Positions 1 to 64,000 of a DNA stretch of 64,000 nucleotides are shown here, one piece after another. Position numbers and translations under genes: made by a program. Location of the stretch: contig JAGVRJ010000008.1 in NCBI GenBank assembly GCA_019059635.1, positions 558,001 through 622,000 of the forward strand. Reading direction: 5' to 3'. The notes beneath the pieces were generated by a model. That model was not told the origin of the DNA. It worked only from the letters and a program-made list of their open reading frames with translations, and did not search any database. Source of the stretch: Proales similis. Lineage: Eukaryota > Rotifera > Eurotatoria > Ploima > Proalidae. Every line of letters begins with the position of its first letter. Position 1 is the stretch's first letter.

Positions 1-3000
1 GCTCGAGCAGACAGCCAGCGACGAGCTTGAGTAAGCCGACGAAGACGAGGAAGAGGATGAAGAAGCGGAAGAGTTTATAACAGCAACCAGATCGACATTG
101 TGGCTACTGTTGCTCAGCGAGAGTTTATTCGACGACGATGAGACCGACGAGGAAGGCGACGGCGACGACACATGACTCGACGGCCTCATGCTGTTGGCCT
201 GATGCTGCTGCTGCTGAATGGCGGAAAGAGTGCTTTGCATTTTTAGATTATCGCTGCGGAGCTGTTCTATTTCGCTTCGCATCCGAGCGTTCTCTTCTTT
301 GCTTTGATCGAGCTGATGAGCGGTGGCCAACGCTTCTAGCCTCATATCAGTAAGCTGGCTCTCGCGATCTCGCAGCAAGCGCTCAATATGCTCTCTGTGG
401 TCGTTGCTCGGCTTCACACTGAAAAGGTTCGATTAGAAATGTTCAAAGAGAACAGTGCCGATCAGATTTCACCTACCGAAGGCTGAATGAGGTCTGATGC
501 ATTGGCGAGGTGGGCAGAGAAAAGTCGCCAAAATTGCTCGAGTTCTCGTTCATCTCGGCAAGAGCGACCTTGTTGCCTTGGCTCGATATCGACTCTGTCT
601 CTTCTACATCCGACAAGCATTTGCTCGGCTCAAACGACGACTTTTTGCCTTTGCGGTTGAACGCTCGACTGAACGAGCTGCGCAGCCAACTTCGCTTTTT
701 GAATTTGCTCGTATCGTCCTGCGAGCTGCGAGCGCTCTGCATGCTGTTCAGACTCTCGCTGCTGTTCTGCCGCATGTCGATCAAAGTGCTCGGTGGCTCT
801 AGTTCAAATATCTTGGGATATTTATCGTGCAGCCGGCATATGTACGCTCTCAGCTCGTTAACGGTCGCCTCCTTCTTTTGCGCTTTGCTGCTCAGCTCTT
901 CAAGGCGACGCGTCAGAGAAGAAACTGTTTGCTCGAGAGTAGATATTATCTGGGCCTGTTGTTTTGAATTTATTTCAAACGAAGAGGTCGCGGGAGAGGA
1001 CAAGACGCGGCTTACGTTTGTACTCAGCTGATTGGTCAGTGTAAGTATGTGCTGTCGAGCCGGGTCGGCTTCCACCTGATTCGGCGCGTAGTTTGCCGCC
1101 TGTGATGGCACAGAATGAGAATGGTTGAAGCTGGGCAATTTAAGCGAAGGATTCAGATTGAGGCTGGCTCTATGTGGCGACAAAAACGTTGCAAACTGGC
1201 CCGAGAGGCGGCTGTTGGTCGTTTGAAGACCTGCCGCAATCGGCTTTGGCTTTCTGTCCAACGTGTTCGACATGCCGAATGTTTTGTTGTTCATGATAGC
1301 TGGCCGCTTGTCGAACGGGCTACCGCTGCTTTCCAACCGACTGACTCTCTTCTCCGCCCTTGACGAAAGAAAATACAAAATAATAAAGAGTTTGCTTCGA
1401 ACTATTCGCGTTAAATGCAATTTAACTGAGGGTCAAACAATGTTCTCGCATAATTGAGCCGGAACTCTTAAGAAACCAAAATAAAATGAATGAAAGAAAA
1501 ATAGAAAAGCCAATCGGCCATAAGCACGCCTGAGCACACACACACACACACACCGCTCGTTTAGACAGGCACGAGCATTATCACTGCCGGAACAAGCAAA
1601 GATGGGGCCGTTCTCTTGATAGGCCTTGGCCATTAATCAAATCGCGCTCACACGCTGTTTGGGTCAAATAGTGAAAACTGGGACAGTTAGAGCGCGCGCG
1701 CAGCTTGTTGCAAGAATAAATTATCATAACTGTCTTCCGGGTCCATTCTTGTTCAAGGCGATCAAGAGAAAGTCCATCGGGAGTCCGGCTTTGTTTAAAC
1801 GAACGCAAGCCCTTGTCGCCTTGCTGGTCCCTTGAAATCGACTCGAATCGTCGCGGACTTGAACTAAAATAATCTGAATAGGACCGAGCTGAAGGACTGA
1901 GCACACTGAGCTGAAAAAATCGAGGCCGAGGTAAATTGCCCTACAAACCGCGAGCGATAGCGAACGAAGCCTAGTAAATGGCGAGTAAAGCGGCGTTTGA
2001 ATTGAATGTCACTTGAAAACCGGTGGCAGGACATATTCTCTTTGAAATTAAAAATAGGTCCGTACCAGCCAGCCAGCCAGCCTAAATGCTAATCGGTAGG
2101 CCCTGAGAAGCCACTTTTTTTTTTTTTTAATGAACTCGAGCGTTAAGTGAACAAGTCGCGCGCAATTGTACGAGTTTGAGTAGGAGAGAGGGTCGAAAAC
2201 ACGCTCGGTTGAGCTGATCTCTTACCTTTCGATTGTTTGGCCCAGTGGCGGACGCGGCGAATCGGACTCGCTCATGAACTTGTTGAATGCATCGTCGTCG
2301 TGCGGCAGTAGCTCAACGCTTTCCAAATTTAAATCTTCACAATCACTCCACTCGAGCTCAATCCTCATACAATCGTCGTCCGGTCGAGCGCTTAATGGTT
2401 CACGTTTACATTCCACATTAGCAGCTCGATGCTCGTCCTTGTCTTCTCTTTGAATTTTCGACTGTTTAATGGCCTGCGATTGCATCGATTGTGACTCAGG
2501 TGGCGGTTGCTGCTGCTGTGCTAGCTGGGGCTTGCTGAACGTGCTCATTTTACTTGGTGTTTTGACTTCATTTAGACTGGCTGAAGCGACTTGTTTTGCC
2601 TGAGAGGTGGGCAAGATTCGAAAGGCGATTTTGGACACTTTGCTGGGCGTTTCTGGTGGCAGTTCGCTCTTTTCTTGACCTTGCACTTGGATTTTCACTT
2701 CACTCTTTTGAGAGGAAGCTTGAATTTTACTGCTCGACTCGTTTGGTTTGTTGACTCGAATCGACGGCGTCCGAAGCAGTTTCGATTTGTTCATTGCGAT
2801 CTTGGAGGCTGTTGGCGCAGTTGGCGTGTTTGATTGCGTAGTTGTGGGCGTAGATTTAACTGAGGCGTTGGGCACGCTTGATTTGGCGCCGCTCAATTTC
2901 GTAAGCTTGGGCAGACCGAAAGTTGTGTCTATTCACAATCGAGTGAGAAAGAGAGAGAGTAAATGCACAAAAAGCCGGAAGTGACAGTTTAGAAAGTGAA

Positions 3001-6000
3001 TACGCACTTTTCGGACGCGCAGATGGCACTTGGTCCACTTGAACGGTCATCGTCGACGGCTTTTGTGCGGGCGCGGCTGCGGACGCAGTTTCCGTACTGC
3101 TGCTAAACAGGGCAAAATACGAGCGTTAAAAGCACATATCAGATAAGAGAGGAGAGAGAAGAGATGATAAATATGGCTGAAATGAACACTCGACAATGGA
3201 CCATTTTTAATCAAGTTGATTGAGAGTAGCCGATCGAAGCGTCAATTTCAACGCCAATCGCCAATGACGAATGTATCGGAATGTGAGAAAGAAAGAAAAA
3301 TGGAATAGACGCATAAATCGATCAGGGCAAAAATTAATCTAAATATTTACATAGTCGATGAGGGCCACTAGTGCGAGACAGCTGGCCAAATGAGCCAGAT
3401 CGATCGGTTATAATTTTTAATTAATCAAAAATGGGATGAGAGCGAGTGAGCAGGGCTTGATAAGAGGCAGCCACGATCAGGCAACCAACCAATTGACCGA
3501 GCACAGCCACTGCCGGCCCATGATTTCACAGTGCTCTGGCCGCATCTAATTAACTTTGCATGACTCGATCTACTCCACCAGAGGCGAACATTTCCTGCCA
3601 CGGGCCATGATTAGCCGCGAGAACAAACAGCTCTTCGGCCTTGAGCAAACAAGCGCGCAACTGGCCCTAATCTCATTAGAGCCGTCAAAGTTATTCTTTC
3701 TACTTTGCTGCTACTTTGTTCCAGATGGCTACACTTAATATCACGGCTCGATTGAACTCTTACGAACAGAGCAGTAGTCTGTGGCACTTGCTGATTGGAA
3801 AAGCAGATAAACGAGTGGCGAGGCGGAGCTGTTAGTCCTCCTCTGGCCACAGTGTGGGTGTGTGTGCGTGTGTGAGTGCGAGCAATTATTCGAGTGTTCA
3901 TTGCTCAGTGGCCAATTGCCGGAAGCGAAAATTACCGAAAGCTTTCGTTCTCATCCGAGCATTTGCGTGTTTGAATCGCCGGCTGAGGTGCTCTGAGCTG
4001 GCACGGTTTGATCACTGCTGCTTGACTTTGACGAGCGGGAGGCTTGGAAGAGACATGGGCGCCAAACGAGCTCTTGCGCTGAAGAGTAGATTGCGGAGGC
4101 ACAATACGCGACACTCGGCACGAGCTTGAAGTCGTTTCCCGTTCTAAATCTGCACTGTTTGTATCTATAGAGCTCGAGCGGCTCGATGCAGCGGCGCTCG
4201 ACTGGTCACGTTGATTTGCTTAAGATTAGATAATAGCATGTTTAGACGACGACGACAGATAGACAAGAATATGGCCGGAGAGATTGTGAAATACCTGAGT
4301 CGGAGGGATTGAGCGAGACACGCACTCGATTAGCCGACGACTCGAATACAGGCAAGGCCGAAGGCCTTTTTGCCGACGGTATTCCGCTCGAAGGAAGACG
4401 GCTCACAGGCGCCTTGAGCTGCGACGGTTGTTGCAGCATTTGACTTGAATTGGGCGCTTCTTTGACCTTGCGCTTGTTGAACGGACTGGAAAGTCTAGAC
4501 AAACGGGGGCTTAGAAGTTGCTCGCACAATTGAGCAGCCGAAAAAAAAAGGACAAAAATAGAACAAAAGAAAGTGAAAAAACAAAACAGAAAGGTGGTAG
4601 CCAGTCAGGCAAGCAATCAGGCAGGCTGACTGGCAATCAAAGAGAACAACATAACGTGAACTCGGAGAGAGAGAGAGAGACTTTTGATTAATTTGAAATT
4701 TAAATTCGATCCAGCATGCACAGGCGACGGCGGCCGCTCGGTCACGAATAAAGTCCAACAGGACTTAATCGAACCCGGTCGCAGTAGACGCCGTCTGTCC
4801 AGACCTCATGAATTTGAACAAATGAAAACAAATAAAGAAACGGCAGCCAGATGAGTGAATGGAAAGACAATCGGTTTGTAGGTGAGTGAACCCGATTCAC
4901 ACGTACGGCTTCAACCGTAAATATTTGCTGTTGCTCAAAGTTAATTAGAAGCGATTCAATTAAATGCATTTTCATTCTATTTTTTCTCTCTCTCTCTCTC
5001 TCTCTATGGCTCGGTCTTGGTCTCGTCTCGCTGACTAGCCGATTGCCTCTCTCGCTTGCTCGCTCGCTACTTTGATTAATTCTCTGCCTTCTCCAGAAAA
5101 AGTGAATTGGACGATAAATGATCTATCGGATGGAAAATTCACGTGTGAATGATTTCTGAGGCGCATCTGGCGTTTAAATAAAGACCACTTGATTAAGTCA
5201 TCGACCACTCGAAGCATCTTATTAGCTAATGACCATGTTAGCTAGGATGGCTAACGAGGCCCCAAAGAGGCAGAGCGAGAATGAAAGTGTGCCAGAAAAA
5301 GGAGAAAATATGATGAGGACCACGCCGAGGCAGACCAGGGCGATGATGACGGAGGACAGAAGCATTTGCGACGCTCTTCATCCAAGTTGTCAATGCGAGA
5401 AAATAGAAGCCAGCAGGCAAGCCTCTGTAGCTCTGCTCATCTTGTAAATGATTACGCATCGAATTATTAGAAGCGGTTGGCTTTGACGCTGCCTTAGGTG
5501 AGCGACGAAGCGAAAAGACGGCCATTATTCATGAATGCCCCTTCGCGCTCTCTCTCTCTCTCTTCACCAGACACGTAATTATCAAACTGGTCTGGCCGCC
5601 ACGTTCTTTTTCTATCTCTCTAGTTCTCCTTTTCGTTTCGTATTCTCTCATTTCTAAGGCTCTCGCAAATGCAAACGAATAAACCGTGCCTGCAAGCTCA
5701 AAGTAGCGCGGCGAACATTCTGCTCGGATTAGGCCTGCATAGATGTGGCGTAGGATTAGAAAAAGTGTGTGTTTGTATGTGCGTGTGCTGCAAGATTGGC
5801 TAAATTGGCGGTCAAAATATTTGGAGTAAATATGCTGCGCGTAATTGTTATTTATTGTAGTTTTAGTTTGTTGAGTCGAAAGCAAATTGCACGGGTTGCC
5901 GCCCCTACAACAACAGAGACGACTGCCCGGGTGGCGGCGGCAGCAGCAACAGCAGCGGCAATTGTGGTGCCGGGCAGCACACATTGAGGAGTAGAGGGGA

Positions 6001-6960
6001 GGCTAGCCTAATTAATTGCTGGCTGATTATCGACTTAATAACTTGCTGCCCGACTTTTTGCTCGGACCCGCCGACTGACCGGCCAGGCGTGTAGATGCAC
6101 TGGTCGCTTCATCACGCTCGATCGCCTCTAATCCAAGCAGCAGATAAACAGTCGCACAGTAAGAGGCATTAGCACGCGAAATGGCTGCTAGTCAATGCCC
6201 GGATTGAATAGGCTGGCCAGCCAGCCAGCCAGTCAGTGAGTCAGTGGTCCCATTTCCTTTTATTCATTGCTGCTTGATTGCATGCTCGTAGTCCAATTCA
6301 ACTCGAAACGCAGACATTCCCTAAAGGAAGTGGACGTTATCTGCCCACCAGACGCTCGCGCATATTATGAATCGCGTGTCAAAGCGATTTGCATGCGCTT
6401 TTTGGCAGATGATAAATAGACCGACTGAATGACTGACTCGACTGAATGAGTCTCACAAGCAAACAATGAGCTCTCTAATAGGCATGTGTCTATGCATTCT
6501 TCCACTTAACGCTTGTTGCAAACACAGAAGCTGCCAAACAGATGTGTTTGTATTTGAGCCGACTAGCGCGACTCGCTCGCTCTGCCAGCGAGCCCGCAAC
6601 GCGGCAGACTTGAAACGGATGCCGCCTGTGGTTGGTCAACACTAAAAACTGCCGCCAAACGATCGCTGAGCGGCATCCGTCCGTTTTGCCCACTGCTTCT
6701 CGGTCAGAAGGATTTCAAACGCGAGTGACGACCACGGTTATATGCGAACGAACGAATACAAAAGAACAGATAAATAATGAAAGGAGGACGCGGAGAAGGC
6801 GAAAAGTGAAACAATAGAGAACAATGAGGCCAAGAAACTAGCCTCAAAAGGGATTAGTTTGGAAGGCCAAAGAATAAACGCCGCTTACCCGAATCTGGCT
6901 AGCATCGCGATGGCTTGCTTTACTGCTTGCTTGACTTTTCTTTGCAAATAAAAGTCCGAC
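1..6960 (-). CDS. Neuron-navigator-like gene NAV-A, 3' part off the left edge
   Basis: Navigators are microtubule plus-end-associated proteins guiding neurite and cell migration (NAV1-3, UNC-53, Sickie). Exons supported by splice sites and phase: 4295-4494, 3936-4164, 3008-about 3102, 2226-2928, 477-1358, 1-418. The family signatures are the basic motif SWLRSSFSRAFNRKGKKSS followed by an acidic SDVEE stretch (477-1358), and in exon 1-418 the coiled coil DRESQLTDMRLEALATAHQL, very close to the navigator LTDIRLEALNSAHQLDQL segment. It then runs into a Ser-rich linker and leaves the window before the AAA ATPase domain. Upstream exons are Ser/Pro/Lys-rich, as in the navigator middle region. A 5' exon ending at 6889 with a strong GTAAGC donor joins 4494 in phase, but the true start is unknown. 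No calponin-homology domain is seen. The last intron (419-476) is 58 bp. A cassette near 1720-1890 has good acceptors but no phase-compatible donor, so I left it out. Confidence 0.75.
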
Positions 6961-9900
6961 ACTGGTTGCGATCACGATGATGATGGCTTTCACAATCCAA
7001 AACAATCTCTTCCTTATTCACTTGACACGTTCGAATGAATCTAAACGACGATGAGGTTTTGAAAAGAGATAGCGATGACGTCGACCGTTTGACTCGATTG
7101 GCTTTCACAGTGCGAGCGAGATAAGATACGTGCGGACACTTGACTTGGAGGCGGTCGGCCTATCGCTCCCCAACCAACCCAAGCACTCTCGCTCTCTCTT
7201 TCTTTGATGCAGGCTCCACTTACTTGTTTCTCTCGCTCTCTTTCTATGTTTCGCTTGCTATTCTCTCAATACGCACACTCAACTGCGAGCACCAACGCTG
7301 TGTGTGTTGCGTCGTCGGCGCGGTGATTGTTATTCTAGCGTGCAATTCTCAAGTGCGTCCAAAGAGCTGAGAGAGACGGCTAAAATAGAGGCAGAGAGAA
7401 ACAATGATTTTGAGTGCATTCGCACGTAATCAAACGGACCCTGCTCGTTGTTGCTTTGATCGCTGACCGGTCATTTTTGCTCGGACCGATTGAGATGATA
7501 ATAAACTTTGAGAATTGAATCCTTATCAATTTATGAATATGTACTTGTATTGCTGCTGCTGCTGCAGCGAGTGGGGTGGGCATTTAGCGAAAAGCTGAAA
7601 ATAAAGCGAATAAGCGATTGAGTGAGTGTGGGGTCGTGCATGCAGCGCAGTTGAATGCAGTGGACGTCACGTCCGCTTGTTTACTTGCTTCTAGAAATAG
7701 ATAAACAAAACGGAGGAATGATGTTTAATTGATTGAGCTCAAGTCCTTGCGGCGGCGGCGGCGGCGGCAGCAAGGGGTAAACACGCACGAGGGCCAGCTG
7801 TTCGCAGCTTGAACGCAGCCTTAATGAAATGGCCATCCAAATGGCGGTCATCGAATTTCAATTTAGAACATTTGGCGCCTACAGCGTCTTCTCACCTGAG
7901 CCTGCAACAAGTGCTGGCATTGTGCATGTCAGTTGACTGACCCGAATCCGTCTGTCATGGTCAAGAGCTTGCAGTAACCTCTAATCAAACCGCCCGCATC
8001 CGACCCCAATTTCTCGCCTCCAACCCTATTCTGTAGATGAAATGCGACTTGAATTCAGGTGCAGAATCCAAGCCCTCTCTTTGACAAGTTCTTTCGATAA
8101 TTATTTTCTCTCTCTTTAACGAGCTGCTTGGTTGTTGGTTCTTATTTGTAATTTAAATTGTTCTCGAATCAAATTTCAACTAGTAACCAGTAACACAAGC
8201 AATCGCCAATTCGCAAACGATGACGATAATCTTCATCACGATTAGGGTCGGCATCCTCATCCTTTGCCTCCTCATTTTCGTTCATATATACACACACACA
8301 GACTCAAATATATACAAAGAGGCGGGCGAAAAAGGGGCAGAGACCGGCAGTGGAAGAGAGACGATTATTGCAGTTGGAGAGGCGCAACTGGATGACCAGT
8401 GAAATCGGTTTTCAATTATCCGGCCGCATCATCAATGACCGGTTTAATTAGCAGTCTGAGCCTTGCACTCGTCCAAGCTAGCCGTCCAATTCACATTCAT
8501 TCAGACAGAGTCGCACATGCATGCATACGATTTCGAGTGGTCGTACACAGCACGACGCCCCCTCGACCATGAAACATTCCTTGAGCTCTCGAGACGCTCG
8601 ACTCTAATTAAATAATGCAAATCGGAGGCATTAAGAGTCTTTCGATCGGTCTACGACGAGCAAGCTTCGTGTCGGCCAAAGCACTTCCTACTCGATCAAG
8701 CGCGAGAGTGCGTCCATATGGCGTAGGACGTGATGTAGCCAATTAAACTAGAGGCAGTAGGCAGCCGGCTTTGTGCGCTCTCAGACGCCCAAGAACCGAG
8801 TTAGAATGCAAGCAAATGTGACCACCATCGTCTCATATCCGATTTCATAAGCCCTAAGTACGGACGCCAAAGCATCTGACTACTACTGAGCATGGCGCCA
8901 GACGGACAGACAGATCTAAAAGCCGAATTGAAAAGAATGAGCCGATAAAGACGATTTAGCACACACACACACACGCAGACAGACCAACACAATTGTTCCC
9001 TTTCGCTTGAGTAAAAACGAGCAAATTAGCACGCGGTTTAAATGAGTCATGATGTACACCTGACCGGGCAGTTAAATGATGTTTGAAAATTGCACACGCA
9101 ATTTCTGTTCGGGCGAGCCTCGATCGAGCAGACTGACCACGATCAGAATGAGTGAACAGTGGATTCAGGGCAGGGAAGTTGGCGCCAAAGTGCTCCGCGC
9201 CGCTCTGAAAAGTCGAACGGTCGGTGCCCTGATTACGCAGTTCCCGCGAGCTTTATTATTTCAAGAAGAAGCGCGCACGCGGTCGTTAAGAAACGATTAG
9301 GTTAAGAAAATAGACGATGCAGCATCGGCAATTCGGACGAGAGAACAAGAAGAGCTCATCATCGAAAGTGAGCTCACACTACTGGCGGTGTGGATTGTGG
9401 AAGACGCGCCTTAATGCTGTTTCTAACTTTGATTGTCTGCTCGACACTTTCGATTGCGTTGATCCGCTCAAGCGATCGAAATCGCCTCCATCGTCGAAAA
9501 TTAATAAATCACGCGCGCGCCCGCCATCGATAAGAAATTTATTGAGCAATGAATATTCGCTTGATTAAACATCTGGCCCCTGCCACCACCATCATTGCCG
9601 CTCTGCAATTGCTTTGTGTTTGCGATCAGCGCCCACAATTTAACGCAAAGACAGACGCTTGTGTTGGCTTCTGGCCACAGGGCATTCTCTCCTTCAATGC
9701 GATTCATCATTCGTCAAGTCCAAATTTATGCTTTATTGCCGTCTATCTACACCGATCCGCTTTATTGGCCAATATCAAATTATCCATTCCTCTCATCAGC
9801 TCTATCTTTTTTTCTTCATTCTCTTACTTGCGCTTTTAAGGAATTTCTCCAACAACCAGCCCGCCAAGTCGAAAGAATGCTGTTGCCAATAGAGTGCAAC

Positions 9901-10366
9901 TCAACAGACTTTCAAGATTGAAATTCATGAAATTATCAACATAAATATAAAATAAAGTTGCAATTTTGTTATGGCTTGAATCATCTTGCAACCGAAATAG
10001 ATTCGAGTGCGTGATTCGTCTGTGACGCAACCGTCACACTTGACTCGTTTTGAAATCGCTCTCTATTTTCACGACTCCCCTGGAAGGACTTGTAACAATC
10101 AAAATGATACCGATGGCGGCTATTCATTCCAAGATAATCGAAGCGTTCAAATTAGAAGAAAATAGAAATTTCTAATTGCTGACGAAACTGACTTGCTTTC
10201 TTTCAACTCAGACCAGCTTGAATTTCTGGTTGTTGTTTCATAAAATAAAGTGATTGCGAATAAAAAGGTCGATTTCGGCATCGAACGATGCTCATTCTCG
10301 TTTTAAAAAAAACTCTTTGGTGAAGTCTTTCCCAATTTTTTGAAGGCCAATCGCTAGCTCATATAT
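6961..10366. other. Gene-free stretch between NAV-A and the protease array
   Basis: About 3.4 kb without a credible gene. Short open frames here lack domain similarity or splice continuity. It holds simple repeats, including a GGC run near 7750 and CA runs near 8287 and 8945. It may contain NAV-A upstream exons or regulatory DNA, but nothing specific can be supported. Confidence 0.5.
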
Positions 10367-11560
10367 ATGAAGAACACACTCATGAATATGAAGATGATCT
10401 TGGCTACCTTGGCCATACTACTGGCAGTTGAATCGATTGGTAAAGATAGCGCTCGACACATTTAACTTTGAATGCTTACTGAGTTCTCTTGAAAAACATT
10501 CGTAGAATCGAACAGTGTTCACAGGTTCGATGAGGCCCGTCAGAGGCACAATTCAAGCAAGATTGTCGGCGGCTCAGAAGCCACTGCGAACAGCTGGCCG
10601 GCCACAGCCATTATTTATAAAAACGACGCGTTCTCTTGTGGTGGAACTCTAATCAAAACCAACATGGTCTTGACTGCAGCTCATTGCACCGATGGAGTGA
10701 GCGCAAGCACTTTAAAAGTATACTTGGGCGTGCATGATAGAACTGACATCTCTTCGACAGATCCTCAAGTTTCGCCCATTGTAATGCGAACTGTGAGCCA
10801 AATTTACCAGGTAACCACTCTTCTCTTGAATTTCAAAACACAGAAACTGATTATTGAATAGCATCCTGACTACTCAAGTTCCACATATTACAATGACATT
10901 GCTCTCCTAGAACTTTCAAGTGATGTGACCCTGAGCGACGAGATTCAGCTCGCTTCGCTGCCGTCTGAATCTGAGACGTATCCGACTTCGAGTCAGAGCT
11001 CATGGGTTGTTGGATGGGGAGCAACGTCTGAGGGCGGCTCCTCATCCGATGTTCTGCTTCAAGTTGAAATGACCGTCTATGACTCAACTCAATGCAATCA
11101 AGTTTATCCGGCGATAGGAGTGAATGCTGTAATTGATTCAGCGCGACAGATCTGCTCGGGAGAAACGGCCGGCGGCAAAGACTCATGCCAAGGCGACTCA
11201 GGCGGCTCTTTGTATGTGAGTGACACTGTGAACGGCGCCACAACTTATGTGAGCGCGGGAATTGTCTCGTTTGGATACGGCTGTGCTCGCGCTGGCTATC
11301 CAGGGTGCGTTTTAAAATAAGCTTTGCATTTTTTTTTCTCTTTATTTATCCTATTCTTTAGACTTTACGCCAGAACCAGCTACTACATCAGCTGGATTAA
11401 TAACCCAAGTGAGTTAAGAAATGCATTTAACTTGCGTCTCAAGTTGATATTTAATTTTTTTCAAGCTTCTTCGCCTGCCGTGAGTTCGATGAAAATGGCA
11501 TCGATTTTTACTTTGATCGTTCCGATCGCTTTCTTGCTTTCTCTATTTGAAATTGACTGA
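10367..11560 (+). CDS. Trypsin-like serine protease 1 with hydrophobic C-terminal tail
   Basis: Secreted S1-family protease, 320 aa from five exons: 10367-10439, 10506-10810, 10862-11304, 11362-11408, 11466-11560 (963 nt, in frame). Exon 1 is a signal peptide. The zymogen site is K|IVGG. The triad is His in TAAHC, Asp in NDIAL and Ser in GDSGG. The residue six before the catalytic Ser is Asp (KDSCQGDSGG), so trypsin-like P1 Lys/Arg specificity is expected. The protease domain ends in a typical Tyr-Ile-Ser-Trp-Ile helix. A separate last exon adds small residues (SSPAVSS), a 17-residue hydrophobic stretch and the short end EID. This resembles a GPI-anchor signal, although a membrane anchor is also possible. 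A polyadenylation signal AATAAA lies at 11597-11602. It is the first member of a four-gene array in the same orientation. Confidence 0.93.
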
Positions 11561-12050
11561 AGCGAACATAATTCTATTAAAGCCTCATTTCATTTAAATA
11601 AAACGATTGTGAGAGACAAAAAGCAAACAATTTAAACTGGAGCGGTTAGAAATAGCGAACTAGACCACTAATTCTGGCGAGCTGACTCGACTCGAGTCGG
11701 TCCTGAAAGGTTTCTGTTTGATTTGGCGTCTGTGCTTTGTCCTTAAAATGAAGAGAAAAAAATTCTCGTTTTATGCCAGTTTACGTCAGAGCATTAGTCT
11801 TTGCCATTTTAAAATAATTGAAAAAACAAACCAATGCGTCTAAGTTATTTACATTTGAGCAGCATGAATTTTAAAAAATGTCTGGTTTCCATGGCAAGCA
11901 ATCGCGTTTCGTAACCTCGAACAAATGTCTGCGAGCGAAAAACTCTACAGAATTGAAACAAAAGTTCAAAAGAACAATTGTTTTAAGAGAGTGGCATGTC
12001 AAATAGCTGACATTTCATTTCTGCTTGGAGTTGAGAAATTCAAGAGAAAA
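11561..12050. other. Intergenic, protease 1 to protease 2
   Basis: Contains the poly(A) signal of protease 1 and presumably the promoter of protease 2. I see no gene and no strong TATA element. Confidence 0.5.
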
Positions 12051-13212
12051 ATGATAAGGCCGAGCGTTAGCTTTTTATTTTTAGGTTTCTTAGGCTTAAT
12101 AGGCGGAATGGCGACAAGTAGGTGGCAGTGAATTGACGCTCAATGCTTTTCTCAATCAATATTGGATTTAAAGGGCAAGTTCTAGGTGAAAAACTGGAGA
12201 CCAACGTGTCAAGAATAGTTGGCGGAACAGAAGCTGTCCCCAACTCTTGGCCCTCCATCGTTGTAGTCTACCATCAAGACTCGTTCGTTTGTGGTGCCAG
12301 TTTGATTGATAGCGAAACAGTTTTGACTGCTGCTCATTGTACTCATGGGTCTGTAGCTAGTGATTTCAAGATCTACTTCGGGGTGCACGATAGATCTGTA
12401 TTGAACGCCAGTGATCCCCAAGTTTCACCCGTCGTTATGCGAACTGTTTCTCAGATCATTGAGGTAATCCAATGCCTGTTCGGCTGATTGCCTGTCGCTC
12501 TCTGGCAAAGTCTGTTTGATTTTTGTTGCTCGATTTCAGCATGAGAACTACGACGATTCCACGTTGCGGAACGACATTGCTCTTTTTAAGCTGTCAAGCC
12601 CGGTGACTTTGAACAACTACATTCAAGTTTCCCTGTTCCCAGAGCAGTCCAACACTTATCCAACAAGTGGTGGCTATTCATACGTAGCTGGCTGGGGCGC
12701 CACTTCTTCTGGTGGCTCATCATCAACGGTTTTACTCCAAGTTCGCCTCAATGTCTATTCTGCTGCAACCTGTGCGTTGGTCGGCTACTCAATTGATGAT
12801 AGTCAAATCTGCTCGGGTTATTTGAGCGGAGGCAAGGACAGCTGCCAAGGTGACTCGGGCGGGCCTCTGTTCGTTTTGAACTCAGGCGGCACAACGTATA
12901 TAAACGTGGGAATCGTTTCTTACGGGCCTACGTGTGCAATGGTCGGAGGCACTGGGTAACAGAATATTAAGCAATCGTATTAAACTCTTGATTTATAAAC
13001 GCACTCATCAAGTGTCTACACCAGGAACAGCTACTTTATCAACTGGATGATCAGCAAAGGTAAACGAAATTCAGTTCCAACAAATGACTCATTTTAAGGC
13101 ACACTTTGTGTAAGGTGCTAAACCGACAACTGTGAGCAGTTCCTCAAAATCCCAAATATCGCATTTAGTCGCGTTCCTCTCATTGCTGACTCTGGCTTTC
13201 AGTTCAAACTAA
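12051..13212 (+). CDS. Trypsin-like serine protease 2 with hydrophobic C-terminal tail
   Basis: Secreted S1 protease, 301 aa from exons 12051-12117, 12186-12463, 12540-12955, 13013-13059 and 13115-13212 (906 nt, in frame). Signal peptide in exon 1; zymogen site R|IVGG; triad in TAAHC, NDIAL and GDSGG; Asp in KDSC predicts trypsin specificity. The catalytic part aligns closely with proteases 1 and 4 (shared runs such as YFGVHDR, QVSPVVMRTVSQI and LSGGKDSCQGDSGGPLFVLN), indicating recent tandem duplication. The last exon enters in phase 1 and encodes a Ser-rich linker followed by a hydrophobic end (VAFLSLLTLAFSSN). Like protease 1, this could be a GPI signal, although the two tails share no sequence. 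AATAAA at 13286-13291. Confidence 0.92.
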
Positions 13213-13369
13213 CATTGGGACGCTTTTTCTTAGCTTCACTTTATAGAAGTTCGCATCCATTTTTATTTGACTGGGACATTTTCAAAATAAATTCAAATAG
13301 CTGCTCAAACTTACTTTTGGCAGTTTCTGTTCGGCTAAATGAAGAACAGTTTTAAAACAAGAAAAATTT

Positions 13370-13534
13370 TAAAGCGAGTCGCCTCTCTTTCTATACTTGT
13401 TTTGTTCGACATACATACAACCTCTTTATGCTGCCAATTAGACGCGATGGAGCGGAACTCATTCTACGATTTAGCTATTTCTGGGTCTCCCTTTATAAGG
13501 TGCGTGTGCTGGTTCAACAGTCTATTCAGCCAAA
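13370..13534 (+). promoter_or_regulatory. Duplicated TATA promoter copy upstream of pseudogene
   Basis: This segment is nearly identical to 16010-16167 upstream of protease 5, from the AGACGCGATGGAGCGG block through a TATAAGG box (13494-13500) to the start codon. In both copies the TATA box lies about 35-40 bp before the ATG, so transcripts would have a very short leader. The copy was carried along with the first coding part of the gene. Confidence 0.7.
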
Positions 13535-13950
13535 ATGTTCAGTAGACAGTTTTATATTCTCGTTTGTGTGGCTCTCGTTTTGATCGGCTCTGGGCAAGCG
13601 CGCAAAGTTAGAAACTTGCGTGCGAAAAATGAGAAAATTAAAGGAGTCAGCCGAAATACCGAGAACGACTTGAAAATAGTGGGAGGCGAAGAAGCTGCGC
13701 CAAACAGCGATTCAGGTTGAGTTTTAAAATAAGCTTTGCATTTTCTTCTTCATTCATCCTTTTCAAAGAGTTGACTTGACAGCCAGTTACGAGATTGATA
13801 ACGGTGAGTTTAAGAACGAATTCAACTTGTGTTTTGAGTTAATTCTTTATTTTTTCAAGTTTATTATTCGCCTGCCGTGTGTTCGATGAAAATGGCGTCA
13901 ATTTTTAGTTTAACAGCCAATTATCTTTTTGCTTTCCTATTGAAATGACT
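13535..13950 (+). pseudogene. Chimeric, internally deleted protease pseudogene
   Basis: The 5' end (13535-about 13708) is nearly identical to the start of protease 5: same signal peptide, same propeptide, and the K|IVGG activation site followed by a few residues. The reading frame then breaks and stops at 13720. From about 13720 the sequence resembles the 3' end of protease 1 instead: the intron block GTTTTAAAATAAGCTTTGCA, remnants of the penultimate exon, and a degraded last exon with TCGCCTGCCGTG and GATGAAAATGG before a hydrophobic coding stretch. The whole catalytic domain (His, Asp, Ser) is missing. It is best read as the product of a deletion or unequal crossover between two array members. 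A short secreted peptide remains formally possible because promoter and signal peptide are intact. Confidence 0.8.
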
Positions 13951-14382
13951 TAAATTTTCCTATTGAGCAAAAATTAGTTTCTGACTACTTTGCTGGCGCT
14001 AGCTTTTTTTTTTTAAACTAAAATTTACTTTTTCCAAGTTTCTAGCATCTGGTTATGACTATTAATCGAAATTCGAACATAATAAACTTGACCGTTACCA
14101 ATAATCTTCAAAATTGCTTTGAGAAACCCATTAAGAAAATAACTAAATCGTAGGCAATTATAGGCCGAATAGCTAGATTTTAATAAACGGGGAGTTTTTT
14201 ACATTCCCAGACGCTTGATTGCATAAGCTGTCGTTTATCAATCTTTTGTCTACATTAGCGGCTCTAAAAGAAAATAAACAAAAAATCTACAAAAATTTAA
14301 AAGGCCTCATTTTGTTCATGTGAAAATTTCTGCAGATTGGAATTTCAAGATTTTTGAGCTTACACGATTAAACGGCTGAAGA
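13951..14382. other. Intergenic, pseudogene to protease 4
   Basis: AT-rich, no gene recognised. It presumably holds the promoter of the next protease. Confidence 0.5.
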
Positions 14383-15516
14383 ATGACTTTCTTGTTACTG
14401 TCAATATCGGTCTGGTTCACGGTTGCACAAATCGCAAGAATCAACTGTAAGTCGCTTTTGCTTTACTCGTTTCTGCTTAAGCAACTTAGCGTCGGTTAAA
14501 GGCGACAAGCTCGGCAATGGAAGCGCAAAAATAGTTGGCGGAACGGAAACAGCGCCCAACGCGTGGCCCTCTATTGTTGCTATCTACTATAAAAATCGGT
14601 TCACGTGCGGTGGCAGCTTGGTGGATAAATTCACGGTGGTCACTGCAGGTCATTGTGTCTACAATAGAACGGCGGCAGACTTCAAGCTGTTCTTTGGAGT
14701 TCACGATAGAGGCGTGTTGAGGGCTAAAGATCCCCAGGTTTCACCAGTTGTCATGCGATATGTACGAAGAATCGTTTTGGTAAGCCATGCAGCTCGGTCT
14801 TATTTTTAAACGCATTCTCCGAACCGCCAATAATCTAAAATTCTTTTGCAACTAGCACAGCGAATACGATGACAATTCTCTATTGAATGACATCGCTCTT
14901 TTCGTGTTGTCAAGTTCAGTTCGTTTCAACAACTACATTAGCAGGACAGTGTTTCCAGACCCAACTCAGACCTATCCAAGCAACGGGAGCACTTCGTTTG
15001 CAGTCGGATGGGGAACTACTTCTTACAATGGCTTTACATCGTCAGTATTGCTTCAAGTTGATCTCAAAGTCTATTCGTCTGACGTCTGCGCCAAAATCTA
15101 CGGCTACGATCTAACCGGAGGTCAAATCTGCTCGGGAGATTTGAGCGGAGGCAAGGACAGCTGCCAAGGTGACTCGGGCGGGCCTCTGTTCGTTTTGAAC
15201 TCAGACGGCACATCATACATCAATGTCGGAATAGTTTCTTACGGTCCTGAATGTGGATTAGTTGGCACAGCCGGGTATGAAAGTATTTAATATTTTGCAG
15301 ACTTTCAATTCAAACACTGTCATCCCAATTAAGTGTATACGCCAAAACCAGCTATTATATTAACTGGTTGAAAACAAAAGGTTTGGGATATTCAACTGGG
15401 ATTCGCAAAATCTTTCTTCCATTAAAAAACTCTCTTCATCAGGAGCCAATCCTTTGACTGCGCCTGTGATGCCCTCTTGGTCGTCTGGTGCTTGTTCGTC
15501 GCCTGTGAACAACTGA
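14383..15516 (+). CDS. Trypsin-like serine protease 4, short polar tail
   Basis: Secreted S1 protease, 297 aa from exons 14383-14446, 14490-14779, 14856-15274, 15334-15380 and 15443-15516 (894 nt, in frame). Intron 1 (14447-14489) is only 43 bp. Signal peptide, K|IVGG activation site, Asp in NDIAL, Ser in KDSCQGDSGG with the trypsin-type Asp. The active-site His sits in TAGHC rather than TAAHC, a conservative change. It is closest to protease 2 across exon 3. The phase-1 terminal exon encodes a Pro/Ser-rich 25-residue tail without a hydrophobic segment, so unlike proteases 1 and 2 this enzyme should be released rather than membrane-held. AATAAA at 15637-15642. Confidence 0.92.
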
Positions 15517-16009
15517 TTTGAAAAGAGGCGACTTAGATGCAATTTGGGGGATTAAAACCGAACTATGCTTAACTTGAGACCTTAGTACAACTTAGAGTTG
15601 TTTTAAAGAGTAGTTTGCGCTTTTTGAAATTAGACAAATAAAGCGCTAATTCTCGAAGCAAAATTTCAGTTGAGATTTGTCGCTTGCCTAATGCAACGCT
15701 TGAATTTGAGCAAAAAATTCGACTGAGTGTCTTGATTACTCATAGAGATGCTTTGGCGAACCCTTGAGAAGAAATTGGAAAAGTGAAATGGCGTCGTCTC
15801 TTGGCTTGAACGAACACTGACAGCGCGCGAGACGAATGCAAGGTGATCGATTACATAATGAAATGATTGAGGTTGCGAAAGCGTCTAGTCAAAAAGCTAG
15901 ATAGACTGAGACAGGAAAATAGATCTTGCGATTGGAAGGCATTTGAATGCACGAAATGACGAATGAGCTGCTTTTTCGTTCGAAGCAATCTGATAAACAA
16001 AAGCAGGTC
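15517..16009. other. Intergenic, protease 4 to protease 5
   Basis: Contains the poly(A) signal of protease 4. No gene is recognised; the right end grades into the duplicated promoter segment. Confidence 0.5.
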
Positions 16010-16167
16010 TGAGTCGCTTCTCTTTTTCTAGACTTGTTTTGTTCGTCATTCAACTTCTTGATTGCTCTAATTAGACGCGATGGAGCGGAACTCATTCTAC
16101 GATTTAGCTATTTCCGAGTCTCCCTTTATAAGGCGCGTGTGCTGGTTCAACAGTCTATTCAGCCAAA
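16010..16167 (+). promoter_or_regulatory. TATA promoter of protease 5
   Basis: TATAAGG at 16127-16133 sits about 35 bp upstream of the start codon. The block is conserved with the copy before the pseudogene at 13370-13534, which argues that these bases form the functional core promoter, or at least that the duplication was recent. Confidence 0.65.
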
Positions 16168-17469
16168 ATGTTCAGTAGACAGTTTTATATTCTCGTCTGT
16201 GTGGCTCTCGTTTTGATTGGCTCTGGGCAAGCGCGCAAAGTTAGAAACTTGCGTGCGAAAAATGAGAAAATTAAAGGAGTCAGCCGAAATACCGAAAACG
16301 ACTTGAAAATAGTGGGAGGCGAAGAAGCTGTGCCGAATAGCTGGCCGTCTTCTGCTCTCATTACTTATGCAAACCAGTTTACCTGTGGCGGATTCTTGGT
16401 CGATGAAAACACGCTGGTCACAGCAGCTCACTGTGTTGAAGGCAGGATAGCAGGGCTCTTCAAGGTCTATCTCGGCGTTCACAATAAAAGTCAGATTTCG
16501 CCAAGCGGTCCGCAATTCGGGCCCATTCTAATGCGAACTGTTTCTCAGATCATTATGGTAAGCTTGCAATTTCATTCTCTCTTTCATTCGGCCATTTGCT
16601 TAAACTGAACGCAAGCATGAGGATTACAATACGGCCACATATGCTAATGATTTTGCCATTCTGCGATTTTCAACACCGGTCACATTTACTGCTGCCATCC
16701 AGCCCGCCCGATTGCCCGATCAGTCGGAAGAGTATCCACTGGCAGGCCTAAAATCCACTGCCGTCGGATGGGGCTCAACATCCTTTGGTGGTCCCACCTC
16801 TTCAGTCTTGCTTCAAGTGGACTTGAATATTTATCCGATGATTGTCTGCGAGTCAGTCTATGGCCCATTGGATGCGTCAAGTCAAGTATGCGCCGGCGAG
16901 CTGGCAGGAGGAAAAGACACTTGCTCTGGCGATTCAGGCGGACCACTATATGTTCGCGAGGTTGTAAATGGTTCGGCTGTCTATGTTGTCGCTGGCCTAA
17001 CATCAAGCGGTTTTGAGTGCGCCCGACCTGGTTATGCTGCGTAAGATAGCCAAACTAGACAACTTTCAACTCATTGAATTTAAAGAATTTTAATTGCGTA
17101 GGATCTACACAAGAATGTCAAGGTTTATCGAATGGCTCAATCAAAATCGTAAGACAAGCTGATTGAACGCTAGCCACGCACATTGCTTTTATCGGAATGT
17201 TCAACATTTTCTAAGGAAATTCCGAAGAGACAACTACCATCACGACCAAAATCACATCCGTAAGCACCAATTCGACCACCCCAAGCGCCAATCAAACTAG
17301 CAATTCGACCACAACCACCACCAATCCAACCACCAAAAGCACCAATCCAACCACCACGACCAACGGCGTGCAGTTTACACTTCCTCAAATCGATCAGGAT
17401 TTTGCTGAGACAATCAACAACTTCATAAGCGCCATAGGCTCATTCTTTTCGGGACTTTTTTCCGGCTGA
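16168..17469 (+). CDS. Trypsin-like serine protease 5 with Thr-rich mucin-like stalk
   Basis: Secreted S1 protease, 371 aa from exons 16168-16557, 16616-17040, 17102-17148 and 17216-17469 (1116 nt, in frame). It lacks the intron that separates signal peptide from protease domain in the other array members. It has a signal peptide, a basic propeptide, K|IVGG, His in TAAHC, Asp in NDFAI and Ser in GDSGG, with Asp in KDTCSGDSGG giving trypsin specificity. The phase-1 last exon encodes about 50 residues dominated by Thr, Ser, Asn and Pro (STNSTT and TTTTTNPTT type runs), likely O-glycosylated. It ends in an amphipathic or hydrophobic segment with FISAIGSFFSGLFSG at the terminus. AATAAA at 17577-17582. 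Confidence 0.92.
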
Positions 17470-17722
17470 ATAGCGACAAGTTGACTTGGACGGATTTTTT
17501 GCATACATTTGCATAGACTTGGCTACATTAGCTAGCTTTTGAACGATCTTTCACTTTATCTGCGACTCAAAAAGATAATAAACAAAAATATCTGAAAGAC
17601 AGCAAAATATCCTCTGGTTTCCCGCTTGAGTTTTTTGTTGTAAATTTTGGTTTATTTAAGGCACGATCGGAACTGGGAGCAACTAAATCTGTTCAAAAAT
17701 AAAAAATAAAAAGCAAAACTCT

Positions 17723-20700
17723 TCAGAGAGAGGATTCAATTTTTGGCTTCGGCACATTGTGCTTGCCAAACCTTTCCGGCTCTTGCCGTCGCCATTTCTC
17801 CGGCGTGTTCGGAGTGTTGGGCGAAACTGAGGCCGACGATGAGCTAGAGTCGAAAAAGCCGCTTGATGCGTCCTCTCCGCTCGATCGCGTGGCGTTCTGA
17901 AGTCGCTTCAGCATCGAAACCTGATTTTTTTTTCGCTCAGACTTGATCACTTCTCGGCGCTAAGCGGTTGTGTGATACACTTACTAGCTTTTGATTTTGA
18001 TGGCCAAGCTCGACGTTTCTTTTCTCGCCATTCGACTCGTCCGAGGAAGAAGAGGCTGAAATACTTGAGACGCGTTGGCTCCAGTTGTTTTGCTCCTCAT
18101 GCTCAATGTCCATCCGGGCCAGCTTGTCGCATTGGCCGCCGCTCTTTGGCCACGGGTAGTTGCATCTGACCCATTCGAACAAATCGCTTCCCTTTGCCCC
18201 GCACTTAAGCTTCGCATTTCGTGATTATTTGACAAAAAAGTTGACTGGCGTCTGACAATATCTTACTCCGCTGGTGTGACGAAGCACGCTGCCCAGATAC
18301 GGCTGAATGGTATAATTCCAGAGCTCTGCGAACCAGCGCTCAGATTCGTTGCCTCCCAGTTTCAAGTCCATGCAGTACAAGGGACCTTGAATGCACCAGT
18401 TGGATGATGTGTTACAGTGATGCGATCAAATAAAGCGGCGTCTTACTCAGCGTGTGCTCAACCATGCCGCATTTAACGATTAGCTCGTTTACTTGCTTGT
18501 AAAAATCGACCAGAAATTTGACAACCCGCTCCATTAGCAAGAAGCACGCATCTCGTTTTCCCAAGTTTGCCGATTGAAACGCAATCAGACGTCGATTGAG
18601 AAATGCGCTCAGAAAGTAGGACTGGTCGTAGTTTAGATTTATCCATCTTGAGAGGCACATCGGTTAGAAACAATTGTCACCAAAACCCAGACGGAGTAAA
18701 AGTGAGCTTTTCGCTTACTTTATGCAGCGCTTCAGCTCGAGCGGAACATTCGACTGAACGTCTTGGTTGTCCAAGGCCATGATCATGAACACGCTTTAGT
18801 CAGTAAAAGTGCCGTTAGTTGGTCGATGAGAAGGACCAAAGTGATTAATTACTTTGAGTTGGGACAAGTGATTGCATTGAACAGCTGTTGGCAATTAACG
18901 CCCGATGTGAATCGAAAGTTGTCGAGTAGAACGAGTTTGCACGCGCCCGGAGTGAGCTTGGGCAGTTCCAGTGTGTCACAGCTCTTGAGGTCTAGATGAA
19001 TCAATTGAAACTGACTAGACCAGCTGGTTTCAATTCGAACGTGTTTATCAACAAATCAGTTTAGACAGGCACAGTGGACAAGTTTACTTTTTGACAAAAA
19101 ACTGCGCCAATTTTTGCATTAGAAACGACTTGCCGAACTTGAACGGACTTCCGATGGCGATGAGGCGGTGCTTGGCCAGCACGCTCACATAGTCCTCGAG
19201 CAGGTACTTTGGGGTGAGTGTCTCGAAACTTAATGCGTCAAGTCGATCGATAGAGTCTAAAGAGAAGGGAGTGAGGATAAACGAGAAGTTCAAAGCCAGA
19301 CGGTTTTATAGATACCTTTTAGTCTGATGCGAATGGATGGCTCAGCGCCGACTAAATAGCCGAACGGAAGCAAGTCGGGCACAATGGCCTCGTTCATGTG
19401 TCGAACAACTGAGCCGATCTGATAGCACTCGACCGAATCCTTGCACAAGCCGAGCGATTTGTACTTGTCTATTTGATGCACATAACGTCTAAAGGTGTAA
19501 GCGACTATTCCGTCGAGTAGCTCCCAGCTCAGTTTACTGTCCAAGTTTATGCTGCAAATGTCAAAGGCCGCCTGAGAACTTGCTTCATTCGAGTCGAGCT
19601 GCTGATAAGAGCTTTCTATTTGAACGAACGCTCTACGCAGCAGCGGCTCGTTCTCGTCGTCCAGGATGAAATCTTTCAGATTCAAATGTATTAACTAAAC
19701 AGGTTTAGTCTGGTCGACAGGCAGTTACCGTATGCGTGAAGATAAGAGTCGGTTCCGACGCTCTTTAACAGCTTTTGCAGCCGGTCGCTTGTTACCTCAC
19801 CGTTCTGCTCTTTGTTGAGATTGAATCGGTGCGATTTAACGTTGAGCAAGCATTCGCGGAGAACATCGTTTTCTGTTTTCAAATTGCTCATCTCACTCTT
19901 GACGCGCTCGAGCAGGTCGCTGAGCTGCTCGATTTGATGTACGGACGAGAGAGCTTCGAGTCGAATGTCGGTCAATTGATTCTCTGTCTGAGTCAATTTT
20001 TTCTTCAAGTTCGACACCAGATTCTCATTCAGGCTGCAGTTCAAACTAGTTGACCACGAGTGTTACCATTTGAGATGAGCAGCGTTTCGTTTTCGGGCTC
20101 TACTCACCATTTTTTGCTTTGAAGCTGAATGCTGACAGGGCCACCGCCCTGATCGCCGTAGTGGTTCAGAAGCGAGGCGACAGATTTGTGCGAATTTTGA
20201 TTAAGTCGAGCGCAAGTGTTGGTGCCTGATGCAGCTGCCACTGTTGCTGTGAATCTCAAGTCTTGGCCGTTATCTTGCCGTCTGATCAACTCAGACTCGG
20301 ACCGAAACGAGCGTTTGGAAATGAGCGAAGCGTTCTTTATCTGCGGCATGTTCTGGCGTTTATGCTCTTCCATCTCCTCATTCTCTTCGTTGTCTGACGG
20401 CCTGTTTTCTTCGTCATCGACATTGCTGGACGCGTTCGATTCGAACAGGTGAGTCTGGCTCTTGTTCAACTTGCGCTTGGCATCTATCTTGTGGAAGGCG
20501 CGGCGAAAGGACTGAGCGAACCACGACTGGTTTGATTTTTTGAATAGGCCAGTTCGACTGGCGGTTGCTGACGACGCCTGCTGTGGACAGGCTCGCAGTG
20601 GTTGTTGCAGTCGTGATTGTTGTTGCTGCTGCCCATTGTGGTCGGCCGCCGCTTTCATCATTTTTCTGTCCATATTCGATGCGAGCAGATTTTCGGCCGA

Positions 20701-23700
20701 TTTAAGTCCGATTTGAAACGGTCCGTTCAGAGTAGCCCACGAAGCGGCCAAACACGCGCGCGGCTCACCTTGATACAGATTTTTTAGTTTAAAAGTCGAA
20801 CAAATGACGAATGAATGGGAGAGTGAGCAAGGCGTTCGGCCGTAATGGCTCACAAGGGTAATTCAATTTCAAAGCTCTTACCCTTGTTGAGTATTTCGCT
20901 TGTTGTGCTAAAGCGCTTGCAGTCAATTGCAGCCGACGCGGAATAATTTTGCTCGTTGAAGTTGGACTCGAACGACTTGAACTTCCTTTCCTATTTAGAG
21001 CGTGTAGACATTTACGAGTTATTAATTAAATATGGAGCGACAACTAGACGACGCCAATGGGTCAGTTGGGATGCGCGCAAAGCATTGGGACACAATTCAG
21101 TGAATGAGCAACTTGAAAATTTTCCCTTTCACTCTCTCCCTCCCTCTCTCACCCTTTCTCTCTCTCTCTCTCTGTTGTGGATGTCGCTTTTTCTCTTTTT
21201 GATGACTCAGACTCGATGAGCAAAAGTTCAAACAAGGAAAATGATGCGATTTAGCGAGTGAGCGACCGACCGACCGTCTATTGGTCAATTTTACATAAAC
21301 AATTCAACTCATTGAGTCACTCAGCCAGTCGGGCAGTCGCTCGTTCGGTCAAACGAACGACGGCAATAATCTTATTTAAATAAAAAGAAATGAAAAAAAA
21401 AAGAGGGAGAAAGAAACGGAGAGTGGAAAAGGGGAGAGATGACTTGCAATTCTCTCTCTCTCGTCTCTCTTTTGCCGCGCTCGCTTGCTCATTCGTATTT
21501 TGTTGCCAAATTTGACCAACAACTTAGGCCGCACACAATAGAGAGTCTTCATGTTTTGTTTATACTCAAGCGAATGAAAACATACAAGGCGGCTCGAGTT
21601 AATTGCGGTGCGTAGAGGTCAAGCGTGCGCCTATCCATACAGACCGACTGAGAACATCTCTCTCTCTCTCTGTCTGGTCGGCTATCACTTTGCCATTTGA
21701 CCAAAGTTCGCGGCTAGTTGTCGCATTTCTGTCAGAACCAATTCCTCACCTTTTCGGTCGACTCCAAGTGAACAATTGAGGCTGGCCGCGACTCGCGGCT
21801 CGTTGAGCTGAACGTTGACGAGCAAGCAGATGTGAGAGGCGATATTTGCGATGGCAATAATCGATCCGCGACTGGCTCGGCTCCTTGAGCAAACTCTTCA
21901 ATTTAAAATTTGGTTTAGACAACGATTAGGGGCGCGAAATGAAACACGATGACGGGCTCAATCGGGCCTTGGTTGAATTTACAAAGCAAATGAAATGCGC
22001 TTCAACAAATATTTGAGGCTTTCCACCGAATTTTGTGTGATTAGGTCTAAGCGATCGATTCTCGCTTTCTGCTTGCAATATACTCGAGCTCGACTAGCCC
22101 CGCGCACACACACACACACAGAAGCTCGGTCTAATGGCCTGGTTGTTGGCGTAATTCAACCGACCAATTGATCAATCGCACTCAGTGCTGCTCTCAATTT
22201 ACTTGTTTGCGGCCATCGCATCATCTAGTTTGTTATCGATTCACGATTAGATGGTCGGCTGCTGATACACAACCACCAAGATGCAGAGCTTATTTAAACT
22301 CAGAGTGTCAAGTGGCCGGAGATGCGGCGCCCCATTTAATAGCAGCATGCGGCCGAACCTGAGCCAAATTTCTCTGCTCTTTCTGGTTTTAATTAAATAA
22401 ACCAAATTCATGGGCCAAGTGACGCTCCATTGAGCGGTTCAAACGTACCGTTATTAGTTTATAAAGAGAAAAAATCTTACTTGCAGATATGTCGTCGTCT
22501 CTTGGCTCGCCATAGTCAGTGGTCGGCGATTCGTGCACTGCCTCCAGATGGGACTGAGACTTGTTGGCGCGCGACACGATACAAGAGGTTGACGCGGCTG
22601 CTTGAAGATGGGCTCTGGGCCGCGGCTCAAGTCTTGCGCTCCACTTTGACTCTTTTATCAACATTTCAAGTGACTGTTTGCATTCTTCTATGATTCCTTC
22701 CTGGCTGAGAGGCCGACTCTGCAGAACGGCAGCTTTGACCGGCTCGTGTTGAGATTTGTTCAAATGGGCAGACGAGTTGCTTTTGCCGCCATTTTTCATT
22801 GTTTTCCTCATTTTGAGACTCAACATCTCTTGGCCGGTATCAATAGAGCTGACCACATGATTACTAGACCTGAAATAAAGCGTTCGCTAGTTAGAGCGTT
22901 CATGAGGATTAAGCGCAAGCATGGTGGAGATGAGATCGGCTCTTTCATTGGCATGAGCGGATCTGCCTCTGCTGCTGCTGCCGTTCTCGCCTAAGCTGCC
23001 AATCGGACTCCGGCTGCTTTAGCTACTGCTGCCAAAAGTCGATTTTAATTAGCACAAAATGATCAAGCGACCGACTAACTAGGCAACTTTGAATGCAAAT
23101 GACGCACGAAATATTGAATAGAAACAAATGGGCCTCTCTGGTCTAGGAGATTGCCCTTTTGGCTATTTGAGTAGCAAACATGTTATTCGGCCTCCCCCGG
23201 CCTGATTTATTCAAACTCACGTAATTAGAAGGCAATACGAATCGCATGCAAATCTCTCTCTCTCTGCCTCTCTATTTATAAACGAGTGACCACTTGAGCT
23301 AGGGACTGGCTTCTGGGAGTCTTGAGTCTGAGAGGCAGCAAACAAGCCGAGTAGGAGAGAGAGAGGCTTACTCGAGCGAGCTGAAATCGAGCCGACACTC
23401 GAGTATTTACAGCGGGCAGTGGGCATCGAGTAGTTCGTCTACTCGCCAACTCGACTCTCGTCTTACTCGGCGGCCGCTTGCTGCTTCTCAAAATATCGCA
23501 CTCCTCCCCTTAGGTGATTTATGTGGCTCGTGTAGAAAATTGTTTTAATTCGCGGTCATTCAGCCAAGTTGAGCAGGTTAAATGAGTGTGAACACGCGTC
23601 GTGGCGGCGGCGGCGGCGCAATTTAAAACGCCAATATCGACGCATTCGACTCTCTCTAAACAGAAGCCCGTTTTGTTCAGGGCTTTTCAACAGATCCTTC

Positions 23701-26700
23701 TGCGCTTCTACAGCAAAGGTCGCGGCGAGAAATTAATTGAGCGCAATGGTGTTCTGAAGCTGAAATAGAAAAAAAAAACCGCACCGAATAACGGGTTGAA
23801 TTGGTCACTCAATACTGCTCGTTAAACTAATTTATTCGTTCATCCGCTCTCAGATTGTAGAAGAAGAAATTTGCGCGCGTCTCTTTTGAGCAAGCAAGCC
23901 AAAGAGCACGCAATCTCATGTCACTGCGAACTCATGGCGAGTATGGGCGAATATTCACGAGTGACACTGACAATAACGAGCATCAAACAAGATTTGCATT
24001 CGCATTAAACGACTCATTCATTCATACAATTCGAGTTGTATTGTTTCGCCTTCGGCTGCTCTCGGTTCGGAAATCGCATGAAATTGTGAATGGATCACTC
24101 ACTCACTCGCTCGCCCGCCCAAGCAGCAGCAGCAGAGTCTAGAAACTGCAAGCAGCAGCGCTTAAAGAGACTGCACCCGCTCTATTGTCCATTCACTAGT
24201 CGGTTTGCTTGGCCTAAAATTCGCTCTAATCGCGCGCGAGCCTTTCTCTCATCGCCACGGCTCATTTTAATATGAATAATTGAGCAGCAAATCATTCAGA
24301 CGCCTGTCAATGGCCTAATCGCTTAACCGCCTATGAGACTGCTTGATCGACTAGCACTTGGCCAACTCAGACTGCCGCTTTCAACACGTCCAACCTGCGT
24401 CTTGCTTCTCACTCTTCTCTATCTGGCAGCTGCCCTGGCCAACGCGCTCTCTACCAACACACAAAATAGTCTGCCGCATGCTCCTGTTTTCATCTTGGGC
24501 GGCAGGCGCTTATCTAACATTTGAAGCAATCACTGGAGCGCTTCGTCGTTGTCTTCTTATCAAACAAGCGCTCACTTTGTCCGGCAAGACATGACCTCAA
24601 TACGAGCCGGTAATTATTTAACGAAGAGCCGACCTTGCCATTAGACGACGACGACGACGACGACTAGCCAACAAGTGCTCTCCAGTGCAGACACGCTAGA
24701 GGCGCGTCTATTTCAATCAATCAAAAAAAGTCAGTCATCCGAGTTAGGGGCGAGCAAGGATCGTAAAAAAAAGAGCAACAACAAACGCTCGCTTGTCTTA
24801 CGTTTCATTTTTGGTGTCCGGTTGCCCGGTCGACTCAACAGACTCTCCAGAGTGATCGCTCGTTTCACTTGAGACATTTAAACTGTTTTTTTCCTGAGTA
24901 CTACCAATCGCCTCTTCGAATCGGCTCTTGAATGTCTCGGTTCGAGTTTTTAGCAGGCGCAACGTCCGCCGTGCCTCGCATCGGCTCATCAAATCAGAAC
25001 ACGCTGTCTGCGCTTTTTGACTGCTTGAATCGACTTGGATGCGATTTGCTGCTTGATTGGCGACTTTTTCCCGTTGACTATCATCAGACCGGTTAGCCTC
25101 CTCTTCTGCTTGCCTACCAGGACTCTTTGCTTGGCCAGTCGACTTTTTCTCTATTTCTGTCGTTCGATTTGACCGCAGCTGCTGAACACTTACAACAATT
25201 GAAGGGCGTTACGCAAACAGTTCAGAGGCGAATTATTGGCTGAGATTTACGTGGCGATTTTAGACGGCGGCCTGGGCACAAATCGCGGCTTTTGAATTTT
25301 TGTTGGGCTTATGCCTGGCGCTGGAGCTGATTTGTTGGTTTCAGACGGACGGAAGCTCGGCTTTGGTATCCGACTTGTTTTGCTCTGCTCGGGCGCATTC
25401 ATATTCGCTTGACTTCTTCTTCTGCTGCTGCTACTTGCTGGGTTACTGTTGGCGGTGCTCGCAACTCGCTCATTTGCTTTGTGTGCAATTGAAAAAGAAC
25501 CAAATCTAAAACGAATTGAACGTTTGAGTTGCGTAAAACAAAGGGACGTGTGTCTGGACGTGGTCAGTATCTTTCCCATGTCAAACTCGTGTGAAAAAAA
25601 CAGCTCAACGATGAGGACAACACCTATAATTAAATTGCGTCAAGCTCGAACTGCTCGCCTCATTGAGCAGTGCAAATAAAAAGAGATTGCGCCAAGTCAT
25701 TCAGGCCAATTGACTCGAACATTGAGAAAGCAAGTTACTCTAACCGACCTCTGATTTGTCGACGACCGCCTTTGCTCGACGATAAGATCGAAATGAGGCC
25801 GAGTATCTTCGTTTGATTGTCACTGCAGTTTGTTATCGCGAAATTGCTGGCCACCAGTCAGAGGTAAGGAAAGACGGACAAAGAGAGAGAGAGAACGAGA
25901 GGGCTGATAGAGGAGATAAGCGATTACAAATTAAGGACGACTGCGTTTTAACGAGAACGACGACAACAACCAAAACAAGAAAAACGACCAAAACCGACGA
26001 CGGCCAAGACAGCCACGACCGCCATTTAATTGGCGATGCTTAAAAGCCCACATGATGTTTGTCATCTATTGATGATGATCACGATTCCCACTTGTTGGGC
26101 TATTTTGTTTTCTACTCTTGTTTTATTTGATTCATGGTAGATAAAGGCCAATTAAAGCTGGCACGGTCTGAAGCGATTACTTCTTCCACCTGAATTTGAT
26201 ATGTGCCGTGCGAGTTTCGTGACCTCGTCAAACTTGTTCTAAGGCGCCAGGGACTCGGCCAACACATACGATTAAGAGAGACCAGCACGTAAACGAGAAA
26301 CAAAGACAGCGAGAGAGACGGAGGGATGCGCCACGGCTCAAAGGGGTCATCAAATTCGATCAAGACGCAAATCGCTTTTTGATGGATTTCCACCATTTAA
26401 TCGCCAACTAATCCATCGCCTCTAACCCTTCTCTGCCTCTCGTTTCGCCCCCATTGTGGACTTTCTATTTCCAAATCACGCTGCACTTCTGTTTGACTCT
26501 GTTGTTGTTGTTGTTGTTGTTGTTTATTTTACACAAATCGACACTTGTTTAATTATACTGGTTTCTGGACGACGATCGAATAGAGAGAAAACGTTTCAGT
26601 TTTTGGCCAAGCGAACTGGTTTGAAGAAAATTGTTGGCCTCTTGGCTCCATCTACTTCGATTGCTGTCTGCGGAGCAGTTGGTGCCCGCCGAATTTAGAG

Positions 26701-27738
26701 AGCCGCTTGAATCGCTCTCTGAAGTGAGAGCGGAGCTCAGAAGACTTGACGACGATGGAAGACGCTTTCTCGCTTCTTTACTGTGCGCTTGATCAGCTTG
26801 CCATTCTACTGCTGCTGCTGCTTTAATGCGAATTTTAAAAGGCCTCGAATCGAAATCGCATGAATCAGACGCTCACCTGGAATACCCGAGGTGTGACAAG
26901 GCGAAGCAATTCGGTCCAGCTGAGCTGTGCGACCAAAGACTGGCTGAGCTGGTCTAGAATGGCCCGATTCTTTCCGGCCGCTCACTTGGCTATTTGTGTC
27001 CAAATTAAGCGTCAAATTACGAAGTATTTCGTTCATGCTCTGGAGAGCGTTCTCAAGTGGCACTAAATGTTCGTTAGGATTGGCTCTCGAGTCGACACTG
27101 TCAGAACGAGATATCGTTGAATGGCTTCTGTGGCCTAATTGCGTTGAATTGTATTCCGACTGGAGGCGGCGGGGCAGAGTCCGGCTGGAAGAGACTCTCG
27201 CTGAACCCTCTGCCCTTGCATCTGATTCGTGCAAACGGCTCCAGAGCATTTCTTCTCGTTTCTTTTTCTTTTCGATTTCTTTCTGCCGTTCGATTAGAAA
27301 CTTGCGCACCAAACTAGACGAGTCGCTCAGTAGAAGTGCACGTTGCGACAAGTCTGGACGCTTGGTGCGAATAGTAACTGGTGGCTCCCGCTCGCCTGTT
27401 GAGCTGCATGCTCTGGCTTCTCTCGGCGTCGGCTCAATATTGCCGCGGCAAAACCTAGCCCTTACATTCTCTGCTCTGGGCACATTTCTTTCGCCTCTCC
27501 TGGCAACGCTCTCAAATCGCAGCGGCTCTGAATCACTCAAATAGCCAGAGCCGGCTGCTCTGTTGGAAGCCTTTCTATACAGAAGAGTTGAGGCAGCGGC
27601 GGTGCGAGTCGGTCTCCTGATGCTGCATGAGCGCAAAAGTTGACTGTTTCGCTCGATTAGGGCGCGGATTTCTTCTCGATCGAGCCTCACCGAGTCGTAG
27701 AGTCGAGTCTCGACTGTCCGACCGAATGAAGTCTCCAT
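17723..27738 (-). CDS. Neuron-navigator-like gene NAV-B, complete 3' end
   Basis: Second navigator homologue, many small introns. Well-supported exons include 26877-27738, 25251-25476, about 24808-25175, 22481-22869, 20108-20768, 19729-20046, 19316-19672, 19088-19256, then small exons down to the stop at 17723. Start ATG at 27738 follows an in-frame TAG. Order: Ser/Arg-rich N-terminus; basic motif SWFAQSFRRAFHKIDAKRK; coiled coil TENQLTDIRLEALSSVHQIE; pre-ATPase region LDSKLSWELLDGIVAYTFRR; linker LDALSFETLTPK; then a AAA-type ATPase and the C-terminal FEWVRCNYPWPKSGG block, matching navigator C-termini in order. The P-loop reads SPFKFGKS where human NAV1 has GPSGTGKT, and Walker B reads KLVLLDN. 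Joins between 25251 and 24808 and between 22481 and 20885 are not resolved in phase. TTTATT at 17651-17656 would give AATAAA on this strand. Confidence 0.85.
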
Positions 27739-30187
27739 CTAGTTGCTCGTATTTCGACGCCAATCTACAAGAATGAGAAGCAAGGTCTAAGAGGCCAGGT
27801 AAAATAAGTAATTATTCTCGCTGGCTGGGTAATTTCGTTCACTCAAATATCGATTAATTGTTGCAAGCAACGAGTTACGTAAGCAAGAGGAGAGCACATC
27901 ATGTGAGGCGCACGAGCCAGGAGAGAGAACGAGGGGAAAAGAAGAAGGAAAAGGAGGGCAAGAAAAGAGATCGGGATCAAGAGCGGAAGGAAAATTGTGT
28001 TTGGCTAAGAAGCGACTCCAATTAGATCAAATTAAACTATTGCACAGCTGCCACCGTATCGAATCACACAAGAAATAGTAATTTTAATCTATCTAGGCTG
28101 AAATTGCATAATAATCGTCCAAGCATGAAGCGATTATAGTCAGTGAAAAATGTTCTTATTGGAGAAAAGAAATATTCAACTGAACCGTTGGAAATGATGA
28201 CAAATTATTGCAGCATGATGATTTGATTCGCAACGAGTCAATCAATAAGTGTCGCTTGACAAGCAAGCTCATAGTCAATAAATGAATATTAGCTCATTAG
28301 AGTAGACAAGTAGCCCGAGGCGATTGAAAATTTAGATCAACAGTGGACGGGTGATGGCCATTGCTCAGATCGAAATTCGACTGCAGCCAAATAATGTGTT
28401 TATGATCGTAGAACAAAAGAGCACCGAAATAGACGAAAGAGAAGTTTACACGCGTTTGAAGAATGGCACAAGAAGTTACGCAATAAAGTGCAATTTATCG
28501 ATAGACAAAGCCAACAACAATGAGTGTCAGGACAAACCGGTTGTATAGCAGTCTCTACAGAACATGCTTGACATAAAATAGACGTAGAGCGCAATCAAAG
28601 CTGACAACCAATATCCTGTCCAACTGGATGAGTAAATGGGGGCAAGCAAGAAGAGTTAAAATAGAGAGAGAGAGAGTGAGAGTGAGCAAGTAACTTGGGA
28701 GTGGGAGTACGACATATTTAGGCAAACAGAGAGAACTGCCTCTTTTAAGCAAACGAGCGATGAAACAAGCACCAAACCACCAACGAACTAGCTCGGTCCT
28801 ATATATAACAATCACACATTAGCGATGCTCGATTATTGCATGATGATGACGACGAGCGGTAAACCTCATCATAGCCGTCAAATAGGCTTAAGAACACGTT
28901 TGACCTAACGAGCGAGCAAAAAGTGAACAGAACCGTTAATCTAGCTCACACTAGTTGGCCAATTCCAGCAGATGTGGTTTAAAATGGCCCGTGTCCCATC
29001 GGCCAGCTTCTAGCTGTCATGTTGTCCATCCAGATATTGCAAATTAATTTGATAGATTAAGAGGCGAATAAGCGCTTGACACACACACACACACGCGCCC
29101 ATATAGGCACGCAAATGAAAAATGAAAAGGAAGCAGAAGAGTGGAGAAGAGCGCGGAAAGTTCGCGTGACAGATTTGTCCAAATCGAAAAGTGGATCTTG
29201 AGGCAGCAAGCATCGATTGGCGGTGTCGAAAAGTTTTGACATGCCGTTGGAGTTGGTGGTGCCGAGCCGACTGACCGCAGCCTGATATGATCTCATCCGA
29301 TTACAGGACGCAAAAAGCAAATTGACAACTAAAGTCTGATCAGTCAGCCACAACAATAAGGCCCCAGACTAAAAGCCATAGAGAGACCAGGCGTTTCGGT
29401 ATAATTCGCCAACACAATGAGAAAATAGAAACCTCCGATTGAAGCAAGGCTCGTTTGTTATGAGAAGGCAGAGGCTCTAAAGATTGGTTTGTAGGTGTTT
29501 CAGTTGGTGAGATAATTGGAATAGTTGGCTAACGATTTAGCACAAATAAACAGGCATCAAAGCGCTTCTGTGCTTCGTTCTAAAAGCGATTCATCATCAT
29601 CGTGATCGAAAGCATCCAGCAGAACTATAGCTTAATGAGATTATAACTCTACACTAATCATGGAAGGAAAACAGGGCAAACTCGGCGCACAAGTTTGGGC
29701 AATCGCCGCAACCGACAAGTGTTGTTGTTTTTGTTCGACTAGGTTGTTTCGGTTGTGTTCGCTTTAATATGGCTGGCATGCCTCAGGTTCGGTGAGTTGA
29801 GCGCCTATATTGACCAAAGTTATTGACGCCACAGTGAGAAAGCGCCAAGTTTATTTTCTTTCTCTTCTGACCATCTCAATACAAATCAGCCAGAATCACA
29901 AAGCCAAATGTTTTCTTTCTTTCTTTTATCTGCACAAACACTTGGCCAATTAGGCGAATTTCAATTGGTCTATTTGCAAGCTTTACTTTCGACTCGAATA
30001 ACCCTAATGAATTGTTTAAGATTTTAGAGAACTAGCGTTTGAGTTCGACTTGATAATTATTTTTCTTTTAAATGCAAAAAAGGAATAATAGAGAATGGCG
30101 AAGTTAAGGCTAAAACAAGAAATAAGACTAAAAGAGCAATACAGAATAAAACACAATCTAACTAAAAATATTTTCTCTCAGAGCATT
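27739..30187. other. Gene-free stretch between NAV-B and the mosaic gene
   Basis: About 2.4 kb with no supported coding exon. It probably includes the NAV-B promoter and 5' leader. Only short simple repeats (GA runs near 28670, CA run near 29083) stand out. Confidence 0.5.
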
Positions 30188-33100
30188 TCATAAGCTTGTT
30201 GTTTCTGGCTTGTGATAATAGCAAAGCAGATTGGCGGAAACTTTCTTGTTCCCTGGAGACTTGTCCATCCTCCATCTCACCGTACCGTTCGTGGAATCTT
30301 TAACCAGAAGGCCGTTATTTTGTGTATCTGTGTCTCCTGAAATAAAATTAAATGGACGACGAAAAAGGTCAGTATTAGCTAGAGATCACTCACGGCTGTT
30401 TTCTATGATCCATTCGTGGAAGAAGGAAACGCTCATGAATACCCTTAAGAAGGCGGAATTCATTTCCTAGTTAAAGAGAAAAAAGCTGAAAAAGCCTCAC
30501 GCCGGCGATCCTGGTTGTCCACATCTCATTCCAAACGCAGTTATTCCCGCGAGTGCGTCCTCATTCTCATATTTAGCGATAAGTCCGCCGCCGGAATCGC
30601 CGTTGCATACGCCCTTACGCTGCGACGGAGAGCCAGCACACAAGTACTGGCTGCTATTGAAATCAATAGAGCGATAAGTTTGTCGACAACTAGTGTCCGA
30701 AAAGACCGTGAGGTTCACATGCTGAAGAATCTCCGGAATAACATTATTTTGGGTGAGGCCCCAGCCGTAAGCTTGAACTGCTGAATTTGCCGGGGGCCAA
30801 TTGATGTTTGCAGGAACAATACGAATAGGGGATATCTTGTCAGAGAGAGGAACCTCCTTTTCCAAAAATAAAAGAGCCACATCATCAGTGAATCGGCTTG
30901 GGTTGTACACAGGATGCTAAGGCGAATAGTCTAAAGAATTAAATAAAAACCAAAAATAAATCTTACCGGTTTGATATTAACAACGCGTAAGTAAAAGGGT
31001 CCTGAAGGGCTGGTCGGATCCATGAGATTATTTGTACCGAGAAGAATGGAGAATAATGTAGAGTTCAAACCAAAAACACAGTGAGCGGCGGACAAAACAA
31101 CGTTTTTACGAATAAGGGAGCCGGTACAAATAAAAGAATTGTTATAAAACAAAGCGGCGTTATGAGGAGCCTTCTGGATATCAATATCTTCTCCGCCAAA
31201 AATTAAAGTTCGAATAGCTGAAGAAACTATTTCGTTATCAACTAAAAAGGCGAAATAAAAATTAAAGCTTTAAAAGAAAGAGAAACATGACAAAACCTTT
31301 CATTGGCTGTGTAGAGTTGACTTGAATGTAAGATACAGGGACGTTTGTCTAAAAAAAATAAATAAAGAAAGAAATAAGACATATTAAATAAAAAAACAAA
31401 CCACGAGAAGATTTTCAGATGAAATAAAAGGATCAACGCTTTGCATATGGTCCGCAAGAATTTCGAAATCATTTTGGGTAAAAGAACTATTGGAATAAAC
31501 AACTTTAATCTCACGTTCACATGCGAGTGCGGCTAAATCAAGAGTATTTTCTTGGCCTTGATATCGGGCACAAAGTTGCCCATAACAGTATCCGAGACCA
31601 TCCCGAGTAAATTTGGGTTGTGCAACAGCGGTCGAATTCTCTAAAACAGATAGTTCAGTGGAAGCGGAAACTTTTTCGGTAGAGGTCGCTATATCTGTAA
31701 ATGCCTGCTCGGTGGTGGCTGGAGCGTCCTCGTTAGCATTGCCGACCTCAACTACAGCCTGTTCGGTAGTGGCTTGAACGTCCTCTATGGCTATTGAGGC
31801 TTCAACTACAGCCTGCTCGGTAGTGGCTGGAACGTCTTCGTTGGAAATGGCTGATTCAACTACAGCCTGCTCGGTAGTGGCTGGAACGTCCTCTATGGCT
31901 ATTGAGGCTTCAACTACAGCCTGCTCGGTAGTGGCTGGAACGTCTTCGTTGGAAATGGCTGATTCAACTACAGCCTGCTCGGTAGTGGCTTGAACGTCCT
32001 CTATGGCTATTGAGGCTTCAACTACAGCCTGCTCGGTAGTGGCTGGAACGTCCTCGTTGGCTATTGAAGCTTCAATTGAGGCCTGCTCGGTAGTGGCTGG
32101 AGCGTCTTCGTTGGAAATGGCTGATTCAACTACAGCCTGCTCGGTAGTGGCTTGAACGTCCTCTATGGCTATTGAGGCTTCAACTACAGCCTGCTCGGTA
32201 GTGGCTGGAACGTCCTCGTTGGCTATTGAAGCTTCAATTGAGGCCTGCTCGGTAGTGGCTGGAGCGTCTTCGTTGGAAATGGCTGATTCAACTACAGCCT
32301 GCTCGGTAGTGGCTGGAGCGTCCTCGTTGGCAATTGCTGATTCAACAACAGCCTGCTCGGTAGTGGCTGGAACGTCCTCGTTGGCTATTGAGGCTTCAAT
32401 TGAGGCCTGCTCGGTAGTGGCTGGAGCGTCTTCGTTGGAAATGGCTGATTCAACAACAGCCTGCTCGGTAGTGGCTGGAACGTCCTCGTTGGAAATGGCT
32501 GATTCAACTACAGCCTGCTCGGTAGTGGCTGGAGCGTCTTCGTTGGAAATGGCTGATTCAACTACAGCCTGCTCGGTAGTGGCTGGAACGTCCTCGTTGG
32601 CTATTGAAGCTTCAATTGAGGCCTGCTCGGTAGTGGCTGGAGCGTCTTCGTTGGTAATGGCTGATTCAACTACAGCCTGCTCGGTAGTGGCTGGAACGTC
32701 CTCGTTGGCTATTGAGGCTTCAATTGAGGCCTGCTCGGTAGTGGCTGGAACGTCCTCGTTGGCTATTGAAGCTTCAATTGAGGCCTGCTCGGTAGTGGCT
32801 TGAACGTCCTCGTTGACAAAAGCTGATTCAACTACAGCCTGCTCGGTAGTGGCTGGAGCGTCCTCGTTGGCAATTGCTGATTCAACAACAGCCTGCTCGG
32901 TAGTGGCTGGAACGTCCTCGTTGGCTATTGAGGCTTCAATTGAGGCCTGCTCGGTAGTGGCTGGAGCGTCTTCGTTGGAAATGGCTGATTCAACTACAGC
33001 CTGCTCGGTAGTGGCTGGAACGTCCTCGTTGGCTATTGAAGCTTCAATTGAGGCCTGCTCGGTAGTGGCTGGAGCGTCTTCGTTGGTAATGGCTGATTCA

Positions 33101-36100
33101 ACTACAGCCTGCTCGGTAGTGGCTGGAACGTCCTCGTTGGCTATTGAAGCTTCAATTGAGGCCTGCTCGGTAGTGGCTGGAGCGTCTTCGTTGGAAATGG
33201 CTGATTCAACTACAGCCTGCTCGGTAGTGGCTGGAGCGTCCTCGTTGGCAATTGCTGATTCAACAACAGCCTGCTCGGTAGTGGCTTGAGCGTCTTCGTT
33301 GGTAATGGCTGATTCAACTACAGCCTGCTCGGTAGTGGCTGGAACGTCCTCGTTGGCTATTGAGGCTTCAATTGAGGCCTGCTCGGTAGTGGCTGGAACG
33401 TCCTCGTTGGCTATTGAAGCTTCAATTGAGGCCTGCTCGGTAGTGGCTGGAGCGTCTTCGTTGGAAATGGCTGATTCAACTACAGCCTGCTCGGTAGTGG
33501 CTGGAGCGTCCTCGTTGGCAATTGCTGATTCAACAACAGCCTGCTCGGTAGTGGCTTGAGCGTCTTCGTTGGTAATGGCTGATTCAACTACAGCCTGCTC
33601 GGTAGTGGCTGGAACGTCCTCGTTGGCTATTGAGGCTTCAATTGAGGCCTGCTCGGTAGTGGCTGGAACGTCCTCGTTGGCTATTGAAGCTTCAATTGAG
33701 GCCTGCTCGGTAGTGGCTGGAGCGTCTTCGTTGGAAATGGCTGATTCAACTACAGCCTGCTCGGTAGTGGCTGGAGCGTCTTCGTTGGAAATGGCTGATT
33801 CAACAACAGCCTGCTCGGTAGTGGCTGGAACGTCCTCGTTGGCTATTGAAGCTTCAATTGAGGCCTGCTCGGTTGTGGCTGGAGCGTCTTCGTTGGCAAT
33901 GGCTGATTCAACTACAGCCTGCTCGGTAGTGGCTTGAGCGTCTTCGTTGGCAATGGCTGATTCAACTACAGCCTGCTCGGTAGTGGCTGGAGCGTCCTCG
34001 TTGGCAATTGCTGATTCAACTACAGCCTGCTCGGTAGTGGCTTGAGCGTCTTCGTTGGCAATTGTTGATTCAACTACCGCCTGCTCGGTAGTGGCTGGAG
34101 CGTCCTCGTTGGCAATGGCTGATTCAACTACAGCCTGCTCGGTAGTGGCTTGAGCGTCTTCGTTGGCAATGGCTGATTCAACTACAGCCTGCTCGGTAGT
34201 GGCTTGAGCGTCCTCGTTGGCAATGGCTGATTCAACTACAGCCTGCTCGGTAGTGGCTGGAGCGTCCTCGTTGGCAATGGCTGATTCAACTACAGCCTGC
34301 TCGGTAGTGGCTGGAGCGTCCTCGTTGGCAATTGCTGATTCAACTACAGCCTGCTCGGTAGTGGCTGGAGCGTCCTCGTTGGCAATTGCTGATTCAACTA
34401 CAGCCTGCTCGGTAGTGGCTGGAGCGTCCTCGTTGGCAATTGCTGATTCAACTACCGCCTGCTCGGTAGTGGCTGGAGCGTCCTCGTTGGCAATGGCTGA
34501 TTCAACTACAGCCTGCTCGGTAGTGGCTTGAGCGTCTTCGTTGGCAATGGCTGATTCAACTACAGCCTGCTCGGTAGTGGCTGGAGCGTCCTCGTTGGCA
34601 ATTGCTGATTCAACTACAGCCTGCTCGGTAGTGGCTTGAGCGTCTTCGTTGGCAATTGCTGATTCAACTACCGCCTGCTCGGTAGTGGCTGGAGCGTCCT
34701 CGTTGGCAATGGCTGATTCAACTACAGCCTGCTCGGTAGTGGCTTGAGCGTCTTCGTTGGCAATGGCTGATTCAACTACAGCCTGCTCGGTAGTGGCTGG
34801 AGCGTCCTCGTTGGCAATGGCTGATTCAACTACAGCCTGCTCGGTAGTGGCTGGAGCGTCCTCGTTAGCAATTGCTGATTCAACTACACCCTGCTCGGTA
34901 GTGGCTGGAGCGTCCTCGTTGGCAATTGCTGATTCAACTACAGCCTGCTCGGTAGTGGCTTGAGCGTCTTCGTTGGAAATGGCTGATTCAACTACAGCCT
35001 GCTCGGTAGTGGCTGGAACGTCTTCGTTGGAAATGGCTGATTCAACTACAGCCTGCTCGGTAGTGGCTGGAGCGTCCTTGTTAGCAATACCGAACTCGAC
35101 CGTTGGCTGTTCTGTTGTGGCTGGAATAACTTCGCTGGCTAATGCTGTTCTTACCACGTCAGGTCGGTTACTAATTTCAACATGATTTTCAACATCATTG
35201 GTTTTTTCCGGAATGCCTATTAAATTATCTGTCATTTCTGAAGATGGAGTCAAACCGGGCTGATTTTCTGTCGCCGCTATTTGGCTTATCGCCGAAGCTC
35301 TTATTTGTTCTGAGAAAGATTCGTTGGGTACGAGTCTTGTTTCTTTAATCGATGCGAATTGATTTAATTTTTTTTATAGATATTTCTATTGGAATTTCTT
35401 GTTTTCTTTCTTACCTTTGTTTTTTCCCAGGATCTCTCTCAAAAGCCCCATTTCTATTGGTAATTGATTTTTTTCGATCTTGCATATGGTTAAGAATTTT
35501 TCCTTTTTGTTTGCATTATACGTTCTAGTTCTTCTTTGTATATCTGTTCTCTTCAACACCGACGCATCATCTAACTTTATCCGCCCACACGATTTTATTT
35601 AGATATTTTTACTTCTTATCATTTGTTCATACGCCTACCCATATGTTGTTGCGGCATGTATTACTGAGTATTGTTGACAATATGTATTTTACATCATTGT
35701 CTTCTGCATCATCCTGGTTTATTAAAGATCCTTGAGGGTATTTTTGGCATAAGGCATTAGCCTGATAGTAGTTTGATAGCTTGTGTAACGCGATATAGCA
35801 GAAATCGTCTATACACCAGGCCCTATTTTGCTCTTGATATTTTTTAGATTATAATTTCAAATTTTTCCTTTTTTTTTCTTACCACACATTTCGTTGCAAA
35901 AGCTTTCGTCCTCCTTACAACTTTTCGGCAAAATTTTGCATTTGATTGTTGGAGTTTGACTTTTATTAGGGTTTGCTTACTTGCATATTCCATCATCGCA
36001 TATAAGCCCAGTTCCATTTCTGCAGCCGTGTATTGGTGAGCACGACTCTCGGTATGTCGGCTTGATTACTATTTTCCAAATTTTTTACTTTTCAGAAACC

Positions 36101-36377
36101 TTGTTTAATCAAGATCACTTACCGCACTTGGAGCCGTCATGATACATATTGTGATCGCATCTTCACGTTGTTGTTTTTTTATTTTTGAATTTTCAATTTG
36201 CTCCGAAATCAGTTCAACCTACAGGCATTTGTCTTGAATGCAAATTGTTCGAGTGGCCGGGTCGCACGATAAATCCCTTAAGCAGTATTCGCCATATTTG
36301 GCCTTTAGTTGTCCATTCGACATCAACGGAAACGCGAATAGAACGCAAAGAAGCGGAATTATTGAGCTCGACTGCAT
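30188..36377 (-). CDS. Secreted mosaic protein: EB-like, C-type lectin, 18-aa repeats, serine protease
   Basis: Twelve exons: 36223-36377, 36123-36160, 35981-36068, 35883-35920, 35639-35832, 35415-35574, 31402-35342, 31297-31348, 30967-31241, 30501-30916, 30394-30443, 30188-30336. They total 5556 nt, exactly 1852 codons, and all joins keep frame. Residues 1-22 form a signal peptide. About 30-105 are Cys-rich EB/EGF-like modules. About 107-225 form a degenerate C-type-lectin-like domain (CYIALHK through TICKIE, five Cys, no EPN or WND calcium motif). About 250-1500 are 18-residue repeats. The rest is an S1 protease: activation site L|IFGG, His in SAAHC, Asp in DDVAL, Ser in GDSGG. The specificity position six before the Ser is Gly (KGVCNGDSGG), so elastase- or chymotrypsin-like rather than tryptic cleavage is expected. 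A 46-residue polar tail follows. The first coding exon is short and easily missed; starting inside the repeat exon would remove the signal peptide. Confidence 0.88.
31696..35131 (-). repeat. 54-bp coding minisatellite, about 63 copies
   Basis: Tandem 54-bp units inside one exon encode the 18-residue unit ATTEQAVVESAIANEDAP and variants (ASIEASIANEDV, AVVEASIAIEDV). Copy number is estimated from length. All units stay in frame. Each has three Glu, one Asp and no Lys, Arg or Cys, so the array is strongly anionic, roughly four negative charges per unit. Units at the protein N-terminal side are more uniform, while those towards the protease are mixed types. A higher-order block of five units (270 bp) is repeated at 33299-33559 and 33569-33829. 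Confidence 0.97.
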
Positions 36378-36756
36378 TGCTCTCGATCAGCTCAAAGTTC
36401 CCTCAAGCAGTTTGTTAATTCTACAAAAACTCGATCCTTCTTTATCTAAACCTTAAAAGCTTCGGATAAGCTCTGATTCGCATTCTAAGCTTGTCTATCG
36501 ATTAGATGCGCACTTTGACGCAATAATCGAGCTTATGCCTACATGCGATTGAGTTTTGTCTGCGCACTAGATCGAAGCGTTGTTATTCGTCTTGTGCTTT
36601 TCCTCGTTTTAAAGTGAGCGGTCTAAGATCGACCTTGGTTATTCAAGCACGAGTGAATTTTATTCAATTTTTTATTTCTTATATAAGCATTCTCTGCGTA
36701 GATTGGTGTTGCGTTCCTATTTTATTTCAATTTTAATTCACTTTTTGATTACAAAC

Positions 36757-37977
36757 TCATGTCCTAGAACAGCTGAGCGCGTTTCTAAGTTGTGACCTGA
36801 ACTTCTTTCCCGAGGCACAATAAACAAAAAAGTGAATGCCGTAGTTGAGAATATAGAATATCTCGCAGATGTTGAGCACAGAGAAGAGATTGAACGAGTC
36901 TTTGACGCTCAGATCGTTGCCAAATGCGCTCAAATAGAAGAAAACGCACCAGGAGACGACGTAGGGCAAATTTAAAAACGCGTACGAAAAGGAAAGGAAC
37001 AAGAGCATTCGCGTGATCTTGTACGATTCGTTCGTACTCTTTTTGCGAACGCTAGCTGAACACACTGGTGCGGATCGCTTCACTAGTGATTGATTCGCGG
37101 TCCGCTTGCTTTTTAGACTCAATGTTGTTTTCAACAGTGCGTCTGCATGGTCGTTTTGCTCGCTGGTCGCAGATAAGTTCTGACGCGCTCGACTCGCCTT
37201 CCAAATGTGAACGATAATCAGCAAGTTGAATATGAATATCAAGATGATGGGTAAAAGCATGGTGATCACCACGTAGACAATCGTGGCGTGAAAGTAGATT
37301 GAAGAGAACTGGCGTTCAACATCACAGTACTCGTCCAGAATGACACTGCCAGCGGGCGTTGGTCGCAGCCGAAACAGAAATGGCACCCAGGCAGTGAATA
37401 TGCACCCTGAGAGGGTGAGAATCAAAATGATTGTCCACGCAAGTTTGTTCGATTCTAGTTTGGCTTGTGAGAACGGCCATTTGATAGCGATGGCGCGTTG
37501 TATGGTGAACGTCACTATTATGTAGGCGGAGACGAATCGAAGTAGATAGCGGAAATAGTTGACGGTACGGCAGAACATGTTCGACTGGTCTATGATGCTT
37601 ATGGTTCGCAGAGTGGCTCTCACCCATTCATTCATGTTCTTTTTAGCCAAATCGGCTTCGACCAAATAGTGGCACTCGTCGCGTAGATTGGCATAGGCGC
37701 CGTTGCTAAATGCGTCAATATAGCTTCGGGTGGTGTCCTCGAAGAAATGCATCAGCAAGAACAGTCCGTCCGATAGTGCCAAGCACAACAAGTATATGCT
37801 CGACGAATGAATGCGGAATCGCTTCTGAATGAACACAAACAAAGCCAACGCGTTACCCAGCAGACCGATTGATATTATGGCAGTTGTGGCGTACACGTTG
37901 ATCAGTTTTGTGCGGCTGAGCAGCTCCATAGAATGTATTTCCTGCCAACAGCTGGCTTCTCTTTCGCTCTCGTTCAT
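36757..37977 (-). CDS. Rhodopsin-family G-protein-coupled receptor, orphan
   Basis: Intronless 406-aa receptor with seven hydrophobic segments. TM1 carries GLLGNALALFVF with the conserved Asn. TM2 carries LALSDGLFLL with the conserved Asp. TM6 and TM7 end in FYILNYGIHFFVYC, a variant of NPxxY typical of invertebrate neuropeptide-type receptors, followed by SGKKFRSQL (helix 8). The first extracellular loop is unusually long, about 50 residues between TM2 and TM3. At the cytoplasmic end of TM3 the usual DRY/ERY reads IQRAIAIKWP, so the acidic residue is replaced by Gln while Arg is kept. The third intracellular loop is long, basic and Ser-rich. Peptide-receptor-like is the best description; the ligand cannot be predicted. 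TTTATT at 36721-36726 is a reverse-strand poly(A) signal. Confidence 0.88.
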   Translation of the reverse strand: MNESEREASCWQEIHSMELLSRTKLINVYATTAIISIGLLGNALALFVFIQKRFRIHSSSIYLLCLALSDGLFLLMHFFEDTTRSYIDAFSNGAYANLRDECHYLVEADLAKKNMNEWVRATLRTISIIDQSNMFCRTVNYFRYLLRFVSAYIIVTFTIQRAIAIKWPFSQAKLESNKLAWTIILILTLSGCIFTAWVPFLFRLRPTPAGSVILDEYCDVERQFSSIYFHATIVYVVITMLLPIILIFIFNLLIIVHIWKASRARQNLSATSEQNDHADALLKTTLSLKSKRTANQSLVKRSAPVCSASVRKKSTNESYKITRMLLFLSFSYAFLNLPYVVSWCVFFYLSAFGNDLSVKDSFNLFSVLNICEIFYILNYGIHFFVYCASGKKFRSQLRNALSCSRT

Positions 37978-39433
37978 TTTCCTGGTTTCTTTTTTATTGA
38001 CCGGCGCCGCTTTTGAACTCTAAATCAAAGATGAAATTTCATCGGTTTGGTTTCAACCTTAAATATTGCATCAATCTTTTAATATCGCACTCTACCCATC
38101 CTCTCGATTTTTAAGAGTCTGGTTAGATAGAAGAAGACGGAGCATAGCTAGTCTACGAATCCAACAATTAAATAATTAAATAAATTCCAAGAATATTTTG
38201 GCGCATCGAAAGCGTTCACATGGCACAACCATGTAATTGACGCTTGGCACCATTTTCTTACGTCAACGTCTTGATCCCTATGGGCAAGGAATATGATGGT
38301 ATTGATTATCTTAGAATTAGAATTTCCTAATGTGGATTAGGCCGTCTGCCGTTATGCTGTTGTAATTTGATCAGCTTTTATGCCACATCGAATGAGAAGC
38401 GAGCTAGTCGTCTCCGTCTTTTTGAAAATTTCAAGGTCATACATAGATTGTTGCAATAGATAATTGCAAGCAATTTTCTGCATTGCCAAACAAAACCTGA
38501 ATATCAATAGAATATCAAGCGTGACTTGCTTATTCTCAATAATTGCCAAATGTTAGATGAATTTTACGGTTCAAAACGAGCCGGTTGTATTTTGTTCGAG
38601 ATAAGGCACTTCTTCAAGGCACAGAGATAATGAGCGCCGCTCGGAGCCTTATTCGCTTTGGGAGCACTCTAAAGCTTTTTTTTTGCGCCTAAGTGGAACA
38701 GTTGGTATTCGCGAAATCGACGAGCAGACTCTTTGAGCTCATAAAGAGAAAAATGCAACACTTGAGAAGAGACCCAGTGTGAGAAATAGAGAGCGAAAGA
38801 GAAAATAAAAAAAGGCAGAGAAAGAGAGAGAAAAGAAAAGAAATAAGGATAACTTAGAGAAGGAGAAATACCAGAGAAGTGAAGGCCTGAGTTACTCTGT
38901 TGGTTTTCAGAATGATGATGGCAACTTTTAAGCGAGATAATTAACTCATTAAATGGTCGGCCGAGTACTGCAGGGAGAGAAGCGCGTTAATTTAATGCCT
39001 TCTTGCGCTGCGAATGATTTTCTCTTCCTGTAGCCAGACTCAAAGAGGCAAACTGCATCAATAGAACATTGAATATTAGCATAAGGCTCCACAAATTAAT
39101 TTGCTTGAAACAAGGCAGATTTAGCCAAGCGCGAACTTGATCACAAATTTAACGGCTTTGTGTGGTTTTTCCCGTTATATGTTCCGAATGAGGGCTTTTG
39201 ATGAGCTTTTGAAGCAAACGAGCTCGACTAGCCTGTCTTTTGTCGAAGCCAGACACGCTCTCGTCTCCAGACATTTTGCAAGTGCTCACCTCTTAGTAGC
39301 ACTCCTCCAAACCTCTTCTTAACCTCAAAGTCAAAACTACTTTGTCTACTCCGCTATTCTGCAGCTCAATGAGAAAAGGAAGCTAATTTATGACAGCAGA
39401 GCGTACATGAATTGAGCGATTAGTGCGCGAATT
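37978..39433. other. Intergenic, GPCR to C-type lectin gene
   Basis: About 1.45 kb of divergent promoter space between two genes reading away from each other. AT-rich around 38160-38600 and purine-rich (GAGA, AAAGAG) around 38740-38880. No gene recognised. Confidence 0.5.
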
Positions 39434-39440
39434 TATAAAA
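39434..39440 (+). promoter_or_regulatory. TATA box of the C-type lectin gene
   Basis: TATAAAA lies about 60 bp upstream of the start codon at 39497, a spacing that gives a short leader. No other core element is obvious. Confidence 0.5.
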
Positions 39441-39496
39441 AATCTCGCTTGATCGGCCACTGGCTTATTTGACACGTTTGAAGTGTTTCTAATGAC

Positions 39497-40583
39497 ATGG
39501 CACAAATAATGACATTAAAATCGATATTCGTCGTCTTACTGGCTTCCGTCTGGCACTTGAGCTCCATTGAGGCCTGCAGTGCTGGATTCTCTGAGAGCTG
39601 CATCAGGCAAGCCACCTGTGCGCCAACCTTCATATGCGACCAGGTCTCATCAAGCGGCATTTGCACGTAATTCACTGCTCAACCGTTCGCTTCTCCCCTT
39701 CCTTTCTTCCTCTTTTGGTCTGTCTCTTGATGTCTTCCTCTGTCTGTCTGTCTCTCTCTTTGTCTCTTTTGTGTTTTTACCGCTAATCTTCTTTTTGTAT
39801 CGTTATAAAGATGCCCGGAGAACCAGTTCTTTAACGGAGTTGTTTGTGGTAATCATTCATTTGAGCTCCTTCTTTATATTTGTTTCATTTTTAATTTAAT
39901 CCACTCTCAATCGAAATTAATTTTTATTTCATCAGAGGATTTCCCCAGCTTTGACGAACCCTGTTCAGTCAATATTGGGTGTAAAAATGGAACCAGCCTT
40001 CAGTGCACTAAGAGCTTATGCCGGTAAACCTGCTTCGTCTAGTTCCCTTGATTTCTATTTCTCTAAGTTGAAAACAAGTTGCCCCGCTGGTAGCAATTTT
40101 TACGACGAGAAATACTGCCGTAAATAGATTTATTCATGAACCTGCCAGGCTTCTTAAGCGATTTGAAATTTAGGAGATGATGAGCTTCTGTCGGGCGAAA
40201 CTTACTCGCTATTTATCACTTACCAGCTAACGACCCGCGAGAATGCAAATTTTATTTGCGCTAACCGAGGATCAGATTGGTCAGTAATCGATTTAGAGGA
40301 TTGGGACCTCGATTCAGACGAACGGAGCGAAATGCTCAACAGCGTAAATGCGGGCAGTGATTCGGCTACTTTCTGGGTTAGTGACCGTTTGCTCAATCAT
40401 TTAACAGGATGCTCAAAATTTCCTTATTTTCAAAAGGCCAAAGATGGTGGAACTTACAAAATCATTGAATTTGACAGTTACAGGTACCAGTGGAGAAGCA
40501 GGTCTTCTTACTCCTCATCGCAAGCTTATGTTGCATGCAAACACCGATCAATGGAGGAGGTGGAGGAGGTGGAGGAAGTGTAA
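39497..40583 (+). CDS. Secreted EB-like / C-type lectin-like protein
   Basis: Five exons, 39497-39666, 39811-39848, 39936-40023, 40079-40119 and 40174-40583, total 747 nt and encode 248 aa in frame. It has a signal peptide ending near SSIEA, then a Cys-rich EB/EGF-like region (ACSAGFSESC, CKNGTSLQC, LCRCPAGSNF), then a C-type-lectin-like domain with ENANFICANRG, FWVSDRL and the terminal AYVACKHR. The EPN/QPD and WND calcium-binding signatures are absent, so calcium-dependent sugar binding is doubtful. It ends in a short Glu/Val repeat (EEVEEVEEV) encoded by a GGAGGT microsatellite. Exons 2 and 3 have the same lengths and phases as those of the mosaic gene at 30-36 kb, showing common descent. 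Poly(A) signal AATAAA at 40675-40680. Confidence 0.85.
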
Positions 40584-40797
40584 ATGACATGACACAGGAC
40601 ATGGACCAGGCATGAGTCAAATGAGAAGGATCTTGGTGGAATTGTTGAATGTTACCAAGAACAACCATTTGTCAAATAAAAAAAAAAAGAAAACATTTTT
40701 CCTCAAAGCAGTGGCTGCGTTTAAATTTTATTTTTGAAAACATGCAATCAGACACTGGAATTCACCGCAATCCAAAACAGCAAGAGACTGAATTCGC

Positions 40798-43624
40798 TCA
40801 CGGATCAATGAACGAGACCATGATGTAACGAGTGCCACCTGTCACTCTAAGGCCCTCATGGTAATGAGTAAGTCGGCCAGGATGGATCATTCCCCATCCC
40901 TTGCGTGTGTCCAGCACGCTGCAGTTGTATCTCACAAAACGGCAGCCGCCTCCTTCAAAGTCTATCTTGGGCCTATTCAATGCTATGTTGAGTGTATAAG
41001 TGGACGCATCATGGTGCGGAGTGAGATGGTCTTGCTCCCTCGGACGATAGCGAACCACAAAATTCAAAATGGCATTTGGTGGCTATTCCAAGTTTGAGTT
41101 ACGAAATCAATAAACCAAGCAGCTTTGCTACTCACATCGTGGAAATAGCCAATGAACACTTTGCGCTGCATTGGCTGAACAAACATGCGGAGCACATGAA
41201 GCCAATGCTTGTCCCAGCCGATTTGAGTCATGTGGATGTCAACTGTGGGCACGTTTTCGTAGCCTCCGTCAAGACGTGGATCCTTGAGGTCGGTCGGTCA
41301 AGATGAAGTTGAGTTGATGAAATCATTTGCTTTAATATTGTCTCTTACATTGTGATTGTTATTGCCGCCCGACCATTTTCCGTAATGTTCCATCATGGTG
41401 ATCAGATCGTCACAAAACTCGTCAGTTAAGATCGGAAACCAGTAGACGTCAGGACAAGGCTTTTTCTCAAGTAGAAACGAACTTGAAGCGAGCTAATGAA
41501 TTTGTGACCCACTTGAAGAGGCTCCTGATTGCCCTTGATCACCTCAAAGTAATCTGGTCTAATATAGCGCGCAGTCCAGTCCTAATTTGATCCAAATGGT
41601 TAAACAAGTCAGAGACCAGCAGATTGCTCAAATAATAAAATATGAAAAGTTTCTCACTTCGAAGTTGGCGAATATCTCGTACATTTCGGGTCGAATAAGA
41701 CTCGTGTTGAAGTTGTCAGTATCAAGCAGATGGCCAAATGCGTGCATGTTGGTCGCAAACATGAATATGCCCTTGAAAACAACGCTTCTAACGAGATGGG
41801 AGACAAATGAAAATAAAAGTGATTTTACTTTAGCTCGGCAATGAGCAGCGAAAGCAAGATCCGAGTCGAGCTTGTCATCGTGGATCTCCAACTCATTCGG
41901 ATCGAATTCGGATATTTTGATTAGAACTGCGCCGCTAATGTAGGGAAGATTCCAGACGCCTCTTAAAGCAGATTGACTTGAGCAGAAGAGCAGTGACTGG
42001 AGTTTTGGACGCCTACTTACAGCTTCTCTCGCTTGACTATATCCACGTAGTCGGCCGATCGAGCGTAGAAGCCTTGCTCGTTCAATGCGCCCCAGACGTT
42101 GCTCCACAGCGAGTTTGTTTTGATCATTATCGGAGCGATCACTTTTCTATTTTGTCGAATCAAATGCTTCAACGTGTCCGGGTTGTCCAAATGGACGTAA
42201 CTGTGCACTGAGAAGCAGAACGCCGACTCAGCCCGAACGCATTCTTGTCTAAATTGATCAAAATTTAATGAACGAGCTGTAGTAGTCTGCCGAATTCGTT
42301 TGCACTCACAAAGCCTCGGATCGAGCGGCCGATTCGTCAGCGTCGTTTTCTGCGCTCAAATATTTCACTGAATGATACTCTTGCGCGTGGTCTTCAAAGA
42401 ACGCTTTGACTTGCTCGTTGTGATATGAGACACTGTTGTGCATCAGGAGAGCGATTTTCGACTTGGGATAATCTAACGCGACGATTTTCTCAAAAAACTC
42501 GCGAATGAACGGGGTCGGTTGTTCGATGAATAGGATGATGCTAACTTGAGGCAACTCGTTGTCCTTGAGCAACAGGTAAAATAACGAAAACGAAAGCAAA
42601 TATTCAGATTCAAGGCTCTCACATCTGCGGGCAGGGTAATGGTGTCCTCTTGGCAGCCGTAGCACTGTTCGCTCGGCTTGTACTTGTTCGGGACATAGTT
42701 TGATATTTGGTTGAGAGCGAGCTTGCTCGGTCCATTGCCGTGCAGGATAGACGGAGAGTGCTCGTGAAGGCGATCGATCACCACTAGACGATCGCCTGTT
42801 TGATCGGGCTCAATGCTAATCTCGTCGCTAGCTCCGTTCAAATTGTGAAACAACTGCGACTTGTGATCCAATTTGATCAAGTGCTCATCGCGGACTTTTT
42901 CGTCAAGATACAGCAGAGAAAAAAAGAGCTGGTCGTCGTCTTCATTCTCAATCGGCTTTGAGTTTATCAAAGCGAACAGATCGCTGGCATATCCAATGAA
43001 GCCGCCCGAATTCAAGAAGCGCTTCTCGTTCGATTCAACCGGCGGATACTTTTCTTCCAAGCTCTTGTCTGGCCAGCAGAATGGCTCGGCGCCGAACAGC
43101 ACGCGTGCCTGCGAGTTTTTGAATTTTTCAAGTATTTGCTCTTCTCCTTCAAGGACGATCACGTCGTAGCTGAAATCGTCTCGCTTTATGGACTTGACAA
43201 TTCGCCGATGTAAAAATCAGGTTCTTACGCATCAGTGAACAAAACGACCAGTTCGTCTTGGTCTTTCAGTTGGCTCAAAGCTTCTTTGAGCAGTTTGACT
43301 TTTTGTCCTCCTCCAGGTCCTTTGTTGACGTCACCTCCGAGCCAGGCCTGATCAGTGCCCAGCACCTAAAATTGGCGCTCAATCAATGCAACTTTTCGGC
43401 TTCATTTCCAGAATGCTTACTTGGTGCTTGATGTTGTTTGATTCAATTGTCTTCAAGTAGCGCTGAAAGCCGTCGGTTTTGCTCGTGGCAACAGTGATCG
43501 CCAGCAGGCGCTCGGCTAAAATCGAAGACTTTCTATGCGGTGAAGTAGACTCAATTGGTCAAGTTGTCTTACCCGAGCTTATCGCGCACGCAACTATCAA
43601 GAGCGAGAAAAACTGAAGAAACAT
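40798..43624 (-). CDS. PLOD: Procollagen-lysine 2-oxoglutarate 5-dioxygenase (lysyl hydroxylase)
   Basis: ER-lumen enzyme that hydroxylates collagen lysines and, in LH3-type members, glycosylates them. About ten exons with 50-80 bp introns; first exons 43573-43624 (signal peptide), 43421-43515 and 43229-43365. The N-terminal glycosyltransferase domain shows [51 protein letters not shown] and the acidic DDDQLF motif. The middle domain has [10 protein letters not shown] and [20 protein letters not shown]. The C-terminal Fe(II)/2-oxoglutarate dioxygenase has the HxD pair in PHHDAST, the distal His and Arg region in [12 protein letters not shown] and the end [11 protein letters not shown], all as in vertebrate PLOD1-3. 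The middle-domain motif corresponding to SLDADAVL reads SVHSYVHL, so that acidic pair is lost. It is divergent from VPS13, with 663 bp between start codons. TTTATT at 40727-40732 is the reverse-strand poly(A) signal. Confidence 0.96.
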
Positions 43625-44287
43625 TTCTGGTCGAATGAAATCCCGCTCCGGATGGTTTTATAAACCGCACCGCGATGTAGGTCGCAGCGGTCAATAGGTT
43701 CTCAGAGTGCAGATAATTCCAGCCAGATATGCCAATTATGCTGATGATGATAAACGACTGATCGTCTGGCCAGAAGTCATTATGCTCTTCCAAAGCAGAA
43801 ACGCATAAATTACCGTTCAACACTATTTATTGAGAAACATTCAGCAATCGCGGCTCTGGGCAGCGCTTTATCAAGACCCAAATGAGCATTTTGCCGCCTT
43901 CGACATGATAGATGACTTTGGGTTAAAACAGACTTGAATGCCAAATGGCGGAGGGCGTGGGGAAGAGGAGAGTCAAACGAGTGAGCAAAAATTGAAAATT
44001 GAACCTCAATCAAACTAGGGCGAGGGAGGGGAGAAGGTCTAGAGGGTCAAGTAAGATCAGAGAACGGGCAAATCTAAGAAGGAAGGAAGAAAAACTTGAA
44101 AGCAAGTCGCGCCCTTGCGAGATTATGCAACACCTGTCGATCATGTGGCACTGCTCAAGTCATCTGATGCAGTTGTTCTTCTTGCATTCACTTCATACTC
44201 GGATCGCTCGCATATTTCGCGCGCTAAATTAACCCATCATCTAGATCGCACTCGAAATTTTGAACAAGATGCGCATTTAGAAGCACA
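43625..44287. promoter_or_regulatory. Bidirectional promoter region PLOD / VPS13
   Basis: The 663 bp between the divergent start codons must contain both promoters and leaders. No TATA box at a convincing distance was seen for VPS13. For PLOD, TTTATAAA around 43657-43664 reads the same on both strands and lies about 35 bp upstream of its ATG. Confidence 0.45.
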
Positions 44288-47200
44288 ATGGTGTTTGAAA
44301 GCGTTGTTGCTTATTTTCTCGACAAATATCTCAGCAGCTATGTTGAGAATTTCGACAGCTCCAAGCTCAAAATCGGAATATGGAACGGTCAGTTGCCCCG
44401 GTCTGCCAGCTCTGATTCGTCCGATTTCTAATTCTGATGATTTAAAAAGGCGACGTCGTCTTGGAAAATCTTTACTTGAAAACAAGCGCGTTGGTAATTC
44501 GAATTGAACTGTCCCGTTTTGATTACATTCACAAGCTGCTCGAAATTAGGACGAGCTCAATCTGCCGGTCAAAGTGGTCACCGGCCATCTGAGTAAGACT
44601 CTTCCTGTCTCTGCGTAGAAGCTGCTTAAAGACAGCCTTTGGTTAAGAAACTCTTCGCCTCAAAATTCCTTGGAAGTCGCTGTACACGCAGAGTGTGAAA
44701 GCTTCGGTCGAAGGCCTCACAGTTTTGCTTGCTCCCGAATCACGCGTGAAAACCGACGGTGAACGAGAACGACTCGAGAGCATTGAGAAAAAGCTCAATG
44801 AGGTGAAAAGGCTGCTCGAATCCAAATCGAGCGAAGGTAACTAAGACCAATAAGTCAAAAGGACTTGAAGAGCTTTTCAGGATCTTGTTCTAAACGAAGC
44901 GAGCGAAAGCAATGCCAGTGCCGACAAGAATGACACGTTCACCGAGCGACTGCAACTTCAGATTGCTCGCAATCTGGAGCTTCAAATTAGAGACATTCAC
45001 GTTCGCTACGAGGACGATGTCACCAAGCCAGAGCATCCGTTCGCGTCCGGCTTCTACTTGGAGTCGATTGAAGTGAAGACCACGGACGAGAATTGGAATG
45101 TGACTTATCTTAAGGAAGAGACCGAGTTTGTCAACAAATTGGCCTTGCTCAACTCGTTCTGCATCTACTCGAACTCGGAGGAGGAACTCACCTACAACCA
45201 GGATCGTAAAACCATAATGAGAAAAATGACCGATCGCTCAGAGATTCACAAGAGGGCCAGTTACATTCTGCGGCCATTAAGCCTGACGGCCAAGAGCGTT
45301 CTTAACATGAAGCCGAAGCAAAACAACTTCAAGAATCCAATGCTCGATGTAACCATAGCCCTTGAGTCAATTGCCCTCGGTCTCAACCGACTTCAAGTAA
45401 GCTGAAACAAATCAGTTAGTTTGGATGCTTGGGCTCACTTTTCTATTCGTTCAAGTATTTCGATTTAACCGATACGCTGAATGCAATCGATCACATGAAA
45501 TTGAAGGCCAAATATCGCAAGTTTCATCCAAACACCAAGTTCCAACCGGCTGCTTGGTAAAGAAAACATTTAACAAACGGACTCGGATTCAGTTTTAAGC
45601 CTGTTTTTGGGGGGCCGATAAAGGTGGAAATTTGCTTACCAAAGCATCTGCGAGACTCAAATACGCCCAAGACGAGAACAGTACAAGTGGGAGCGCATCA
45701 AACTGGTCACCAGAACGAGACGCGAGTATTTTGAACTGCTGAAGAAAAAGCTGAGCAACGCCAAACTGAGCGAGCCAGAGCTCGAGCGCGAAAAGGTTTG
45801 AATAATTTGCCAATTTATTGCCGATTGCGTCGATTGAGCTATTTGGATAAGAAATGCGTTGAACTGCTCGACGTGTTCAATTTGGTGCTTGCAAGACGTC
45901 AGGCTGAAATGGAAGTGGCCAGAGCAAGTGAGAAGAAAGCGCAGCAGAGCTGGTGGTCGTGGATGACCTCGTCGGCAGCCACCGCCAACGAGGATAAGGA
46001 AAAAATCAACGAAGCGTTGAAACTGTCACAGAACGAAAAGATCAAATTGTACGACGCGATCGGCTACTCTGATGACCAGAGCTTTGCCAAATACCCGTCC
46101 GATTATGTCAACATCAAACTCAGCTTCGTTCTCGGCACATTTCAACTCGCTCTGTTCGACGGCGAGTACAAGGATTCTGACCGGTGAGTGCTCTCCTGCT
46201 TGGAAAAGTCCACAAGAACTGTAATCGGGACCTTTAAAGGGCTGCGTACATCGCGGAGAGGGATCTTCTTCGTCTCGAACTCGAAGAGCTCAAGTTGAAC
46301 TTCAGCCAGCGGCCAGTTCAGAGTGGAATATCACTCGACTCGAGCGTAAAGAGGATGGCTTTGATCGGCTCTTCGTGGGACGCTTATGACCACAAGTTGC
46401 CGTCGAGTGAGCTAATCATGGAAAAAGCGCCCGTTCTAATCGAGCCAGTAGAGAGTCAAAGCGAGCTGGCCAAGTTCTCGTTTGAACTCAATCCGGTCGA
46501 TAACAAGTGCACTCGGCGAATTCGCTTTGAGTCCAAGTCGCTTAAAATTGCCTACGACGCATGCACCATAAACAACTGTGTCTACTTCTTCCGAACGAGC
46601 ACATCCCAGAAGAGACTCAAGAGCGCCGCTCTGAAAACAATTGCGCAGGCAAGAGAGCGCTCTCTGTTGTATATGAAAAACAAGCTGCAGAACATCGAGC
46701 GCATCGATCTGAGCATTGACATTCAGCCGTCGTTCTTGATCGTTGCCGAGGGAGGCTGCTTGAAGGACGATCAACGTCTGCTGTGCCTCAACTTCGGCCA
46801 CTTGTCGATCAAGTCCGAGGAGACGCCCTCAAGCGGACCAGACCCGGCCGAGTTTACTGGCGATTTGTCCGATGCGCGTATCATTGACGCCTCTTATCAC
46901 AAGTACAAGATTTCATTGAGCAACATTAAAATTCAACTGCTGTCTGACAAGAGCCAGTTGGACACACAGCAAGCAGACTCTTACATTCTGACTCCGCTCG
47001 ATCTGTTCATTGACATTCACCAATGCGTTTATTTGGATGAACTGCGACTACCCGCTTGGAAGGTGCTTGGCAATCTGCCATTGATTGAGTTGGCATTGAC
47101 CGACGTTAAAGCTGAAAGTTTACTCAAACTCGTTCTGAGCATTCCCTTTCCAAAGTCGGCCTTGAGCGACAACGAGCATGGAGCCAGTTATTTAGAACTG

Positions 47201-50200
47201 CTGGATGACGAGTCTGCCGACAGCACAGGTGTGGCCAATGATCCAATTCAGCAGCTCAATGAGATGGTTACAGACAACGATGAGCAATTTGTCACCGCCT
47301 GCGATTCGCTCGATCAACTCGAGAAGCTGAATCGTCGATCGAAGTATCTGCCGGCCGAAAATTTGCAGCAAGCAGTTACACTCGAGTTCGCGTTCGAAAT
47401 ATTCAAGGTCACAATTAAACTGCGCGAGAACGAGGCAAAGTATTTTGATTTCATTTCGTTTGACATTCACTCATTGGGCATGATTGGACAAATCAAGTCC
47501 TACGATACTCAGCTTCAGTTTTATTTGCGACGAATCGCTTGCCAGTATGGTCTGCTCAACGATGTCGGCGGCTCGCCCCTCTACCTTATCGAGTCGGCCG
47601 CATCCGACAAAAAAGGCGACCAGAGTCTAATCAACCTAGAGCTTGTTCAAACCGACCTGATGAGCCCGACGTTGTCGCTTGTCCACCAAAATGTGCTCAC
47701 CTCAGTGGCTCTTCAAATGAAGTCGCTGCATTTCACGGTGAACATGGTGGCGCTAAGAAATCTACTGCAGTTCGCCGAGTCATTTCAGTTTCGTCTTCAG
47801 ACATCGTCCAATTTAGACGAGTACAAGAGCGAGCTCGAGTCCTTGATAAATCAGACTTTGGAGAGCAAGAGCGGCTCGACTGTTCCTCTGCATAAAAGCG
47901 AGCAAATAAAAGCTTTGGTCGCTCGCCCTGGATCTCTCGCTGCCGAGTTGGACTCGGGTCCGACTGCGTACAAGGTGACTGCGAGTATGGAAGGCGTTCA
48001 GGTGCGCATCTGCACCAGCTATCAGAATTACTTTCAAGCAAGCGTGAACCAGCTGCGAGCAAGCGCGTGGGGAAAATGCTCGTCAACCGAAGTGGAGCTC
48101 TCACTCGACTCGATAAGTGTTGAGGATTTGAGCTATAACACTCTGTGCCAGCACATACTCACTCTGGACAAAGATCAGCAAGATCTGGTCAAAGTCAAAA
48201 TTCGCCTGAACCATGCGCCGAAAGGCGACTCGGCGCTCGCTTCTCGCTATCTCTTCGAGAAGCATCACTTCAGACATTATCTGGACGAGAACTACTCTGA
48301 CATGGACGTGCAGGCGGTTGTTTCAAAATTGAAGCTCACATTCATGTTCTCGCATTTGAACTCGTTCCTTGACTTGATGAGGCTGCTCGAGAGTAGCAGC
48401 GAGTCGTACGTCGCGTCCAAAAAAACAGAGAGCAAAGCCATAGCAGCTGGCAAACTCGAAACAGGCAGAGGCCATGAAGAGGCCACTGGTGACACCCAAG
48501 ACGAGCAGGGATTCAAATTTATCTACAGAATGAAACTGGATGTTACTATTAACGCGCCGGTGATTGTCTTGCCGCAAACAGCAGTTTCACAGGCGCTTCT
48601 CATAGACTGCGGTTTGATCAAAGTGAAAAGCCAAAACGAAATCAATAGAGACTATTTCAATCAATCTAGCAGTGAAGTGAAACTGGTCCAGGAATGTGGT
48701 CTAGTTCCTGTCATTGAGGCTATGAGTATCAGTCTGATCGACACCCACGTGTCCAGATTTAGACTGGAAGCGGCCGAGAAGAGTCTAAGCTTGGTCGAGT
48801 TTGCTGACCTTGACATTGAAATTAAACGAAACCTCAATCCTCAGCCATACTCCGACATTGTTCCGATTTGTGTGGATGCCAAATATGGCGGTCTGACAGT
48901 GAACCTGTCAAAAGGCGATTTCGCATTCCTAATGCGATTTTCCCAAAGTTTGAACGATAAAACCGAATTCGCCGATCCGGACTTGGCGTTCGTCTCGCAG
49001 CAGACCAATCAAAGGGTGACCAAACGAAAGAAGAAGACAAGCAAAATAAATGAATATTACAACAAGCAGTCGTTGCGCGAGTTCAAAGGCTTTTTGGACC
49101 TGAAAAGCTCGAGCTCAACCGAGGTGCCCAACATAAACATCAACTTTGCTCTAAAAACAATCGCTATTCGTCTTTATGATCAAGACGCAAAACATTTCGA
49201 TGGACAGCAATTGACTGTGGGAGACGTAGCTCGGTCTGACGGTCACTTGTTCTCAACAATGGCCTTGAACAATTTGAAATTCGAACTGAACATGTTCGAG
49301 GAGAGCGAGAATGAAAGAGACTCGTTGAGAGTCTTACTCATGCTCGACGATATTGAGCTCAATGACACAAGAAAAGTGCAGAACCGAGGACAAGCCACTA
49401 AGCTGGTGCAAAGATATAAAATGAAAAATGCCGTACCGAAGCCGATGCTGTTCGCGTTGGCTGAGAGTAAATCAGTTCGCCAGGAACAACATGCAAGCCA
49501 GGAACTGTTCAGAAATGAGAGGCGAGTGAACGCTTCTCTAAACTGCTTGAGAATGTGTGTGAACGTTGACTACTTGCTGTTGCTGTCTGACTTTTTCGTG
49601 TCCGGACTGCCGAGCAGCCAATCAAGCGATGTGAGCCTCAGCGATGCGTCGAGCGAAACGGACAGCATGAATCTGAGCGAAGCGTCGTTCAGTCAGAGCT
49701 CGATTCCCACTGAGCTTATCGTGGACGTTAAAATTGAAAATCCCCAATTCATTCTGTTCGAGGATCAGTTCGATTTGAAGAGTTCAAACGCGTTGATTGT
49801 AGACGGCTCAATATTACTGAGACTTAACGCGGAGGACAAGCTCACCAAAACATACGTGACCTTGAACGATCTAATGGTCAAGCTCAGGCAAGGCAAGTTG
49901 AAAAAATTTGAAAAAGGACGCAAGTATCACGTTCTCTCGCCCACCGGCATGACTCTGACCGGCATAATCGACGAGCGAGATCAAAATTCTAAAAATCAGT
50001 CATTCACAATCGACCTAAGAGAGATAAACTTGAATTTGTGCCCGTTGATGCTCAACACGTCAATTCACATGATGAACTCGATACAAAAATCGATCAGCGA
50101 GGCGTTTAAGAGCGAGTCTGAATCGATCGAGATGGAGCCTGGCGTTAAGCTCGACGCCTTGTTTGAGCCGGTCGCATTCAAAAAGTCGGAATTCTGGTTC

Positions 50201-53200
50201 ACTCAGACCAAGGAGGACGGCGGCCTGCTCAGCGACTGGGACAACGTATCGATCGGAAGCGATAAATCTGTTCCGAGCTCGTCCAGCGCAACTAAAAACG
50301 AGAGCAGTCAGCTTTTGCTAAAAACATCGAAAATATTTGTAAAGCTGGAGTCAGGCGTTAGTGAGCCGCTGCCTTTGATTGGACTTGACTTGAGACTCGA
50401 CGGCCAAGTAATGAACTGGACAGGCTTGCCAACCGCGGCGCTCACCTGCCAGATTGAAATGGCCTATTTCAACGAATCGCTCACTGCTTGGGAGCCAGTG
50501 ATCGAGCCAGTCGAAATAGATCAAGAGCAGTTCAGAGCCTTTCAAGTTTCGCTCGAAATGATCACTTTGAGCGACGCCAGAGCAGAAAAAAAGAAAAAGA
50601 GCTCGAAGCAAATAGACAAGTATGTGAGCAATCTCAAGTCAATCCGAACGTTTCACCTGCACTCGACTGTGCCGCTGCAGATCGTGTTCACCAGAACGAT
50701 GATGGATCTGCTGAGCAAATTGAGCGATAAGTACAAGCTGAATGAAAAGAAAGACACTTCCGATGCAAGTGAAGCGGACAAAAGTGGCCAGACTGCTCTG
50801 GACCAGGCAAAAGATGAAGAAGAAATAGAAGAGGAGGCTCTCAGGTCTCGACTCGGCACAAAACTTGCAGACCAGGAAGCGACTATGAGCTTGGACGATT
50901 ACGAAGAAGAGGAAGAGCACGACGCCGAGAGCGTGTCGTTCAGCTATTTGATTAAGAACAACCTGGGCTCGTCGGTTGACCTGCATGCCATATCCGGCTT
51001 GAGATTTCAAGATTTGGCCAACATCAAGCGAGCGAACGCATTGAACGCTGTCGACGTTCACCTCGAGCCGGACAGCTTTTGTCCCATTTCACTTCAAAAC
51101 GACTACACAAGCTCATTTAAGAGCGTTGAGCAGGACCAATCAAACCGACTTCTCACCGACGACTCGATGATGCTTCAAGTTTCTTGCAGCGGATGGAAAC
51201 CGGCCAAATTCAAGCTGACCAATGCCGGCTTGAGTGGCACATTCATGAGCAGAGTGAGCCAGAACCAGGAGACATTGGTGATCTGTGACACGGTCAACCA
51301 GCTTGACAAGCGGCGAATCTACCTTCGCTCATCAGTGCAAGTGATCAACAGGCTTCAATTCAATGTAGACGTCAGCTATCCAGTCGACGTGGCGCCCAGC
51401 GACTACTCGAAAAGTTCGCTTGAAAAAAGCCAGTGGCACGAGTTTTCGATCCAAGCGGGCAAAGCTTGGTCGTTGCCGATTGAAATGTTCGCTCTGGGCA
51501 GCAGTCAGTTTGTTCAATTAGCGCCCTGCGTCGGCGGTCAGAAATTAGAGAAGCAGGTGGTCAGCTGGGCCTCGTCAGCCTCCCACAAGCTCCTCTCATA
51601 CGACGATCGCTATTTCATTCAAGTCTACATTGACAAACAGCCCATCAACATCACAGATGATGTAAACAAGATCGAGTTTGTCTTCTTGATTTACTTGCAG
51701 CCCGTGGCCACTCTCACCAATCTTCTGCCTTACACGGTCGAGGTGGAGACCGTGAGAGAGAAAGGCAGCCGAATCGCATCGGCTGTTCAACAATTGGAGC
51801 CCGGTGCGCAGATCCATTTGAACGAGGCGAAGATAAACGACAGTCATTTGCTTATAAAAATGAGCGACGGCGTCCGCAACTGGCACGGGTCGCATTCGAT
51901 CAGACACGAGCAGACTGATAAAGAGGAAACTGCGTCAGTTGAACTAAGATCGAGTTCGAGTGAGATCATAACAGCCGAATGCAGTGGCTGCCTGGTCAAG
52001 CGAACTCTCCAGTTGAGTCTGTTCTCACCCTACTGGGTGTTGAATTTCACCGGCCAGCAGCTTGAGTATCGATTTGTCGGCCAGGAGAAAGATATCAATC
52101 AGATAGACGCCGATTGCCGAGAGAGTCCAAGCTTTTTCAAAATTCCGTTCAGTCTGGCCAACGCCAAGCAAAAGAGCGTATCTCTCCGAGTCCAACAAAC
52201 GCAAGCTGAGTGGTCGAAGCCGTTTTTGGTCGACGCAGTCGGAAACAATGGAACTGTGATGTCGAAGACGAAACTGAAAAACTACGAGATCGGCGTGGAC
52301 ATTCAGCTGAGCAGCAGTGGTTTAACAAAAATAATCAAGCTGACGCCCTATCACATGTTGGTGAACAATACTGGCCACGTGCTCGAGCTGGTTCAGTCAG
52401 AGCAAGATGAACGTATTACGATCGAGCCCAATACGATTGAGCCGTTCTGGCCGGCGAGCTCGAAAAACAGCAACACGCTCAAAGCTCGCGTGTTGCAGTC
52501 AAGAGAAGAAACCAAGTCGGACATAGGATTCAGCGCCCCGTTCTGGTTCAGTCAAAAGCATTCCACAGTACTTGACTTTCAACGCAACCCGTATGCTCAG
52601 GCGCTGTTGGTTGAGTGCTTGCCCAATGAGCAGTTTGTGAGAATTGTGTTCAAACCTTACAACTATGGCGCGGCGCCTGTGCTGGTGGTCAACGCACTGG
52701 AAGAGAGTTTAGTGACAATTGGACAAGAGGACGAGCCAGGCGATGAGATGTGTGTACTGCCGGGACAATACCTGATCAAGACGTGGAAGAACCCGATCGG
52801 CAAAAGAGTTCTAAAGTGGAGCTGTGGCCAAACAGCAAACGAACGCTACGATATGCAGTCGCTATCGGCCAATGTCACGTTCGAGCTGGCGCCAAACAAG
52901 ACCGGATTCATTCTCTCTTTCTTGGACGGGCTTCAGCGGGTGCTCATGTTCGTCGACTCGCTTGAAAATCTAAACGACGAAGTGGTCGGCTACGAGCAAA
53001 TCAAAGGCGACGAGTACGTGCTGAACATAAACTCGTTGTCCTTTTCCCTGGTCGATGACTTAAATCAGAGAGAGATTCTATTGGCCTCGCTGTCTAGCTC
53101 GACCATAAATTGGGGCGAGAAGCTCAACAGCCGAACTCCGCAAGTGTTCAAGGCTTTCCCCATGCACTTGGTCGAGCGACTTGAAGCGGAGCATCAGAAT

Positions 53201-55062
53201 TACAAGAATAAGGCAAAGAGCGACAAGTTCACCTACGAGCTAGTGCATCTGGACGATGACCATTTGGTCGACTTTGAGCGAATGGTGCTTTACATAGGCA
53301 AACGCGAAGTTCATATTGAGCGCCAGTTCGCGCCCGGCCTCTACCTGAGTCTGTTCAGCTCGGACAAGCAGAGCACTGTTCATTTGATGGTGCACAAACT
53401 TCAAATAGACAATCAGCTGCACGACAGCATATTTCCGGTCGCATTCTCCAAAGTGCTGCCGCCGCGCTCGGTTGCGGCCAAAACAGTCAAGCCATTGATT
53501 GAACTCAGCATGATCATGTCGCATTGCAAGCGAACAAACACCAATCAGATGAAATATTTCAAAGTTCTGCTGCAAGAGTTCTTCGTCAAGATCGACATTC
53601 GGTTCTTGAACGCTTTGATGGCATTCCTTCAGAAAGAGCCGCAACAACAACAACAGCTGCTCTCCGCCCAGCAGTCGTCAAGCCTAAAATACCAAATTGA
53701 ATTTGCGGAAGAGCTGCTCCAAGTCAAACGCTCCTATCGCAGCCTATTTCACTCTTGTTACGAGCTCAATGTCGAGCAAAAAGCAGAAAAGATATTCTTC
53801 GACCTGCTTCATATTTCTCCCATTAAAATTCACCTCAGCTTTTCCCTGTCAGGCTCGACCGATCAAGTTAAGAATCCGCTGATTAACAATCCGTTCTTCA
53901 AGTCGATCGGTCTGGCTCTCACCGATATTCAAGACGTGGTGTTCAAACTCGGCTATTTTGAGACGAAAAATTCCGTCTACTCACTGGACGAGCTTACACA
54001 GCAAGTGACTGGCCACTACCAGAAGCAAGTGATCATGCAAGCTTACATACTCCTGCTGGGCCTGGATGTGCTTGGAAATCCGTTCGGCTTGGTCCGCGGT
54101 CTAGCCGAGGGCGTAGAATCGCTGTTCTACGAGCCGTACGCGGGACTTGTCCAAGGTCCGGGCGAATTCGCCGAGGGAGTTGCTCTCGGAATTCGCCACT
54201 TGCTCGGAAACACGCTCGGAGGCGCGGCCGGAGCATTTTCCAAAATAACCGGCACTTTGGGAAAAGGCTTGGCCACTCTCAGCATGGACGAAGAGCACCA
54301 GCGAAACAGGCAGCGCAAAGTGGAAGGAAAAACCACGTTCGTTCAGAACGTCGGACAAAACTTGGTTATGGGCGTGGCGAGCGGCGTCGCCGGTGTGTGG
54401 CAAAAGCCGCTCGAAGGATCCAAGTCCGGTGCGATCGGTGCTCTTGGAGGATTAGGAAAGGGTCTCTTGGGCATGGTGACCAAGCCAACCGGAGGCCTCA
54501 TTGATTTCACCAGCCAGTCACTCGAAGGCATTCGTAAAGTGGTCGTTCAAGAAGAGTCGGTGGAAAGAGCTCGGCCGCCTCGCTGCATCTATCAGGATGG
54601 CATTATCAGACCCTTTAAGCTCAAAGAAGCGCAAGGAGTGTCACTTCTCCTGCGGCTGAAAAGCGGCCGGTTCGCTGCCGATCGCTTTGTAGCTTCCCTT
54701 GAAAGCAATAACGAGCATCGGCATTTACTACTGCTCACCAATAACCATGTGATGATGGTACAGGACACAATGTTCGGAAGTGAACAGCTCGAATGGTCGC
54801 ACGAAATAGTTGACATGACGAGCGAAGTGCGCGTCAAGCAGGATGTACTTGAGTTGAGCTTCAAAAGTAGAGAGCGAGGAATTTTCGGTCTGCCTTCGAC
54901 ACGTTCGCTCATCGATCGCCAATTTAAGCTGCACGGCAAACAAGCGAGCGGAAAGGTGAGCCACTTGAATCCCATTTTCTATTTCGCCTTATTAAATGTT
55001 TCTTTGATCAGAAATTCGCCGACCAGCTCAACAAGATTTGGCACTCTTTATCAAAAGCCTGA
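44288..55062 (+). CDS. VPS13: VPS13 family bridge-like lipid transfer protein
   Basis: Very large protein (about 3,300 aa) that moves phospholipids between organelles at membrane contact sites. It opens with the chorein motif (MVFESVVAYFLDKYLSSY, exon end 44387), followed by GDVVLENLYLK and DELNLPVKVVTGHL. Small exons lead to WKFAYQSICETQIRPRREQY and FNLVLARRQAEME. From about 46240 to 54955 the gene is a single exon of about 8.7 kb. The SHR/VAB region is around 50900-52900. The C-terminal ATG2-type region includes NPFGLVRGLAEGVESLFYEP and LGGLGKGLLGMVTKPTGG, then a PH-like end. A final intron (54956-55011) removes a readthrough; the spliced end is FADQLNKIWHSLSKA with TGA at 55060-55062. The sequence fits the VPS13A/C type better than VPS13B or D. 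AATAAA at 55221-55226. Confidence 0.96.
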
Positions 55063-55578
55063 ATTTTAGTCTAATAGAGAGAAAGAGACAGAAACGTAAT
55101 ATTTAAAGTGAAAGCCAAAATTTATCTGTTTTAACCCAAACTTAAGAATATTTGATTATTAAACAGAGACAATCATTTATGTTTAAGAAGATTCCTCATT
55201 CATGTTTAGTCGAATAGACAAATAAAACTTTAGCAAGCATTGGGGCAGACTTAGTGTGAGTCTTTGGCTGATTTTATTGAAAATTTCAAAACCAGAAGGT
55301 TGATTTGAAACGAAAAACAAAAGCATCGTCTTTAGAAGGGTAGAAATCAAAGATTAAAAACGCGGTGCCTTTATTCTACTACTGTTTGACTGCGGATGAA
55401 TAATCGACGAGGAAGCTAGAACTCCACAAGAATCGTGTTAGCTGTAGACCAATTGTCATCAAGTCTCTCTCGAACAAATGAGGAAAATAGAGTAAAGAAC
55501 GAACTTAGAACAAACAGAAACAGGCTTGAAAATAAGAGCGAGAGTGGCCAAGCTGGCTGACTAAAAAAAAGACAAAGT
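55063..55578. other. Convergent 3' flanks of VPS13 and the TMEM47-like gene
   Basis: Holds the VPS13 poly(A) signal at 55221-55226 and a reverse-strand signal (TTTATT) at 55370-55375 for the TMEM47-like gene, so the two transcripts end close together but need not overlap. No gene. Confidence 0.6.
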
Positions 55579-56832
55579 TCATCGTCGAAGGGTTTTGATC
55601 TTTGCCTCTTGATTCTCTTCAAAGTTATTTTCTTCGGCGTCGTTTAAGCAGAGAGTCTCGCGGTAGTAGATTTCTTCTCGATTGCGATCGCAGATAAGCA
55701 GAACGCTGGCGCCGAACAAGAACACCACCGACGCCCATGCGGTTCCGTACGACCAGCCAAAGTACCATTTCTCGTTCTTGCGCGAGTTCAGCTCTTTGAT
55801 GAACATCAATGGATAGAGGACCACGGCGATCAGGTTGCAAATCACTTTTTTAGAGACCAATTAGACCAGATTGAATGATTGCGAAGAGGCCACTCTTACC
55901 AGCGACAATGTTCACAAGTATTGCAGCCTTGTAGTAGCGAAGTCGTTGCTCTTGCTGTCGTTTGTGTTTGAACCCGAGCACTACTAGCCAGATGGCCATT
56001 GCCGAGCAAACCAAGCTCACGACAATCATGGCGGCGCATATTTGTATCCAAACTAAAACGCGGTGCGAAATGTGAGCGAGAAGAAATTTTTTGGATGAGA
56101 GTCAAGTTGAGAGTAATCAAATTCAAAAGGTTAAACAGGTGTCAGTTTGAACACTTACAAACGCCTTTAATGGGCACGCAAATGTAAAAATCGCTGTCAT
56201 GAGCTCGAATGCTATTAGCCAAAGAAGGAATGGAGCTGACCAGAGTGCAGTTGCGAAACAAGCTCTGCTTCACATCGGCCGAGTGAAGCCAATAGTCGGC
56301 GAGCAGCGAGATGAGCAGGAGCGAGGAGGACAGGATGCCGCATATCACAACGTTAATCTATCAGATGAATAGGAGAAAAAGTCAAGCGAATGAATGCCAA
56401 GTGCCGCTTGCCAAAATGCCAAAATTCTGCTCTTTACTCGTTCAAACCAAACCATTGAAGTTGATCGCATGCGCTTTACCTTTGTCGATAAGTGCACAAG
56501 TGAGCATCGTTTGAGGAGATGATGACTCGTCAGACGGCAGGTAGTCGTCAGCAGCCTCTTGCGGCTGCTGCGGCTGCTCGTGGCACTCGTACCACACACC
56601 ATATCGACTCGTTTGGCCCACACGCAGCCAAAACGAGGATATAAATGCGGTGAGTAGCAGCACGGCACAGAGTATGTTTAATAGAAAGCACAGAACCTAC
56701 ACACGTCGGGTTCAACGGTGGGCATGACCGATAAAGAGGAATTTTGGCCAATTTGCACCTATTGGTGGCTACACTTACCTTGAACGGGCTCACGATCACC
56801 ACGGTTTCTAGCTTGGCTGTTGGCGCTCCCAT
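55579..56832 (-). CDS. TMEM47 / VAB-9-like four-span junction protein, two alternative exons
   Basis: Claudin-superfamily membrane protein related to TMEM47 and nematode VAB-9, which act at adherens junctions. Exons: 1, 56779-56832; 2a, 56480-56696; 2b, 56159-56357; 3, 55900-56052; 4, 55579-55844. Exon 1 gives VVIVSPFK, like TMEM47 SVLTPLK. Exons 2a and 2b both start in phase 0 and end in phase 1, and each encodes TM1 and an extracellular loop: FWLRVG with YGVWYEC and a second Cys in 2a, YWLHS with two Cys in 2b. Joining both shifts the frame into a stop. Using either closes the frame: 229 aa with 2a, 223 aa with 2b. Exon 3 holds TM2 (WIQICAAMIVV). Exon 4 holds TM3 and TM4 (VVLYPLMFIKEL, FGWSYGTAWASVVFLFG), very close to TMEM47 LYPIKFIE and FNWGYGLAWGATIFSFG. 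Confidence 0.88.
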
Positions 56833-58900
56833 CTCCCACTCGGTTCAGATTCTATTTAGGTTCTCATTGCCTCTAAAACGCGATATAACACAGCGTGAGC
56901 TTGTTGCAAACAACAATAGACACAAACGCACACAAGCTGCCACAGACACGCACACACGCAAGATCGATGATGAGAGGAATAGAATTTCTCTGTTTATATT
57001 CAAAGGTATCCCGCATTTTGCTTGGCCGAAAAAAAAATATTTCTTTGAACAAGAGGCCAAAGTTGCTGATTGTGTTGCGCTGAGCTTTAGGTAGAGTGCT
57101 CGGAGCAGATGATGATTAGGCAACACGAACAGAATCTATCGATCGCTCGAATAATATTATTATCTGTGAGGCAAGAAAGCGGCAGTAACAAGTATTCATG
57201 CAGCCATCGATCCACCCATCCGTTCATCCAGCCAGCCAGTCAGCCAAGCAGTTAAGCGCAAGCGTACAAGTAGAGAGATACGATGCTAAAAAGGCGAGAA
57301 TTATGCCAGAGCGAGCGGCTTACATAACAAAGTAGCGGTCTGAAAGCGCGCTCGATGCTGAACATGATTGCCCTTATGGCATTGCGTAATCGAGCCGCCG
57401 CTTGGCGCTTAATGTGAGCCGCGAGACGATTGTAAAATTATCGATCTAGAATGCGCTATTGCGTCTGCTTCTAGCACTGAAACAACAAATAGACCGTCGG
57501 CCGACAGTCATTACCAAACTTGGCCTATGAATGCTTTCTAATTCGGCATTTTCGGATATAGCCGCCCGCTAAACATGAAAGTTTGTCGATTAAAAGCCGC
57601 CGCCAGGCGTAGCATACAACAAGACGACGCTGGGGGGTCGATGCGCTAACTAGTCTGAAGAATTGACTTTCGAGAAGAGAAATGGCAAAAAAGAGCGTAG
57701 GCAAGAGAGAGAGAGAGAAATGCCTTTCCTTTTTACGGCACTTGAAAATCGAAGCCGGTCCTCGCCCGCTGCGTCTACTCACTTGCAGCAGCAGCGGCAG
57801 CTTGTTCTCGAGCTTTGTTGGCACGCGATGGACCAGCATAAGTCGTTCGTTTGTGTTTGTTTATATTCCGCCCTATTTAGACAAACGCAGCAGCACAAAA
57901 TTGAATTAATCAGTTCGTTTAAGTTGATTGAACTGGCATATTTAGGAAGAGATGAGTCGGCTAGAAATAGACTTTGGCACAGCGTGTTGATTGTGTCCGA
58001 GCTCTTTTATTTTCGTCCAATTTTCTCTCTCTCTGTCTCTCTCACACTCTTTCTCTCTTGGTCTCTGTGCCTCTGCATCGCTGCTTATGCGTTTCTATCA
58101 CTCTTGGGCTCACGTTCTTGATTTCTTGGCCTGATTACAAAGACAAGTAGAAAAAAGAATTGAAGCAACATCACAGATCGAACAAAGGCCGAATGATTTT
58201 AACCGTAGTTCGAACTGCCCATTAGAATGCAAATGAAAATAATTGCAATCGCCTGTGTCTGTAACGTACTCATCGGCGTCCGAAACTCACTTGCGGGACG
58301 TGAACCAATACCGACTGACAAACACGCCGTTGCACGTGTTGGTTGCTTTTGGGCAATAACAAGCAAATTTTCGAATCTACGCAAGTGCTAGATGCGGCGC
58401 TCGATCAGTTGGATTCAGTCAGGCATCGCTTTAATTAATAGACTTGCACAAAGAGCGCGCTCGGCTCTTGTCGGATCGGTTGCTTGTTGCGTACCGGCGC
58501 TTTATTGGCCGCCCAAAGCCGCACCGAAATTAAATGAACGAGCTTTAGAATGCAGAGAGCTCGAATTCGATAAAAAACACCCTAACGAGTGTATTATTCA
58601 AATTAAGACGAAAAATAGAGAGAGAGAGAGAGAGAAGTGGGCCAAGTGAATGAGAGAAAAAAAAAACGAGAAATAGAGAAAGAGAGTGAAAACATTAAAA
58701 TCAATGCTGCATAGTTTGCACGACTGCTGAAAAGGGTAAATATTTGAGGCTGCAGCAAGCGTTCCCCAAATGGTTTTCCGATACACAGTGGCCCAAATGA
58801 CGTTTGTTGCCCGCATCATCATCATCATCATCATAGGCGTCGTCATTCAAATTATGGGGCACGGATAGTCATTATTATAACTGCAAAGTCCCTGGCTCTT
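56833..58900. other. Gene-free stretch upstream of the TMEM47-like gene
   Basis: Open frames here are short, low-complexity and without family resemblance. Simple repeats include TC runs near 58025 and an ATC run near 58816. It probably carries TMEM47-like 5' regulatory DNA. Confidence 0.5.
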
Positions 58901-60254
58901 TTCTTCGTCCGTATTCGAGAACTATTATGCGCCGGATTGGAGGATTGGCGGCCACCAGCTCAAGACGCTTCCCGCTCTTCAACGTTCGGAGCCCTTCTCA
59001 AGTTCCCCTTTTTTTCAAATCTCAATTTATTTCGCTCGTTGTTTCCGATCCCTTTCGTTCAACGATTTTCGAATCGGTAAGTGTCGCAAAAGAGAAAGTA
59101 ATCCTAAACGATTTGGGCTCGACACAATCTCTTCTCTCCTCTCTCTCTCGACCCTTTATCCACCTTTCTCGGACGGGTCTACTCCCTTTTACTGGTTAAA
59201 TAATTCTCCCTATTCACGTTTTTTTCATCTCTTTTCTTGTTCTTCAACTGATATGTACATGCTGCATATGCTTCGAACTCCAGGTGTGTGTGCTCTGCAC
59301 CAGTTTCAAAGGAGAAAATTAAAATAAAAAAAAAAGGTGAAAATCTCTTTCTACTGTTGGTTCAGTTCGAGATATCGTATTTACATTTAATGGAGCTCTA
59401 ATCGGGTTAATTCGCGATCGCTTGATAAAAACCAAGGGTCTTCTATTTCAGATGAACAAAGAAAAGAGAAAGAAAGAGACTCAAATTCAAGGTTAATATC
59501 AATGCTGAAATTAGCATTTTGTCGTCTTGGACTGAGACTCTGCGTGTGTGTGTGTTTATGTGCTTTTTCATTCTACTGGGTTTTAGATGGCGTCAAATAT
59601 CGATTCGTGAGCTGTCTGACTAATTTGATTGAGTCGAGGCTGTTGGCTTGAACATGGCGAGCTCAGTCGAGTCTAATTTTCGCGCGTTGTGCAAAAGGCA
59701 AAATGAAAAATGGCTCTCGACCGGATTGAATTATGAGAAATTCAATCCAGCTCGAGTCGGCACGTAGATCTCAGCACGTCTGTCATACGCTCCTCATCTT
59801 CTTGTTTCAGGCGTATTCGTTTCCACGCCGATATTTAAATACAATCGGCGTTTTGTAGCCGATTCATTTAAATTCATTATTCATACGATTATCATATCTG
59901 AAAGTTCATTAGAAGAAATAGGGATTGCGCTTCAAAGAGGGTAAAAGTGTTCGGCTGCGATCACGCGGCCCGATTGAATTAGATTATGCTCGGAGAGCAT
60001 TGGTTTGTATCAAACTTCTAATCATCTGACACACATTCTAGCCGAGTGAAGCTCGTGCTGAAGCCATGTGCGCGGGGTCACTGGATTGTTCTTCGACCTC
60101 GTCGACGTCAGAGAAATGTGTCGTGTCGTTTAAATTGCTCCCAGCGCAGCCAGTTAGTCTGAGACCATTCTCGCTCTTAATGCTTCGATAATGTGTCTCC
60201 ATGACGTACTGCGCATTCTTGTTCTCTTGTTTATTTCTCTCTTATTCACCGCTC

Positions 60255-60289
<35 letters not shown>

Positions 60290-60407
60290 TCTCGCTCATT
60301 TTTGCTTCGAATCCAGTGAACGCCATGCAAACGGCGTCAATTCAAACAGAAACAATCAAACGCCAACTCGCACGCTGAGTGAATAATTAACTTGCTGACT
60401 ATTGTAG
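58901..60407 (+). other. Possible 5' leader exon and intron of the S1P phosphatase gene
   Basis: A strong donor (GTAAGT, exon end 59076) and a good acceptor (TATTGTAG, exon start 60408) would join a leader exon starting somewhere near 58.9 kb to the coding exon. The upstream open frame does not continue in phase into the phosphatase frame, so the leader would be non-coding. The intervening 1.3 kb has a long TC run at about 60258-60287 and no gene. Confidence 0.3.
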
Positions 60408-60442
60408 ATACCAAACAGAGACAAGGATCGACGGACAGAAGC

Positions 60443-61765
60443 ATGTCGATGTTGGCTGATAGCATTCACGCACTAATCGACTTTTTGAACGACGCCGAGC
60501 TGGTGGCCAAATTTCAAAAAGTTTTTGGTGTTGACTCTCAGTTCAGCAACTCGAGCCCGTCGTCGCCTGAGAAAACGTCGTTTGGCCTGAACGTAGTCGA
60601 CAAGCTTGACGACTTGGCTCGAGACGAGGAGCCGGTGATAGCCAAGCCGGCTCATCTCTCGGCTCAGACTCGACAAAGAGCAAAAAAAGTGCAGAACGGT
60701 GACAATGAAGAGGAATCGACACCTGCTTCGTCAGATAATGTTCGTCAATTTGAGACTGACCACAGTCACATTGTGGCCAGCACAAAGATCCACAGTCGAT
60801 TTTGGTATTACGTGTTTCAGCTGGGCGCCGCGATGGGCAACGAGATATTCTACTGTCTGTTCTTTCCGTTCTGGTTTTGGAACGTGGACGGCGCCATCGC
60901 AAGACAAGTCGGCTTTCTCTGGGGCATATTCATGTACGTGGGCCAAGCGACCAAGGACATACTGTGCATGCCGAGGCCGGCCTCACCGCCAGTGGTCAAG
61001 CTAGAGGACAGATATAGAGCAGAGTACGGCTTTCCGTCCACCCATGCGATGGTCAGTGCCGGCCTGCCCATATCGCTGGTGTGCCTTTCGTACACTCGTT
61101 ACAACATTGATCTAACGCTCTCTTTTCTGATTGCCGGCTTGTTCTGCTGCTGGGTATGCTGCAGTCGTCTCTATCTGGGCATGCACTCATTGTTGGATGT
61201 GATCGCGGGCGTGCTGTACGCCATGCTGGTTCTATTGCTCACCATTCCGGTCTTGCAGCCAATCGATCAGTTCATGCTGGAGTTTAAGTACTCGCCGCTG
61301 ATTGCGCTCACGCTCGGCTATTGCATGTGCCAGTTCTATCCGTCGTTGAAGCAGTGGAGCACGGCCCGCGGTGACACAACAATCATAATCGGCACCGTGG
61401 TCGGCTTCACTGTCGGCGCTTACTTCAACAATCTGTTGGGCTTCTTGCACAAGCCAAATGAGCCGCCGCTTTACGACGTGCAGTTTCCAAGCGCGATCGG
61501 CTACTTGCATGCATTTGTTCGAACAATACTCGGCCTGGTGATTCTGGTCGCCACCAGACAACTTTGCAAAGCCAGTCTCCTGCGCTTTCTCTGTCATCTC
61601 AATCGACTCGACATGCACGATCCGGAGACAAGGAAGAAAAAGCGAGTCGAGCTGCCTTACAATTACCTGACCTATCTGGTGATGGGCTTCAATATCGCAT
61701 TTACTTCGCCCTTTCTGTTCCGCTGTTTGAACATTGAACGCGACTACAGTTTTACTGAGCTCTGA
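60443..61765 (+). CDS. SGPP: Sphingosine-1-phosphate phosphatase
   Basis: Intronless 440-aa ER membrane enzyme that dephosphorylates sphingosine-1-phosphate and dihydro-S1P, feeding sphingosine back to ceramide synthesis; human SGPP1 is 441 aa. The three phosphatase motifs of the PAP2 superfamily are present in order: KDILCMPRP (KxxxxxxRP), PSTHAM (PSGH-type), and SRLYLGMHSLLDV (SRxxxxxHxxxD). Between and after them are multiple transmembrane segments. The region KIHSRFWYYVFQLGAAMGNE is a family signature. The first in-frame ATG is at 60443; an upstream extension would need a non-ATG start, and an acceptor at 60407 suggests a spliced leader exon. SGPP1 versus SGPP2 cannot be decided. AATAAA at 61928-61933. 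Confidence 0.95.
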   Translation: MSMLADSIHALIDFLNDAELVAKFQKVFGVDSQFSNSSPSSPEKTSFGLNVVDKLDDLARDEEPVIAKPAHLSAQTRQRAKKVQNGDNEEESTPASSDNVRQFETDHSHIVASTKIHSRFWYYVFQLGAAMGNEIFYCLFFPFWFWNVDGAIARQVGFLWGIFMYVGQATKDILCMPRPASPPVVKLEDRYRAEYGFPSTHAMVSAGLPISLVCLSYTRYNIDLTLSFLIAGLFCCWVCCSRLYLGMHSLLDVIAGVLYAMLVLLLTIPVLQPIDQFMLEFKYSPLIALTLGYCMCQFYPSLKQWSTARGDTTIIIGTVVGFTVGAYFNNLLGFLHKPNEPPLYDVQFPSAIGYLHAFVRTILGLVILVATRQLCKASLLRFLCHLNRLDMHDPETRKKKRVELPYNYLTYLVMGFNIAFTSPFLFRCLNIERDYSFTEL

Positions 61766-62053
61766 TTATCTCAATTTTTAATCGAATGAGATGCATTTTT
61801 GAATGACGGGCTGGTCGCTGCTCAATTATTGCTTTTTTTCCGCAGCCAAAAGCATCAACAAAAATAATAACCTTTTCTCGGTCGCTTTTCTCTCTGTTTT
61901 CTCGCTCTTCAGTCGGTGTAGCCGTTGAATAAAGTTTATGCAACAGCCAATTGACTCTCATTTATTTAACTTTGGTAGGTCCAGTGACTAGTAAACCGAA
62001 CAACTGGCGTTGCAACTACTGACTCAACATTTGAAATTTTTTTTTTTATTAAA

Positions 62054-62351
62054 TTAGAACGAATCTTCCTGCTCGTTGATTTGTTTGAGACGGTCGAGGA
62101 AAGAGCCTTTGTCGATCGAGTTGACTATTTTGTCTTTTTTACGCTCCGATGCGCCTGCTTCCACTTTGATTTTATCCTCGATCTCTTTCTGCTGGTCATT
62201 GCACACATTGAAGAACTTGACCACGCCTCTGTTGGGATCTGTTTGAAAAGTGGACAATTTTTAATTTGATCTGGGCATCCTACTTGGTCGCTACTCGGCA
62301 CAAATCTTTCTCCCGATTTCTGTCTAGAACGTTGCATTTCGTTCGCGGCAT
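62054..62351 (-). CDS. Short RRP15-like ribosome biogenesis protein
   Basis: Two exons, 62284-62351 and 62054-62228 (243 nt), encode 80 aa. Across the splice the protein reads RVATKGVVKFFNVCNDQQK, then a lysine-rich stretch and GSFLDRL. This matches the core of RRP15, a pre-60S assembly factor (human RIATRGVVQLFNAVQKHQK and KKDFISVLRG). The 55-bp intron cuts inside this motif, which supports the join. Human RRP15 is 282 aa, so the acidic and coiled-coil N-terminal half and the C-terminal tail are absent. Either more exons exist upstream, or this lineage keeps only the conserved core. A reverse-strand AATAAA lies only 4 nt after the stop (62045-62050), so the 3' UTR is extremely short. Confidence 0.72.
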
Positions 62352-62481
62352 TTTCGCCTATTCAAATTCTCAATCTAAACTTGAACGAAAAAAGGAGAAA
62401 TTTATTCGAAAGAAGAAGATGATGATTTGTACAAGTCCAAACAGATTGATTGAGAGTTCGTTTTGCAACAACAGGATTGGC

Positions 62482-62781
62482 CTACGGTCGATAAGCTCGC
62501 TCGTTGCCGTTGTCGTTATAAGGCCGTTTGTGGTTGTTGTGTCGATCTGAACGATCGGAGCTGAAGCGATCCGTATAAGAGCGGTCTCGGTCCGAATGAA
62601 ATCGGTCTCGGTCGTTGTGAAATCGCTTTTCTCGAGTGTGACGGCTAATGCTGGCGATCGGTGGCTCTTCTCGCTCCTTCATCGCTTTTACGTAGCTCGG
62701 GTCGTCGTCAGTATAGCGAGAAGCGAGGCTCTTCTCCAGCTCTTCAATTATTTGCCTTTTCTCTTCGGCACTTCGCTCCAT
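62482..62781 (-). CDS. RAMAC-like mRNA cap methyltransferase activating subunit
   Basis: Intronless 99-aa protein. The N-terminal motif LEKSLASRYTDDDPSY followed by a Pro-containing PPI segment resembles the RNMT-binding domain of RAMAC (RAM, FAM103A1; human FEEMFASRFTENDKEY). The rest is Arg, Asp, His, Ser and Asn-rich with RDR and SDR runs, as in the RNA-binding tail of RAMAC (human 118 aa). RAMAC binds and activates the cap guanine-N7 methyltransferase in the nucleus. A reverse-strand AATAAA at 62401-62406 follows the stop. The next gene on this strand starts 131 bp away. The low-complexity tail alone would not identify it; the call rests on the N-terminal motif. Confidence 0.75.
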   Translation of the reverse strand: MERSAEEKRQIIEELEKSLASRYTDDDPSYVKAMKEREEPPIASISRHTREKRFHNDRDRFHSDRDRSYTDRFSSDRSDRHNNHKRPYNDNGNERAYRP

Positions 62782-62974
62782 CTGCTCTACTTTGAATTTG
62801 ACTCAACGTCCTATTCACGTGCGTGTGTGTGTGTGTGCTTGTTTATGAAAATTCAATTCAAACCAAACATTCGAGTCGTTCTGGTCTTTTCTTTAGCCCC
62901 CAAGATCTCGGCAAACAACAATCGCAATTAAAATTATTTATTTCTGATCGAATTGGTTTGGCAGAAGCAAAAAG

Positions 62975-63685
62975 CTATTTGACGCTTTTCTGGCTGGCCG
63001 GCGGCTCGCATTTCTGAAATTTTCGCCTTCTCCTTCTACGAGGCGGAGGAGGCACCGCGGATGGGTCGACCGGACGACACCCTCCGCTGCTCTCGAGCAG
63101 TTGAGTCAACGCTCCGATGTAATGAATGGCCAGACGCAGAGTGGCTATTTTGGACAGACGCTGATGCTCGTTGAGATTGCTGCGCGGCACTATTTTCCTC
63201 AGCTCGTCGAACGCATCGTTCAGAACGTGCATTCGATTGCGCTCTCTCAGAGTGGCGCCGTTCCTGGAGCCGTCACTATCAGAGCTTCTATTCGAGTTTT
63301 CACATTCAGGTCTTGACCACTGAATACAGCCGGCCGACTGTTCGGCTAGATTGTTGCTCGTTTGACTCGTAAATATGGCATGTCGATAAGTATTTTGACA
63401 CAACTCGTTCGCATAGCAGGAAAGAGAGTAGTGACCGCTGCCGCCGCCGCCGCCTCCTTGAGCCAACTCGTTCTTCCAACTCAATTGAGAGTTCTTCACG
63501 GACCAGGTGTCGCGGTTGACCAGTTCAGCTTGAGCGAGCATGGTGCCATGATGATGTCCATTGTGTGGAAGCACTAGTGATGGATAGGAGGGCGCGGCGA
63601 CGAGCGGCTGAGCAAATACTGGCGCGTGGTGCGACTCTTGTCCTATTCTCTGCCTGAACGAGGCTGGGTTCAAGTAGTTCTGCAT
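62975..63685 (-). CDS. bHLH transcription factor, group A type
   Basis: Single-exon 236-aa protein; the bHLH domain spans about residues 142-197: basic region [19 protein letters not shown], loop PRSNLNEHQ, helix 2 [20 protein letters not shown]. The E-box-contacting Glu of RER is present. The layout resembles atonal, twist and Fer family proteins that act as tissue-specific partners of E proteins, but the exact family could not be fixed. Upstream is a His-rich stretch (HNGHHHG), a Gly run and Ser-rich sequence. Downstream is a Pro stretch followed by six consecutive Arg, possibly a nuclear localisation signal. Reverse-strand AATAAA at 62937-62942, only 33 bp beyond the stop. An upstream coding exon cannot be excluded because the window ends nearby. 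Confidence 0.85.
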
Positions 63686-64000
63686 TGAAGCAAACTTTGG
63701 TCGGGCAGCAACTGGCAGATTGCGAACTGTAGTCAGCGAGATGCAACTACATCCCGCAAAAATGTGAACCTCAATAGCATATGGCAGCCTAATTGATCAG
63801 AGCAAATTGATTTTATTTCGGCCCAATGAGCAATCCTTAGTTATCAGGTAGAGCGATCGGCAGCCCGTTCGCAACACGAATTCGAACAGCGTCAATTAAT
63901 CTTATCTCTGCAAGAGACCCGTTCGACCATAATCGGTTAGGCAATTGGCTTCCCATTTCACTCCTTAATCTTCACTCTCCCTCTCTCTCTCTCTCCCTCT
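63686..64000. other. Upstream flank of the bHLH gene
   Basis: No further coding sequence recognised. The last bases are a CT-rich simple repeat. It probably contains the bHLH promoter or leader. Confidence 0.4.

Follow-up and report, generated by a model that had tools for sequence, protein, structure and literature searches.

The window, by which we mean the whole 64,000-nucleotide stretch of Proales similis DNA analysed here, carries a 12-exon gene on its minus strand (36377-30188) that joins a cysteine-rich head with a C-type-lectin-like (CTLD-like) domain, a long acidic repeat array and an S1 protease. A gene model rebuilt from the window sequence confirms, with small corrections, what a preliminary description of this DNA had observed, and it is very probable that the entire architecture is encoded as one gene. 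Judged from sequence, this is probably a functional mosaic protease gene belonging to a small family in the genome. Its best explanation, to which we give a probability of roughly 0.55, is a secreted modular serine-protease zymogen of this same-genome family that would be anchored and equipped with a polyanionic stalk.

Gene structure and module order

The preliminary description had claimed one 12-exon gene with GT-AG introns throughout, and the rebuilt model agrees: all 11 introns are GT-AG and 50-72 nt in size, and all 12 exons are open in the called frame except for the terminal stop. The coding sequence of 5562 nt (1853 amino acids plus TGA) gives a protein with a computed molecular weight of 195 kDa and a pI of 4.05. 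The total given earlier was 5556 nt; the 6-nt gap would fit the alternative donor of intron 5, where two GT donors lie 6 nt apart (GTAGGC/GTATGA, used here, vs TGG/GTAGGC) and the choice alters two residues. The module order reported before (signal peptide, EB or other Cys modules, CTLD-like domain, acidic repeats and S1 protease) is reproduced, and the complete order is signal peptide, EB1, EB2, CTLD-like domain, a 93-residue spacer, 64 repeats, linker, S1 domain and a 49-residue C-terminal extension. The features are as follows.

36312..36377, minus strand: predicted signal peptide, residues 1-22 (exon 1; hydrophobicity)
36124..36305, minus strand: EB-like module 1, residues 25-64 (exons 1-2, with a phase-2 intron inside; Pfam EB)
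35884..36123, minus strand: EB-like module 2, residues 65-106 (end of exon 2 and exons 3-4, with a phase-2 intron inside)
35473..35883, minus strand: degenerate CTLD-like domain, residues 107-207 (exons 4-6; phmmer, hhalign)
31666..35121, minus strand: 64 tandem 18-residue acidic repeats, residues 301-1452 (exon 7; ATTEQ anchor, TRF)
31204..31665, minus strand: linker with three Cys, residues 1453-1570 (end of exon 7, exon 8 at 31348-31297, start of exon 9)
30395..31203, minus strand: S1 (chymotrypsin-family) protease, residues 1571-1804 (exons 9-11; Pfam, PDB matches)
30188..30394, minus strand: C-terminal extension, residues 1805-1853 plus stop (last base of exon 11 and exon 12; resembles the extension of the C1 paralogue described below)

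Codon scores from a small training set range from -8.2 to +4.3 for exons 1-6 in the called frame, and exons 2, 3 and 12 each score marginally better in a different frame. Codon scores are therefore no proof of the short exons, although exon 9, which surely encodes protease, also scores -9.2 with this training set.

The head

The most hydrophobic 15-mer of the mosaic protein starts at residue 5 (KD 2.41) and no 15-mer past residue 31 exceeds 1.8, while the repeat-protease part without exons 1-6 contains no signal-peptide-like stretch. The Pfam EB model (PF01683) scores 17.4 bits on the head (cut-off 24.3). The exon layout of EB-like module 1 recurs in the C2 and C1 paralogues, and residues 65-94 share 53% identity with C2:3330452-3330541. 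We uphold the head despite its weak EB and codon scores because unlinked paralogues repeat its exon lengths and phases.

A phmmer comparison of the CTLD-like domain with solved structures gave 24 matches at E ≤ 10; 22 of them bear C-type-lectin-like names (best E = 5e-4). With hhalign, the domain matched a profile of five same-genome CTLDs at E = 3.5e-4, with a probability of only 37% and over the first half only; none of 200 shuffles equalled this score. Pfam Lectin_C has no match at E ≤ 1 in the head, and a structure model of exon 5 (pLDDT 68.8), a weak test because it covers half a domain, had no PDB match at E ≤ 0.001, and its 26 matches at E ≤ 10 included no CTLD. In sugar-binding C-type lectins, a long loop bears the Ca/sugar motifs (EPN/QPD, WND) and an inner Cys pair. 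Just 23 residues separate WVGLDD from FLTICK in the mosaic domain, without an EPN/QPD or WND motif, so the long loop is absent. The earlier proposal that the lectin-like head tethers the protein to glycans is unsupported, given that this loop with its motifs and the inner Cys pair is missing, and a protein-binding role would be more likely than sugar binding. Elsewhere in the genome, C1:321000-330999 (L053) contains a run of CTLD matches and an FN2-like stretch, which we read as mannose-receptor-like.

The acidic repeat array

The preliminary description had counted about 63 acidic 18-residue repeats; the array and its unit size stand, and the ATTEQ anchor corrects the count to 64 units, spaced exactly 18 residues apart and comprising 26 distinct DNA units. 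TRF reports 3.4 kb with an 89% match. Core units are near-identical with worn copies at either end, and higher-order periods of 108 and 162 bp are present. All 31 matches listed in a whole-genome search with the repeat fall in the mosaic array.

There are no in-frame stops in the array compared with 65 in each of the other forward frames, and pN/pS is 0.43 in the coding frame as against 1.79 and 0.94 for these two frames and 1.59, 0.81 and 0.69 for the antisense ones. This pattern shows coding constraint on the predicted repeats, which bears on their sequence and not thereby on their length. Several antisense open frames lie over the repeats (window 31586-35185, plus strand); we take them to be by-products of the repeat because antisense pN/pS is 0.69-1.59.

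The array makes up 1152 residues (62% of the mosaic protein) with a net charge of -252. It contains two Lys and no Arg, Cys, Tyr or Trp; Thr, Ser and Pro contribute 11.9, 7.9 and 4.3% (together ∼24%), and two Thr open every unit. The polyanionic character claimed earlier for the stalk is thus borne out by its acidity and charge, while the accompanying mucin idea is a guess only, the Thr/Ser/Pro content being moderate.

Linker, protease and C-terminal extension

The S1 protease named in the preliminary description is present, with a Pfam Trypsin match at E = 4.4e-43, a best PDB match to enteropeptidase (E = 1.8e-33) and an intact triad (AAHC, DDVALL and GDSGGG, which includes GDSGG). Membership of the predicted domain in peptidase family S1A is beyond doubt. 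Six Cys fit the pairs 42-58, 168-182 and 191-220 in our numbering and pairing. Our reading of the alignment places Gly at the 189-equivalent position, replacing the trypsin-type Asp189, together with Gly216 and Ala226, and on these residues the preference would be chymotrypsin- or elastase-like. Among the 22 other S1 rows of the genome, 14 have Asp at position 189, seven have another residue and one has none. Zymogen cleavage is predicted at Leu1570/Ile1571 (TL/IFGG), which would give a mature start, IFGG, that is IVGG-like. The single Cys of the C-terminal extension and the three of the linker could tie the propeptide to the catalytic part.

The linker finds only itself in the genome at E ≤ 1, and its structure model is of low confidence (pLDDT 54.7). 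A second lectin-like domain in the linker was considered and rejected, as 134 of 200 shuffles scored at or above its score against the CTLD profile. Kinship of the linker with the lectin-like regions of C1, C8, C2 and the mosaic's own head is likewise rejected (85, 206, 183 and 790 per 1000 shuffles reach the respective scores), the value of 85 for the C1 mid region being not significant.

Paralogues in the same genome

A search of the genome (32.7 Mb in 15 contigs) identified the following relatives.

C2:3330122-3331088: head gene in which a signal peptide precedes two EB modules and one more domain, then a stop; no repeats or protease
C1:3080902-3082975 (L085): mosaic gene with signal peptide, EB1, EB2, a region without clear relatives, acidic linker, S1 and C-terminal extension; no repeats
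C8:911.4-915.0 kb (L084): two tandem EB-module genes with signal peptide and EB-like modules (∼2 and 4 by eye)

Exons 2-4 of the C2 gene measure 38/88/38 nt with phases 2/1/2 and the next exon has phase 1, exactly as in the window gene; Pfam EB scores 24.1 bits (cut-off 24.3). The C2 tail was rejected as a CTLD relative (score 11.3, below the best of 100 shuffles, 21.8) and also as a relative of the CTLD-like domain of the mosaic head (512 of 1000 shuffles reach the score).

The C1 gene shares exons 2-3 of 38/88 nt with the window gene. Before an in-frame TAG inside its S1 domain, a single reading contains both EB (43.4 bits) and Trypsin (49.5 bits), each above the Pfam cut-off, and Trypsin scores 49.8 bits downstream of the TAG. 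Given this TAG, the C1 gene may be dead (a pseudogene) or misread, or the TAG may be allelic. Its S1 introns have phases 0/2/1, matching introns 9-11 of the window gene, and the penultimate exon is 50 nt in both (exon 11 in the window gene). No shuffle in 1000 reaches the score between the rear halves of the two S1 domains, or that between the two C-terminal extensions (39, highest shuffle 37; a short match). The C1 region between EB2 and S1 has no significant similarity to the CTLD-like domain of the mosaic head (191 of 1000 shuffles reach the score), and 37 of 100 shuffles reach its score against the CTLD profile. The C1 protease retains Asp at position 189, where the window mosaic has Gly. 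C1 joins its EB modules to S1 within a single reading, so this union is not unique to the window. It is thus unlikely that head and protease are separate genes there, and the mosaic looks like a member of a small protease family more than like an artefact of gene prediction.

The first exons of the two C8 genes are nearly identical, which suggests a recent duplication. The second gene ends in a stop without protease, and among the at least 34 genome-wide S1 matches listed none lies at C8:911-915 kb. In the C8:911 kb gene, a short stretch reaches a score against the CTLD profile that none of 100 shuffles attains, and 185 of 1000 shuffles reach its score against the mosaic head.

Neighbouring genes and kinship of the protease

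S1 relatives of the mosaic protease exons lie in the same window.

10562..17041, plus strand: four tandem trypsin genes (match extents)

A further trypsin gene copy lies just outside the window at C8:555 kb (L056). The S1 introns also match those of trypsin paralogues: the one before the HP residues in all six genes examined (five by script, one by eye; L060 left out), and the following one in all seven. The introns of the mosaic S1 and the window trypsin genes are equal in position and phase. Capture of the S1 domain from this adjacent cluster by local fusion would agree with these introns, but we rejected it, as a rough query-anchored tree puts the mosaic outside the cluster. In that tree the mosaic S1 joins two other proteases, L064 and L065 (0.935), not C1.

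Two other genes of the window were noted. One open frame of 2943 codons (46238-55069, plus strand) appears VPS13-like to us; the adjacent mosaic and trypsin genes carry small introns. A single-frame gene that we read as GPCR-like (36757-38019, minus strand) immediately precedes the mosaic gene in the same orientation.

Proposed mechanism and alternative explanations

The history of the mosaic may have begun when a head gene joined an S1 gene and the fused gene was then duplicated; the window copy would have acquired the 18-residue repeat, which unequal crossing-over would have enlarged. A single fusion followed by duplication is weakened because the S1 tree does not pair the mosaic with C1; the Asp that C1 has at position 189 and the lack of demonstrable kinship between the middle regions of the two genes also speak against so simple a history. 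For the protein, we tentatively propose an anchored-zymogen mechanism, with odds somewhat below even: (i) the head would attach to matrix or to a partner protein, sugars being unlikely ligands; (ii) the highly charged array would keep the protease at a distance from its anchor and would be hard for trypsins to cut because it offers no Arg and two Lys; and (iii) cleavage at the predicted site would activate a chymotrypsin/elastase-type protease that acts close to the anchor. O-glycosylation, protease activity and the activation site are predictions from the encoded protein, and the roles in immunity, feeding or mucus remodelling suggested in the preliminary description would be speculative.

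The locus could instead give two products, i.e. a short secreted head from exons 1-6 that terminates inside intron 6, plus a repeat-protease made via another promoter or trans-splicing. C2 is a complete stand-alone head gene, the C8 EB-module genes have no protease that was found, and read-through of exon 6 meets a stop ∼10 codons inside intron 6. Nevertheless, the 72-nt intron 6 leads into exon 7 with the frame kept, a protease made separately would have no signal peptide unless some exon not yet seen provided it, and C1 holds EB and S1 within one reading; we regard two products as very improbable. It is also unlikely, if less so, that the mosaic is chiefly an acidic structural or mucus/matrix protein in which the function lies with the repeats and the protease does no more than trim the protein itself or its neighbours. 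The share and charge of the repeats, the two Thr opening each unit and the occurrence of the head without protease in C2 would all suit such a protein, but the mosaic retains the triad and six Cys fitting three S1 pairs, the C1 sister keeps its protease yet has no repeats, and Thr, Ser and Pro form only about a quarter of the array.

The array might, alternatively, be a neutral minisatellite tolerated in the linker, whose length has no function and may vary among individuals or be mis-assembled. Near-identical core units, worn ends, the higher-order periods and the short linker of C1 are all consistent with this. However, the coding frame has the lowest pN/pS of all six (0.43 vs 0.69-1.79), although this constrains sequence and not length, and 64 units have been kept without frameshift or stop; we consider neutrality improbable. 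The anchored, stalked zymogen is our preferred reading.

Modular serine proteases act at the start of cascades in immunity, clotting and development. It is conceivable, though doubtful, that the mosaic represents a lineage-specific class of anchored initiator proteases with an EB-EB plus lectin-like head and S1, one member of which would bear a giant protease-resistant polyanionic tether that sets its reach. If C1 is alive, it and the window gene form a natural pair without and with the long tether, and together with the stand-alone head gene this pair would make the contribution of each part directly testable. The family also illustrates module shuffling between unlinked loci in which exon lengths and intron phases are kept.

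Comparison with known systems

The preliminary description knew of no family with this module order, and none emerged outside the genome in our limited protein and literature searches. The protein searches required shared exact words and had length limits. Within them, the mosaic head had no match at E ≤ 1 among 229 candidates, S1 plus extension had 33 matches among 877 candidates, and linker-S1-extension had 17 among 5390; all of the latter two sets belong to the Trypsin family and none has EB or Lectin_C in its listed Pfam annotation. In the literature searched (titles and starts of abstracts, with few subscription journals covered), we found neither the module order nor an EB module paired with a C-type lectin domain.

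Limulus factor C unites recognition modules, a CTLD and S1 in one secreted zymogen and carries LCCL and Sushi modules. Factor C resembles the mosaic in combining S1 with further modules in one protein; in Pfam searches of the mosaic's head and tail, however, neither LCCL nor Sushi matched at E ≤ 1. PMC4461313 mentions factor C among composite immune proteases.

The closest known system is that of the mosquito CLSP1-3 proteins (CTLD-SP class), which, according to the available parts of PMC6070988 and PMC4461313, are secreted fusions of an elastase-like S1 protease and a C-type lectin domain. In Aedes aegypti, as these parts report, CLSP2 is cleaved upon fungal challenge, its freed lectin part binds the fungus and the protein modulates melanization (PMC6070988, PMC4461313). 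The mosaic likewise combines an S1 domain, in one protein predicted to be secreted, with a domain that is CTLD-like. However, as far as these descriptions extend, CLSPs have an N-terminal protease and a C-terminal lectin, an order that is reversed in the mosaic; their lectin retains a QPD or EPN motif that the mosaic domain lacks; and no EB modules or repeats are mentioned for them (PMC6070988, PMC4461313).

Insect proteases of the Sp22D/Tequila type, as outlined in the available part of PMC1761132, resemble the mosaic in having several Cys-rich modules, repeat stretches and one S1. By contrast, the modules of Tequila are chitin-binding, SRCR and LDLrA instead of EB and CTLD-like, and that part describes no 18-residue acidic array for Sp22D/Tequila. 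The same bee survey, in that part, records serine proteases or homologues bearing a C-type lectin domain (PMC1761132).

Within the genome itself, two EB-CTLD proteins (C4:1.770 Mb, L031; C13:1.0436 Mb, L013) are like the mosaic in that EB-like modules are followed by a CTLD or CTLD-like end, but they differ in having a single open frame, several EB modules and no protease. The EPN motif is present in the former and seemingly absent in the latter, and in both we noted a membrane-anchor-like stretch near the N-terminus. As predicted from its gene, the mosaic is a new variant among modular S1 proteases.
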